Below are positions 1-64,000 of a stretch of DNA of 64,000 bases, one piece after another. The translations under genes and the position numbers were made by a program. Position 1 is the stretch's first letter. Each line of letters begins with the position of its first letter. The notes under the pieces were generated by a model that did not search any database, was not told the origin of the DNA, and saw only the letters and a list, made by a program, of their open reading frames with translations. Location of the stretch: assembly GCA_934047225.1 (NCBI GenBank), contig OW203992.1:18899501-18963500 (forward strand), given 5' to 3'. Source of the DNA: Ypsolopha sequella (lineage: Eukaryota > Arthropoda > Insecta > Lepidoptera > Ypsolophidae).

Positions 1-60
1 ACAAACGGACAAACAGACAAACATAGGGACAACAAATTAATCCTAAAAGAGTTTTGTTTT
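1..60 (+). repeat. Tail of a LINE/SINE-type repeat
   Basis: The window opens with an imperfect (ACAAACGGACAAACAGACAA)-like short repeat, followed by a 'cctaaaagagttttgttttt' stretch. This combination is typical of 3' ends of RTE-like LINEs and SINEs in moth genomes. A better-preserved example lies at 29560-29829. The start is cut by the window edge, so family and length cannot be fixed. The 61-293 stretch that follows shows nothing recognisable. Confidence 0.35.
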
Positions 61-293
61 TTCATTTTGCGTAAAGGGACCTGAACATTTCAAACTATGA
101 TACAAATAAATTTCTATATTTTGAACACTTGGCGATTTATCCCAAGGGTAAACAGGTGTCCCAAAGTCAACGCTTTCCCTTGGAAGGCTGGTAGGCCAGC
201 TCATGACTGACCAGAATATCAAATTATGACCTCAGCAAAAAGTACATAGTCTTCGAGTTGATGGTACTTTTATAAATTCGAATAGATTTTTGA

Positions 294-297
294 GAGT
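294..297. repeat. Left target-site duplication (GAGT) of the giant LTR element
   Basis: GAGT lies directly before the TGT that opens the left repeat and recurs at 17905-17908 directly after the ACA that closes the right repeat. A 4-bp duplication is usual for many insect Ty3/gypsy-type integrases. Four bases alone can match by chance; the value lies in their exact position at both predicted ends. Confidence 0.7.
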
Positions 298-841
298 TGT
301 GACAGATCGTACCTCATCTGTTCACGTCTCAATTCACAAATAAATGTTATGATAATGGGCAGGAAGATTGTTGTATGTAATCAAATAAATCACGTTGAAA
401 TAAATAAAGCAAATTGAAATCGATCGCGTAGAATAACTGATTTTAAATGATAAATACAGTAAACTCAACCACCGGCCCAAACAATCGGTCCAATATGGAA
501 GGAATTAAGAATAAACTTTCAATTTCAAACATTATGGTTTCCAATTATGCGTGAACCCTAAATTAGCTGTTGTTGTCACGCAACTGCCAAGTTGTTGCCA
601 CGTAGACTAGATGACGCCTTAGGCTTGTCACCATGTGTCTATCTCTTTCACTCTTACTTGTATATTTTTGTCCTGTCCTGCTTACGCCGAGTATATGCTG
701 TTGCCATGTTTTGTTGTTATGTTGCCATCTCTATTACTCTTGTTTGGTTGTCTCACTTTTGTTCGTTCTGCACGAAAGCGCACATAACACCGTTAGCACC
801 GTTTACGCCGATAGCACTGATAACGCTGATATCACACTTAG

Positions 842-878
842 TATATAAATGGGTGAAATGTAGGGTGGGAGGTCATTC
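842..878 (+). promoter_or_regulatory. LTR core promoter: TATA box and initiator
   Basis: TATATAAA at 842-849 is followed by an insect-like initiator, TCATTC, at 873-878. The likely +1 is the A at 875, about 33 bases from the first T of the box, which is normal spacing. No good downstream promoter element is seen. The same arrangement in the 3' LTR (13681-13717) could drive transcription into the flanking DNA at 17.9 kb. It is inferred from motif and spacing only. Confidence 0.55.
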
Positions 879-1034
879 AATTTTACACCGCCGTCAGTGG
901 AAGTGCTGCAAGAAGTCTTAAAGGAGTAGTTCATTTTCGAGTTTGTTTGGGGAAGTTTTTGTTTGTTTTAATAGTGATTTTGTTTTCGGAATTTGCGATT
1001 AAAATACGGAATGTGTCAATCTATCTGTTCGTTA

Positions 1035-1738
1035 GGTCTCGGGACCATTTCGCGTCGCGTTAGCTTTTAGGTGGCGGAATGCCCTTTTTTTCGTAAATAG
1101 ATTCGGTTATGGTCAATAGTTTTTGACTTTTCCGACTCGGCGATTGACACAAACGCGTTTGAATTCGTGTAGGGTGAACGAGCGAACGAGCTAGATTCCG
1201 CGTTATGTAAAGGGTTCGATAATCGTCTTTTCAAGTTCCGAAATTAAAGTACGTTCCTAAATAATGTAATAGTGCATAGGTCGATTCAGGGGTTGATGGG
1301 GAGGAAGGGAGTATGGTCTCTTCCTAGTAATGCCGGACGTGGAAACGGGAAGATGTACCAGGGTACCAATGGCATAGGGCTAGTCGCTGGGATATCTTGA
1401 AGAGTCAGGCAGGGAGCTTACAGAGCGGAAGTCGCTCTGGGCTAGATTCAGGTCACCTACTGGTGTGAACGACAGAGTCTAGTTTTAACCTCCTCTGGAG
1501 GGAAGCAAGCGTCTGGGATGGCCTTGCGCCAGTTTTACATACTGGAACACATCCCCCATGAAAGGCGATGTTTATGGCAAAGCGTCCGAGCCGTGAAGAG
1601 GCTGCGATTTGTTCTGTCCTTTGTCATCTGACTGAGCTGGTCATGGTCTCATATCTATATATTTATATATACACATGATCATATAGGCTATCCCAGCCAG
1701 CGGGGTGACGTCCTTTTTACCTACTGTATCACCCCCTG
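1035..1738 (+). other. Hairpin-rich, probably structured RNA leader in the LTR
   Basis: This stretch is GC-richer than its surroundings and holds many short perfect inverted repeats. They are: GGTC/GACC (1035-1046); CAGAGCG/CGCTCTG with loop GAAGT (1421-1439); CTAGA/TCTAG (1442-1446, 1478-1482) enclosing CACC/GGTG; CCTCC/GGAGG with loop TCT (1489-1501); GGGATG/CATCCC (1515-1520, 1550-1555) enclosing CCAGT/ACTGG (1529-1533, 1541-1545); and GGGGTGA/TCACCCC (1702-1708, 1729-1735), extended by CAG/CTG across a C-C mismatch. They start about 160 nt downstream of the predicted start site, so they would lie in the 5' leader of the element's RNA. A role in packaging, dimerisation, translation or stability is possible but unproven. 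No known RNA family was recognised. An identical copy sits at 13874-14577. Confidence 0.5.
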
Positions 1739-2174
1739 TCTGAGTAGGGCAAAGTTTTAGGGTGTTAGGCACACAGAGAGGTTTCAACTTGCCTCACTTC
1801 TTTCTGTCGATTAGTTAAGGGGTTGTATGGTGTTTGCTAGCACAATATACAACCACACACACGTTTAATTGTAAATGTGAGGTGACGGACCTCTAGCTTT
1901 GAAAATTCACACATTTAAAAGCCTAGGAACATTTGATTTTAGGGCCAAATGTTAGGTAGGTAAATTCCAAAATTCAAGTCTATTGTTAGGACATTAATAG
2001 GTTTTTTGAGAAATTATGCATAGTGGGAGGTTTCAGGTAACTTTCTTCATTGTTCAGGGAAAATAGGTCAATAAATTCAATTATGATAGGTTACAAGTTT
2101 TCAAGTAGATAGGGACCTCTGAAAATTAGAGTTAGTGATTCAGGAATAGGTTGTTGTTGACTAGTTTGTCTGAC

Positions 2175-2430
2175 AAATAGTTTCATTGTTTACTTATCTG
2201 AGAGGGCTTTAAAGTCCAAAGAACTCCAATTTTGAATGTAAGGACATAAGGCTTTGATATTCAAATAGTTTCATTGTTTATCTGAGAGGGCTTTATAAGT
2301 CCAAAGAACTTAAACTTTGAATGTAAGGGCATAGGGCTTTGATACTGAAATAGTTTCATTGTTTATCTAAGAGGGTTTTATATGCCCACAGAACACTAAT
2401 TTTGAATGCTAGGGCATAGGGCTTTAATAT
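2175..2430 (+). repeat. Three-unit tandem repeat of about 85 bp inside the LTR
   Basis: Units begin near 2175, 2261 and 2345. Each opens with 'aaatagtttcattgttta', passes 'gagggctttaaa/tagtcc' and ends with 'gctttgatat'-type sequence. The units differ from each other by several changes, so the array is much older than the insertion. It is present in the same state in the 3' LTR at 15025-15280. No coding potential is seen. Confidence 0.85.
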
Positions 2431-5400
2431 TGGCAATAAATATGAAATGATAGGAAACATAAGTTTCACCACTTAATTATGTCTTAAAATATTGTATTTA
2501 CTTAGGTATTTCTTTCAAGAAATAAAGAGACTTGAGTTTGGCACAAAATATGCCTAAATAACATAGAAAGCCTAGATTTAGAATTCAGGTTGATGAAATG
2601 TATTCTAGACCATAAAAGTTCATAACTGTAGTACCTATCAAACCCTTTTTAAGGTCAGTTCGTAGTAAACATTAAGGTATAAAGTAAAATCAAATAGTTT
2701 GGTATATAAAAATCCAAAATAGAGTATAGATGACTAACAAACCTTTTGGTCAGTATTTACTTACATTCTCCGTTGTCGAAATGACTGTTGCACTGATATA
2801 GAGTAGAACCTTGATGAAATATAGAATGTTTCGGATTTTCTTTTATTACTCAATTGAGTAAGTAACTAATAAACTAACTACCGTGAAAATAGTTTCGGGA
2901 AATCTTTATTGAAGAGAATAATTTCAATTGGTTCTTATAAATGTTCAATAAACTTGAAGTACATAACATGATGTATTAGTTTGCATAAATGCTTTCCCTT
3001 GTCTGGCAAAATAAAAGCCTTAACTGATACTATACACCAAATATGGGGTAGTAAAAGTTGTTCTTCGTCAATGGAATTAAATGAATACATCTTTAGAACA
3101 AAAACAAAGTTCTATTAGTATTTTTAATACTAAATTACCTAGAGCAGATTTCTCTTTCAAAATATATTGAAATTATTCTACTGAGTGTAGTTATAAAATT
3201 GACTACATAAATAACTGCAATACTGTTAAGGATGAAAGTCACAGTAGTTTCATATTACTAGAAAATCAATGATTTTTAAAGTAAACTTTCTTACATGAAA
3301 TGAGGGTTGAAAGCCTAATTTATTGTATTCAAAAGTTTTAATATATTTGAGACTTATTATGTAAAAACCTTACTGAAACTTGGAGATTTTTAGAAAATGG
3401 GTAAAATTCCAACCTGGTAGAAATTTGTACTTATCTGACTTGCATTAAATACAACAAAGACGATTGTATTAGAGAAGTTTATTACTGAAGCAACTTACAA
3501 TTTTGACTTGATAGAAATTCTCTATTGAATAGTAAACAGAATGACTGTACGCTGAATATGAAAGTCCAAGTTTTTTACTAGATAGTTTTGTCAAATTGAC
3601 ATAGCAACTTTTAGTTGAGTATTACCAGCAGTATCTAAGAAATTAATTTTAACTGTCAGTCACTATTTGAGTAGATCTGTTAAAGAGACTGAATCTTTGA
3701 ATGGGACATGGTGCAACACGAGTGATTTCAATATTTGTTACTCAAGTATATAATTAGTAACATTTGGTGTATTTGTATAGATGTACTTGTTCTTTTGTCA
3801 GGCAAAATACAGCCACGAGCTAACTATACACTGAAATGGGGTAGTTTAGCTTACCAATGACATAAGAACAAATAAAATATATTTGGTACAGAAACACAAG
3901 ATAGCCATAAGTTAGAAATCTGAAATCATTCTGTTGGATTATTTGTGTCATTTGTAGTTTTGGTTACTATGATGGTAGGGACGCTCTGGATTTCTTGTTG
4001 GTTCTTTACCAGAGCTGTGTAGTCAGGGAACCAACATAGGCGCGTAAAATTAAAAATAAATAAATAAATCTTAAATTTAGAATTCAAAAAAAAAGTATAC
4101 ACTAAAAAAAGTCACGGGGGTATTCCACATCCAAGGGAAGGTACTTCTGAGAAGTTGCCAATATGGCTTTCTTTGAGTCTCTATTTTATTGACCAGATAA
4201 TCACAGATGTGAGAATTTTACTCACTGTCCTATGGACTTATTCGAAGATTACCAGCTAAATAAGTAATTTTCGTATAGAAGTATCTATCGAGTAATAAGT
4301 TCTACAACATACATAAAGGTCAGCTGTTAGAATACTATTCAGCTTTGATCATCAATAAATTATTAAATTTCAAACTCAGAAATACCTCACCTCATCCATC
4401 CCCAATTACTGGTAGTGGTTATTAAAAAAAAAATAATAATAATGCATTTTATTCATAACATAAACAAACAAAATATGAATGTGATGTATCATCTTAAGTA
4501 ACGGGTATAGTCTAACATAGTAAATTCACATAGCCTCTTAAGAGGCTGACTGGCGCAGAATTGCTACAGAGATTTTATTCACCTTTTTATTATTTGAAAC
4601 ATTAATGAATTTTACATCTAGATTTGTTTACAAAGTGCTATTTATCTCTATGACTTTCATATATTGGCTTAACTGACAAACAGTGAAATTTCTAATCTGA
4701 ACATTTTACCAATACTTTATATTCTCTGATTTTACTATCTAAATCTACGAATTTGGTTTTAATTATTTTATGTCCAATTTACTTAGCACGTGAAAGATAA
4801 GTTATATTTTAGAACAGGACTATTAATAAGGGTTTGTTAGCTATCTTCATCTCTGAATCGCTTCTAAAGAATTTGGGTTACTACTTAAGGCGCAACGTAA
4901 GGTTCTAATCTGACGATCACACTCTGGCCATATATCTGTTAAAATCATTTCTATTAAGCACCAAACGTTAAACTATGTAGGTTGTAAGTGGGTTGTTATT
5001 CGGGTCGATGGAGTTCAGTGTGAGCAGTAATTAGTGTTACAGGATTTAGTACAATATGGGTTATCCGTGACCAGGATAGGTATTTTGGGCTTATTTTAAG
5101 TAATTTGGTGCTTTTAGAAATGGTTTGATACAGTAATGTCACCCAGTTTTGGGTACAATTTGCTGTTCGTGTAAATAGGAGAAGTGATTTAGAGTGTTAC
5201 GATAGATAACTATTTGTATTTATAAGTGGTAAACAGTATATTGTAAATTTGGTCCCGTGGAGGAAGATGATGTAAATTTGTCAACAATGATCAAGGTAAA
5301 CATTAGCTTCTTTGATAGGAAAGTTAACTTCTGATGGTTCCATTGACTGCGTCACTTGTCTTAGGTGTCAGGGGAAGTACTCCAGTACTGAGGTACAGTC

Positions 5401-8400
5401 TCCGTCTTGGTTGAAGATTTAGGGACATCAATAACGGATCCAAAATCTGGAAAATAAAATGAGTCGTTTATTATAATACTTTATCTCTAGCTTTTGCTTA
5501 GTACAGCGGACTAAATTCTTAATTCAGGGTCTTTCAATGAATGTACTAGTATTTAGGGCCAACAATATTTTAACAAAGGTTATGTATTGTGTTTTGCTTG
5601 GTTTATGGAGTCAAGACTTCAAATACAAAGATTGACACAAGTTAAGAGTAGGGGTGAAGTAGGTCCATTAGCGGTAGTGATATAAACTATGCGGCTATAA
5701 AATTAAAGAGAAAGTTATTCTGCCAACACAGTCGAGTTAGTAAAAATTGCATATCTACAATTTTCATTAATTAACAACTAATGTATGAAAGGCCTACCCC
5801 TCTGGGAGACAGGCATGAGTATATGTATGTACTGTATGGAACTACAGAGGTTATCACATGTATTGCGAGGCTATGGGACTTTAGTATAATTAAACGGGAA
5901 CCTAATGATTGATGAATTGGATTTAACTTTGAAAGTAAGTCGAAGTATATAGGTACCTTGTATGCGTGAAGCCTGTTAGACGTACGGTAGATGGTAACAT
6001 ATCACTTTTACACGGAACTATGGGAAGATTCTGTCCATCCAGGACATAGGTAGTGCTCCAACTTTGTACAATTCTTCACAAGTTATGTTGTAGAGAACTC
6101 CATAAGGCAAGTCCGGTGTCTTGCCCTTTTATCGACAGTGTGACCGACATCTGTAAGTAAATGAAAAGGTTTATGAAATGTTTGTTTATGGTGATGAAAG
6201 TTTGTATTTGTACGAACATAATTCAAGAATTTTAATGCTTGTTGGCTCTTAGAAACAACGACTATCGCATGAAAAGCTTCGTTTTCGTGTAATAATTAAG
6301 TGTAAATCTAATAATTTCGAAGTAGAATCCAACTGGAAATGTTTACGTTTGTAAAAGCGGTACATACCTTGTGAGATAATTTTTGCGTCCGAGTTACAGT
6401 AGATATGCTCATGGATCATTTTTGATTTTGTTTTCGGTATCTTCTAAGTGAAGCTTCTTTTGCGGTAGGTCCGTCATGGAATTTAATTTTAAATTAAAGA
6501 AAGCGTCCGTCACTGAGCAAATGGCGTCTGTCAGCTTCAGTTTGAATTTGTTTTGTTTGGTATGTAGAGTTTGTCACAGGTTAGCGAGATTTTTAAAGCG
6601 CTAGATATATTAAAGCTGTTCATATATAGCAAACATTTTCTACATAATTTGATTTTACTTTAGGACACATTTTAGTTTTATAAGTAAATTTGTAAGGTTT
6701 TATTTTAGTTGTATTTCATGTTATTTTAGTTTTTATGTTTCTGTATAAAGAGCTAAACCGAAATGTAGAATATAACCATAGAGTATATTGATGAATGTAA
6801 CCACAGGGTCTGTTCCGTTTTGGAGACAATGATCATTGTACGCTGGGTTTGCGTTTGGACGTGGGTAGAAGTTATTTAAAAGCTGGATTTATTAAAAGGT
6901 TTATTGTATAATTAACAAAAACAAATAAATAAATTAATTCAATTTGCACTTATGTCAGTTAAATTTAAATTATGAGAGAGTAGATGATTGTGTACCCCAA
7001 CTTTATATTAATTTCGAATGTTTGATTGTTTAGACAGATAGCGTTTAAAGTAGTGGCTAGTGAGCGTACAAGAGGATCGTAATGCTTAAAAGGAATGGGG
7101 AAAGTAGAAAATTACCGAAGTAAGTTGAATCAGTGTGTAGGTTAAACTTTGTAACATTGTTCGATGTGTTGATGTGTCACATGGGTTTCTGTAAAATTGT
7201 TTGTCATATTCCTAGTTCTTAGATAGAAACACAAAATTAGAAGATATAGTACTTACCCGTTCATGTGTGTGATCCTGCAAAACCTAGTTCATACAACCGT
7301 CCTGCTTTATACGTTTGTCTCGTTTGCGCTACCGTCGAAACTCGTCGCTTTATCTCTGTCTTTCGCCGCCGGTGTTTTGATCAAGCAACAAGCTCGATAT
7401 TCAGTTGACGATATAAGAATGACAAGTGTAGTATATTTCTTCTTTATGTCGATGGTTGTAGTATGGAGTTGAGTTATTATTAAATACTTAGGTATCTACA
7501 GTTGTTTATTTACGTTTATTTTCCATTAAAATACTAGCAGTTCCATCTAGTGCATGAACTAGGAACTTATTGGGTCGTCAAAATTGGGACACTTATTGAC
7601 GAACAAGCGTAACAAAAGATAGGTAGTTGGTACCGGAATAAATTTATAGATGGCGTTAATACATTATGTTTCATGACGAGTTAAAAATGTTCCAAATTCC
7701 TTTTATCAAATGATTATATTACATAATTGTTCTTATTACTACAGATTTATGTTAGCTTTGCAAGTAAAGTCATTTCGAGATTTGCTACTTGCCAAACAGT
7801 TTGTAGTCTAAACTACTGGCTTTATTTATGGTTTCATTTGTGTTGAAATTAATTACATAACATTCAAGGATATTTACTTTATTTAATGTTTAGAAAAATT
7901 TTATGACGGGAGATAGTAAGGGAGGTGACCGTCAAATGTCGAATTTCAATATAACAAGAGAATTTTATTAATGTTGGAGTTTGTTTATTTACACTAAATA
8001 TATTATCTTATATTGATTTAGAATTCTGGATAAATCATGGCGAGAACCACGTGGAATTTCGTTCAGTAGGTACCTAGTGCAAATGTTGATGAGTGAGTTA
8101 CAAAAATATATAGACGTGTAAAATATAGACGACGGTTATCTAAAAATAATTGGAAATTTATTGTACGTAATAAACATATTAGAGTGTGAAGTCTATTTAT
8201 TGTATTTTTATTTTTTATGGTTAATTATCGATTCGCATCGGCAGGGATCTGTGCGCGAGGTTTAGATGTATTGTCTTGCTTTGTAAGCATAGACCACCTT
8301 CTTCATTAGGCAGTTTTGGGGATCCTTTGTGAAAACATAAGTAGATGCATGGGTTCCGACGATTGGTTTTCGAACTTAAGGTTGACAGTTACATAGGTAA

Positions 8401-9615
8401 ATAAACTAAAGCTGTTTTATTTAAATAATTGTTTTCTTTTTGGTTATTCTCAAAGTAAATATGGGGGTGTTGTCTAAGGCGGTATTTGTAGTATGTACTG
8501 TATGAGTGTATTGTATATATTAGAGATTGAGCAGGTGTAAGTTGCGTAGGTTTTCATGCCAAATTTTGAGAAGGAGTTACAATTAATATTATGTCAGTAC
8601 CAAAGAAACAATTATGGAAAATAGTATTTATTTTAGTTAGTTGAGAATGGGGAAAGGTTAAACATAGTATAGTAGTTAAAAAAAAATTGTATTTAAATTT
8701 AATTAATGTACTATTGTCATCATACACAAAGTAAATACCTACCTATAATGTGTGGACTAATATTTTACAAATAATTGATATGGGATGAAGAATGAATTGG
8801 TAATGGGTAATAGAATCAGGGTTCTTTATGTAAAGTTTCACTTTCTATTAGAGGGTCCAGTATGAAAAGTAACAGTGTTGATAAATCAAATAAGAATCTG
8901 TAAGTGTAAATTTAAAATGGGTATAAGCTATTAGTAGAAAATCGGGTGCCTACCGAAGTGAGGATTTAGTACAAAAAGAGTAATATAAAATTAAGAGGTT
9001 TTGCTGATTTATTGATGGTCCATAATAATGATTTCTGATAAAAATTGAGGGAAAAAGTTTATTGTTAGGTGAGATATGTAAGTACGTTGTTTCAAATAGA
9101 AAATAAATAATACCGTCAACACTTTATTTTACTAAGGGGAAGTAAACTTTTCATACATACAAGAGAAAGGAGTAAATTAGTAGTACGACAAGGGATCGAC
9201 GTGTTAATAGTACTGTAGAAAAGGTTATAGATTGCGTGTTGGTTTGGTTATAGTCTTGGATGATAACTTCAGGGTATTTCAGGGTTGCGTAATTAGTATC
9301 TTTAATATATGTAGACAGTGAAGAACAATTTATATTGATTGAAGATCTGGATGGCGAACTCACGAGGATAGCAACTAATGTGTTGAAGGGTTAGATCGAG
9401 AACTGAGTTGTACTATAAGTTATCTTTGTTGTACTTTGATAAATGCAAAAATCTATTGATCTAGAAGTTTTTCTTAAAGTGAAAGTAGATAAATAATAAA
9501 TAATGGCTAGCTTAACTTTTAATTTTTAGAGAACAAAAAGAAATATAAGTAAATTAGGTAGTATTTTAATCTGACTGGTGGATAGTGTATGTTATTTTCA
9601 CACCAATAATCAAAT

Positions 9616-9684
9616 GTCTCTGTGGCCGAGTGGTTGAATGGTCACTTAGGAAGTAGGAAACCGGAAGTTCGAATCCCTAGTGAC
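9616..9684 (+). other. tRNA-like segment with RNA polymerase III A and B boxes
   Basis: The A box TGGCCGAGTGG (9623-9633) and B box AGTTCGAATCC (9666-9676) match the tRNA consensus closely and stand at tRNA-like spacing. The D-arm resembles Ser/Leu tRNAs. Acceptor and T stems pair poorly (only GTC/GAC at the ends) and there is no proper anticodon arm, so this is not a working tRNA gene. It may be the head of a tRNA-derived SINE inserted in the element, or a pol III promoter captured by it. No poly-A tail or clear SINE body follows within 100 bases. Confidence 0.45.
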
Positions 9685-10899
9685 TTTAACGTATTCCGAA
9701 TTCATTTTTTGTGTTTTTATACTATCTTCTTATTCGTTTAGGTTGTTTTATTTATGTAGATGTTGTATTAAAAATATAATATTTGTGTTTGGTATGATAG
9801 CCTTTATTTTACATTTGATTTCGCATAGGACGCGTGCGTGACGTCAGCATTTATTTACTAGATTTGGGCTGTACATGCAACTAGTGCCTATAATGTGCTA
9901 GTATACTTTTATGAAGCTGAGGGCCCAATTAAATTATATCTATCTTGTGAACGAAGTATAACTGAACAACCTACACTTTAGTTTATATAGCCAGAAGTAA
10001 TCGGTTGCGAAATTTATAGGTTTAGTCTATGAAAGTCAGGTTTCCTGACGATACCTACTGAATTCATGAGAATGCTATTTTAAAGCAATTATTACTGCTG
10101 TTAATAGTAAAGACTAGAATAACTTAAAAATATTTTAAATTATTTAGTATCTTCTGGTTATAATTTGTAGGGTTGTCAATATTAATTATAGTATTTACTA
10201 TTTTTGTTTACTTGCAGGGAAATAATACCTTCGGTCATTAAAAATTAGACAGAATTTGGTAATTAAATGAAAAAAAAAAATACTGTTAATGACTTTCATT
10301 GGTAGTTACATTTTTACTTTAAGTAATTAAATAAAATCTATTAAATTACAAAAAAGTCTTGTTTTATTTAATGAAATATTTAAGGACAAATAGAAAAGGA
10401 AGTAGACAGTGCGTCACTCATGAAGTTTTATATTTTACAGGTAGATGAGGAAGAACTTACTTATTAAGTACAAAGGGAAGTAAGATTGGGGGAAAGTAGA
10501 GAAGAGAAAATTTAAGATTGGAGGGAAGTAGAGAAGAAAATTAAAAATTTATGAAATTTTAATATGTTGACTGTGTAAATGCTTTGTCAATTGATAGTAA
10601 ATTAAATAAAAATAAAAAAAAGTACAAGATCGTATTTTAATAAATTAATTTATTAAGAAATGAAATGTAAAAATATTCGGAAGTTTATTAAAAGCAGTTT
10701 ATTCCAATTTTCTCGTTGTCTTATTGAAATAATAAAAAAAATATATATTAAATTATAGAAATTAATTTGGGTTTTATTTTAATTAGTGGTAGTTAGTTAT
10801 GTTATAAGTTAGTTTATAAGTTAGCTCAAAAGGTATTAGCTTAAGAGGTATTAAAAGATAATATTTTAAATAAGAGGTACTTAAATCATTTAGATTTGT

Positions 10900-11593
10900 C
10901 CATATTTGTTGAGCTGGTGGTTCGTTAGAGAAAGTGTTAGAGAGAATGAGGAAGGAAGTATGTTGTCGGTGGAAGAGATAGAAAGATACGACCATGACAA
11001 TTAACTTTGTCTTTGGCAAAGAAAAGGGCTCTAGCGAGACAACAGTTTCAGGAATGTGGACTCATGTTTATTGTCGTGTTATCCTGGAGACATTACACTA
11101 CACAACAAACTATTTAGTTGAAAAGGAGTTAGGTTAGAGTCGTCTTGACTAATTAGCAGTATAAACTGCGATTCTAAATAGTTTCACTACACACGCAGCT
11201 AATGCAAATTTCCTCGGCAACTATACATTCTCCGAATGGTTGATTAGAATTTAACATTGGAAGAGATTCTGGACTGGGGAATTAGTTATTTGGGTACTTA
11301 TCTTGAGAGCTATTAAAGTGATCTCGATTCAAGAAAGAGACACAAAGGCACATCTATTGTTCAAATTGAAAAAATAGAATTTGGCTAGAAGGTTGTTGTG
11401 TTACCACTAGGGTAGAGTTAATTCACAACTAACTTCTTTGAAGGATTGAGTTCTCCTTGTTTGATGGATATTTATCTGTAATTAATAAACCTATAGATTA
11501 GAATTTCAACTGATTTAATTTTTGATTAAACGTTTGGTATAAAAATTACACCACACATATTCATTCTGGGAGGAACATGATAATAAATACCGA
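10900..11593 (+). repeat. Diverged direct duplication, copy 1 (about 0.7 kb)
   Basis: This block runs from 'catatttgttgagctggtgg' to 'gataataaatacc' and matches 12352-13040 in order along its length. Shared landmarks include 'gagacaacag', 'ctaatgc', 'actatacattctccgaat', 'gctattaaagtgatct', 'aattgaaaaaatagaattt' and 'tctccttgttt'. Divergence is considerable, with many substitutions and small gaps, whereas the LTRs are nearly identical. The duplication is therefore an old, inherited part of the element. No protein is encoded. Confidence 0.8.
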
Positions 11594-11617
11594 ATTTATT
11601 TAGATATGGTTATTTTT

Positions 11618-12218
11618 TATGCAATTGTGAATAGGCATATTTGCCAATGTTGACAATTGTCGTATATGACACTTTATGTGTCTAGCACTCTGCGTAATTA
11701 ACTTTGTGTAGATATGCACTCATGAATATAAGCGTAGTTAAAAATCAGCGAATGCTTGCATTTTGGCGTTTAAAAGTACTTTGCGTACATTTAAAATAAG
11801 TTATATTTTATTTTTTATTCTTTATGTAATTGTGAATGGGCATATTTGCCAATGTTGACGATCGTCGTATATGACACTTTACGTGTCTAGCACTCTGCGT
11901 AATTAACTTTGTGTAGATATGCACTCATGAGTGTAAGCGTAGTTGAAAATCAGCGAATGCTTGCATTTTGGCGTTTAAAAGGACTTTGCGTACATTTAAA
12001 ATAAGTTATATTTTATTCTTTATGTAATTGTGAATGGGCATATTTGACAATGTTGACAATTGGCGTATATGACACTTTACGTGTCTAGCACTCTGCGTAA
12101 TTAGCTTTGTGTAGATATGCACTCATGAGTGTAAGCGTAGTTGACAATCAGCGAATGCTTGCATTTTGGCGTTTAAAAGGGCTTTGAGTAAATTTAAAAT
12201 AAGTTATATTTTAAGTTA
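11618..12218 (+). repeat. Triple tandem repeat of about 200 bp
   Basis: Three units start at 11618, 11823 and 12021 with 'tatg(c/t)aattgtgaat', continue through 'gacactttacgtgtctagca' and 'gcgaatgcttgcattttggc', and end in 'ataagttatatttt'. Units are close to each other, closer than the flanking 0.7-kb copies. The array lies exactly between those two copies, giving an A-(B)3-A plan near the 3' end of the internal domain. No frame stays open across units. Confidence 0.9.
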
Positions 12219-12219
12219 G

Positions 12220-12345
12220 TTTTAAAAGGTACATAAAGGTGGTGTTAAAAAGGTAAAGGTGGTATTAAAAAGGTTAAGGAGGTATTAAAAGGTAATGGTG
12301 GTATTCAAAAGATAGTCATGTTAAATGGAGGTAATTAAAATTAAA
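12220..12345 (+). repeat. Degenerate short tandem repeat (ggtattaaaaaggta-like)
   Basis: About six imperfect copies of a 16-20-base unit of the form ggtggtattaaaaaggtaa occur between the triple repeat and the second duplicated block. A weaker form of the same motif precedes copy 1 (about 10830-10870), so it belongs to the larger duplicated unit. Confidence 0.7.
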
Positions 12346-12351
12346 TAGGTT

Positions 12352-13040
12352 CATATTTGTAGGGCTGGTGGCTTGTTAGGGAAATTGTAAGAGCGGATGA
12401 GGAAGTCAGAGTGTGTCGGTGGAAGGAATGGAATGAAACGACTTTGACATATGACTATGACGTTGACAACAAAAAAAAAGGGCCCTAACAAGACAACAGT
12501 TCGAAGGTGTGGACTTAAATTTATTGTCATCATATCCTGGAGACTCTATACTACACATAAACTTTTAAGTTGAATTGGTGTTAGGTTAGAGTCATAAAGA
12601 CTAAAAGACAGTATATACTGTGATACTTAAAGGTTTAACTCTACACGCAGCTAATGCTATCTTCGGCAACACTATACATTCTCCGAATAGTTGGTTAGAA
12701 TTTAATGCTGGGAGAGATTCCAAGCTGAACAATTGCTCATATGGGTATCTGTATGGATAGCTATTAAAGTGATCTTGGTTTATGAAAGAGGCGCAAAGCG
12801 TGTCTACTTAAATTGAAAAAATAGAATTTGTCTAGAAAATCTTTGCGGTGTCACTAGGACAAGGTCGTCTCACAAACGATCTCTCTGGGAATTTCAGATC
12901 TCCTTGTTTGACGGACAGATTATTCGTGAACAATTAAGCAATGGTTTGGAGTCTCAATCGGTTAAGTTTTGATTAACTACTAGGTATAAACACACACCAC
13001 ACGTGAACGGTCTGGGAGAAAGGTGATAATAAATTAATAT
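12352..13040 (+). repeat. Diverged direct duplication, copy 2 (about 0.7 kb)
   Basis: This is the partner of 10900-11593. It begins 'catatttgtagggctggtgg' and ends 'gataataaattaatatc', about 95 bp before the 3' LTR. In both copies one plus-strand frame starts with a Trp-Trp pair followed by a Val-Arg-Glu-rich stretch, but copy 1 soon hits a stop and copy 2 ends after about 45 codons. I do not regard this as a gene. The position next to the 3' LTR suggests a role as RNA or DNA sequence, if any. Confidence 0.8.
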
Positions 13041-13125
13041 CAGAGTGAACATTGTTATCGTGTATTTGTGAATGATGGGAGAGAAAATTTCCTTCGTTTA
13101 AGGCTTGCTAATCTGCGTAAATTTT

Positions 13126-13136
13126 GGGGAAAGCGC
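13126..13136 (+). other. Polypurine tract candidate of the giant element
   Basis: GGGGAAAGCG followed by one C lies directly before the TGT of the right LTR, with a short T run upstream. T-run, purine tract and LTR in this order are standard for plus-strand priming. It fixes the element's orientation as plus. The tract has one C inside, so it is not perfect. Confidence 0.55.
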
Positions 13137-16100
13137 TGTGACAGATCGTACCTCATCTGTTCACGTCTCAATTCACAAATAAATGTTATGATAATGGGCA
13201 GGAAGATTGTTGTATGTAATCAAATAAATCACGTTGAAATAAATAAAGCAAATTGAAATCGATCGCGTAGAATAACTGATTTTAAATGATAAATACAGTA
13301 AACTCAACCACCGGCCCAAACAATCGGTCCAATATGGAAGGAATTAAGAATAAACTTTCAATTTCAAACATTATGGTTTCCAATTATGCGTGAACCCTAA
13401 ATTAGCTGTTGTTGTCACGCAACTGCCAAGTTGTTGCCACGTAGACTAGATGACGCCTTAGGCTTGTCACCATGTGTCTATCTCTTTCACTCTTACTTGT
13501 ATATTTTTGTCCTGTCCTGCTTACGCCGAGTATATGCTGTTGCCATGTTTTGTTGTTATGTTGCCATCTCTATTACTCTTGTTTGGTTGTCTCACTTTTG
13601 TTCGTTCTGCACGAAAGCGCACATAACACCGTTAGCACCGTTTACGCCGATAGCACTGATAACGCTGATATCACACTTAGTATATAAATGGGTGAAATGT
13701 AGGGTGGGAGGTCATTCAATTTTACACCGCCGTCAGTGGAAGTGCTGCAAGAAGTCTTAAAGGAGTAGTTCATTTTCGAGTTTGTTTGGGGAAGTTTTTG
13801 TTTGTTTTAATAGTGATTTTGTTTTCGGAATTTGCGATTAAAATACGGAATGTGTCAATCTATCTGTTCGTTAGGTCTCGGGACCATTTCGCGTCGCGTT
13901 AGCTTTTAGGTGGCGGAATGCCCTTTTTTTCGTAAATAGATTCGGTTATGGTCAATAGTTTTTGACTTTTCCGACTCGGCGATTGACACAAACGCGTTTG
14001 AATTCGTGTAGGGTGAACGAGCGAACGAGCTAGATTCCGCGTTATGTAAAGGGTTCGATAATCGTCTTTTCAAGTTCCGAAATTAAAGTACGTTCCTAAA
14101 TAATGTAATAGTGCATAGGTCGATTCAGGGGTTGATGGGGAGGAAGGGAGTATGGTCTCTTCCTAGTAATGCCGGACGTGGAAACGGGAAGATGTACCAG
14201 GGTACCAATGGCATAGGGCTAGTCGCTGGGATATCTTGAAGAGTCAGGCAGGGAGCTTACAGAGCGGAAGTCGCTCTGGGCTAGATTCAGGTCACCTACT
14301 GGTGTGAACGACAGAGTCTAGTTTTAACCTCCTCTGGAGGGAAGCAAGCGTCTGGGATGGCCTTGCGCCAGTTTTACATACTGGAACACATCCCCCATGA
14401 AAGGCGATGTTTATGGCAAAGCGTCCGAGCCGTGAAGAGGCTGCGATTTGTTCTGTCCTTTGTCATCTGACTGAGCTGGTCATGGTCTCATATCTATATA
14501 TTTATATATACACATGATCATATAGGCTATCCCAGCCAGCGGGGTGACGTCCTTTTTACCTACTGTATCACCCCCTGTCTGAGTAGGGCAAAGTTTTAGG
14601 GTGTTAGGCACACAGAGAGGTTTCAACTTGCCTCACTTCTTTCTGTCGATTAGTTAAGGGGTTGTATGGTGTTTGCTAGCACAATATACAACCACACACA
14701 CGTTTAATTGTAAATGTGAGGTGACGGACCTCTAGCTTTGAAAATTCACACATTTAAAAGCCTAGGAACATTTGATTTTAGGGCCAAATGTAAATTCATA
14801 AATAAATAGGTAAATTCCAAAATTCAAGTCTATTGTTAGGACATTAATAGGTTTTTTGAGAAATTATGCATAGTGGGAGGTTTCAGGTAACTTTCTTCAT
14901 TGTTCAGGGAAAATAGGTCAATAAATTCAATTATGATAGGTTACAAGTTTTCAAGTAGATAGGGACCTCTGAAAATTAGAGTTAGTGATTCAGGAATAGG
15001 TTGTTGTTGACTAGTTTGTCTGACAAATAGTTTCATTGTTTACTTATCTGAGAGGGCTTTAAAGTCCAAAGAACTCCAATTTTGAATGTAAGGACATAAG
15101 GCTTTGATATTCAAATAGTTTCATTGTTTATCTGAGAGGGCTTTATAAGTCCAAAGAACTTAAACTTTGAATGTAAGGGCATAGGGCTTTGATACTGAAA
15201 TAGTTTCATTGTTTATCTAAGAGGGTTTTATATGCCCACAGAACACTAATTTTGAATGCTAGGGCATAGGGCTTTAATATTGGCAATAAATATGAAATGA
15301 TAGGAAACATAAGTTTCACCACTTAATTATGTCTTAAAATATTGTATTTACTTAGGTATTTCTTTCAAGAAATAAAGAGACTTGAGTTTGGCACAAAATA
15401 TGCCTAAATAACATAGAAAGCCTAGATTTAGAATTCAGGTTGATGAAATGTATTCTAGACCATAAAAGTTCATAACTGTAGTACCTATCAAACCCTTTTT
15501 AAGGTCAGTTCGTAGTAAACATTAAGGTATAAAGTAAAATCAAATAGTTTGGTATATAAAAATCCAAAATAGAGTATAGATGACTAACAAACCTTTTGGT
15601 CAGTATTTACTTACATTCTCCGTTGTCGAAATGACTGTTGCACTGATATAGAGTAGAACCTTGATGAAATATAGAATGTTTCGGATTTTCTTTTATTACT
15701 CAATTGAGTAAGTAACTAATAAACTAACTACCGTGAAAATAGTTTCGGGAAATCTTTATTGAAGAGAATAATTTCAATTGGTTCTTATAAATGTTCAATA
15801 AACTTGAAGTACATAACATGATGTATTAGTTTGCATAAATGCTTTCCCTTGTCTGGCAAAATAAAAGCCTTAACTGATACTATACACCAAATATGGGGTA
15901 GTAAAAGTTGTTCTTCGTCAATGGAATTAAATGAATACATCTTTAGAACAAAAACAAAGTTCTATTAGTATTTTTAATACTAAATTACCTAGAGCAGATT
16001 TCTCTTTCAAAATATATTGAAATTATTCTACTGAGTGTAGTTATAAAATTGACTACATAAATAACTGCAATACTGTTAAGGATGAAAGTCACAGTAGTTT

Positions 16101-17904
16101 CATATTACTAGAAAATCAATGATTTTTAAAGTAAACTTTCTTACATGAAATGAGGGTTGAAAGCCTAATTTATTGTATTCAAAAGTTTTAATATATTTGA
16201 GACTTATTATGTAAAAACCTTACTGAAACTTGGAGATTTTTAGAAAATGGGTAAAATTCCAACCTGGTAGAAATTTGTACTTATCTGACTTGCATTAAAT
16301 ACAACAAAGACGATTGTATTAGAGAAGTTTATTACTGAAGCAACTTACAATTTTGACTTGATAGAAATTCTCTATTGAATAGTAAACAGAATGACTGTAC
16401 GCTGAATATGAAAGTCCAAGTTTTTTACTAGATAGTTTTGTCAAATTGACATAGCAACTTTTAGTTGAGTATTACCAGCAGTATCTAAGAAATTAATTTT
16501 AACTGTCAGTCACTATTTGAGTAGATCTGTTAAAGAGACTGAATCTTTGAATGGGACATGGTGCAACACGAGTGATTTCAATATTTGTTACTCAAGTATA
16601 TAATTAGTAACATTTGGTGTATTTGTATAGATGTACTTGTTCTTTTGTCAGGCAAAATACAGCCACGAGCTAACTATACACTGAAATGGGGTAGTTTAGC
16701 TTACCAATGACATAAGAACAAATAAAATATATTTGGTACAGAAACACAAGATAGCCATAAGTTAGAAATCTGAAATCATTCTGTTGGATTATTTGTGTCA
16801 TTTGTAGTTTTGGTTACTATGATGGTAGGGACGCTCTGGATTTCTTGTTGGTTCTTTACCAGAGCTGTGTAGTCAGGGAACCAACATAGGCGCGTAAAAT
16901 TAAAAATAAATAAATAAATCTTAAATTTAGAATTCAAAAAAAAAAGTATACACTAAAAAAAGTCACGGGGGTATTCCACATCCAAGGGAAGGTACTTCTG
17001 AGAAGTTGCCAATATGGCTTTCTTTGAGTCTCTATTTTATTGACCAGATAATCACAGATGTGAGAATTTTACTCACTGTCCTATGGACTTATTCGAAGAT
17101 TACCAGCTAAATAAGTAATTTTCGTATAGAAGTATCTATCGAGTAATAAGTTCTACAACATACATAAAGGTCAGCTGTTAGAATACTATTCAGCTTTGAT
17201 CATCAATAAATTATTAAATTTCAAACTCAGAAATACCTCACCTCATCCATCCCCAATTACTGGTAGTGGTTATTAAAAAAAAAATAATAATAATGCATTT
17301 TATTCATAACATAAACAAACAAAATATGAATGTGATGTATCATCTTAAGTAACGGGTATAGTCTAACATAGTAAATTCACATAGCCTCTTAAGAGGCTGA
17401 CTGGCGCAGAATTGCTACAGAGATTTTATTCACCTTTTTATTATTTGAAACATTAATGAATTTTACATCTAGATTTGTTTACAAAGTGCTATTTATCTCT
17501 ATGACTTTCATATATTGGCTTAACTGACAAACAGTGAAATTTCTAATCTGAACATTTTACCAATACTTTATATTCTCTGATTTTACTATCTAAATCTACG
17601 AATTTGGTTTTAATTATTTTATGTCCAATTTACTTAGCACGTGAAAGATAAGTTATATTTTAGAACAGGACTATTAATAAGGGTTTGTTAGCTATCTTCA
17701 TCTCTGAATCGCTTCTAAAGAATTTGGGTTACTACTTAAGGCGCAACGTAAGGTTCTAATCTGACGATCACACTCTGGCCATATATCTGTTAAAATCATT
17801 TCTATTAAGCACCAAACGTTAAACTATGTAGGTTGTAAGTGGGTTGTTATTCGGGTCGATGGAGTTCAGTGTGAGCAGTAATTAGTGTTACAGGATTTAG
17901 TACA
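13137..17904 (+). repeat. 3' LTR of the giant element (4768 bp)
   Basis: This repeat matches 298-5053 throughout. The offset is 12839 at the start and 12851 at the end. The change comes from two places: an 11-bp net difference near 14790 (copy 1 has 'ttaggtagg' where copy 2 has an A/T-rich 'aaattcataaataaata' segment) and one extra A in the run near 16937. I saw no other difference in the lines compared. The hairpin-rich tract is at 13874-14577 and the 85-bp tandem array at 15025-15280. Confidence 0.8.
13681..13717 (+). promoter_or_regulatory. Core promoter in the 3' LTR
   Basis: This is the duplicate of the 5' LTR promoter: TATATAAA at 13681-13688 and TCATTC with +1 at about 13714. A transcript from here would cross the remaining 4.2 kb of LTR and could run into the host DNA after 17904. 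Confidence 0.5.
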
Positions 17905-17908
17905 GAGT
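17905..17908. repeat. Right target-site duplication (GAGT)
   Basis: GAGT follows the terminal ACA of the 3' LTR and equals 294-297 before the 5' LTR. Confidence 0.7.
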
Positions 17909-19445
17909 CAAAGCTAACCAGTTCTAAATTCTAAGAATAAAATTTTTGTTGCGCAACTCTGAATAGTCCTGCTATTGATAAAGTCAAAAATAAACCTTGA
18001 AATGCTGTAACATCAGGAAGAAAAAATAAAAACCCAATTTATGAGCAATTTTTTGTAATTAGGTTAGTTCGACACCACACCCTGAAAAAAAATGTTCTAT
18101 GTTAGTTTTGCAAATTGTCTTAAATAACGGCCCATCAAATATTGTTTTTCAAATGATCTGGCAATTTTTGAAAAAAAAGTTATTGCTATTTTACTACCAA
18201 AGGAGCTGCGTATTTTTTTAAATAATTAGAATTTAGAATGAAAGAGTGGCGGGCAGTAAAAATATTTGACGTTCATTAGAAATGCCATTTAAAACGCTTT
18301 AGAGTGAGATAAATAGTGACGCTATTTAAAATGAGTCGAATGAGATAGTAACGCAGTTAAACGTGGTTGAATGAGAGAGGCATAATTGATATAGGCTACA
18401 GTGAGATAGATAGTGACGTGGTGCATTCCTTCTGAGAATATTTGTTAGTTTCCACTTTTTGTAATAACAACTTTAGTAAAAATTTTTTGTAAAGAAATTT
18501 TTGGTCCAATTTATTTTCCCGCAAGTGTAAAACCAGCTCAACGGGCGAAAAATATTTAAAGAATGGGTATTGGTGATAATTAACCGTCACAATATTATTA
18601 TGTATCTCTAAAGGAGTGTCTGAAATGTTCCGAGGGTCAACTGATAAATCAAACACTCAAAAAACCACTTTTAGCCGACCATAATAAATTTACGTCCCGA
18701 CGTGATAGCAAGTAGGATCAATGCCGTGTGACGATGATCGAAATACACTAATAAATTAGATAAAATAAAATACGTATTACTTTTGACCCTGCCTCGTCCA
18801 CTCTATTCGTATTTTTGCTATGGTGACGCGAGCTTAGAGACCGGGACGAATTTCCCCCCGCGCGCTATCGTAAAATAGAATAAGCCACGCCCGGAACTGG
18901 TTTTTGTTTTGGCTATGTCATACTCTTATTAAAGTTTTGACAACGTTTGGACTTTTGGACCCTTAGTAACTTATAAAGAAATTTAATACTCGTTTGTGTT
19001 AAAAATACCGTGCTTTTCCACTTGAGTCAACATTGAAAGGTTTCGGGACACTATTAAATTAGGCGTGTTAAAACGCCTTTTAGTCTTTCACGAAAATGTG
19101 TAAACTAACCCTCTATTGTTTACATTAGCAATTAAGTTGTGAACTGCTGACTCACGGTGTAAATTTTACGAGACTAATTACCGCATTCATCTTGTTTAAA
19201 GCGACAGCGTCACATTTGTGGCGAAATTTTGTGCGTTTCCCTAAATTTATGCCTTTTTGTTGCCATTTGACCGTAAAAGAAAAAACTTTGCGTGGATTTT
19301 TATCTAAACGTGCAAAGTAACATAAAATTTTGTTGGAAATATACTAAAAAGGCAGTTTATGGGAGTATTGTGGTGGCTGCATGGACTCGGTAAGTTTTAT
19401 CTTGTTCCGTGACGCTCTCCTTACAGTTTTCTAAGTTATATGTTA
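17909..19445. other. Flanking DNA without a clear gene
   Basis: AT-rich host or older repeat DNA. At 18396-18656 on the minus strand there is an 86-codon stretch free of stops that starts at GTG right after an in-frame stop. Its composition is not obviously random, but I recognise no family and there is no ATG. At 18300-18420 the phrase 'gagtgagataaatagtgacg' recurs three times with changes, a degenerate short repeat. Nothing else definable was seen. Confidence 0.4.
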
Positions 19446-19879
19446 GGTCTTTACATATGAAATTGCCGTTTTCTATAGAGAATTTGAAGGAAACTCAATT
19501 TTTAGTACTAGTATTTTTGAATTTTTTTTAGGAATGACAAATCCAAATTATCTAATTTCTTATGTGCATAAATGAGACAACATTAAGCTAACAGCAACAT
19601 TCATTTAATTTTTGAAAAGTGTCAGCTGTAAAAAAAAATTACGAATCTATCACGGAAATAGATGGCATTTAGGACGAACCTGGTTTATTCGTCCAAAAGA
19701 CGAACTGTTTTTGAAGATTTAATTTTTATAATGAAACTAAAAAAATAAAAAAACGTAGATGTAAAACGTTGAAATTAAATTTCAAACAAAAAACAAATAA
19801 TTGAAATAGCTATCGAATTACAGGAATTATGAACTCATTAATCTGTAAGAAAATTTCGGCAATTCCATATGTAAAGACC
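19446..19879. mobile_element. MITE family 1, copy 1 (TA-flanked, 434 bp)
   Basis: The ends are inverted: GGTCTTTACATATG at the left matches CATATGTAAAGACC at the right, extending to about 23 bp with one mismatch through AATTGCCG. TA flanks both ends (19444-19445, 19880-19881), the target used by Tc1/mariner-type transposases. There is no coding sequence. Related copies lie at 31307-31744 and, inverted, at 58405-58789. This is the best-preserved of the three. Confidence 0.85.
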
Positions 19880-19881
19880 TA

Positions 19882-20726
19882 GGACCTTATATCATAAATT
19901 GTTGGCCCGAACCTTATCTGTAATACTTTACTTAGTTTAAAATCATAAAATAAGAAGTTTTCATGGCAGGATGTGGGTAAAACTTAGTGTGCTCTTATTT
20001 TCTGGCAATTCCTTTCTATGTTAGAAATTCATAGATATCATAATACGAGTATCACTGAAAAAATCCTTCATAAAGAATAAACAGAAACGGTCAAGTCAAT
20101 CGATATCGGAATCGTCGATACAAGTTATTTAAATTCCGAACGGTTTGTGATTTTGCCACCGATGATTACGCCCAATTAGGAGTCGATCAGGGCAGCGGGC
20201 GGCGGTGGGCGGTTCACCATAACTGGATTACGGAACCCTGGTCGCAGCCGTAGGGCGCCATCGACGGCGTCGGGCCTTCCGCTGTGATCCATCCGTCTTA
20301 GCTCTTCCGAACTATTGAGCTTTGGTAGGCTTTAAACGCGTTCAACCGTTTTGTTTAATACGATTTGTATTTTTACTCTTATTTGAGACATCAGCGGGAA
20401 CGACATGAAATAAATAAACTTTTAAAAAATATGTTTCATTTCTATTATTGACTGAATAAGGCAGGTAAACAATTCATTCACATGCAATTAAAATTATGTA
20501 GTTTTGGACAGCAAACCTTCAGCTACAAAAATACACATCACAAGACTTAAATTTAACGTATTAAAATTATCCAATAGGCATAAATTAAATTATGTTAAGG
20601 TGTCTTAATTCGAAAACCATTTCGAGATTTAGGTTTAATAAGCCGTATTTTTGAACTTTTGGTCCAAAAAACCTCATAAAGATGAATATTTTTACGAAAA
20701 AGATGCAACTTCCATTTGCCCTCGTG
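19882..20726. other. Spacer with a GC-rich patch at 20150-20290
   Basis: Mostly AT-rich. The patch at 20150-20290 is rich in C, G and CpG (gggcggcggtgggcgg; ggcgccatcgacggcgtcgg). It might be part of an exon or regulatory island, but every frame closes quickly: the best minus-strand frame with an ATG has 15 codons. No splice sites convincingly frame it. Confidence 0.3.
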
Positions 20727-20915
20727 TGACGTCACTTGAGAAATGGCTGTTAAGAAATGTGTCCTTTGCTATGAAGATAAATTTATAATAATTTGCTTCC
20801 GACTAATTTGACATCTGGATGACAGATGAGTAGACAAAAAAGAGACAGACCACTTTTATTATAAGCAATCACACATCACAATCAGTGAAATGTCTTAAAT
20901 TCTCAAGTGACGTCA
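20727..20915. repeat. 189-bp unit with 16-bp perfect inverted ends holding CRE palindromes
   Basis: TGACGTCACTTGAGAA at 20727-20742 is repeated in inverse at 20900-20915. Each end contains TGACGTCA, the full CREB/ATF site. The arrangement may be a small MITE, or two regulatory sites brought together by chance. No clear target duplication was found. Confidence 0.55.
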
Positions 20916-22550
20916 TATCGGACAATTCTTTAAAAAATCATAAAAATAATGGTTAATTTATATACCAAAATAATGAAAACCATGTCCTAAAGTGACGTAA
21001 ATTCTCTGAAAAAAATTAAAATAAAATATTTTAAAACTTAATCCATGGCAATTGGCTCCAGCTGAGGTGTTACTGCGACTGAGCACCCAGCCAGCAGCCG
21101 AGGATCAGTCGGCAAGCCCCCAGCGCCGAGCGATGACCTGCCCGCGAGCTGACGCATAATTCAATTCAAATTCATCAAGCTGCTGCCGCCTGGAGCTGGC
21201 TGGTGAGGACGCTCATCTACTTATTTGGTTACAGGGAAGATGGCTGTCTAGTACAGGTTGCATCTCGCTTATAATAATGGTTGCTATTTAAATTTTCCAG
21301 GTGGAGCTAGTTATCATGGAAACTTTATTATCGTTGTGGTATTTTGTTTGTGGTTTTCAATTCGCACATAGTGCAGCTAATCGTTTGTTTGTAAAATAAG
21401 GCATATAAAATATCGTCATATCAAGAAGTTTTCAAAGGACTAATAATATTTTGGAGATGCCTTTATTGTAAAAAATAGGAACGCCATTTCTGCACAGAAA
21501 TTAATGATTGAAACAATAAAAAAACATTCGTATTGACAAGAACACGAAAGTGCCGCAACAAAGAAAAGTAAACAGAAAAAGCTCGTTACGGTTGTCGCTG
21601 ATTGCACAAAAAGAAGAAAACAAAACTTTGTTGGAAGGTAAATAACTACTAGCAGTGTTCGTATAAAAAGTAGTTGCGCCAAAACTACCGCGTCTGAAGC
21701 TTCAAATGATATGATGTTTCATTAGAAATGTTTGCTATATTATTATCTAAGTAATTTAAAAGAAATGGTAGTGTTGACGTACCTAGTGAAGTAAAGAGCC
21801 GTGTACAATACATAAACAAGGGGAAGTAAGTACGAACGTTTGTTGTGACGAAAGTAAAATCATTGTTTCGTGAGTCCAATTCTCAAATAAATATCAACAT
21901 AAACCGCACGCAAGTATTATTGCAATGCAAACTAATCATTTCGTGAATTGCTACAACGGGGAACTTCAAGGGATTCGTGCGACCTAATTATGTTGAAGAA
22001 GGAAGTTACGACCGAAATACACCGAGTTTGTGTTCGTGTCACTTCGTTTGAGCAACTCTATACATTTCGAAACGCATGCCTTGTGGAAATTGTTAGCAAT
22101 ATTATTAGACTTTGTGGTTTCGACAATACAACATTTAAAAAATTAAAACCAAGGTAGTTTGTTTGTACACAATATTCTATGGCAATGATATTAACACAAT
22201 ATAGACATATTTTCCGCGGTTGATAGGCTTGATTGATGACGCGCAAACAAAAAAACTGTGGCCCAGTTGAATAATCGAATGTGGTCTCCACACTCGCGGG
22301 CAACACTAAATTGATTCGGAAAATATTTTTACGAGACCTGCTCGGATTCAATTGGGTGTGGGAAGTCTATGCCAAGGCATGCTGATTGAAAAACCGTTTC
22401 GGGATAAACATTTTTTTACCATATGCCATATTTCATTGTTTCTGCAGAAAAATATCAAGATAATGGATATTTTTAGAATTTGAGGTATTTGTCAAGTATG
22501 TAAGGTCTGATGTTCTATTCCTTCTCTTTGACACATAGATTATACACATT
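20916..22550. other. Spacer with a GC-rich possible exon at 21040-21209
   Basis: At 21040-21209 the DNA is much richer in GC than its flanks. A plus-strand frame runs without stop from about 21030 to a TAA near 21159, and a CTG-GTGAGG donor-like site lies at about 21209. Without an ATG or a strong acceptor this is only a hint of an untranslated or terminal exon. The rest to 22550 contains only short overlapping frames on both strands and no recognised feature. Confidence 0.25.
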
Positions 22551-22555
22551 ACCTC
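22551..22555. repeat. Left target-site duplication (ACCTC) of the BEL element
   Basis: ACCTC is found directly outside the left LTR and again at 29392-29396 directly outside the right LTR. Five bases is the usual size for BEL/Pao integration. Confidence 0.9.
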
Positions 22556-23020
22556 TGAGCACGCGATATGACGGCAGTGCTTTGTATCACCATAGGTTTT
22601 AAAAATAGCGGGAAGTGAAGAGAAATAATTACGAAGATGAAAGATCTGACCTTGGGAAGGAGCTGCATGCACCACAAACCACGCTTCGCCTGAGCCACCA
22701 AGTCTCTGGTGTTCTCCAAGATGGTTTTCTTCTTCCTCTTCGTGCCTGGTTGCGCTCTTCTCGGCTAATCTTCTTCGTAATAGTAATAGATGAAAATGAG
22801 GCGCACAGCGGGTGCGATCTCAAAATGGCGGGCGGTAGGGTCGAGGTAGGACCTAGTCGAATGACAATCAGCGTATACCTCCGGCGTGAAAGGCTTCTGA
22901 TTGACGACTGATTGATTTGCGTCCAAAACTAAGCGGGTGGAGATGCAGCGAAAATGACAGTTGAAAATATTAATTCACAACTACCCCGCAGTATGAGAGC
23001 CACAAGAAGTGGCGCGAACA
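22556..23020 (-). repeat. 3' LTR of the BEL/Pao element
   Basis: 465 bp; read on the minus strand it begins TGTTCGCGCC and ends GCGTGCTCA, so it has TG...CA ends. No difference from 28927-29391 was seen. There is no TATA box; TCAGTC- and TCATTC-type initiators are present on the minus strand. The open frames on both strands inside it (98 and 64 codons) recur identically in the other LTR and are not genes. Confidence 0.95.
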
Positions 23021-23033
23021 TTTGCCCCCGGCG
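23021..23033 (-). other. Polypurine tract candidate of the BEL/Pao element
   Basis: On the minus strand CGCCGGGGGCAAA abuts the TGTT of the 3' LTR. It is G-rich with C interruptions, so it is a weak but well-placed tract. Confidence 0.45.
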
Positions 23034-23120
23034 TTAAAACCATTGGTTTTAAAATAAGAATAGAAAAGTAAAAATAAGACAGAGAATAACGAAATTTTGA
23101 AGCGGGGGCAAAGAAAGGAG

Positions 23121-26100
23121 TTATTGAGATGGGAGAGGGCAAAGACGCACGACAGGTCGTTTGTAAACACCTGTCGTCGTTTTGACAGAAGCTACCCTAA
23201 TGACATTATCTTTGCCAGGGTATACAGCTACAATAACACCGAGCGGCCATTGAAGCGGTGGAGTGTTATCGGTAACTACAACGACAACAGATCCAATTTT
23301 GATTGGGTTGGAAGGTGTATTCCATTTTCCTCTAGACTGGAGAAGATGGAGATAATCATTCTTCCATCGCCTTGCGAACGATTCTACCATTTGATCAAGC
23401 AACGCGTAGCGACGTAATAAATTAACTGGCTCATCAGCCACCTTACAAGCGGGTAATTCTTTTAAAGGAGTTGACATCAGAAAATGTGCAGGAGTTAACG
23501 CGCTAAGTTCAGATGGATCTTCACTCAGCAGCGTAAGCGGACGAGAATTTATGACACATTCTATTTGCGTAACTACAGTTAATAATTCTTCGTAGGTCAA
23601 CAGTTGAGTACCTACTACTCTATGCAAATGCGTCTTAAATCCTTTGACATATATCTCATAATGTCCCCCAAAATGTGGGCTACGTGGAATATTAAATTTC
23701 CATTGTATTCTATGATCGGCAAGTTCATTCGCGAAAGACGTTTTAAATTCTTCGGAGTTTGTCAAATTGTAAATTTCTGAGAGGGCATTTCTAGCGCCTA
23801 CAAAGTTCGTAGCATTATCTGAATATACGAAAGACACTGCTCCACGTCTAGATAAAAAACGTTTGAACGCGGAAAGAAAAGTGTTCGTGCTAAGATCAGT
23901 TGCCAATTCAACGTGAACTGCACGAGTCACCAGGCATACAAATATGCAGAGGTAACATTTGACGGGACGGACTCCACGTTTTCGATACGGAGTGATACTG
24001 ATAGGACCACAATAATCCACAGCGCAGTGGACAAAAGCTTTAGCCTCATTAACGCGGCATGATGGTAAATCTGCCATGAAAGGGAAGGTTTGTCTCGGCT
24101 TCGCCTTAAAACAATAATTGCAGCTATGTATTACGCGACGAACAATATTTCGACAGGAAAGTATCCAAAATTTTTGGCGGATTATTGACATTAAAGCCAC
24201 TGGTCCAGTGTGACAATTTTTGCGATGATAATGAATGATAATCAATTCGACAATATGATTTTTACGAGGTAACAACACAGGGTGTTGTTGATCGAACGTC
24301 ATGTCTGTGTTGCGAAGTCGACCACCAACGCGTAACAATCCATTTTTATCTAAAAATGGCGATAGTCGATTTAAAGCGGGAGAACAAAGTTTATTTGACT
24401 TTAATCTTTTTATTTCATCAAGAAAATAAAATGCTTGAAGAGCTTTAATCAATGCAACTTCAGCGAAATCCATATCGGTAGCGGTAAAAATATTAGAGCG
24501 CGGTAAAATACGTAAAAATCGGTAGATGTAAATGATTGTGTGTAAAAGCACAAGCCATGACGAAATTCTTTCCGAAAGAGAAAGAAGTGGATGCGGTTCT
24601 TCATTACTAAAAGCGGGAAGAGAAATTGTTTTTGATTCCGGCAAGTTTTCTTCAATAGAAGCTGATTCTATTGTTTTGATTGGCCACTCTTTAGCGTCCA
24701 GATAAAGCCAAGCAGGTCCAGTGAACCAGAGCGGGTGACTCATCAACTGCGTGGGAGTGAGACCACGGGAAAGACAGTCGCTCGGGTTTTGAGAACCAGC
24801 TGTATGGTAAAAACATTCAGCGGGAATAGCGGATATTATTTTTGTTATACGCGTCGCGACAAAGGTTTTAAACCTGTGCGGTGAGGAATGTATCCAGTGT
24901 AAAGTTACCATAGAATCGGTAAAACAGTAAATACGTTCAATATTGTGACGTATTTTATAAGCGTCAACTACACGACGAGTTAATTTCGACATGAGTAACG
25001 AGGCACAAAGCTCAAGGCGGGCGACACTGACGGTCTTGAGCGGACAGACTTTTGACTTTGCGCATACCAGCCGAATGCTAGTGCAAGTGTCTGAGTCATC
25101 TTGTACTCTAATATATACGACACATCCGTATCCACGTTCACTTGCGTCTGCAAATGATATTATCGAAATTTTCGAATTTTGGAACACGTCTAAGTGGCGT
25201 TTAATACGTAAATCCCGCAAAACAGGTAGCTCCTTCAAATAGTTTTGCCAAATCTGCGCAATATCAGAGGGTAGTGTTTCATCCCAGTCTAATTTTAAAA
25301 TACAGATTTTCTGCAAGAGTAATTTTGCGTACAAGATCACAGGAGCGGTAAAGCCGAGGACGTCGTACTGACGTGCTATCACGGACAAAACATTGCGTTT
25401 AGTACATGGGCGACTATCTAGCGATACAGTAAAAGAGAACTCGTCAGAATCAGGCGACCACTGTAAGCCAAGAACTTTAAGAGTTTGAGTTTGTTCTTCA
25501 AAATTCTTACTAGAATTTAAGCGGTGAGTATCAGGCAGTGTATCAAGTAACTGTTGACAGTTACTAGACCACTTGACGAGCTCAAAGCCACCGGCCTTAA
25601 GCAATCCTACCAGCTCATCTCTGAGCTGTAAGGAGCCCTGCACGGTGGGCGTGCTATAGCAGATGTCGTCCATGTAACAGTTTCGTGCGGCTACAGTAGC
25701 GGCGAGCGGGTACGCTGAACTCCCATCCTCACAGAGTTTCCTGACTACTCTCATCGCAAGGAAAGGGCTACTACGTAGTCCAAAGCAGACGCGATTGAAC
25801 TGATAAGCGATAAGCGGTGAACACGTGTCAAAGCGGTATAAAAACTTTTGAAATTTGCGATCATCGGCGTTAACCAAAACTTGTAAGAACATTTGTTTGA
25901 TATCCGAGGTAAAAGCGATTTCATACAAGCGGAAGTCAAGTAAAATTAAAAACAAATCGTTTTGCAAATTAGCACCTGTGTGCAGCGTGTCATTTAATGA
26001 GACACGAGTACCATCAGCGGAGTCAGTCTTAGTACTGGCATTCATACAAATACGCACCTTTGTCGTTGATTTATCAACACGCACTACGGGATGATGCGGA

Positions 26101-28463
26101 ATATAATAACCAAGAGATAATTGGTCATCATTATGAAGCGGGGATATGTAACCTTTAGTTAGGTATTCATTTATTATATTGTTATACTCGGAACGTAAAT
26201 CTGCGTTAGAAACAAACCTACGCTCAAGAGACATAAAACACTTTTTTGCGTGATGGTACGAGTTTCCTAGTATGTTAGGATTCCGTGCGAACGGTAAAGA
26301 AACCGAATAGCGACCAGCGGGGTCACGTGACACATTGTTAATAAATAATTTTTCACATTCATCATTTGCGGGACTAGAAGCAGGTTCACAATGCACCTCT
26401 TCTAATTGCCAAAATTTTTGTAAAATAAAATCTATTGGCGGTTCAATCTCCATATAAGAGCATAACGAAATTGAACATGCGGTATTTTGGTAAACAGGCG
26501 TATTACCAATTAGCGTAAAACCGAAGATGGTCTGAAATCCCGTCGGCGTACCCGGGGGACCAGAGACGCGGCCTGATAACAAGATATCCGCGAATAAAGA
26601 TGCACCGATAAGAATATCAATCTCGCCCGGTAAGTAAAAGGTTTCATCAGCAAGTGTGATACCTTTTAAATATGAAAGCGTAGACAAATCGACCTGCACC
26701 GATGGTAAGTTGTCGGTAATACGGTCGATTACATAAGTGTCAAGCGAAATTGAAACCGAATCATCAAATCGTGAAAACAATTTAAGGTTTGTCGCACCCT
26801 TAATTGGGTTTGATGAAGAGCCGATGCCCTTAACAAAAGCGCGGGGAATTTTCTCATATTTTAAGTTAAGCTTCTCACAACAGGAAACCGTCGAAAAACT
26901 GGATTGTGACGCAGGGTCGCAGAGCGCACGTAGACGGACTGACATACCGTTAGAATCTTTCACGATCACTTGAATTGTACCTAAAAGGCATGTTTCATTA
27001 CGCTGCGAGTTAGGCTGTAAGTTACATAAAGAAATATTATTACTCGCAGTTGGTACGGATTGAGAATCATTAGTCATATGTTCTGTGTTAGTCGCCGATA
27101 CGGCAGGATCCACCAACCTCGAAGATTGCGTATGTGTGCGTGGAGACACGGTAATATTTTGACCAAGCGCGGTGTGAGTATTCATCACATTTTGTTTGCG
27201 GCACAACATCGAATGGTGTTTACAATTACAATGGCGGCAATTATAAGACGATTTACAAGCGGAATTGTTATGCGTAATACTTAAACAATTGGTGCAACCG
27301 TTATTAGATTTGATGAACTGAAATCTTTTCTCGATATCTAGTTTCACAAATTCGGGACACTTATATAAATTATAGTGTTTTAATTGTTTACATAGCGGAC
27401 AACAATTATTATTGGTCGAAGCGGAGACAAAAGCATGGGTTGACTTGGTACTGTACCCGGTTTTGTTGTTATTATTATTAACGGAGCGGTTCGGAGCGGG
27501 AGCGGTAATTGCGGGTGCAGTGCGGTTCAGTATCTTAGTTTGTTCCCGTAAAAATGATATTAATTCATCATAATGGGGTAAATCGGAACCACGTTTAAAC
27601 ATTTCAAATGAACGAGCGGTTTCAACATCAAGTTTTTTAAGGGCCAAATACATAAGGATAAAATCCGAAAGATCTTTAATATTCAGCGATTTTAAACACG
27701 AAACAGCGGAACAGAACTTGTCTAAAAACAAGTCCAAGTTTTTTGAACTAGCGGTAGTTAAAGGGCGAAATTCAAACATTTGATCCAAATAAGTAGTGGC
27801 TAAACTACGCGAGTCTTGAAAAGTAGAAACGAGTGTTTTCCAGATTATGTCGTAGTTAGTTGCGTTCGGTGTGATTCCAGAACAAATCGAAAGTGCCCGG
27901 CCAGAAAGTTTACCCATCAGGTATTGTACTCGTTCGTTGTCGGTCAAGTCCGGATTATCGTGAATCGTGGTTTTAAATGTTTCATAGAATGTTGGCCACA
28001 TAGTAGCTTCACCAGAAAAACCAACGAGTTCCAGTTTTGGAAGCTTGATAGTAGGTTTTTTGGGACATTCCATGTCAAGTGGAGCTTTAACTTTAGAGTC
28101 AGCCGATTTCGAAGAATGTGATAACTTCCGGTTGATGTATTTGCAATGGGAGTAAAGATCCTCAAAAGCTGACCAACTTTGATAATTTGGTTCAAAATTA
28201 GGATTTATCAATACCTCTGTGTCATTAATTTCATCTATGATTACATGAATTTCTGAGCGTACAGTATCCAAAGTTTCGACATTGGCCATAAACAATTCTG
28301 CCGAAGAAACATCCTCTAAAGCGGTTTTAGAAAAGTCATAAACTCTCTGAAGGCGATTAAACAATTCTTGCCTTTTATTTTTAAGCTTCTTTAAACTATA
28401 CGACATCTTTAATTTTGCAGCTTCTGCGGAATTTGGCATGTTATATAGTACAAAGTTAGGCAA
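23121..28463 (-). CDS. BEL/Pao Gag-Pol polyprotein (1780 aa)
   Basis: A single frame encodes all proteins for replication. Domains in order: a Gag region with the DUF1759-type 'LPKLELVGFSG' motif (about 140-290); Cys/His knuckles (about 355-420, including C390xxC393); an aspartic protease of the DUF1758 type whose active site reads D516-P-A-S-Q instead of the common D-S-G-S-Q; reverse transcriptase (about 770-1000) with YMDD at 930-933; RNase H with the FADA aspartate D1106; integrase with HHCC-type zinc motif ending C1448xxC1451 and core acidic residues D1483, D1549 and E1603; and a DUF5641-like C-terminal part (about 1680-1780). ATG codons at residues 1, 9 and 20 could start translation; the first is chosen as the longest. 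A leader of about 440 bp separates it from the primer site. No stop or frameshift interrupts it. Length and order are typical of complete BEL/Pao elements. Confidence 0.97.
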   Translation of the reverse strand: MPNFVLYNMPNSAEAAKLKMSYSLKKLKNKRQELFNRLQRVYDFSKTALEDVSSAELFMANVETLDTVRSEIHVIIDEINDTEVLINPNFEPNYQSWSAFEDLYSHCKYINRKLSHSSKSADSKVKAPLDMECPKKPTIKLPKLELVGFSGEATMWPTFYETFKTTIHDNPDLTDNERVQYLMGKLSGRALSICSGITPNATNYDIIWKTLVSTFQDSRSLATTYLDQMFEFRPLTTASSKNLDLFLDKFCSAVSCLKSLNIKDLSDFILMYLALKKLDVETARSFEMFKRGSDLPHYDELISFLREQTKILNRTAPAITAPAPNRSVNNNNNKTGYSTKSTHAFVSASTNNNCCPLCKQLKHYNLYKCPEFVKLDIEKRFQFIKSNNGCTNCLSITHNNSACKSSYNCRHCNCKHHSMLCRKQNVMNTHTALGQNITVSPRTHTQSSRLVDPAVSATNTEHMTNDSQSVPTASNNISLCNLQPNSQRNETCLLGTIQVIVKDSNGMSVRLRALCDPASQSSFSTVSCCEKLNLKYEKIPRAFVKGIGSSSNPIKGATNLKLFSRFDDSVSISLDTYVIDRITDNLPSVQVDLSTLSYLKGITLADETFYLPGEIDILIGASLFADILLSGRVSGPPGTPTGFQTIFGFTLIGNTPVYQNTACSISLCSYMEIEPPIDFILQKFWQLEEVHCEPASSPANDECEKLFINNVSRDPAGRYSVSLPFARNPNILGNSYHHAKKCFMSLERRFVSNADLRSEYNNIINEYLTKGYISPLHNDDQLSLGYYIPHHPVVRVDKSTTKVRICMNASTKTDSADGTRVSLNDTLHTGANLQNDLFLILLDFRLYEIAFTSDIKQMFLQVLVNADDRKFQKFLYRFDTCSPLIAYQFNRVCFGLRSSPFLAMRVVRKLCEDGSSAYPLAATVAARNCYMDDICYSTPTVQGSLQLRDELVGLLKAGGFELVKWSSNCQQLLDTLPDTHRLNSSKNFEEQTQTLKVLGLQWSPDSDEFSFTVSLDSRPCTKRNVLSVIARQYDVLGFTAPVILYAKLLLQKICILKLDWDETLPSDIAQIWQNYLKELPVLRDLRIKRHLDVFQNSKISIISFADASERGYGCVVYIRVQDDSDTCTSIRLVCAKSKVCPLKTVSVARLELCASLLMSKLTRRVVDAYKIRHNIERIYCFTDSMVTLHWIHSSPHRFKTFVATRITKIISAIPAECFYHTAGSQNPSDCLSRGLTPTQLMSHPLWFTGPAWLYLDAKEWPIKTIESASIEENLPESKTISLPAFSNEEPHPLLSLSERISSWLVLLHTIIYIYRFLRILPRSNIFTATDMDFAEVALIKALQAFYFLDEIKRLKSNKLCSPALNRLSPFLDKNGLLRVGGRLRNTDMTFDQQHPVLLPRKNHIVELIIIHYHRKNCHTGPVALMSIIRQKFWILSCRNIVRRVIHSCNYCFKAKPRQTFPFMADLPSCRVNEAKAFVHCAVDYCGPISITPYRKRGVRPVKCYLCIFVCLVTRAVHVELATDLSTNTFLSAFKRFLSRRGAVSFVYSDNATNFVGARNALSEIYNLTNSEEFKTSFANELADHRIQWKFNIPRSPHFGGHYEIYVKGFKTHLHRVVGTQLLTYEELLTVVTQIECVINSRPLTLLSEDPSELSALTPAHFLMSTPLKELPACKVADEPVNLLRRYALLDQMVESFARRWKNDYLHLLQSRGKWNTPSNPIKIGSVVVVVTDNTPPLQWPLGVIVAVYPGKDNVIRVASVKTTTGVYKRPVVRLCPLPSQ

Positions 28464-28901
28464 GTACCAGAACTATTGAAAGTTTTATACCGACTACAAC
28501 ATAGAATAATGCTAATGAGTTAGAGATAACACGGGCGGCGGACGAACCTGTGTACGAGTACCTCTCGATAATATTAAGAATTAGCAGGTAGGCAGATAAT
28601 ATTTTCTGTGAAATGATCAAATGGTATAATCGCAGCGGATAAATTAACAGAATGGCGTATTTCACTGTAGATAATTTATAATTTCCAGTATATAGGAAAT
28701 GGAATCACTAATATTTTGACGAATGCGGGGTTTTAATGCATAGATAATGCAAATAAGAGCGGGAATGCGGGGTAATACTGCGGGCAGAGTGAAAATTAGA
28801 GCGGAATTCACGTGTTCTTTAGACAAAGAACATGAAGATAGCGGTTGGAAATACCAAAAAATGGTTATAGATCGCAGATCAAAGGGCCTAAAATGGATCT
28901 A

Positions 28902-28920
28902 GATCCGGCTCGAATGGCCA
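28902..28920 (-). promoter_or_regulatory. Primer binding site, tRNA-Tyr-like
   Basis: Read on the minus strand, six T residues after the 5' LTR lead into TGGCCATTCGAGCCGGATC. The complement of the 3' end of insect tRNA-Tyr, as I know it, differs at three of 19 positions. The match is strong through TTCGAGCCGGAT but weaker near the CCA end. Confidence 0.65.
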
Positions 28921-28926
28921 AAAAAA

Positions 28927-29391
28927 TGAGCACGCGATATGACGGCAGTGCTTTGTATCACCATAGGTTTTAAAAATAGCGGGAAGTGAAGAGAAATAAT
29001 TACGAAGATGAAAGATCTGACCTTGGGAAGGAGCTGCATGCACCACAAACCACGCTTCGCCTGAGCCACCAAGTCTCTGGTGTTCTCCAAGATGGTTTTC
29101 TTCTTCCTCTTCGTGCCTGGTTGCGCTCTTCTCGGCTAATCTTCTTCGTAATAGTAATAGATGAAAATGAGGCGCACAGCGGGTGCGATCTCAAAATGGC
29201 GGGCGGTAGGGTCGAGGTAGGACCTAGTCGAATGACAATCAGCGTATACCTCCGGCGTGAAAGGCTTCTGATTGACGACTGATTGATTTGCGTCCAAAAC
29301 TAAGCGGGTGGAGATGCAGCGAAAATGACAGTTGAAAATATTAATTCACAACTACCCCGCAGTATGAGAGCCACAAGAAGTGGCGCGAACA
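28927..29391 (-). repeat. 5' LTR of the BEL/Pao element
   Basis: 465 bp with the same length and sequence as 22556-23020. It would carry the element's promoter, reading leftwards. The 5'-LTR-to-ORF leader (28464-28901) shows no other gene. Confidence 0.95.
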
Positions 29392-29396
29392 ACCTC
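29392..29396. repeat. Right target-site duplication (ACCTC)
   Basis: Equal to 22551-22555, directly outside the terminal base of the right LTR. Confidence 0.9.
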
Positions 29397-29559
29397 TTTA
29401 CTGTGACATTATGACATAACCATAAACATAAACATCAATGTCAAGCGAATTATTTTTTGTATATATCTTGGTTATTATATAGGTTCGTGGTTATTATGTC
29501 TCAAGAAAACAAGGGAAGTCACTTGACTCGTAAATTTAAAAAAAAATTGTTTCCATAAA

Positions 29560-29829
29560 ACTGAAATTGGTTTAAATTAAGATCACGAAATGGTCTATAT
29601 CTTACGAAAAAAAAAAAAAGTTTATTTTTCCTGGTGAATATGGAGAAATACAAGACAATCGCTTTTGCGTCATAGCTACCGGAGAGCCAGCTTCCCTTTT
29701 TTAACTAACATGCAAGTAATCTAGCGCCAATATATAACCTAAATATAAAGACGGACGGACAGACGGACGGACAACGAAGTCTACCCATAAAGGTTCCTTT
29801 TGTACCTTTTAGGTACTACGGAACCCTAA
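29560..29829 (+). mobile_element. 3' end of an RTE-like LINE or SINE
   Basis: About 270 bp end in (GACGGACGGACA)-type units at 29751-29773, then 'aaaggttccttttgtacc' and 'ggtactacggaaccctaaaa'. This ending is found in very many moth and butterfly repeats. No RT coding sequence is present, so it is a 5'-truncated LINE copy or a SINE sharing that tail. The left limit is approximate. Confidence 0.6.
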
Positions 29830-31306
29830 AAATAGTCCGGCTGCAGTATTTAAAGAGTCTTTTTGTACCCGTTGATTGTCCGGCTGACCTGTAACTGACC
29901 CGATACCTACACAAAAAGCCCAAGTTAATTAAAAAATAAATAAGAAATAGTATACATTCTACTAAACGACGCTATACTCGTAGTGGGCCATGTGTGGCCG
30001 GTATGTTTACCTAACCCGCTTCAGGTAACCTGTTTCAGCTGGAGGAGACAAAGCCCCGTTCGTTTGAGTCTGATATTGTAGCGGTCCACATTCAAGCCGG
30101 ACAAAGCGAATAAATGAATTGTCACATCGGCAAATAGAATAACAGTGGGAACTCGGCCTGACCTTTCTATTTCAAAACTGATTTATCAAACGATCTCTTT
30201 AATAGCACGTCACCTGCATACGCTTGATGAGCTTTGCATTTCACAGTTTAATTGAATCTCAACAAAAAGGGAGATAATACCTCGTTTCGTTTCAAATAGA
30301 TACAAGTAGTTTCAGTTGGGAACAGAATTACGAAATACGCATGATAAAAGGCAACTCAGGAAAGTTTCGCTGTAGCTGAAATATTCAGATCTCGAGGGTG
30401 ATTTTCCCCATGTTTGGCTAAAATGCAAACCGGCAAAGTTTCCCCCTAAATCAGCCGCCGAAGGGCCTCCCAGCGAGCCGCGGCCGGATCCCTGCGTCTC
30501 TGCGACAAACACGTACGGACAACTAAGTTTCATTTAGCGAGGCCGCAAGTCTTCGTCCTTCGAATTTCTGCGAGGACATATTGCTTCCTTGAGACCACGG
30601 TAATCTGCCATTTTTCTGGTTGTCAACACAAGCTTCTATTTAACAAAACAGGACTAGTTTGTTACCTGTAAGACCTAAGGAATGTCCGATTTTCTAAAAC
30701 AACTACTGAATTTCAAGAAAAATTGTTTATACAACGTGTAACAGAGAGCTGTGGTCATAATATTCGAAGAGGTCATTCTGTCAATGGTATAGAACAACAT
30801 TTAGTATGAAACCAACCTTGAAATCGCTAAAAACCAGCGCCAACCAAAGCATGTTTTGGATGGCACATAGCTGAGCTACATCCTTTTGTCGTGTTGTTAT
30901 TTTTATCTATAGATTACTCCCTACTTAAGTAAACCTTTTCTACTGTGTTTTTTGTAAACGCGCCAATAAATTTATTTTCTTTCTTTTTTCCTTTCTTAAA
31001 AAAAAATTAGCCCTCTATACTACATTTCGACCAAATAGGTACCTTCAGCACTTTTCTATAACAGGGCTAATTCCAGGGTTAACTCCATTATAAAAATTAT
31101 TCTATCTGGCCGTGCCTCCGCCAAGACGAGCCAAAGGAAGCAGGGCACTACGTACCTTTTCTCGAAACATTTTGTCGAATTTTCGAACTTTGGTCTGGAT
31201 AATACTAGGGATCTCAAATTCTCAGGATAAAATTGAGTTAGCAGACTTGTGTAACACGCTGAGTTGCAGTTGTCTAGTTTTTATACTATGGATTTTATTA
31301 ATATTA
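29830..31306. other. Spacer without recognised gene
   Basis: Mixed composition. A GC-rich patch at 30440-30510 (gccgcggccggatccctgcg) lies within a 73-codon minus-strand frame that resembles nothing known. I see no convincing exon, repeat family or RNA gene. Confidence 0.4.
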
Positions 31307-31744
31307 GGTCTTTACACATGAACTTGCTTTTTTCTTTAGAGAATTTGAAGGAAACTCAATTTTCAGTACTGACATGTTTGCATTTTTTTTAGGAATGACA
31401 AATCAAAATTATGTAATTTCTCATGTGTATGGATGAGACAACATTAAGCTAACAACAACATTAACTACATTTTTGAAAAGTGTCAGCTGTAAAAAGATAT
31501 TACGAATCTTATCATGGCTTTTAGGACAACAGAACTATATAGTTCTATGTTTAGGACGAACTGTTTTAGAAGTTTTAATTTAAAAAAATCAAACTGATAA
31601 CAAAAACAAAATTTAATACGTAGATTTAATACCTTGAAATAAATTTTCAAAGAAAAAACAAATAATTGAAATAGCTATTGAATTACAAGAATTATGAACT
31701 CATGAATCTGTAAAAAAAAATCAGCTATTTCATATGTAAAGAAC
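31307..31744. mobile_element. MITE family 1, copy 2 (TA-flanked, 438 bp)
   Basis: It begins GGTCTTTACACATGAA and ends CATATGTAAAGAAC, flanked by TA (31305-31306, 31745-31746). It matches 19446-19879 along its length ('gagaatttgaaggaaactca', 'ggaatgacaaatc', 'gagacaacattaagctaac', 'aaaagtgtcagctgtaaaa'), with many differences and a damaged right end. It is therefore an old copy. Confidence 0.85.
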
Positions 31745-31746
31745 TA

Positions 31747-34500
31747 TTATCTTAAATACGTCAATTTCGTCACTCATTATCATCAAAACCTCTAGTGCAG
31801 ACTAGAGTTAGCAGATAAAAAAAAACTGTAACTTTCACCTTCCAATTCTTCGTAAAGGGGCTGTAACAATTTCTTTTCCAAACATCCAAAAGCATTTGCA
31901 GACAAACAACGAAAAAGTTCGCATCAATGTTCTGTTATTCACAAAGACACTCCCATGGGCTTATGGTAAGAAATGAAGTCACTGCGGTCTTTAATATTGT
32001 GTCATGCAATAGTTCCATGAAACGGCCAAGTGACTTGCAACTGACAGCAAAAAGGCCTTTTGACCAAGATGTAGGGTTTGTAGAGTTAGGGCTTGTAGAG
32101 AGAGTTAGGGCTTGTAGATAGAGTTAGGGGTTGGCTCTACATGAGATCTGATAACTTTTTGAAGCGTTATGAGCTTGTGAGTTTTGGCAACCTACTTTAC
32201 ATGAAATGTTTTTGGTGGGATAATCTTTGGAAAAGTAATAAATAGTAGAATTAGGATTCCTTATTTGTCGACTAGTACAATTGGCATTCCTATAATAGTA
32301 GTTTTCGTTGCATCGTTGAAACAGAGTTAAATTGATTTTCAATGTTTGCCAAACAAACATTTTTAAATACCTACAGCACAGCATGAAAATGCAATAAGCC
32401 ATCCAGGGCAATAATTTCGGGCGGAACTGGGCGAAAAGCCGGAACATTCCTCACCAATTAACTGTTGAGAAGTTTTTTCAATAAACTGTTGGAAACGAAC
32501 GCAGTGAAGGATGCAAACAACAAAGGAGCAAAACAAGCGGAGCGGACGGCCATTATCTGACTCTAACCTAGTTCTGGCACGGTGAGCGGGTACGCAAAAC
32601 GGGGCTAAATTGCCAACGAGTTGTAAATTTACAAATGACGCGAAATCTACGGCTGTGGTGGCAGCGCAGCGACGGCGGCGCGGCGGTGGGAACAGTGGCG
32701 CGGAATAAAAACTGATACAAGATGTATTTACCTGCCACAGGGCGGGCGGCGCGTGGCGGCGGATCGACAGCAGGCGGGCGGCACGGTAGCGAGGGCTTTT
32801 GTTTAGTTTTTTATTCCAACTTTGGTAGCTATTGCCAATAAAAATAGTCACAAATTTTCATTGCGCTTTCGTGCTTTCCTGTTCATTGGGTAATTCTGTT
32901 TCGTGTAGAGCTGAATAATACAAAGTTTTTACGAACCTTCAGCTGAATAAGTTGCGGCGAATTATCTTGCCTGTAACAAAAGGAAACAGTAATTATAATA
33001 AGTGGATTTATTACACAGCGTAAGTTATGTTGCCTTATAATAACATATGTTATTTTTTTACCACAAATTAAAAGACATTCGTGGTTATTTATAAAACCCA
33101 ACGGAAGTCTAAATTGTCACAGCTTCCTTTTCATTTCTTTATATGGTTGCAATAAGACAAAACAAATACACTTTCAAAAATGGTTCTCTTAAAGATTTCT
33201 CTTTCCAATCCACTTTTTAAATGTGCTGCAAGTTGCAACTAAAAAGTATGAAATTAGCAATTCTAATGTCTATATAGAGGAAATAGAATACAATTGCCTC
33301 GCATGAATAAATTTGCATTATTGTCTATACGCCATTGTTAGTCTGGACGCGGAGTCGGGACCCGTTGGTAATTAGCAGACTAAGCAGCAGCAAGCGATCG
33401 AAGTGGGCACACGCTGAGATTTCCTCTACACACTTGGGGACTTGGAGAGGCCGCACATTGAAGGTGCAAGCTTCCGACACGACACAAATGTATCTCACGC
33501 ATTCAGCTGATGCAATCCCAATTACGTATGTCAAGTATGATAAACGGAAATATTACGTTTCGCCGATTGGTGTGAAATGTGGGTTTGACTATTAGGTGCA
33601 CTCAGAACATTTTTGAAACCGTCTTGAGGTACATCTGATGATTCTGATGATACGTACCAAAAAGCTATAAACAGACTGGTTATATACTTCTTGATACTTA
33701 CAGATATACATATTATACAGGCTGAAAATGAACCTCCTTTCCTAGCTATATTGTAATATATGAATCAGAATAACTAACAGAACACAGAATCGTTAAAGAA
33801 AAAGTTGTTTTTTATTAATATATTTTATTGGGAATATTTTCCTAATTTTGAATAAATGGCTAACCTACGCAACGCGACATGTGACTGACAAAAGACCGTA
33901 GGGCCTTCCGCACAACGAGCCTCCGACCCCCAGCCATCAAGAAAAAACCTTCCCGACGCCCTTGGCACCCGCCCTTGAAATCCACCCCCCCGCCTGTGAT
34001 TTACTTTGACGGTCGATATCTTTATTTTGTAAGACAAAAGTAACAAAACATGTATTTTTATTTCGCGCATAGAATTTCCTTTGAAATAGCCAGGGGGTTC
34101 ATTATCAACCTGTATAACAAAGCATTAAATGTTGGAGAAGCCAACCCCAAAATTACCGAATACTCTTGGCAATATCGTTATGCTGCAACTATTCTTAAAT
34201 TTTCGAATACGCTACTAAAGTTGAAAAGCATGTCATTTGCTTCTTCGGTGTATGAATGACTTAGCTACAAAACGTTTTAAACCGACTTTACTTTTTTCTC
34301 GGTTTAAGTGGTCTGAATAATAAAATTTTGCACAATGGCTTGGCCTCTCGAGCGATCCCCGTGGGTGCCATTGTGGTGGTTGTGTTCAAGAGTAGCTGAT
34401 TCATTTGCGTATAATTGTCCCGATCCATTCCATAAAAGCATTTGGTTCGCTTTTTCCTTTGACCAACGCATATCGCTCCGAAAATTTTGCTATACAAGAA
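31747..34500. other. Spacer with GC-rich island at 32520-32800
   Basis: The island is rich in CpG (gcgacggcggcgcggcggtg; gggcgggcggcgcgtggcgg) and may be a promoter or first exon (see 32732). Another C-rich stretch at 33900-34000 has no open frame of note. Frames of 60-160 codons here overlap each other on both strands and resemble no family. Confidence 0.4.
32732..32851 (-). other. Possible minus-strand first exon with donor site
   Basis: On the minus strand GC-rich DNA ends in GGCAG followed by GTAAATA, a fair splice donor (exon edge at 32732). An ATG at 32851 opens a frame of about 40 codons up to that donor, rich in Arg and Ala, with no recognised motif. The frame also continues through the donor as part of a 162-codon frame. 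CpG richness supports a promoter-proximal exon. Without a partner exon it remains a guess. Confidence 0.2.
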
Positions 34501-34743
34501 GACATTAATGTAGTCAAATTTATACTGTAGACTCGATAAATGCTCAGATAAATGCTCGATAAACGCTTTTTGTGAAATTCGTAAATTATTTTTTCCGTGG
34601 TCCCTATATCTACAAACGCTTCGACCCGATTACTATATGGGACGTCAACATGATTATGCAATATTAGCAGAAAGTGTTATCGATCCCTAATACTGACCAC
34701 TTACCAAGCCTCCAGTATGAATTTGATTGCATAAATTAATGTC
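34501..34743. mobile_element. MITE family 2, copy 1 (243 bp)
   Basis: It starts GACATTAATGTAGTCAAATT and ends in the inverse, through ATAAATTAATGTC; the 34-bp ends share GACATTAAT, CAAATT and ATACTG. The core ('gtgaaattcgtaaattattt', 'aagtgttatcg', 'cttaccaagcctccagtatg') matches 59445-59693. No coding sequence and no clear target duplication. Confidence 0.8.
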
Positions 34744-34946
34744 GTCTTATATTTAATTTCCTGGCAAGCTGGCAACTAAATAAATTGTACTAATTACTCT
34801 AAGGTTCGATTTAACTAGCCTTAATGTAATCCGATTCAGTTGCCGATAGGCTTGAACTACGGCACACCAGCGGAGTCGACGTTATTTCGTACGGTCAGCT
34901 TTAGCAGTCTGATTATCGTTAATCTATCATATTTAGATAAGTCCTG

Positions 34947-35830
34947 ATATTTGTACAGTCGAGAACAAAAGTTTTCGGGTGAAATGTATGAAAAAACATT
35001 TGAAAGTGTAAAAGTGTATTTTATTTACTCTACAACGTAATTCTAAGCTATGCATATGTATGTCTAAAAAGTGTATAAGTGTCTGTTTATTTACTCTATA
35101 TGGTAATTCTAAGCTATGCATATGATTAAATACTTATTTATCAACATATAAGAGGCATCTGCACAGTCTTGACTGTCTTCCTTGGAAGTGTGGGCTTATT
35201 TACTCTTCAGTGTAATTCCAAGCTCTTTTTTTCTATATATTTTGTAAAAACCTTTAGTATATTATACCAACTCTGATACTGTAACTACTGTAAATATATA
35301 TTCAAGATATGCATGCATAGCTTAGAATTACCCTGTTGGATAATTAAACACACATTTATATACTTTTAAATATTTTAGCAAAATCTTTATTCCTTGACTA
35401 TACAGATTCCCTATATCTTGATAAATAATCAATTGGACATGTGCATAGCTTAGAATTACCCTATAGATTAAATAATCACACACTCATACATTTTTAAATA
35501 TTTTATCCCAAAGCTTTTGACCTCGTTTGTACATTTTACCCTATATATTTTGATAAATGTTTTCAGACATACATATACGTAGCTTAGAATTACATTGTAG
35601 AGTAATTAAAACACGCTTTAACACTTTTTTTTTTTCATACATTTCACACGAATACTTTTGTTCTCGACTGTACAAATATCTCATCTATTTTGAAAAATAT
35701 GTATTTATGCATAGCCAAGAATTACACCGTAGAGGAAATAAACGCACACTTATTCACTTTTAAATATTTTCTCATACATTTTATATAAAAAAAAAATTCC
35801 TTGCTTGTACAGTTATCCGGTCGATTTTGG
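34947..35830. repeat. Foldback cluster of an 'agcttagaattac' repeat
   Basis: Six copies of a roughly 130-170-bp unit are arranged with two reading one way (motif gtaattctaagctatgcat near 35036 and 35103) and four the other (gcatagcttagaattac near 35315, 35442, 35577 and 35708). The arms 34947-35067 and 35566-35679 are inverse copies of about 115 bp, roughly 88 percent alike by eye, and contain 'gtacagtcgagaacaaaagt'. A transcript would form a long hairpin. Units vary in length and are flanked by 'ttttaaatattttatc'-type spacers. The class of element is unknown. Confidence 0.75.
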
Positions 35831-38800
35831 GGTAACTGACAACGGTTTCTCGAATGTTATAAAAGTTTTACCTTAAATCTTAATTTAAGAATATCGCTCA
35901 AGGAATAAAAAACGTCTATCGATTGTGTGACACCACGATACGGCACAACACTAGCGAGCAAGTTTGACAAGTAGGGAGAGCATACATTACTAGTTTACTA
36001 CATCTTAGCCAAAATTGTGAGCGTACATTGCCGGTAATGTATATTTTTGTTGTCACCATGAGTAAATTAGTTATTTATCTAAAATTCTCATATTATACAA
36101 AGTTTTTATAATTACAGGTGAAAGGAAATATCTCAATTTTTCCGGTTTGCTTTCTTATTCGTGATTCTGCAAGTAATTATTGCACAAGACGGCATTTCTC
36201 TTTAGATTAGGCAGAGCTGTTCACAGAGTCACGGTTCGCGTGCGACTATGAGCAGCGATCGCGTGTTTCGGTTTAAGTATTGATGTTCAACAGTAGTTGT
36301 GACACGCCCACTTAGCCTTTCTATTTGATTTAAATGTTCTGTGGTATAAACATTCAGAAGATAAGTTCGTTTGAAAATGGAACATACACAACTGTGTATG
36401 AAGTCAATTACAAAAATAAATGCACCCTAGCAGTTTCTACAAATGGGGATGGCTCTTCTACATGTATGTTCAAAATTATATAATCTGAGACTTCATATAA
36501 ATTACAAGATGCCTATAGATAACAATTTTTCTAAAATAATGTCAGTTTAGAAGCCAATAAAGCAAGAATTCCTTCTTGTTCCGAAGAAATTAAATATATA
36601 TAGGTAGTCCATGGGCCAGCTAGCCAAATTTAAGAAAATAGTATAATTTTGGGGTAATCATTTTTTCCCTTTTACCACAGTTAGAGAGGCTAGTAAGGAT
36701 GTCAAAAAACTATGGCCATCTCAAAGTGGTAGCTAATACAAATGACAACGTCATCTTTTTTTTCTGATGGCTATCGTATGGGATATCAAATGAAAGGGCT
36801 TTATGAATCTGATTATAAAAATATAAATATACTACACCATTACTTTTCAAGCACCTGTATTCTAAAAAACAACAAGAAGTTTGGGCTAATAGAATAATTA
36901 CAACTGTCAGAAAGCGCGACTTACCTAAAGTAATTTAATATAGTTTTGCTTGCCTAATGTAACTTTATTTACTTTACTTTTACCACACTAAATGGCATAG
37001 CCTCAATTAATTAGTGAGGTAAGTTTTTCGATGTTCGTGAAAGAAATGGAGCAACATGCACTTAGACATTTCATTAAAACTTAATAGCAATCTCTTACTT
37101 ATGCTCATATAAGAACAAAACCAATAAATAAGCACGCAAATCAAACAACTTACGCTCTCCAACATATAATTTCTCTTTATTACCTCTAATTCTGTTAGAG
37201 TGAAAGTTAGTCAACTGCGGCCATTAATTTCGATCATATTATCGGCGATCGACGACGATTTCGCTATATGAAGCTGCCACATAAATAAAACTCCCAGTCC
37301 ATTAGTTCAACGTATGTGTCGAACAAATATTAGTCAGGGAGGCCAGAAGGATCCTGAGGCCATCAATATCTGTCATCGGCGAGTAGCCAAATTATTATGA
37401 ATGGCGATCCGATAGCCGAACCATCTCCTTGGATCACTGACATGTGATGACCCAATTCGCAAAAGGCTCCTGCTCATCCAAGCAGTGAAGCAACCAGCAA
37501 CAAAGGGGTAGCTGTTACACAAACTGTTCTAAATAATTTATGTCGCGACCATAAAAGTTGGGTCGTAACGCGAGTTACATAAGTTTTTATGTGGTGTTTA
37601 TTACATCATAATAATATTCCTGTAGCTGAAACGCTTTGCCCGGTTGTGGCCTCGAGGCTGGCTCTCGGCATATGTGTCAAGGATGATAAGCGGAAATATC
37701 CTGTGAATACCCAGGACGAGCTACGTTTAGCGCCTCAGGACGTTCTCTATAGATGAAAAACCCCAAAGCAACTTTTTTCAGAGCAACCATTCACACGTGT
37801 TGCATGAAAAATCTCGCTGCGCTAATGAAAACTCGGTAAAAATGTGTAGACATTTACGTCAAAAACTCTCAAGATAAACTTAGTATTACTACAATTTTCG
37901 AAAGATACAGATGATTGAAAAAGCCGTGGAAAACATACCCGTGCCTGAAATATATATTTTTCCATATAAATTGCGCAAAATTCATAAATAATGATTAATA
38001 TTTAAAAATTCGACAGCGAGCGGTACGGCAGCCAGGCAGCCATAACAATAATTTGATTGATGTATCTCGGTGCCACATGGCCCACGTCAGTAATTACGTA
38101 AACGATTACTGAATGAAAATAGAAAACTTACGATTATCATCCAAAATGGACGTAGCTGTAATTAGATTATTAGTTCGTTATCAATATTATGAAATTATGT
38201 ATAATGTATGATTTTAAAAATGATTAAAAGATTCCATTGTGATTTTGTAATTAAAATGCAAATAAAAACGCAGCTGAAAAATCTGCGCCTAATCTTCATT
38301 CAAAATTCTTATAAAAGAACAATAGACTCTTTCCTCGATAGGAGTCTGTAGGTAGGATTACCTCTACCTAAAAGTATAATTTGTTGAGAAAATTTCTTCT
38401 GGGCCGAAGGGAGAGCCGGAATGATTATGAATACATAGCTATTATTGCAGATGGCTTACTAAACGCCCCATTCGTTAAAACTTTTTGAATTATTTACGGC
38501 GTAGGAAAAGCCTGTTTTCATATAATATAAACGTTTTTTTTTTTCAAGTCTCTATCAGCCTTGAAATTGCTCCCTATTCCGTTAGCGTCTTCCTTTGTAA
38601 CATTATTAACAGGGGTCGTTATTTAATGGGGAAGAATACTGCACAAGAAACACTGTCAAGTCAGTCATTAGATGTTTTCTATGTTACGAAACGTAACTAA
38701 CGGTACTACTTATGAATAAATCGATAAAAGCGTAACGAAACCGCACGCAACCCAAAACGTATCGACAAATATTAAAGCGCAGGTCTTTCACGGCACATCG

Positions 38801-41800
38801 AGGTCTTTAATTTTACAAGAAACGAGTCGCGAAACACTGGCCACGTACACAAGTCGATGGCGGATCCTGATTGTCTTCATCACAAAAACGCGTCACGTTT
38901 CCCCCGCCCCGCAGACCTCCCTCCGACATGCAGAGCCTCCCTTGAACGAAATACTTAGTACGTATCTACCTGGGGTGAGAAAACCCGATGTCTGGACGAA
39001 CACCTATATAAGTATCTGGTGTAAGTGCTGCACAGCCACTGCAAGTAAGAGACGGTTGACAAGCGTGTTTAATGTAGGCGTGAAAGAGGGTTCGAGGCGA
39101 AGTAATTTCTACATTCGCAACGGTGATGTGAGCAGCGCTGATTTGTCGCAAGTTCCGTTGTGACGAGCATGTACTACAAAGATCGGTGGATATACGCGTT
39201 GTAGTGTCGCATAAATAATGTCAGCAAATATGAAAGTTTCATGCGATGAATCCCAGTTGCGACGGAAGGGCGGAGGAAAACAGAAGGCAGAACACCTGGA
39301 TGCGTCGATGGCGTGACGGGGGACTGGGGCGAGGGGACTGTGCACTAAATGTATGCCCTCCCTAACAATATATATGGGCGCCAGGCTTCGTAACAGTCGG
39401 TATGGATCTCGTCCAATTTATTGTTTTGCTATGCCCCAATATCAACAGTTATTCGTGTTTTGTTAAACCTATCTCTAACAATAACGGAACTTGTACCCGA
39501 AAATGGAGCATGTTTTGTTTTTAGGCAGCGGTGGCTCGGCAGTAACAAAATTTATGTCTACAATGTGCTTGTTTGTTATCTGTTCTACTTTACTTTCATT
39601 GAACTTTCGTTTCTTTATGTATTTTCCTGATAGATATTATGGGTAAATATGATGAAATTTATTTTGCTTTGGGAATAAACCGCTCCAATTTTTATTTTTT
39701 ATTTTCTTGTACACCACACACGCGGAAAACAGGCGTCTCATTACCAAGCGTTATTACGCTAGTTAATTTACATGTGAGTTGGTTACATTTGCTGGAAAAC
39801 AATTTTCTTTTTCTGAAAACAGCGCGCAATAATTTCAGGAAAAGTAACGTAGTGCGCACAAAGCTATGTCGTGCAAGCGAACTCGCGTGCTATAACTTGT
39901 ATAACTCGTTTAAGCTGGATGTTACGGGGACCGCCAAGTTCACCCTACCTTCCATACCTGCAATAATCTACCTTATACTGAGTAAAATAAGTTTCGAAAT
40001 ACGTTGATAAGCGTAGGTGAGGTGGTTAGTTCAGTCTCTCGTTGCTCCCAATAAAAATATCAAATAAATTACCGGCACGTTCTGGTGATACAATAAATGA
40101 GTGAGGAAAAAGCACTCAGTTACAAAAAAAATCCAATTAGATGTCTCCGGTGGCACTACTGAGACAACGTTAGGGAGATGGACGGAGAGAGAAAAACATT
40201 GAAGGGGTCGAAAAACTCCGAGTTAATTTATGAACAACCCCAGTAAGTATCAACCGAATTAAAACCTCCTTCATAACGTGCCCGGTATGCAAATAAGAAA
40301 ACTTGTCACGAATTTCTCATCTTATCTCGGTGTTACTATTACCCGGTAATAACAAAGTTGAAAGTAGGCTTTTAAATTCTGGCTGCTCCTGGGCCCGGCA
40401 TTAATGACCGGTGCCGCCATTTTGAAGGGCTGCTTTAAGGAAAATTCCCCACTTGAGTCCTCGGAGGGAAGTAATGCATTTTCCTTTATCGCCGTGTAGA
40501 CAGTTCGCGCACTTCTCGACAAGGGGACCGGCTTTTACGATTATTGTTTTCGAGCCGCTACATGCGGTGTGCTATGAAAAAACACAACCGGGCTTGACCG
40601 GACCCAATCACAGAGGCCATAAACTAGCCCGCCGTCGCCGTCCTCACTTTGTGTTGGGATGGGGACAAATCGTCCCAGAAGCGTCCTCGCTATTGATTGA
40701 AAACGGAATTACCTTCCTTAAATATTTTATGACGGATCTTGAATGAAATGATGGGGAAATTGTGTTTATTTTATAACTTTCCATTTAAAAAGAACCACCG
40801 TAAAATGATGAATTATGTTAACGGGTGTATTTCAAACAGGCGTCAATAAAATACGGGTGTTGCTTCACTTTTACGGCCTATTGTGCAAAACGTGGCATTT
40901 CTGAAGCGAATGACGCAAACTGCACCACTCTAAAAATGTCAAAATCGTGAATTGCGTCTCTGAGCTGCACACTTCAGCGGAAATCTACTGCAGGGAGCGT
41001 TGAATAATATCTCACAGATGTTGAATAACAGCCGTAATGTGTTCCTCGGCGAAAGTGCAAATGTTCCCATGCGAAAGCAAGGAAAAAATAAGACTTATTA
41101 TTAGATAATAATAAAGTATTCGTATGTATTTGTAACGAGAGAGGTGCATGTGGCATAATAATAATATTATTACACGGGTGGCGGGCGCGGGATGTACCGC
41201 TTCACTGCGCGGGCGCATGAGCATGTGCTGGTGCTACTATTACTACACTATCCGTGTAGCTTACAAGTGCGGTCCCGTGGGATCGAAGTCCTCGATGTAA
41301 ATGTTTTTTTACTTTAATAATTCTGCTTTCATCGAGATATTCGCAATTTGGTAGCTAAATTGGTTTGGAAACGTTTTCGTCAAACGACCTGGATTTTCAG
41401 AAAAAAATTCCGTATCGTAAAAATAATCTGAATAAACATTTGTAGAGCATCTTCCGAATCTTTTGAGACTTTTCTCATTGGAGGTCAATGAACTCCAGTT
41501 GGTTTAGGTTATCTCTAAGATAAAACTGTTCAACGAGAGCGGCGACCATCACAGAACAAACACGGTGACTCCCACTCTCCACCACAAGCCACGACGACGC
41601 GATCAGAATGCATCGCGAGAATGATAACTTCCATAAATAAACACTCGGTCGCACTTCCCGGTAAAGATTCATGTGACACAATCTAGGAGTTACGATACCA
41701 GGATTCCATATCTGGCCCAACTAATGATGCCATTGAAAAAACATATCCAATTTTTAACGGGATTTGCTCATTTTGTATCCTAAAAGTGAATACTACTAGT

Positions 41801-44800
41801 GTTGTGATTGATTGATTATACAAAATTTTGTATTATTGAGACATTTACGGAACTAACCAGATTTTTAGAGCTCACTTGACCAGGTCTTCTAAAACAGTAA
41901 TAGTTGACGTAACTCGTATCTATATGCAAATTGTTATACGCATTGACGTGAGTCTTCTATGCAAATCATCTGATCTTATGGACATCTCAAACGCACGGTG
42001 AAAGAAAGTTTGATTCGTATTGCAGATTTGTACACTTCAATAAAATAGGGCGATCGTGCTAGAGAAAGTAAGCGGTACTGTCGATGCTATTTGAGTCGTG
42101 ACAGGGCAGGGACGTGCTGATAAGTTGACCAACCAATAACTCTGAAACAATCAGCCAATTTCAATTTCAAAATCTCCGCTGAAATAAAAACAAAGTTTTC
42201 TTTACAAATCGAGTCTTGAAACTTCGCAGACGTTTTCCCCAAGCACGGTTGCAGTCCGCAATCTAAACAATCCCGGACACTGTTCCCACTTGCAAGATAT
42301 CCAAGTTTCAGATATTAGCCGATGAACATGAATGCTTGGTCACGGCCGCTGGCACCCACTCGACCCGCTAGAAAGCTCTTCATGACACGAGACACCAGCT
42401 GCGCCAACCGACACTTGAAGCCGTAAATCTTACTAGAGTGATAAGTAAACGCTTTCAAACGTGCACTCTCCGCAAACGTTTGCTCTTTCCTTTCGAGTAA
42501 CATCGATACTCGTTTCACAATTTACGATCATTTTACTAACAGTAAACCGTCGATGGATTGAACTAAAATCCTCTAGCTATAAATATTCAACACGATATGA
42601 AAGACGTCATCCAAAAAGGAAACGAGAAATACAAACAGAGTCGAATAGAAACATCCGGTGTGGAACGCAATAAGACAATCGTGCTCTCAGCCCTACTGCA
42701 CCGAGATAATTACTAGATGATTTCTTCTTTTTGCGCTTCGGCCAGTCGTGAACGAAGATGGAGCACCATTGGAAAAGGAACAAAAAGTCTCATGGGAACT
42801 AAAAACTTGCCAACACCTGACCAAGAAGCGCTTTCACGGACGTTTAACGCTCACGTTTGTTGTTTATCAAGTGGTTCCAGTGCAGTTGCAGTTGACAATC
42901 GATTAGCACGAATTGCATTACCGGCTTTCCCTTTCATTATTTATGAGTATCAGTGATTAGCAATGTATCACTTTCACTGTATTTCAGTTTGTTATACTTT
43001 TTGCTCGAGGATCATGTTTCGCGAGTGACGGCTCGTGAATATCAAGTTGTGTTGCACTGAGCGGCGGGCATCGAACTGGTGCTGCTCAGAACGAGCTGTG
43101 GACGTGACCTCCGCCTCATGTGTACAACGGGACCCTTCATTATTATTCAGAACAGGGTCTACTTGTCAGTATGCGCTCGCAATTTTGCTCCGTATCATAT
43201 TTTCTGTTTACTGTTTAAACAACAAATCAAGACACCAAGCGTATAATTGGAATTTTCTGTGGGCACCTTTGTGAGGAGAAATTGTTATTTAAGTGGTTCA
43301 CCTAATAACTGTAATGAAATTATGCTCGGCACGATAATTCGTGTCAGATAACGTAACAAAATGCCAATCAAATGTAACAAAGTAATTCATGGTAATCACG
43401 TTAAGTAATACTTTGCACGCTAGATACATTAAGTATATTTATATAAAATTGCTGTAACTGATACGGGTACGTATTGAATTCCGGTTTCGTGCTTTTTTGT
43501 AAAAATCGCTATACGATCGGGAAATATGCAACACCGGATGTCCTTTACGAGTGTTTTCCATGGGATGTTTTTAATGTACAGGAGAAATTCACGTGTTTTT
43601 GTGATGTTGCTCCACATGGCTATGTGTACCTTTACGTTTATTTAAAGCTTTGATCTGGATTGTTGTCATGTTGAGCGTGCATCTAGAACCCTATGATCTT
43701 TTAGCATTAAACGTGTTTTTATCTATATGTACTTATTTCTTTACTTTTCTTTTATACAGAAGATTTACATTTTATGACAGCTTTCGTTTAATCCCGTTTC
43801 GTTATGTAGATTTAGAGCAGTTAGGTAGTTAATTTCTCTTTAAGGAAAATTATGTCTTGGCTCTGCATTGCGTACAGTTAAGGTTGTTGCAAGATTTATT
43901 TGTATGCGAATCCCACGCTCGACTTAACACTACGTGATTTTATATAATCCGCAATACAACCTCAATTAACATTGTAAATGTTACAAAAATAAACTAATCA
44001 AATTTACTAAAAAGAAAAACTGAATACTTGCCCTTAAATAAATAAACTGACGCGACATAACCCGTGTTTTTAAATATGCAGGTAGGTAAATGACTAAACG
44101 AGTCAAGCAAAAATCTTATACAGTATGATCAGTAGATAGTATATATGGTTTTATTTAATGTCACCTGTCTATTTACATAAGGTAACTGAGCCTAGTCTCG
44201 CAATACTTTCTTATCTACACACTGAAGCTGTCATTGTAAAAGATAAAGAGCGTATCTAAGCGGCGGCCGACCGGTTCGACGAAAGGGCCCAGTCATCTAT
44301 CTGGTCAATCATTGTTAGCAGCAGCGTGATGTGGTCACTAAACTCTCTCGGGGCTGGCTATTTGTCAATCTGACGTGAATACCCTTTAGCAGCGCTTCCA
44401 ATAAGCCTTCAACCAAGCCTGCCGATCATCGGACACATCAATATTCGGGACAATGAAACAACAGATTTTATAAGGGAATTGTTAGAGTCCGTTTCTATTA
44501 CACACACATTTTAATTTCCAGCCGGTAAATGGCAGCGGGTGCTTGACAATCTGCATCAACTTACGTCTTCCTATTTATGATACAACTTATTAGTAATTTT
44601 TATCAAGATAACTGTCCGAACGTACTATTAAAAAATAGGCTGCAGTCTAAAACCAATCTCGAGTTGTAGGGTAGCCTTCTTTAGGTAATTTATTTTTAAA
44701 GACTTTTTAAAATGAAATAGTAAAGTTCAACTATGAACTCAGCTTTCAGCTTTCTAGGCCTACAGAAAGCCTACAGTTTTGATGAACATCAGGGCGTGAT

Positions 44801-47354
44801 TGTCAATAATTTGAAGAAATCAGTGAACTAGGTGACTATTTTTCCTTCCAAATATTCTAGTTTCTCGGTATAAAGTAGAATATATTTATTGTAAGTCTGA
44901 GACGTTATTTTAGATATTCCCACGTATTGTAATAAAATAATCATTTAGGTACTATTTTTGTTCGAATCATAAAAGCGATTGTTATACTATAATTAATTCC
45001 CACGGTGAGACTCCGAGTATCGCTAACGTGATGGTGTCAAAATACAATAAAATAACAATAAAAAGTGAAAAATAACATTTGCAATAAAAACATGTTATTT
45101 ATAACGTTAGAAATAAATATGCGCGTTTGAAATAATGCAACAGAATTTATGTTATCCTGCAATAAGACTTTTCGTTTTTAAAGTATTCTATTTAATGTTA
45201 GCACAATACTTATACAATATGATAAAGAGAACATACGCAATAAATCTTAGAGAATTCTTGTACAAACGAGATAAAAACCCTGACACAACCGAGTAATAAA
45301 CCATTTTGGCGACACGTACACGAAAACACAAAGAAAGCAATAGATTTATTTCACAAATTCCACACTTTTCAGGGAGATTTATTCCATCAACATTTTAGCC
45401 AGCCATATATCGCTCTGGCGCGCCAATATTTCATTGTAAGATATGTTACCTATCTTTCTAGTTTATCCAAATATGTTAAAATATCTATAAAAAATACATT
45501 TAGTATTAGTTCACAAGAAATGCATAATTAAAGATTCAAAAACTCTTTGTACTCGGCTGATCGTAACGTGATCATTGTTATGATGACGACGACGGTATGT
45601 ATAGTATGATATCATTTTAACTTTTAACCTTGCCACACCTTGACTATGTAAGTACAATCTCTCTTACTTGTATTACAATAATACCTATGCTTTAAATTTC
45701 ATCTTATTTGTGGAGGCATTATTCTTCATACTCTCTGTTTGTTTGATCTGGGAACTTCCTTTCAAAAGATTGTACCGGGAAAATATACTTTCATCTTACA
45801 AAGACGTATTGCTTCCCGAACATTTTTCCAACAATAAAACACAAAACCTCCCACCGAACTAATCCTATCGATCGGTGCTATCAGAATCGTATCGAATCTA
45901 ATCCTCTGGAAGATATCGAATGTAGCGACGACGATCGATTTTAATTAAACACGGCCAAACAATGGTGGCCATTATTCGCGCTGTGACGCCATCACGAGGG
46001 CTGTTTGTCGTCCCCACTCCATGAAAGCGAAACTTGTGCCATACTATTCGACAAACGACGTTTTTATGTAACTGAGGTGCACAATTGCATTGCTACTGCT
46101 TGCACGCGATGTGTTCTGCGATTGTACTCACGATATTATTAGCGACAAAGAGATGACGCGTGCAGCAAATAATGAGTTGTACAATAATGACAACACAGTT
46201 ACGTGATCTATGATTACGTCGATCAACGATCGTTTCGGTATTCGATAACGCGGCAATTAACGTACTTTTAATTTCGGGTTACTGACATTTTCATTAGAGC
46301 AATGAAGAGTCACTTTAAAATAGTAAAAAAATCATCACACCGGCCTGGATAGGGCTGGCATTATAGTTTTTCTTGCGTGACTACAAAAACGGAAAGTTAA
46401 TCTATGTGAAACATTTCTCACGGTCTTTACATTCATTTCGAGCAGACGGTGCATTATCTTTTAAATTGCCGTGTCTAATAAAGCTTGCAGCTATATCAGT
46501 GCAACATGTAAGTAATAAAAGTGCATTGGAACATCAAAGGCTATGTATATTGCGTATAGGTAAATGAATCAAAATTTGGCGATGTTATTGGCATATACTA
46601 AATACCTACTAGAATTATGAGCTTATGAGCTAACACCCACTTCTGCCTTCAACTAGGCTGAGTCATTGAACATCTGGCAGTTGTGCAAGCTTCTGTATTA
46701 CCCGATAACTTGTTAGAAACGTGACATACATTCACCGTCTATAGACACAGTTTAATATTTCCAAGAATGTGGTTTACTGATTTGCCCATCAATGTAGTGC
46801 AATTTTGCGCATTACAGATTTGTCAATATTTTTTAAGTAATTCTGTTGCAATTTGAATTAGAGACAGCTTTTAGCTAAATATATAGTACCTGACTTTTAG
46901 AAGACGAAGGCCGAGACGTTTCGACGAATGTCAAGAAAGGATGAATGTAGAGCCCTGATCGATACTTGACACGCAACCCGCGCTCAGCACCCGCCGTGAC
47001 TGGAATCGATGGATGTTTCTACACGTGCCTCTAAGATATGGATGTAGGAACAAGCTCCACTTTTTCTTTCATCTACCCCTTTCAACGGAATTTAGCAGTC
47101 CATAATATGGAATTAAGCAAATTAGAAATTAAAGAACTTCCTTTACCTAAAATAGCAAACATTAAGTCCTCATTTTTGTGAGGTTTTATTTTATTTTATT
47201 TATCATTATTAACTATTCTTTTTGTTTTATAATTGTCTTTTTATATTGATATTCTATTGATGATATTTTTTATTGTTGAATTGTGTAGTGCATTAGATTT
47301 AGTCTGTGAAACTATACAAATAAATGAAAAAATTATATATATATATCTCATCAG
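35831..47354. other. Long spacer or intronic DNA without a definable gene
   Basis: I find no protein domain or RNA gene here. At 36695-36840 a passage ('gtatgggatatcaaatgaaa', 'gggctttatgaat') resembles a dispersed insect repeat. GC-richer patches lie at 37620-37740, 38870-38940, 39240-39340, 40380-40700, 42290-42420 and 44260-44400 and could be regulatory or untranslated exons. The longest frames (122 codons at 39639-40007; 97 codons at 40453-40746) have no recognisable motif and lie in ordinary sequence, so I do not call them. Confidence 0.4.
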
Positions 47355-47451
47355 GATCATGGATTCGAGTTCGGTTCGAGTTCCATTGACTCTAAAAATG
47401 GCATCATCCGATTTACTGAACCGATCGTTGATGACTCAGTCCAAGTATGAG
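47355..47451 (+). CDS. Candidate short first coding exon (31 codons)
   Basis: An acceptor-like 'tctcatcag' precedes 47355. An ATG at 47359 opens 31 codons (starting MDSSSVRVPLTLKMASSDLL) that end exactly at GAG, followed by GTAAGC, a good splice donor, at 47452. The exon would end in phase 0. Codon content is richer in GC than the surrounding AT-rich DNA. The frame stays open past the donor to about 47514, as expected by chance. I do not recognise the protein; it could be an alternative N-terminal exon of a gene lying to the right. The basis is splice signals and composition only. Confidence 0.33.
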
Positions 47452-49018
47452 GTAAGCTTAGAGAAGGTAATAGAAATACTCAGCTACCATGTGAAACTAT
47501 TTCTCTCTGTGTGAATCACTAGTAAACACAATCCCTTTTGGTATACTTATCTAACTTTAGGTAGAAATCTCTTAAGTGTTAGATGTTTAGGATACTAATC
47601 CGGGGTTTATCTCCACCCTTCCTTGTAGTTGCTGTAACACGATACAGGAACAAAATAAACCAAATAAGGATTCCGGGAAGTTATTTGAATCTAACTTGGT
47701 ATACTTTCGATCACGATCTTTGAGAATATGTCTCTTCGTTTATCACTTCCGCGCCTATTATGTAAGTATTATCGATAAATTAACAAACTAGCTCAAGAAA
47801 CGTCTAGTCATGTTAGAGATCCACTGAAAAATAAAGAGTTTAATGAGACTTTTAATAGGAAATATTACATTTTATTGCTAGAAATGCAAGTAAGTATAAT
47901 AGCGGGGAAGTGGCTGGATTAAAACAGACAAAAACAGATTTCTAACCGATTAATGTTGGCTGTTGATGAATCATGATCGTGGAAATATTATTGTATATGG
48001 AAAAGAAACTAAGTAAAACATTTAAAAAAAACATTCTAATGAATAGCATGTCTGCAGACTCAGATAATCCTCCGGAAATAGGGAACTGCCACATAACTAA
48101 ATTGAGTTTTTTTTAACGCTACATAGCGTAATACCTGCAATTTGAGACAATTGTGTTTTTCTAAAGCCTCGCCGGAGAAATCTTCTTAAAATCGAGCCCA
48201 GTCACGCAACAATATTGTAGAGAAAGAGGTATCACTAATCCTTTCATTTTTGTTACACGAAATCTAGCCAAATATAATATTTCAAATACATAAATACTAA
48301 TAAATCTTTATTATATCTTGAGCTACTTAGCAGATAAAGTTGATGAGCCGTATCGGCTAGCGGCTACTTTCCATAATCAATAGAGACCGAGATGAAGCCA
48401 CCGGCCTGCCGTCGAACCACAGTTACTCGACAGCTCGTCACGCTTAGAACTCTTCTAGCAAACGGTTTTACTAATAAATCGATTACAATGTTTAGCTTAT
48501 CATCTATTGATTTCGATTGATAATCATAATCTTAATAAAACAGCATTTTAATCACCGTCGTTAGTAAACGAAGCATTTCTAATATTACATTCATCATAAT
48601 AAACAATAGATGCGTTTACGTTGTCGAGGAAGATTGATGATCCTTCTGTTTGAAGAAAAGCATCTGCAGTACAAACAATTTGGTTTATTCGTCACTGTGT
48701 TTCTGCATTTTATACCTTATTCTTCGGGTAGTAGAAAGCTACTAACTAGTTTAAAGAAAAAATGGGCTTTTTTCCACTTCAGATGCGTTGCATATTATGC
48801 TATGTTAGTTTAGGTGAAGTTTACACACATCTCGTGTCTTTTATAGATTTATCTGGACATATAATGGACAGATCCATTTCTCCAAAATAACCAAATTACC
48901 AAACCAATGGCCTCTTTGTTTCTTAGTCGTCACATCTCTATTTGTTCATCCTTTAACCTCATCAATTTCTGCAGGTTAATAGACCAAGAATGAAATTTAA
49001 TTATTATTTAGCTTTTAG
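47452..49018. other. Spacer, no feature seen
   Basis: AT-rich with no frames above 70 codons. If the exon at 47355-47451 is real, this would be intron. A polypyrimidine run and 'atttagcttttag' stand at its right edge. Confidence 0.35.
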
Positions 49019-49133
49019 GTGCGTCGCGGGCGCCGACGACCTTGAGGGGTCTACGGCTGGCTGCATGCGACTGTTCCGGTCTGTCTCGCTCCAGATATCG
49101 ATCGCAAGATGTCTACACGATTACTTTAATTAA
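49019..49133 (+). CDS. Candidate terminal coding exon (37 codons)
   Basis: After 'tttagcttttag' (an acceptor-like AG at 49017-49018) a GC-rich stretch begins. In the frame starting TGC at 49020 it reads 37 codons, beginning CVAGADDLEGSTAGCMRLFR, up to TAA at 49131-49133. GC content drops sharply towards the stop. It could be the last exon of a host gene or a chance frame. A competing frame (150 codons, 49042-49494, with ATG) overlaps it and looks less protein-like because most of it lies in AT-rich DNA. No homology was recognised. Confidence 0.25.
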
Positions 49134-51841
49134 ACAGTTATATTTGCATTATCGCAACCATTTCCATATCATTGTGAATGTGTTGGTACATTGCAACCAA
49201 GCAACACTTGCGATTTATTTTAATAACGCCGCCGAAATGTCTGTCTTGAATGAACATCGCCAGATTTTTGAGGTTTCGTTAGAAGAAATTAGGACTATCC
49301 TTAAATTGAAAAAAATATATTTGATTTGTTGGTCTTTTATCAAGGGAACAAGGAACGTAGGAACTAATAAAAAATGTATAATGGAAATGTATTTTGTCTT
49401 TAGAAAATATATTTCAACCCTAGTGTTTTTGGTTTGCAAGTGTTCCTTAGAAGAACGCGGTTACGGGATCGAATATTTTTTTTTCATACAATAGGTAATA
49501 CAAATATGAAAGGAATCTTCTAAAATAAATGCCTATAAAATATTTTAAAAACTGTTCTGTTATTTCGCTGCGTGATTACTAGTATTACCCGTCGAAGACA
49601 AATAGGTCAATGAGCCAACCAGTAATCGCTTTTATTAAAAGCTAATAAAGTTTTTGCCTTTTTGTGTAGGACTTTGTGAGGATATACTTTTCAAAGAGAC
49701 GTAGTATCTTTGACCACCAAACATTTTGACAACAAATAAATCGTACTCTAAAACAGCTTCAGCTTCTCATGTGTAAAATAACCGCAGATGAGCAAGGTCA
49801 GGGTAAAGTTACAATAGCTCTTTCAAAATCCCTACTCTAGAATATATCTAGACGCCCTAGTTTCCCAGCTAAAGGTCTAGGCAAGTAATACATTAATTAG
49901 TCGGTGAATTAGAGTGATCAATCAGACCTCGACCCTTGAAACCTAATGAGCCCTCCCGAGATGAGGAGGCGAGTAAACCAATTAAACTATTGACCTGACC
50001 GTAGCCTCGTGCTATTCAATGCAATGTACTCGTACGTGACATTCAAATGTCCTTGAATAATTTAAATTAACTGTCAACAAGTCAAATGTACCGGAGAAAA
50101 CGCTTCCGCTGGTCCGACTACGACTCTTGACCTTTTTGCATTGAGATAAAGAACATGTAGAAGTTATACGAGTATGTCACTGATATGATAATATTATTAT
50201 GATATCTATGAAGTATGTTCATTTTAAAAATACCTGTGTTTCAAATTATTTGCATTGATGTAGAGTTGATACTCATTTACAAAAGCAAAATCAATGACAC
50301 GCCACTGGAATAAATCTGTAGGAAGAAAGAAAATAATTTCTTGAAGTATGATACTAGATTACGCTTTCAATACCTGAAAAGGTGAAAGGGGAAAGTGCGT
50401 TCATAGAAGATAACAGAAAAGGGATCTCTTGGGCCATAAATAATGGGATTGGATGCGGTCATCCTTTTTTATCCAGTAACTTATGGCGCCGAATCTGGCA
50501 CAGTCAGCTTTTGCGAAATCCTTTACATTCCATTATAGGATTACATAGTTTTTTGAAAAAACTGAACACAATCTCACGCAATATACCTATAATTTAATCA
50601 TGCAACATGTATGAGTTTGTGACCTAATTTTAATATCAGCTTTGTTTTGTAACTTGTTTTTGTATATTGTTTATAGTACAATCGATCGAGTGATTTACTC
50701 GTTTAATTGAATTGTTTATAGGTAGTTGTTATTACGAGAACCTGTAGCCACATAATACATGTCTTGTTAGTTTTTTTTTGTGGTCTAGCATAAATCACGG
50801 CAATTTAACGCCATCCCCTTCTTCAATAGCAACCAATTAGGGCAGTCATGTTCAGTCCCAATAAGTTGTAATTGTTCTGAGAAAAGTTGGCTATGTACGC
50901 ACAACTCACCCAGTGAGGGTTTCGTCAGAACTGATTGTTGGGTAAAAACATATCAAAGCAAGGCCTTTCTTTAGTGTATCACAAGTAGATCAAAAAATAA
51001 AGAAATTTATCCTTTTTTAATAACCCTGAAATCTCATACACGTGTTTGTTATATCCCAGCAAAACTCAACTCAACACATCATTTTTCATCGATAATGATC
51101 TGAGAATTAAAATTAAAAAAATAATTAGAGACCATATTCTACTTTTACTTTTTCGTGGAACCGATTATTAGATAAAGCTTGTCTAAGAGGACCTGTGTTG
51201 AGTATGTTCTATTAGTAATTAATTATCTACGTAATTAATTATATATAGTTTATAATTTGCTTGTTCTTTTGAATTTGTGGCGTTCTGGTGTTCGGTGTTT
51301 CTTTTTTGTATGTTTCATGAAATACACGGAAAATTTTAATAAATTTCTGGTATATGCATTTTAACTATATAATCTAGGGTTTTGAAATTGGAAAACATGT
51401 TTGGATAAATTTTCCTCAAAAGAAATAATTGTTGAAATGAGGTCTTCAAACACACTTTTTCTCCTCGTTTGACGAATAGGAACCATATACAGAACTCAAA
51501 CATATTTTATTAGGTGTGTTTTAACAATATCTAGAGATTTAATATTTGAAATTTTGCTAGCTATTTTAGTTTTTTTAATAAAAATATAAAACCAACTTTT
51601 TTCCCTTTTGCCCTGAATCCGCCCCTCTCGCACTGCGCGATTTTTCGCTTTGAGTGACAGTGACAAAAATAAAATTCGCATAGCCTCTTAAGCGGCTTTG
51701 TAATGGAAAGGATAAATTAGATAGAAAACAACAGTCGGGTATTTACAAATTGTGCTGCAGTGAATGTGTCATTAAAGTGTTCTAACCAAAATTACACACC
51801 CTATAAAGCTAATTGGCGTCTCTCTATATACTTGCGACTAG
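49134..51841. other. Spacer, no feature seen
   Basis: AT-rich DNA with only short overlapping frames. No repeat family or RNA gene could be identified. Confidence 0.4.
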
Positions 51842-52240
51842 AGATCTTCCTATTTTAGATTTATATTAGCACAGAGAGCCATTCTCAAAGTCAGCACCTT
51901 TCGCCCAAAACTCTTTCCTACAGATATTTTACTACATGCGTGTAATGTACTCTCCGTACGTCAACTCTTTATTCTGTATATTATCCTTAAGCAACACTCT
52001 CATACCATATACGATCCTTCTCTTCTAACCCGTCGACGTAATGATAGAGTTTGTACTATACCGACGTTTAAACACGCTTACGTTAATAAATACCTTCCAT
52101 TCCTCGGACCATATCTTTACAATAAAATAAATAAAATAATTAATATATACCCACTAAATAGAACACAATGTAAAGGAACTGTCATTGAATGGCTTAAAAA
52201 ACTAAATTACAGTGAAACAGAAGATTTATTAAATATATAA
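51842..52240 (+). pseudogene. C-terminal remnant of a non-LTR retrotransposon RT protein
   Basis: An open frame of 132 codons without its own start reads through a run typical of the end of CR1/jockey-type ORF2: 'AQRAILKVSTFRP', then 'LLHACNVLSVRQLFILY', 'LPFLGPYLYNKIN' and 'TVIEWLKKLNYSE', ending at TAA 52238-52240. A stop codon lies in frame just upstream and the RT catalytic domain is absent, so the copy is truncated at the 5' side. The remaining part is intact, which suggests a fairly recent insertion. The exact clade cannot be told from the tail alone. Confidence 0.85.
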
Positions 52241-52679
52241 ACCTAAAAGCTTCAAACAAAATCACTTTTCAGTCATGGTTTAAGTTCAAGTTTATTATTT
52301 TATTATTATGTAACTCTTAACTATTACTATTATTATTATTTTGTCTTTCATACATACACATTGACACACCCTCTCACACTCACACATATACACTCTACAC
52401 CTACACACACAGAGAGGAACACCCTTCACATATTTCTTTTAGTTTATTTTATTTTACACTATATAATTTTACTTGTCTCACTCAATAAAACTATCATAAG
52501 ATTATAAATATTGGAAGAGCGCTGCTGCCTGAAACACCGGTCTAGAGTACTCTAGCACCTAGTTCGGGCACAGACGTACTTACTGGCAACTTGTTTTATG
52601 TAACTTGTTTTTAAGTAATCATGTACAATCAAACACTGTAATATGATAATTTGATTTAAATAAACTATAACTAACTATT
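52241..52679 (+). mobile_element. 3' UTR of the same non-LTR retrotransposon
   Basis: It follows the ORF2 stop and includes a TTA-rich stretch, a C/A-rich simple region (cacactcacacatatacact near 52370), the phrase 'gcctgaaacaccggtctaga' and an end in 'aataaactataactaacta'. Moth CR1/jockey elements often end this way. The element as a whole spans about 51842-52679. Confidence 0.7.
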
Positions 52680-52704
52680 TACTCGAAAACTCGCAAAGAA
52701 AACT

Positions 52705-53057
52705 AAGGGCCAATTTCACCGATCGCTTTGAAAACCGAGTTTAATAAAACTTAGTTTAGCTAAGACAGAGTTTAAATAACAGATTTCACCACTACATTTC
52801 GAAAACATTTACCTAAACTCAGTTTAAGTCGCAATCACAATGGGGTCAAGTCGCTGATTTGGGTCGCTCAGGTAGTAAAAATCGCTAACTCAGTTTAAGA
52901 GTTTAACCGGCCAAAATCGGGCGTTCAGATTTTAAACGCCGTTCAGCCTAAACTGCGTTCAGTTCATGTAAGTGAAATGCTTTAAAGTCAGTTAAGTGTT
53001 TAAACTGAGTTCAACTTGAACTAAACGAGTTTAGTTAGAGTGGTGAAATCCGCCCTT
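52705..53057. mobile_element. MITE with AAGGGC...ATTTCACC inverted ends (353 bp)
   Basis: The left end AAGGGCCAATTTCACC is mirrored by GGTGAAATCCGCCCTT on the right, giving a 16-bp inverted repeat with two mismatches. The interior repeats forms of 'aaactcagttta' many times in both orientations (sub-terminal repeats), as some DNA transposons do. No coding sequence. The target duplication is unclear. Confidence 0.75.
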
Positions 53058-55310
53058 AAGATGCAATGCAACTGCATTTGACCCAGTCATCGTCATTGCT
53101 GCTTACACAGGTAGACAAAGTGCGGACGAGGGTGCAATCTCGGGTCATTTGTTCCCGTTGCGCTAAAACGTGATGCTAGTTGTCGTTAGTTGAACTCGGA
53201 TTTATTCATCTTCGGATTCGAGTTACAGACGACCTCCTTTTATAACCTAGAGTTGGTATCGGCGGTCCACTAGTGGATGCTTGTAACCCAGGGATAATTA
53301 TTAAAAATTCGATGACATCATATTTGGAGAGGACTTTATGTATTTTCAAGAATCCGTACATAATAACACTTATCAGCCTTTTTCCTTTAAAGGCAACGAA
53401 GTTTAGAGGTTAAGCCCACGCTTCTCCCTAGGCTAATACACAACCCCCTCATTTAAGGTTTACACAGTACACTCCAGCTACTTATAACTTGAGTGCGGCA
53501 TGAGCATGCCTCCCTTAAGAGACCTAATACCAGTTTTTGCATTCAACTCACATTAGACGAGACATTTATGGAGGTAATGTGCCTTAACTTGGACAACGAA
53601 TAGAACCTCTGTGAGTTTAAAATCAGAAGAAAGTTAGTGAGAAAATGGTGTACAAAAGAAAACTAATTCCAAGCCCCGAAACATTAGGAAACGAAGTTGA
53701 TGGTATCTTATTTCGGCTATTTGATTTAAAACGGGAACCTATTGTTGGAATGTACAAAAACAAATCAATATCATTTCAACACTATGTTCTGTCTCTTTCT
53801 TACTTGTTAATATTTGTTTTTATGAACAAGCCACTGCAACCACTTGACTTAAAGTCCCTTGGATAGTTTTTTAATTAAAGCCTGCGCCTTCAGCGAGCTA
53901 TACGTGACACACCTTTCCTGACAAAATAACGATGAATAAATAGTATATTATTTGGATCGTTAAACTCTGCATTTTACTGGAATCCCTATATCCTAACACC
54001 TATAAATATTATTATTATATATAATAATATATATTATTATTATAAATAATATGAAATGTGGTATACCTACTTTACTGTGCTTAATATTTCCGTTTCAATT
54101 TCAACAGCCGATATTATTGTAACTGAATCACCTAGGCAAATCATCTGTTAAGGGGCAGGTAGTCACCAACGACTTTGAGTCGACCTGTGTCGATTCAAAT
54201 ATCGACGGAAACTATTTTGAAATAACGTTCATATGAGCGCGCACTGCATTACGTTCGACGTCGCGTCGTCGCTGGGTCTCCGGATAGCGCAAAGTAGGAG
54301 AAAATAACAATTTTCACATATACTTTTTTTTTCCATTATTATTAAGAGCGGTTTCGCAGCCAGATTAATTAATCGAAACAGAACACTTTGATTCAACATT
54401 TACTCAATAATAAGGTTTTGTTGAATATTATTGAGTGAATTTTGAATTTAAGTGTTTTAATTTCGATTAATTAGAAAAAGGCGGGTTTTTCACAATTCGG
54501 GTGTATGATATTAAGCAATATTATTTATATTTTTTATTTTTTCTTGCTATCTCTTTGAGGAAATAGATTTTTAACCATTTGTAAACAAAATTTTTATTAG
54601 TTCCTTTTAGTTATATCTGCAGTTTACTTCTGTTGTTTTCCCCTTAATAAATAAATAAATATTTTCCTTGTATTTTTTTGCAAGAATCATACCATTGGTG
54701 GTTTCAAGGAAAAATACAAAACTTTTAATTTTAAATTTTAGTCTAAATACGGCTTGACTTTAAACAATATTTTCATTATGTTTCCTATACGCGAGAACAT
54801 TGCGCGAGAATAATTTTCTGAAATGAAGCTGTTCTTTACAGTTTAACTAACAATACATATTTTTTTCACAATTTTTAAAAATACCGTTTTATAGAAATAA
54901 CTTATCAATAGAGTAATTTTCAGATGACGCTGGGAAGAGGCGCCTTAAGAGATCTGACCACAACCAGTCACAAACACGTGCCTTCGATGGCATCATCTCT
55001 TAGTCATATGTAGAATCTCTATGTAGCACGAGGAGTAATCAATAAAGCTATTCCATAATCACCTCTATCCCAGGCTAACAGTATTTAGCCAGTACTCTAT
55101 TAATAGTGGTGTTACATTAGTACCTCTGTTGGTCGCGGTGACGATGACGCTTGCGTTTGTTTACAAACATGGTCCACTCTCCAAATGAGGAAAAAACTTC
55201 TAACAGACTATTTCGGGAAGTGACTAGTTGCCGGACAAATTGCTGTAATTATCACGATATCCTTTTTTAACATCAATATCAATACATTATAATAAAATAT
55301 ATTTTTCGTC
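53058..55310. other. Spacer with an AT-rich palindrome
   Basis: Around 54004-54052 lies an almost perfect A/T palindrome (tattattattatatataata and its inverse) able to form a cruciform. Elsewhere there are only short frames and no recognised gene. Confidence 0.45.
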
Positions 55311-55679
55311 AATGTACACCCGGTGTGTCTGTACATTGAAGAAAAGTAATAAACATAGAAAGGGGTGACTAAAGAAGAGTAATAAAACACAAATCAGCGA
55401 TTTGTTGAATTCTTTTGTTTGTCTGTCTGTCTCAATGTACATCCGGTGTGTCTGTACATTGAAGAAAAGTAATAAACATAGAAAGAGGTGACTAAAGAAG
55501 AGTAATAAAACACAAATCAGCGATTTGTTGAATTCTTTTGTTTGTCTGTCTGTCTCAATGTACATCCGGTGTGTCTGTACATTGAAGAAAAGTAATAAAC
55601 ATAGAAAGGGGTGACTAAAGAAGAGTAATAAAACACAAATCAGCGATTTGTTGAATTCTTTTGTTTGTCTATCTGTCTG
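55311..55679. repeat. Tandem array, 3 x 123 bp
   Basis: Units start at 55311, 55434 and 55557 and are nearly identical, differing by a few bases. Each starts with AATGTACA...TGTACATT, an 8-bp inverted pair around 'cccggtgtgtc', and ends with a (TGTC)n run. Because 123 is divisible by three, a minus-strand frame passes through all units and gives a 195-codon ORF (55287-55874) with a repeated 41-residue segment. I regard that as a by-product. Confidence 0.95.
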
Positions 55680-55870
55680 TTTGTTCACGCACATCTCCGA
55701 AATTACTGAACGGATTTGGATGCGGTTTTTATTATCATTGTAGTGACCTTGTTCAATATATGTATAGGCTATAAGAGGTGTTAATAAAATAACGCCCAAG
55801 CCGAAAACGGGGCAGAACAAACGCGGGTGGGTTTGCGGGCAATGCACATACCTACTATAATACTTTAAAT
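55680..55870. mobile_element. Dispersed moth-type repeat fragment
   Basis: After the TGTC run come 'ttcacgcacatctccgaaat', 'tactgaacggatttggatgc', 'gccgaaaacggggcagaaca' and 'aaacgcgggtgggtttgcgg'. Such sequence is very common in lepidopteran genomes as part of short interspersed or MITE-like repeats. The 123-bp array appears to have grown from its left end. Confidence 0.5.
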
Positions 55871-58404
55871 ACATAGGTACTTACATCTGAACCTGTTCGT
55901 TCAGTAAGTAGGTAATTTTGCGACTTTAGATTACAAAGTTCTTCGCGGCGTCGCGTCGCGGAAGCCGGTAGTATCTAGCGAGGCCAAAGGCCGAGCTGGG
56001 CGCGTTTGTAGTCCGAAAATGTGAGTTTTTTAGCGTAGTTTAGCTTTGTTTGGGATATTGTCAGTTTGTATATTCAATTGAAAGGGAGTGAGAGCGCTTA
56101 AGTTTGTTTCTGAAAAAAAAATGTCATTTGTTTCCTGTAGTGTAGGCCACTTGGGCAGAAAGTTCATAATAATATTGTAATACTTCATAAAATAGGTTTC
56201 CGTTTTGAAATAGATGGTATTCCCACAGTATCTAATATAGAAGTATCAACTAAGGAGTAACATGAAGCTTGGAGATTAATAGGCTCACGATTCATTGTAA
56301 TTTCCCTTGGGGCTAATGATGTCCTTGCACGCTATTTTGGCTTCAGATGAGCGTGTAACCAAAGACAATTTAACTTTCCATGCCTAAACTGTATTCAGAA
56401 TATTTAAATTAAGGATCATACAGGCAGTTATTTTGCAAAGCCTATTAAGAAGTTCAGAGATTTTTTTGTGTTAAGCTAAAGAATTAAAGTTTTGTAAATC
56501 TTAATTTGTGGATACACTTCTGAAAATCTGCGTCCTCCCTCGCTCGCATTATGTGAACATTGACCGTTGTTTTGTGGTTACAAGAACATTAACTAGCGGT
56601 TAAGCCAAAGAACTTACGAGCAAAACTTGGGTTAAATTTATCTAAGAAATATCGCTTCACAAAACCAAAATTCTTAAAATAGATCCCTTATGAAATAGGA
56701 AGTCTCTACGCTGAGGGCCGCGACACCCGAGCCGCGCAACGGAGCGTAAAACTGCTCTTTCCGAAAATAATTCGCCTCGTTTGGAGCAAGCCTTCCAACA
56801 CACTCTGATAAATTAATGAGGTAAACAAAATTGATGGCGACCGGAGAGCGGGATCAAAATAAAATTTCACAAATTCACTTAAATCAATGGTAGCAACATT
56901 TGAGAAATTCGAAGCTTGTTAAAATTTTGTCGGCTTTGGGACCGTTCATTCCGAAAACCGGTCTTATGCAATAAACCTAAATGTTCTAATACAACGTAAT
57001 GATGGTAACAGTGATGTAGACAGAAAGTTGATGTCTGCGTTGCGGCCGTACGACGACCTCATCGCGACGCCATTGTGGGCCCGCCGGCGGCGCTCATGAA
57101 ATATGGACGCAGCCACCCTGAAAGAACCTCCAGATTGTAGTCAACTTCGCACAGTAGTTACCAGAATATACACTAGCTAGAATATAGCTGGAACTCTCCA
57201 GCATATGTTCAGGATTTTTCTAACCAAAAAAATCAAAAGCTGCCGAAATTTGAGACAAAAGTTCCGTTTAGTAGTCAATTCAAATCAATGATTGCAGAAA
57301 TAGCATCAAGTTTCTGCTCTTGCAACAGTCAAAGCTACCCTTCTTTCTTATTTTTCTTTAAGGGAATTACGAACTTTATCTTACGAATAGGCTTAATATG
57401 GTAAAAAAGTTAAAAAAAGATAAATGAAAGAAAATACATAATCTTGTTAAGTTTCTTGCCATTCTTCACAGCAAGACTAATCGAAATGGTGTAGAAGCAT
57501 AACGTGATGATCATGTTTATTGTTTATTTTGCATTACAAATATATTATTTATTCCAAATTTTTTATTTAAAGAGTGAGATGGCACTCTATGACTCTACAC
57601 ACCTTTGTGTGCGCGTATCTCTCACACGAACGGCAAAATCGCGAAAAAAAATTATGCAATTCGATTCCTTCGATTGTGACAATGATGAATGTATAAACAA
57701 TATGGGTTTGGATACGTGATCGCTTAGTAATTATATTATGAAATTATGAAATCAAAATGTTCCGCGTTTCAGAAACGTCAGATCTATATGGAATGGAATG
57801 TCTAAACGGCCGTTCATGCTGTTTCGGGTTTGCAAAAACGTAACATCATAGAACTCAACTTTAAACGCAAATTGAACACCAAATAATTTTTCCACAGAAT
57901 AAATTTTATATTAAAACCAGAGATTATCTCCTATATCCAACGTCACTCGTAAACAACTTCTTTCTATGATTCAAGTGTTGCAAGGTTTTTTTTTAATAAT
58001 TATTATTATATTTTTAACGCGGGCAGAGCCGTGGGCACATCTAGTTTTCAAGAAAACGAAGATAAATTCGATACAAATACAGACTATAATGATGTAATAG
58101 CTACTTTTCAATGATTCGCCTCAACTGATGAAGTTATCAAAAAGTGAGCCAGAGAAACAATACATTGAAATAATGTTTGGATTTAAACTTTACAAACAAC
58201 GGTTGCTTGTAAAAGTATAATAAAAACCTTTTTCTGACTGATCATAGTGATTATATGGGTCCTGCATTTGTATTTCCCGGTAGTATATTTATTTACTTCA
58301 ATGTTCTTTTTTTTTCATTAAAATCAACGTGTTCTGTGTTGTTATAATGTAGGTACCTATATTGCATAAATATACGTAGTTTGGACGATTTCGTCCAAGA
58401 TCAA
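55871..58404. other. Spacer with GC-rich patches and a repeat tail
   Basis: GC-rich patches lie at 55935-56010 and 57035-57110 (ttgtgggcccgccggcggcg) and have no open frame of note. At about 58018-58050 'acgcgggcagagccgtgggc' plus 'acatctagt' resembles the end of a common moth repeat. No gene recognised. Confidence 0.4.
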
Positions 58405-58789
58405 TAATAGTTATCTATGAAATTGCCGAAATTTTCTTACAGATTCATGAGTTGAAAATCTCTATAATTCAATAGCTATTTCAATTATTTGTCTTTTGTT
58501 TGAAAGTTAATTTCAAGGTTTTACATCTATGTATCAAATTTTGTTTTTATTTTCAGTTTGATTACACAAATTAAATCTTCAAAAATAAAGTTCGTCCTAA
58601 ATACCATCCATTTCCATGATAAGAGCTGACACGTTTCAAAAATTAAATTAATGTTGCTGTTAGCTTAATAGTCTCTCTTACATAATTTGGATTTGTAATT
58701 GCTAAAAAAAAAATCCAAAAATTTTAGTACTGAAAATTTAGTTTCCTTCAAATTCTCTGTAGAAAACAGCAATTTCATATGTAAAGACC
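58405..58789. mobile_element. MITE family 1, copy 3 (inverted orientation)
   Basis: Reading inversely to the other two copies, it ends CATATGTAAAGACC with TA at 58790-58791 and contains the complements of 'gagaatttgaaggaaact' and 'tgtcagct'. The left end is worn: only 'tatgaaattgccg' remains near 58415. The open frame at 58699-59091 starts inside it and is not a gene. Confidence 0.75.
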
Positions 58790-58791
58790 TA

Positions 58792-59444
58792 ATAATATAT
58801 ATTTCTATTTGTTCGGCCGTTGTTAAACCTGTCTGCATTGTTCAGTCACCCCTTGATCTACCATTGAAGGTAAGACCGGTCCGGTCTTGGTCGAGCCCTT
58901 GGAACTCGATGATTGCTTCTTGCTTGTTATTAAATATAACATGCGATTCTCACGAGATGTCTTACCTTAAAAGAAGGCCCGTTTTGGTAGGACAAGTTTT
59001 GGGATTTACGGAACTTAAATCCCATCTCAGTTATTCTATTAGTCGTATTTATTTGAATTTACACATCAGAACCTCAATGGCATTAGTATAAACAACTAAG
59101 GGTCATCTTTACAAAGATTTTTTTTTATATAACTCCCCTAGGTTAAAATAATTGGGGAGTAAAAATAAAATTAAAGCATAACGTATCTGCCATTTTATTC
59201 AATTCGTCTTCACCTATTTATAGCTTTATAGTATCCTCATTTTCGTTACGATATTTTCTCGTAGCTTCAATATTTCAAATGATATATTATTCAGTTTTAA
59301 ATATTTCGCTATCAATATCTATATCTATTTTGTATTTTAGCTTTTTAGTTTTGTTTAAAGCCATCATAGTATTATTATTAAATGTATTCAGGTGAAAAAT
59401 ACTTTCGCCTTTTCTTTTTGTTTGGGAGTATGTAGGTACAAGGT
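58792..59444. other. Spacer, no feature seen
   Basis: Nothing definable. A splice-donor-like 'ttgaaggtaag' occurs near 58865, but no matching open exon with a recognisable product was found. Confidence 0.35.
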
Positions 59445-59693
59445 GACATCAATTTATGTAGCCAAATTCATACTGTAGACTCAGTAAGTGCTCAGTATCA
59501 AGTTTGGATGACCCTTTTTGTGAAATTCGTAAATTATTTTTCCGTGTTCTCTACAAACGCAAGCACAGGCCCGAGTCAATTACTATGGGAGGCCAACATG
59601 TTATTTTGTGAAATTAGCAAAACGTGTTATCGTTCCGTGATACTGATCTCTTACCAAGCCTCCAGTATGAATTTGGCTGCATAAATTAATGTC
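59445..59693. mobile_element. MITE family 2, copy 2 (249 bp)
   Basis: It starts GACATCAATTTATGTAGCCA and ends in its inverse, through ATAAATTAATGTC. The ends pair over about 34 bp, better than in the first copy (34501-34743). Non-coding. Confidence 0.8.
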
Positions 59694-60098
59694 TAGCAGT
59701 CAAATCTCGGGCGTACTCCTCAATAGTCCGGCATTGGTTGACAGACTCGACTTTCTTCAAGTTTGTTTTGTGTAGGTGGCGCCGAGAGATAACCTTCAGT
59801 CCTTTGTATACCTCTATAAAAATGTTACTTCTATGTTAGTTTGTAGGCAAGTTGGTTCTTTATTATGTTTAAATATTTCTGACGTTGATACATACTCACG
59901 CGACGCGACGGTCCATCTTTTTTAAATTCTACCTTACTCAGACTTAGAGGCATAGATCAAAAACTATAACTAAAAATAATCAATCCTAAAAACAAAAATA
60001 TTAAAAAATATTGTTGAACAGTTTATTATTGGGTACTAATACAATAAATAACACGCAAACATGTGCGTTTAATGCACAGATAACAGTAAGAGACTTAC

Positions 60099-60380
60099 CT
60101 CGATTTTTCAGTCGTGTTCTAGCAAGGACTCGAAGTGAGGGTAGATCAGCAGGTCTGTAGCACAGTGCATATTCCCAAGGTAAACAAATATTACGTAAAC
60201 ACAATCCCACGCACGCACGTCATCCGATCGATTTTCAAACTTTCGAATACGCCCACTTACGTTACTATTTCTTGGAGACGAAGGCTCTACATCAGCCGAA
60301 ACAGCTCCACACGAAACATCCGAAGCGCAGCCCGTGCTGCTGTCTAGTGCCCTTGAAGCACTGAAGTCATACAGGTTATG
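60099..60380 (-). other. Possible minus-strand 5' exon with strong donor
   Basis: On the minus strand ATCGAG is followed by GTAAGTCTC, a near-perfect donor (exon edge 60099). Upstream a frame is open for 90 codons (60380 to a TGA at 60108-60110) but has no ATG near its start. A second donor-like site, AAC followed by GTAAGT, lies inside it. About 200-350 bases further upstream on the same strand is the CpG-rich stretch at 60560-60740. The simplest reading is an untranslated or partly coding first exon of a minus-strand gene. Not recognised. Confidence 0.25.
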
Positions 60381-60559
60381 TTATCGATAGGAAAAGCTAA
60401 ACAACTCCGCAGCACACTGACAGTTCGGGCAAACAATCACGGGTCAAGTTCACAGCGGTTCCCGATAAAGAATGCCAGATCTGGCTTTATCGATGAACAC
60501 GGTAATGTTTTTGAAGGGGTATTACGTTGATCGTCTGTCACAAAAAGATTGGATGCGTG

Positions 60560-60740
60560 TGTAACGGTTAGCGAACCCGTTCTGGTGCACGAGGGGAGGA
60601 CGCAGCGCAGTCCCCCGCACTCAGTGGCTGACTGAGTGTTGGGCTTGGGCCGCGGTGAGTGCGAGCGAGGACGAAGCCCCGCGCGCCGCCGCCGCCACCG
60701 TCGTCGCCGTCTGCGCGCGCCTACACGACCACCTCAAGAA
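60560..60740. promoter_or_regulatory. CpG-rich island, possible promoter
   Basis: This is the most CpG-rich stretch of the window (cccgcgcgccgccgccgcca; gtcgtcgccgtctgcgcgcg), within AT-rich DNA. It could mark the start of a gene on either strand. On the plus strand a donor-like GCG-GTGAGTGCG lies near 60652; on the minus strand see 60099-60380. No TATA box. Simple repeat expansion of GCC is an alternative. Confidence 0.3.
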
Positions 60741-61142
60741 CACATACCTTCAGTTCAACAAAATCCTTACCATATCTGTAGCAAAAGTACCTAATCATTC
60801 CGAGAAACGAAAGCAGAAAATCCCTTAATCTAGAGACGGAAATATAAATATACAAAAAGCAATGGAACTTTCACCATTTAGACAGGTAAAGCAATATAGT
60901 TTCCAAAGGTTGTTTGGAAAATCTGCTTTCATAGGCTCACAGCTTTGATTACATTGGGTGTTACTGATACGGCAGTAAAAATTAATTAAACTCTTTGGTT
61001 CATTATTACTTCGCTTCAACAGATAAACAGGTTTACCTAAAAAAAACACGCGACTTAAGTTAAAAAGGAAGTTTAAAAAAACTCATAGACTGACAATGTG
61101 TACTCGCACGTTAAAGAAGTAATTTGAATCTATAGTAGAAGC

Positions 61143-61150
61143 CTTTAGAC
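61143..61150. repeat. Left target-site duplication (CTTTAGAC) of the hAT MITE
   Basis: CTTTAGAC repeats exactly at 61385-61392. Eight bases is the diagnostic size for hAT transposons. Confidence 0.85.
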
Positions 61151-61384
61151 CAGTGTTTTTCATTATATTTAAATACGTGACCATTTTACAAGTTAAAAAA
61201 TTCAAGCGACCTCCCCGAGCCATGAACAAACAAAATGTTAGTAAATTGAAATGCTTTGAAAGAAGCTGCGATGAAAGTAAGTAGGTATAGGTGGAAACAT
61301 AGAAACACTGGCCTTTTTCTATTACCCACAACCTCCCGAGACTTGCGACCTTAGGGGTCGCGACCCACAGATTGAAAAACACTG
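61151..61384. mobile_element. hAT-type MITE (234 bp)
   Basis: The ends are CAGTGTTTTTCA and TGAAAAACACTG, a hAT-style terminal inverted repeat, with a perfect 8-bp target duplication on both sides. Near the right end 'ggggtcgcgacccacag' is also typical of hAT ends. It has no transposase, so it would be mobilised in trans. The 105-codon minus-strand frame across it (61083-61400) is incidental. Confidence 0.9.
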
Positions 61385-61392
61385 CTTTAGAC

Positions 61393-62830
61393 AATAACAC
61401 AGCTGTACTTGTAGCATTCTTTGATAAAATACAAAGTATACTAAAGCTAAACCTCCTTCAAACACAACACGATATAATTTCAAAACTTCCATTAAACAAC
61501 AACAAAAGTAAGTAATTATGCATGGATAAGTAACTGAGATGCTCTCAGTAAAGTGTTTGTAGCCTGATAATCTTCAAAACCAACATTGAAAAGAAATTAC
61601 AGGCGCTTATCACCGCTGCACACTCCCTTGCACAATAATAACCCATAGATCCCTTTTAATATTGCGGTGCCTATAAGCAAATTCGATACCTAGTAACCAA
61701 TAGGGTGCAAGGGTGTGGGGTGACTTGAACAAGTCACTTGATTCTGTCAGCGTCAGGTGATTGAGTCGTCCTTATCGGCTGGCTGCGACCGACCGAGGGT
61801 GCAGCCGCTGCGGTGTCAGAACCACCTCACAATCATTTATCAGACCTCTAAAGGGCTGCGAACTAGCAACCGAGGAAAAATCGTAAAAATAAGAAAGGAT
61901 ACACGTTAAAGTTGGTGGTCGGTGAAATTACATTGAATGGAACATTGAAGTTTACCACCACATAGTAGGTATAATATCTCAAAGGGATGGAATGGAACTA
62001 ATACAAAACATTATTTCGCTGTCTATTGAAAATACTTATTTAAAAAATTCACCAATAATAAATACTTTGTTTGTTGTTATATAAAATACTTGACTAAAAA
62101 TGCCAATCATAACAATACTTTCGCAACAATGGCGTTTCCCAAAAGTCAATGAACTAATCATCCATTTGTCTCTACAACTGAGACTTGTGACTGGTAGTCC
62201 TTGAAGGTAATGGCAGGTATAAAGAAAGGTCCGAGGCAGGTAGCGGACTGTCCAGGGAAGAGTTTCGCTGGGTATTCCAGCGAGATGTCCCGCAAGGGCC
62301 GCAACTGGGTCCTATCCTATATAACGTCTTGACTTGAGGAGACTTCCGAGAAATCGCCCGCGGCGTCCCCCACCCGCCTTAGCGAAGGCTCAATCTAACC
62401 TGATCATTGTGGAAATAATACTGCTTGTGCCTTTCCTAACGAAACCTAGAATTTTATTACCATTGTTATTTGATTACTCAACGCAAACCATATATAATTT
62501 TCATAACTTGTAGTACCTATTGTCTTTTGAAACGGTGGCCTCTGTCAAGGAATATTTATTTCGCTATGTTATATGCTAAGACCAACCTATTATTGGATAT
62601 TGCATGCAAATTTTGTGTTTGCTAACTGTACGTATCTTTAGAAACAATACAAAACTCTAAAAAAATTACATTGAATTAAAAGTTTTAGAAAACACTAACT
62701 AGAATCTAAAGGCGTTGGATACATCCTACAATTTAAAAACAAATACGAATACTATCTACAAAACTATATTTTATTTAATAATAAACGTACATGAACAAAA
62801 TTAAAGGTTTATTTAATGGTGAAATATATA
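61393..62830. other. Spacer, no gene seen
   Basis: A GC-richer patch at 61760-61830 (cggctggctgcgaccgaccg) and another at 62340-62390 have no open frame of note. The rest is AT-rich. Confidence 0.4.
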
Positions 62831-63384
62831 ATTATACAAGGTGAAATCTAATCAACCGCCCGATCGCATGCCGGAGACCCTGCCAGTGTCCAGGAACAAG
62901 GTTCAATGATCACTTTTTTTGGAACCATAAAAAAGATTACTGCCACACTGTACTAGTTCAAATATAAACTGGTGATCGGATGAGGCTCCTCCAGAGGCGC
63001 GTGTCTGGTGGCGGCGAGCCTTTAACTCGATAAACGTGGAGAAAATAACCTTCCTCTAAAGCCCCTGACTTCAGATTTGTAGTACAGTTTGTTAGTCACG
63101 TAAGTTTGGCTCGAGACAGCTAGCTATAACGAGCTGCAATAGACAACATAATCGTACATAAGTGTATTAGACTTAAACTTACTCGCAACGTCGACACTCA
63201 TAAATAAATACTCATACATAATAATCGTAAATGTTATTGGATTCATAAATTTGCATGCGTTGAATGCTGAAAATATTCGATCATATTGAACAATTTACAA
63301 AATCTTTTATTTTTGTATATAGAAATGTATAGCAATGTCTCCGGTATGGGTTCGGGCGGTTGATTGGATTTCATCTTGTATAAT
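62831..63384. mobile_element. DNA-transposon remnant with 48-bp inverted ends (554 bp)
   Basis: 62831-62878 and 63337-63384 are inverse copies with a few mismatches: ATTATACAAG, TGAAATC, AATCAACCGCCCGA and CCGGAGAC are shared. The interior has no coding frame. The superfamily is undetermined because no clear target duplication is visible (A/T-rich flanks). Confidence 0.8.
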
Positions 63385-63551
63385 AATATTTTACCTATAA
63401 TTTTAATCGTATATATATTGCTACATAAATTAAAAAAACATTTAATCTAAGTAGTTCATGTACATTTATTATTTTATTACATATATTTTTATAAGATTAA
63501 AATTTGACTTGTGAAACGTGTATTATATATACCTACTTTGCAAAATAAACT

Positions 63552-63582
63552 TTTTGAATTTTGAATTTTGAATTTTGAATTC
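63552..63582 (+). repeat. (TTTTGAAT)n-like microsatellite tail
   Basis: Four tandem TTTTGAA(T) units follow 'gcaaaataaac'. Non-LTR retrotransposons of moths often end in such a tail after an AATAAA-like signal. The DNA before it (63385-63551) has no coding trace, so only a very short 3' end could be present. Confidence 0.6.
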
Positions 63583-64000
63583 ATTTGCCACGGGCTTTAT
63601 TGAATGAATCAGTAAAAATGTTGGCAGAAGTGATTTTTTGTATTTGATGCGAATTGTATATGAAATTAATAAAAAGAAATTTAACACAGAATTTTAGACT
63701 AAGTGGTCTAAAAATCAACTTTAATAACATTGTTGATTATAAAAATATTTAACTCTGAAGAATTGAAGATCCCTCTATCGACAAGAAGTAATCATAAATA
63801 TCTCTCTAGCACTTATTAAAACATATCATAAGACGAACCCGTGGCGATCACTAATTTATTACAGCATTAATTTTATTATTCTAAGAGCATTAAATAGAGA
63901 TCTTCATACTTCTCTTTCCGTATTTATTGATAGAAACAAGGAAAGACCATTGTAACTAGGGACCAATTTTGCTCTTAGATTACATACAGGATGACAGGTA
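63583..64000. other. Spacer to window end
   Basis: AT-rich DNA with no recognised gene or repeat. The window ends without a feature boundary. Confidence 0.4.

Follow-up and report, generated by a model that had tools for sequence, protein, structure and literature searches.

Structure of the element

The window analyzed here, a stretch of 64,000 nucleotides of the genome of Ypsolopha sequella, contains an LTR element of 17.6 kb at positions 298-17904, whose bounds were confirmed to the base. A 5' LTR of 4,756 bp (298-5053, plus strand; TGTGACAG...TTTAGTACA), defined by repeat alignment and by the ends of other copies, is followed by a non-coding core of 8,083 bp (5054-13136, plus strand) and a 3' LTR of 4,768 bp (13137-17904, plus strand), defined by alignment to the 5' LTR. 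The LTRs have termini of the TG...CA type (TGT...ACA) and the target-site duplication is GAGT, the left copy of which (294-297) pairs with the right copy (17905-17908). A polypurine tract, GGGGAAAG, then CGC (13126-13133, plus strand), adjoins the 3' LTR, and the 22 bases at this tract were also found directly 5' of all 19 other 3' or middle LTRs that were read. An earlier note had placed giant LTRs at 298/5053 and 13137/17904, and repeat alignment confirmed these limits exactly.

The two LTRs were identical at 4,754 of 4,756 aligned bases. Both mismatches adjoin an 11-bp block (1952-1956 / 14792-14806), which is the first difference in the pair; the second and last is a slip in an A run (4085/16936). 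An 85-bp tandem repeat in three copies (2174-2431, plus strand) was read inside the 5' LTR. Further, the LTR contains a TATA box, TATATAAAT (842-850, plus strand), identical in 22/22 LTRs from 22 insertions, and the TATAAA starts 31 bp before the A of an initiator-like TCATTC (873-878, plus strand; kept in 21/22 of these LTRs). This pattern predicts a transcription start at approximately 875, in which case U3 would span 298-874. The pattern is not unique: each LTR also has one occurrence on its minus strand, and two more were found elsewhere in the window.

Other copies in the genome

The 867-Mb genome contains many further copies of the element. The LTR query gave 362 first-look matches, of which 40 were scored, and the query with the 5' end of the core gave 108 first-look candidates, with matches of 97-100% at 40/40 scored places. 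LTR length in the family was 4,585-4,827 bp (n = 40 LTRs). LTR pairs within an element differed by 0-17 mismatches (0 in 7/16 elements; maximum 17/4,707), and LTRs of different insertions were 0.02-3.19% apart (n = 22 LTRs). No copy was found in public viral contigs.

The near-identity of the two 4.76-kb repeats, taken alone, is compatible with ordinary segmental duplication or misassembly, and three repeats with two cores were present in 2/16 elements read. However, 19/19 further insertions with both ends read had the same start and the terminal ACA, and each was flanked by its own matching 4-bp duplication (15/15 other full elements examined and four solo LTRs). In most cases the two repeats of one element resembled each other far more closely than did repeats of different elements, and four of the six single LTRs read were solo LTRs with target duplications. 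The insertions' own duplications and the greater likeness within elements indicate retrotransposition; the ends and duplications of the 19 insertions refute segmental duplication or misassembly, which we consider virtually impossible. The earlier note had called the repeats LTRs on the strength of the ends, GAGT and the purine tract, all of which proved exact, and had suggested a search for copies with the same ends and distinct 4-bp duplications; all 19 insertions were positive, and their repeats started and ended alike rather than extending past the LTR limits. Its claim of recent movement agrees with the two mismatches in 4,756 bases of the window pair and with a multi-copy family differing by 0-17 bases per pair.

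The core lacks recognizable genes

The core was characterized by frame, Pfam and composition scans. Its longest open frame has 92 codons, a length reached by 141/200 dinucleotide shuffles, and is thus no longer than expected by chance. A six-frame Pfam scan of 298-13136, run with X at stop codons, detected no family at E<=1, so that gag-pol with reverse transcriptase and integrase, which would mark a coding Ty3/Gypsy element, was absent from this interval. Three other cores of the family were collinear with that of the window and had no open frame of >102 codons; in two of them (L055 and L056) no Pfam family was found in the sense frames. There were thus no recognizable genes among the four cores examined, as the earlier note had proposed for the window copy, and hidden or decayed genes were rejected, given the null results of Pfam scans and shuffles. 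An 81-codon frame (7227-7469) was open in three of the four copies and shifted in the fourth (L057), and was rejected as a gene.

Nor were recognizable genes found in the 3 kb that were read of a subfamily sharing 84% identity with window positions 6356-9275, which suggests that the family has long been gene-free. The window element might instead be a deletion derivative of an extant coding element with the same LTRs. Some TRIMs are described as derived from coding elements through internal deletions (PMC10886601, in the text consulted); 40 of the 362 LTR matches were scored, and the others may include a coding sibling. The collinear cores without long open frames, two of them without Pfam families in sense frames, the gene-free 3 kb of the subfamily and an old internal duplication of the core's own argue against such a derivative, and we regard it as unlikely. 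The two copies of that duplication (10847-11588 and 12300-13034, plus strand) were detected by self-alignment and are 74% identical. Between them lies a tandem repeat of ~198 bp in three copies (11610-12213, plus strand), where the four-core alignment is heavily gapped.

A tRNA-like A-box/B-box stretch was read by eye at approximately 9616-9683 (plus strand) and is perhaps a SINE-type head; a tRNA gene at 9616 was rejected, there being no tRNA call, no tRNA fold and a fold z of -0.13. The original LARD work reportedly claimed a structured core RNA. Here, function by RNA structure found no support in average folding, the mean fold z being -0.01 in 150-nt windows over 298-13136, where single windows reached -4.3 (sense) and -4.6 (antisense). 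The copies are ~97% identical. Rfam gave no match at the gathering threshold and one chance-level match (E 1.5). The sense strand of the core is C-poor (GC skew +0.27). Strand-specific editing was rejected as the cause because A/G changes exceeded C/T changes 1.4- to 2.4-fold among copies and 1.5-fold across the internal duplication, near the ~1.6 expected from base composition by hand calculation.

Primer-binding site and candidate helper

The primer-binding site (5057-5077, plus strand), located by matching to presumed tRNA sequences, consists of TGG, five odd bases and a 13-nt complement of tRNA-His, CCGTGACCAGGAT (5065-5077); none of 1,818 control windows reached 13. An exact 18-nt tRNA-His site was present at 10 sibling junctions of the family. 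In the genome, the exact site occurred at 55 places compared with 0 for a reversed control; of the 40 read, 10 were members of the window family and the others came from different LTR families. In 16/16 full elements read, including that of the window, TGG and CCGTGACCAG are separated by four or five odd bases instead of the TG expected for tRNA-His, and the match stops after 10 bases in 13 of the 15 elements other than the window's. Therefore, tRNA-His priming in these young copies would be imperfect. Tf1 is a self-priming element; self-priming of this kind was rejected, as matches were no longer than 7 nt.

The tRNA-His site was found in at least seven flank groups. Coding was seen in only one of them, a family with a 494-codon open stretch that includes an aspartyl protease and matches the first part of Ty3 reverse transcriptase. 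This Ty3/Gypsy-like family is a candidate helper, on the basis of the shared primer site only. The earlier note had claimed that an active helper must exist: a coding family with the same site does exist, whereas its present-day activity is an inference. It is quite conceivable, if not what we favor, that another element serves as helper, since any of the other groups with the tRNA-His site could do so, and the window also holds a nearby BEL/Pao element (22556-29391) whose 1,782-codon frame is unbroken. The latter, however, is flanked by a 5-bp duplication and, with the presumed tRNA sequences, matches tRNA-Tyr best at its primer site (12 nt), in contrast to the 4-bp duplication and the tRNA-His site of the window family.

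Discussion

With its LTR anatomy, target duplications, multi-copy dispersal, LTR identity within elements, lack of recognizable genes and an exact tRNA-His site in other members, the window element is very probably a LARD, a non-autonomous LTR retrotransposon whose spread by RNA copying makes use of another element's enzymes. Its transcription, packaging, priming and helper can be sketched from the sequence as follows. RNA polymerase II would start at the TATA/Inr in U3, and the long gene-free RNA would keep the cis signals, namely promoter, repeated ends, primer site, polypurine tract and LTR termini. Gag, reverse transcriptase and integrase of the helper, most likely a Ty3/Gypsy element that shares the tRNA-His site, would package this RNA, and tRNA-His would prime its reverse transcription. 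Both LTRs would be rebuilt from one RNA before insertion with a 4-bp target duplication. More tentatively, and at somewhat less than an even chance, several giant gene-free LTR elements may form a guild that diversified while gene-free, all depending on one tRNA-His Ty3/Gypsy lineage whose primer site they share, as SINE families share a LINE. Besides the window family and its 84% subfamily, the members would be a distant relative in which traces of this core persist and perhaps two others.

LTRs near 5 kb thus do occur in an insect genome; short-read repeat annotation would probably break up such LTRs. The animal LARDs that we found in the literature are table entries from automatic pipelines. 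The present family was verified at the level of single bases: its ends, duplications, solo LTRs and dated copies are documented, as are the predicted promoter, the primer site and a candidate helper. One can now test by what means an RNA of 17.6 kb without genes gets itself packaged and copied by another element, and whether the helper is hooked through the shared tRNA-His site.

Anatomically, the element is a LARD. It has direct LTRs of several kb with TG...CA ends, a total length well over 4 kb, a fixed 4-bp duplication (window and 19/19), a retained polypurine tract and primer site (imperfect in the window copy) and a core in which no gag-pol or other gene was found, and it belongs to a dispersed multi-copy family of conserved structure. 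The giant LTRs, long non-coding core and recent movement of the earlier LARD-like reading were all borne out, and the family is multi-copy. The earlier note knew of no described insect counterpart. We found no anatomically verified one in the literature, but automatic pipelines have listed LARDs in repeat annotations of honey bee (PMC4028053), bumblebees (PMC4414376), whitefly (PMC9143410), yellow stem borer (PMC10923946) and Spodoptera littoralis (PMC9339325). These entries, from insects that include moths, have the class name in common with the window element, their assignment being a pipeline classification; the text examined from these five papers mentions neither their ends and duplications nor any primer sites or helpers, and in that of the bee papers (PMC4028053, PMC4414376) LARDs were excluded from manual inspection unless carrying a coding element.

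The non-coding LTR elements of animals described in the portions consulted of PMC3532108 (PbTRIM of the harvester ant) and PMC10886601 (Helenus) are similar in lacking genes. Animal Helenus resemble Gypsy only, and no other group, in their primer sites, and some are reported to use tRNA-His. The size given for TRIMs is below 1,000 bp; that of 17.6 kb differs from this, and a TRIM (total under ~1 kb) was rejected. The window element also resembles Ogre and Burro in being a very large LTR element. Ogre carries gag-pol. According to the part consulted of PMC6431247, Ogre of plants (LTRs 1.9-6.5 kb) and Burro of planarian are giant Gypsy elements, and Burro carries a large Gag-Pol polyprotein, unlike the gene-free window element.

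The closest plan is that of cereals: multi-kb LTRs and a non-coding core, a likeness of structure. LARDs are a kind of element described in cereals, and those of barley and other Triticeae (the work of Kalendar et al. 2004) are reportedly dispersed and moved in trans. Their LTRs are ~4.4 kb and their core, without protein-coding capacity, is ~3.5 kb (PMC3532108, in the text consulted). In contrast, the window element has a core of 8.1 kb, a tRNA-His-type primer site and tandem repeats near the 3' end, and resides in an animal genome.

Structure of the element

Self-comparison of the window placed the 5' LTR at positions 298-5053 and the 3' LTR at 13137-17904, with a core of 8,083 bp between them; no third copy of the LTR-like repeat was detected within the window. 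Each LTR starts with TGTGACAG and finishes with TTTAGTACA, and GAGT immediately flanks both outer ends of the element. The polypurine tract GGGGAAAG, followed by CGC, lies directly 5' of the 3' LTR, and the identical 22 bases were found upstream of all 19 other 3' or middle LTRs (19/19). Thus the coordinates, ends, GAGT duplication and purine tract that an earlier note had claimed for a two-LTR element at 298-17904 were all found. The two LTRs were identical at 4,754 of 4,756 aligned bases. Both mismatches adjoin an 11-bp insertion, and one A-run is additionally off by one base. This 11-bp block with its two mismatches (1952-1956 and 14792-14806), the chief difference between the LTRs, resembles a copying slip rather than point mutation.

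The distance between a TATA box (TATATAAAT, 842-850) and the initiator TCATTC (873-878) is that of a Pol II promoter, TATAAA lying 31 bp before the predicted transcription start (+1). Base-by-base shuffling would give 0.09 such pairs per LTR; further occurrences of the pattern are one on the minus strand of each LTR (1667 and 14506) and two elsewhere in the window. When one LTR from each of 22 insertions was compared, the TATA box was unchanged in 22/22 and TCATTC in 21/22, and the bases immediately 5' of TCATTC were variable.

Downstream of the 5' LTR the sequence reads ATA, then TGG, then five bases, then CCGTGACCAGGAT, which is complementary to tRNA-His over 13 bases; none of 1,818 control windows reached 13. 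This comparison used 21 tRNA sequences, to each of which ARAGORN assigned the right isotype. Genome-wide, the 18-base tRNA-His site was found in exact form 55 times, versus 0 for the reversed pattern; of the 40 places examined, 10 have TAGTACA and ATT, then the exact site, then a leader resembling that of the window family. These genomic sites are better evidence than the 13-base match in the window. The window copy and 15 other full elements carry an altered site, in which TGG is followed by GTTAT, GTAA or GTAG and then by CCGTGACCAG; the tRNA-His match reaches 13 bases in the window and two others and stops at 10 in the other 13. Since the altered copies are young, the alteration does not prevent spread. 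tRNA copying in every cycle should erase the odd bases between TGG and CCGTGACCAG (window 5057-5077 and 15 siblings, with the exact site at 10 other family junctions).

Copies in the genome

The genome comprises 866.8 Mb in 151 contigs, and the window corresponds to C9:18899501-18963500. Numerous contigs measure 20-34 Mb, which, like the elements present, would suit a moth or butterfly host. Bases 1-403 of the LTR, used as a query, yielded 362 first-look candidates, of which 40 were scored, all at 100% identity (40/40); bases 1-397 of the core yielded 108, and the 40 scored among them had 97-100% identity. Of the 40 LTR matches, a sample selected by perfect query match and so biased to young copies, 2 were in the window, 32 belonged to 15 further full elements and 6 were single LTRs. 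Matching 4-bp outer duplications flank 15/15 other full elements. Among the single LTRs, 4/6 were solo LTRs with duplications and 2/6 were 3' LTRs with the polypurine tract upstream, whose 5' partners lie outside the sequence read. Including the window, 19 different duplications were found among 20 (ATAG occurred twice). The check proposed earlier, for further copies with the same ends and distinct duplications, therefore yielded 15 full elements and 4 solo LTRs.

In 2/16 elements (C6:22106348-22136061 and C6:11495923-11526285) the order is LTR-core-LTR-core-LTR, with matching duplications flanking the outermost LTRs; over the 4,000 bp compared, the two cores of a given array do not differ. 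The arrays likely arose through unequal recombination, and they may instead be an effect of assembly. A possible third array lies on C19 near 13.36 Mb, where two core matches are 12.4 kb apart.

The LTRs within an element showed 0 mismatches in 7/16 elements, including the C6:11.5 array, all three LTRs of which are alike, and 0-1 in the C6:22.1 array. The remaining elements showed 1, 1, 1, 2, 3, 11, 13 and 17 mismatches, with 0-3 indels. LTRs from different insertions diverged by 0.02-3.19%. LTRs that are alike inside an element and unlike between elements indicate reverse transcription from one RNA. If mutations arise at 2.9e-9 per site per generation, as in a butterfly, zero-mismatch pairs are less than about 1e5 generations old and the oldest pair about 6e5. 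The claim of recent movement is thus borne out, with 2 mismatches in the window pair itself.

Absence of genes

The element had been described as having no genes, and this held: when 298-13136 was translated in six frames, with stops written as X, 0 Pfam families matched at E<=1. The same scan found six families in one frame of L105, a piece of a coding Ty3/Gypsy-like family, and the unbroken BEL/Pao frame in the window also gave six. The longest open frames, 92 codons in the core (equalled in 141/200 dinucleotide shuffles) and 119 codons in the LTR (reached in 40/200 shuffles of 298-13136), are no longer than the shuffle expectation. RNA folding showed no average excess in the element, and Rfam gave zero matches at gathering.

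Three other cores were collinear with the window core (about 97-98% mostly, 90-95% in parts) and had no open frame >102 codons; two of these three (L055 and L056) matched 0 Pfam families in sense frames. A subfamily is represented by L102, a piece taken 0.8-3.8 kb downstream of a junction with the exact site on C4; it matches window 6356-9275 at 84% identity, and its six frames held no Pfam family. L104 (3 kb), which belongs to a different LTR family carrying the tRNA-His primer site, had no frame open for >83 codons; in Pfam it gave nothing above cut-off and one sub-threshold match (E 0.03). In pieces of two further tRNA-His-site groups, L103 (3 kb) and L106 (1.6 kb), all six frames were without a Pfam match; pieces of this length are too short to show whole families gene-free. 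L106 lies near the L086 junction, and the L083, L100, L062, L074 and L064 groups are further LTR-like junctions with the exact tRNA-His site.

The sense strand of the window core is poor in C (0.118 vs G 0.205; skew +0.27), versus a background skew of -0.09 to +0.04 in 4-kb windows of 29392-64000. Positive skew was also found in L102 (+0.28), L103 (+0.24), L104 (+0.15), L106 (+0.17) and the coding L105 (+0.26), and a C-poor sense strand may be a habit of the whole tRNA-His group. In the window core, L102, L103 and L105, gene-free and coding alike, the C fraction was 0.115-0.147 and the skew +0.24 to +0.28.

Other repeats in the window include a young BEL/Pao element at 22556-29391 (minus strand). 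Its 465-bp LTRs are identical, its 5-bp duplication is GAGGT, its single frame of about 1,782 codons is unbroken, and its primer site matches tRNA-Tyr over 12 nt. Three 123-bp tandem repeats, 98% alike, occupy 55309-55678, their final bases being TTTGTCTGTCT. A dispersed repeat of roughly 400-450 bp has three copies, one inverted, that are 82-86% alike (19436-19881, 31298-31746 and 58416-58801).

Candidate helper

Mobilisation in trans appears to be the only sensible mechanism for this gene-free family. On C11, L105 covers 1.5-3.1 kb downstream of an exact tRNA-His site and contains a 494-codon stretch that is open up to the end of the piece read. Its Pfam matches are G-patch (E 3e-10) and five aspartyl-protease families, one of them, RVP, above cut-off (21.5 bits vs 20.7), and residues 417-486 align with the beginning of the Ty3 reverse transcriptase (7q5b, E 1.3e-7). 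The window family has the same primer site as L105, which makes the L105 family a candidate helper.

It is conceivable, at a little under an even chance, that a guild of gene-free giant LTR element families lives off one tRNA-His Ty3/Gypsy lineage. Against window 6147-6383, L104 gave three weak matches in collinear order, of which the strongest spans 124 bp (68.5%, E 1.5e-6); the other two (E 0.003 and 0.03) were no better than the best reversed-element control match (0.003). Because two of the three matches were at control level, and coding was seen in only one of several tRNA-His groups, the guild reading is slightly lowered. The same two observations raise the odds that the helper is an element other than the tRNA-His Ty3/Gypsy-like family of L105, a rival with a substantial minority share of the probability.

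Comparison with known LARDs

LARDs were reportedly described from cereals by Kalendar et al. in 2004. The window family is a genuine family of giant LTR retrotransposons, young, present in many copies and gene-free. The earlier note knew of no insect counterpart. A 2012 paper states that LARDs were reported from plants only (PMC3532108). Later insect papers list them: 7.26 Mb, or 3.10% of the genome, in honey bee (PMC4028053); 13.8 and 18.8 Mb, together with TRIM, in bumblebees (PMC4414376); 859 copies in whitefly (PMC9143410); 8.84% of the genome in yellow stem borer (PMC10923946); and 0.19% of repeats in Spodoptera littoralis (PMC9339325). The note's statement needs softening as regards listed elements; no insect LARD verified by ends, duplications and primer site was found in the accessible text of a literature that mostly excluded subscription journals. 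The cereal LARD has an LTR of about 4.4 kb and a core of about 3.5 kb (PMC3532108), and the window family, as far as sequence can tell, has the anatomy of a LARD.
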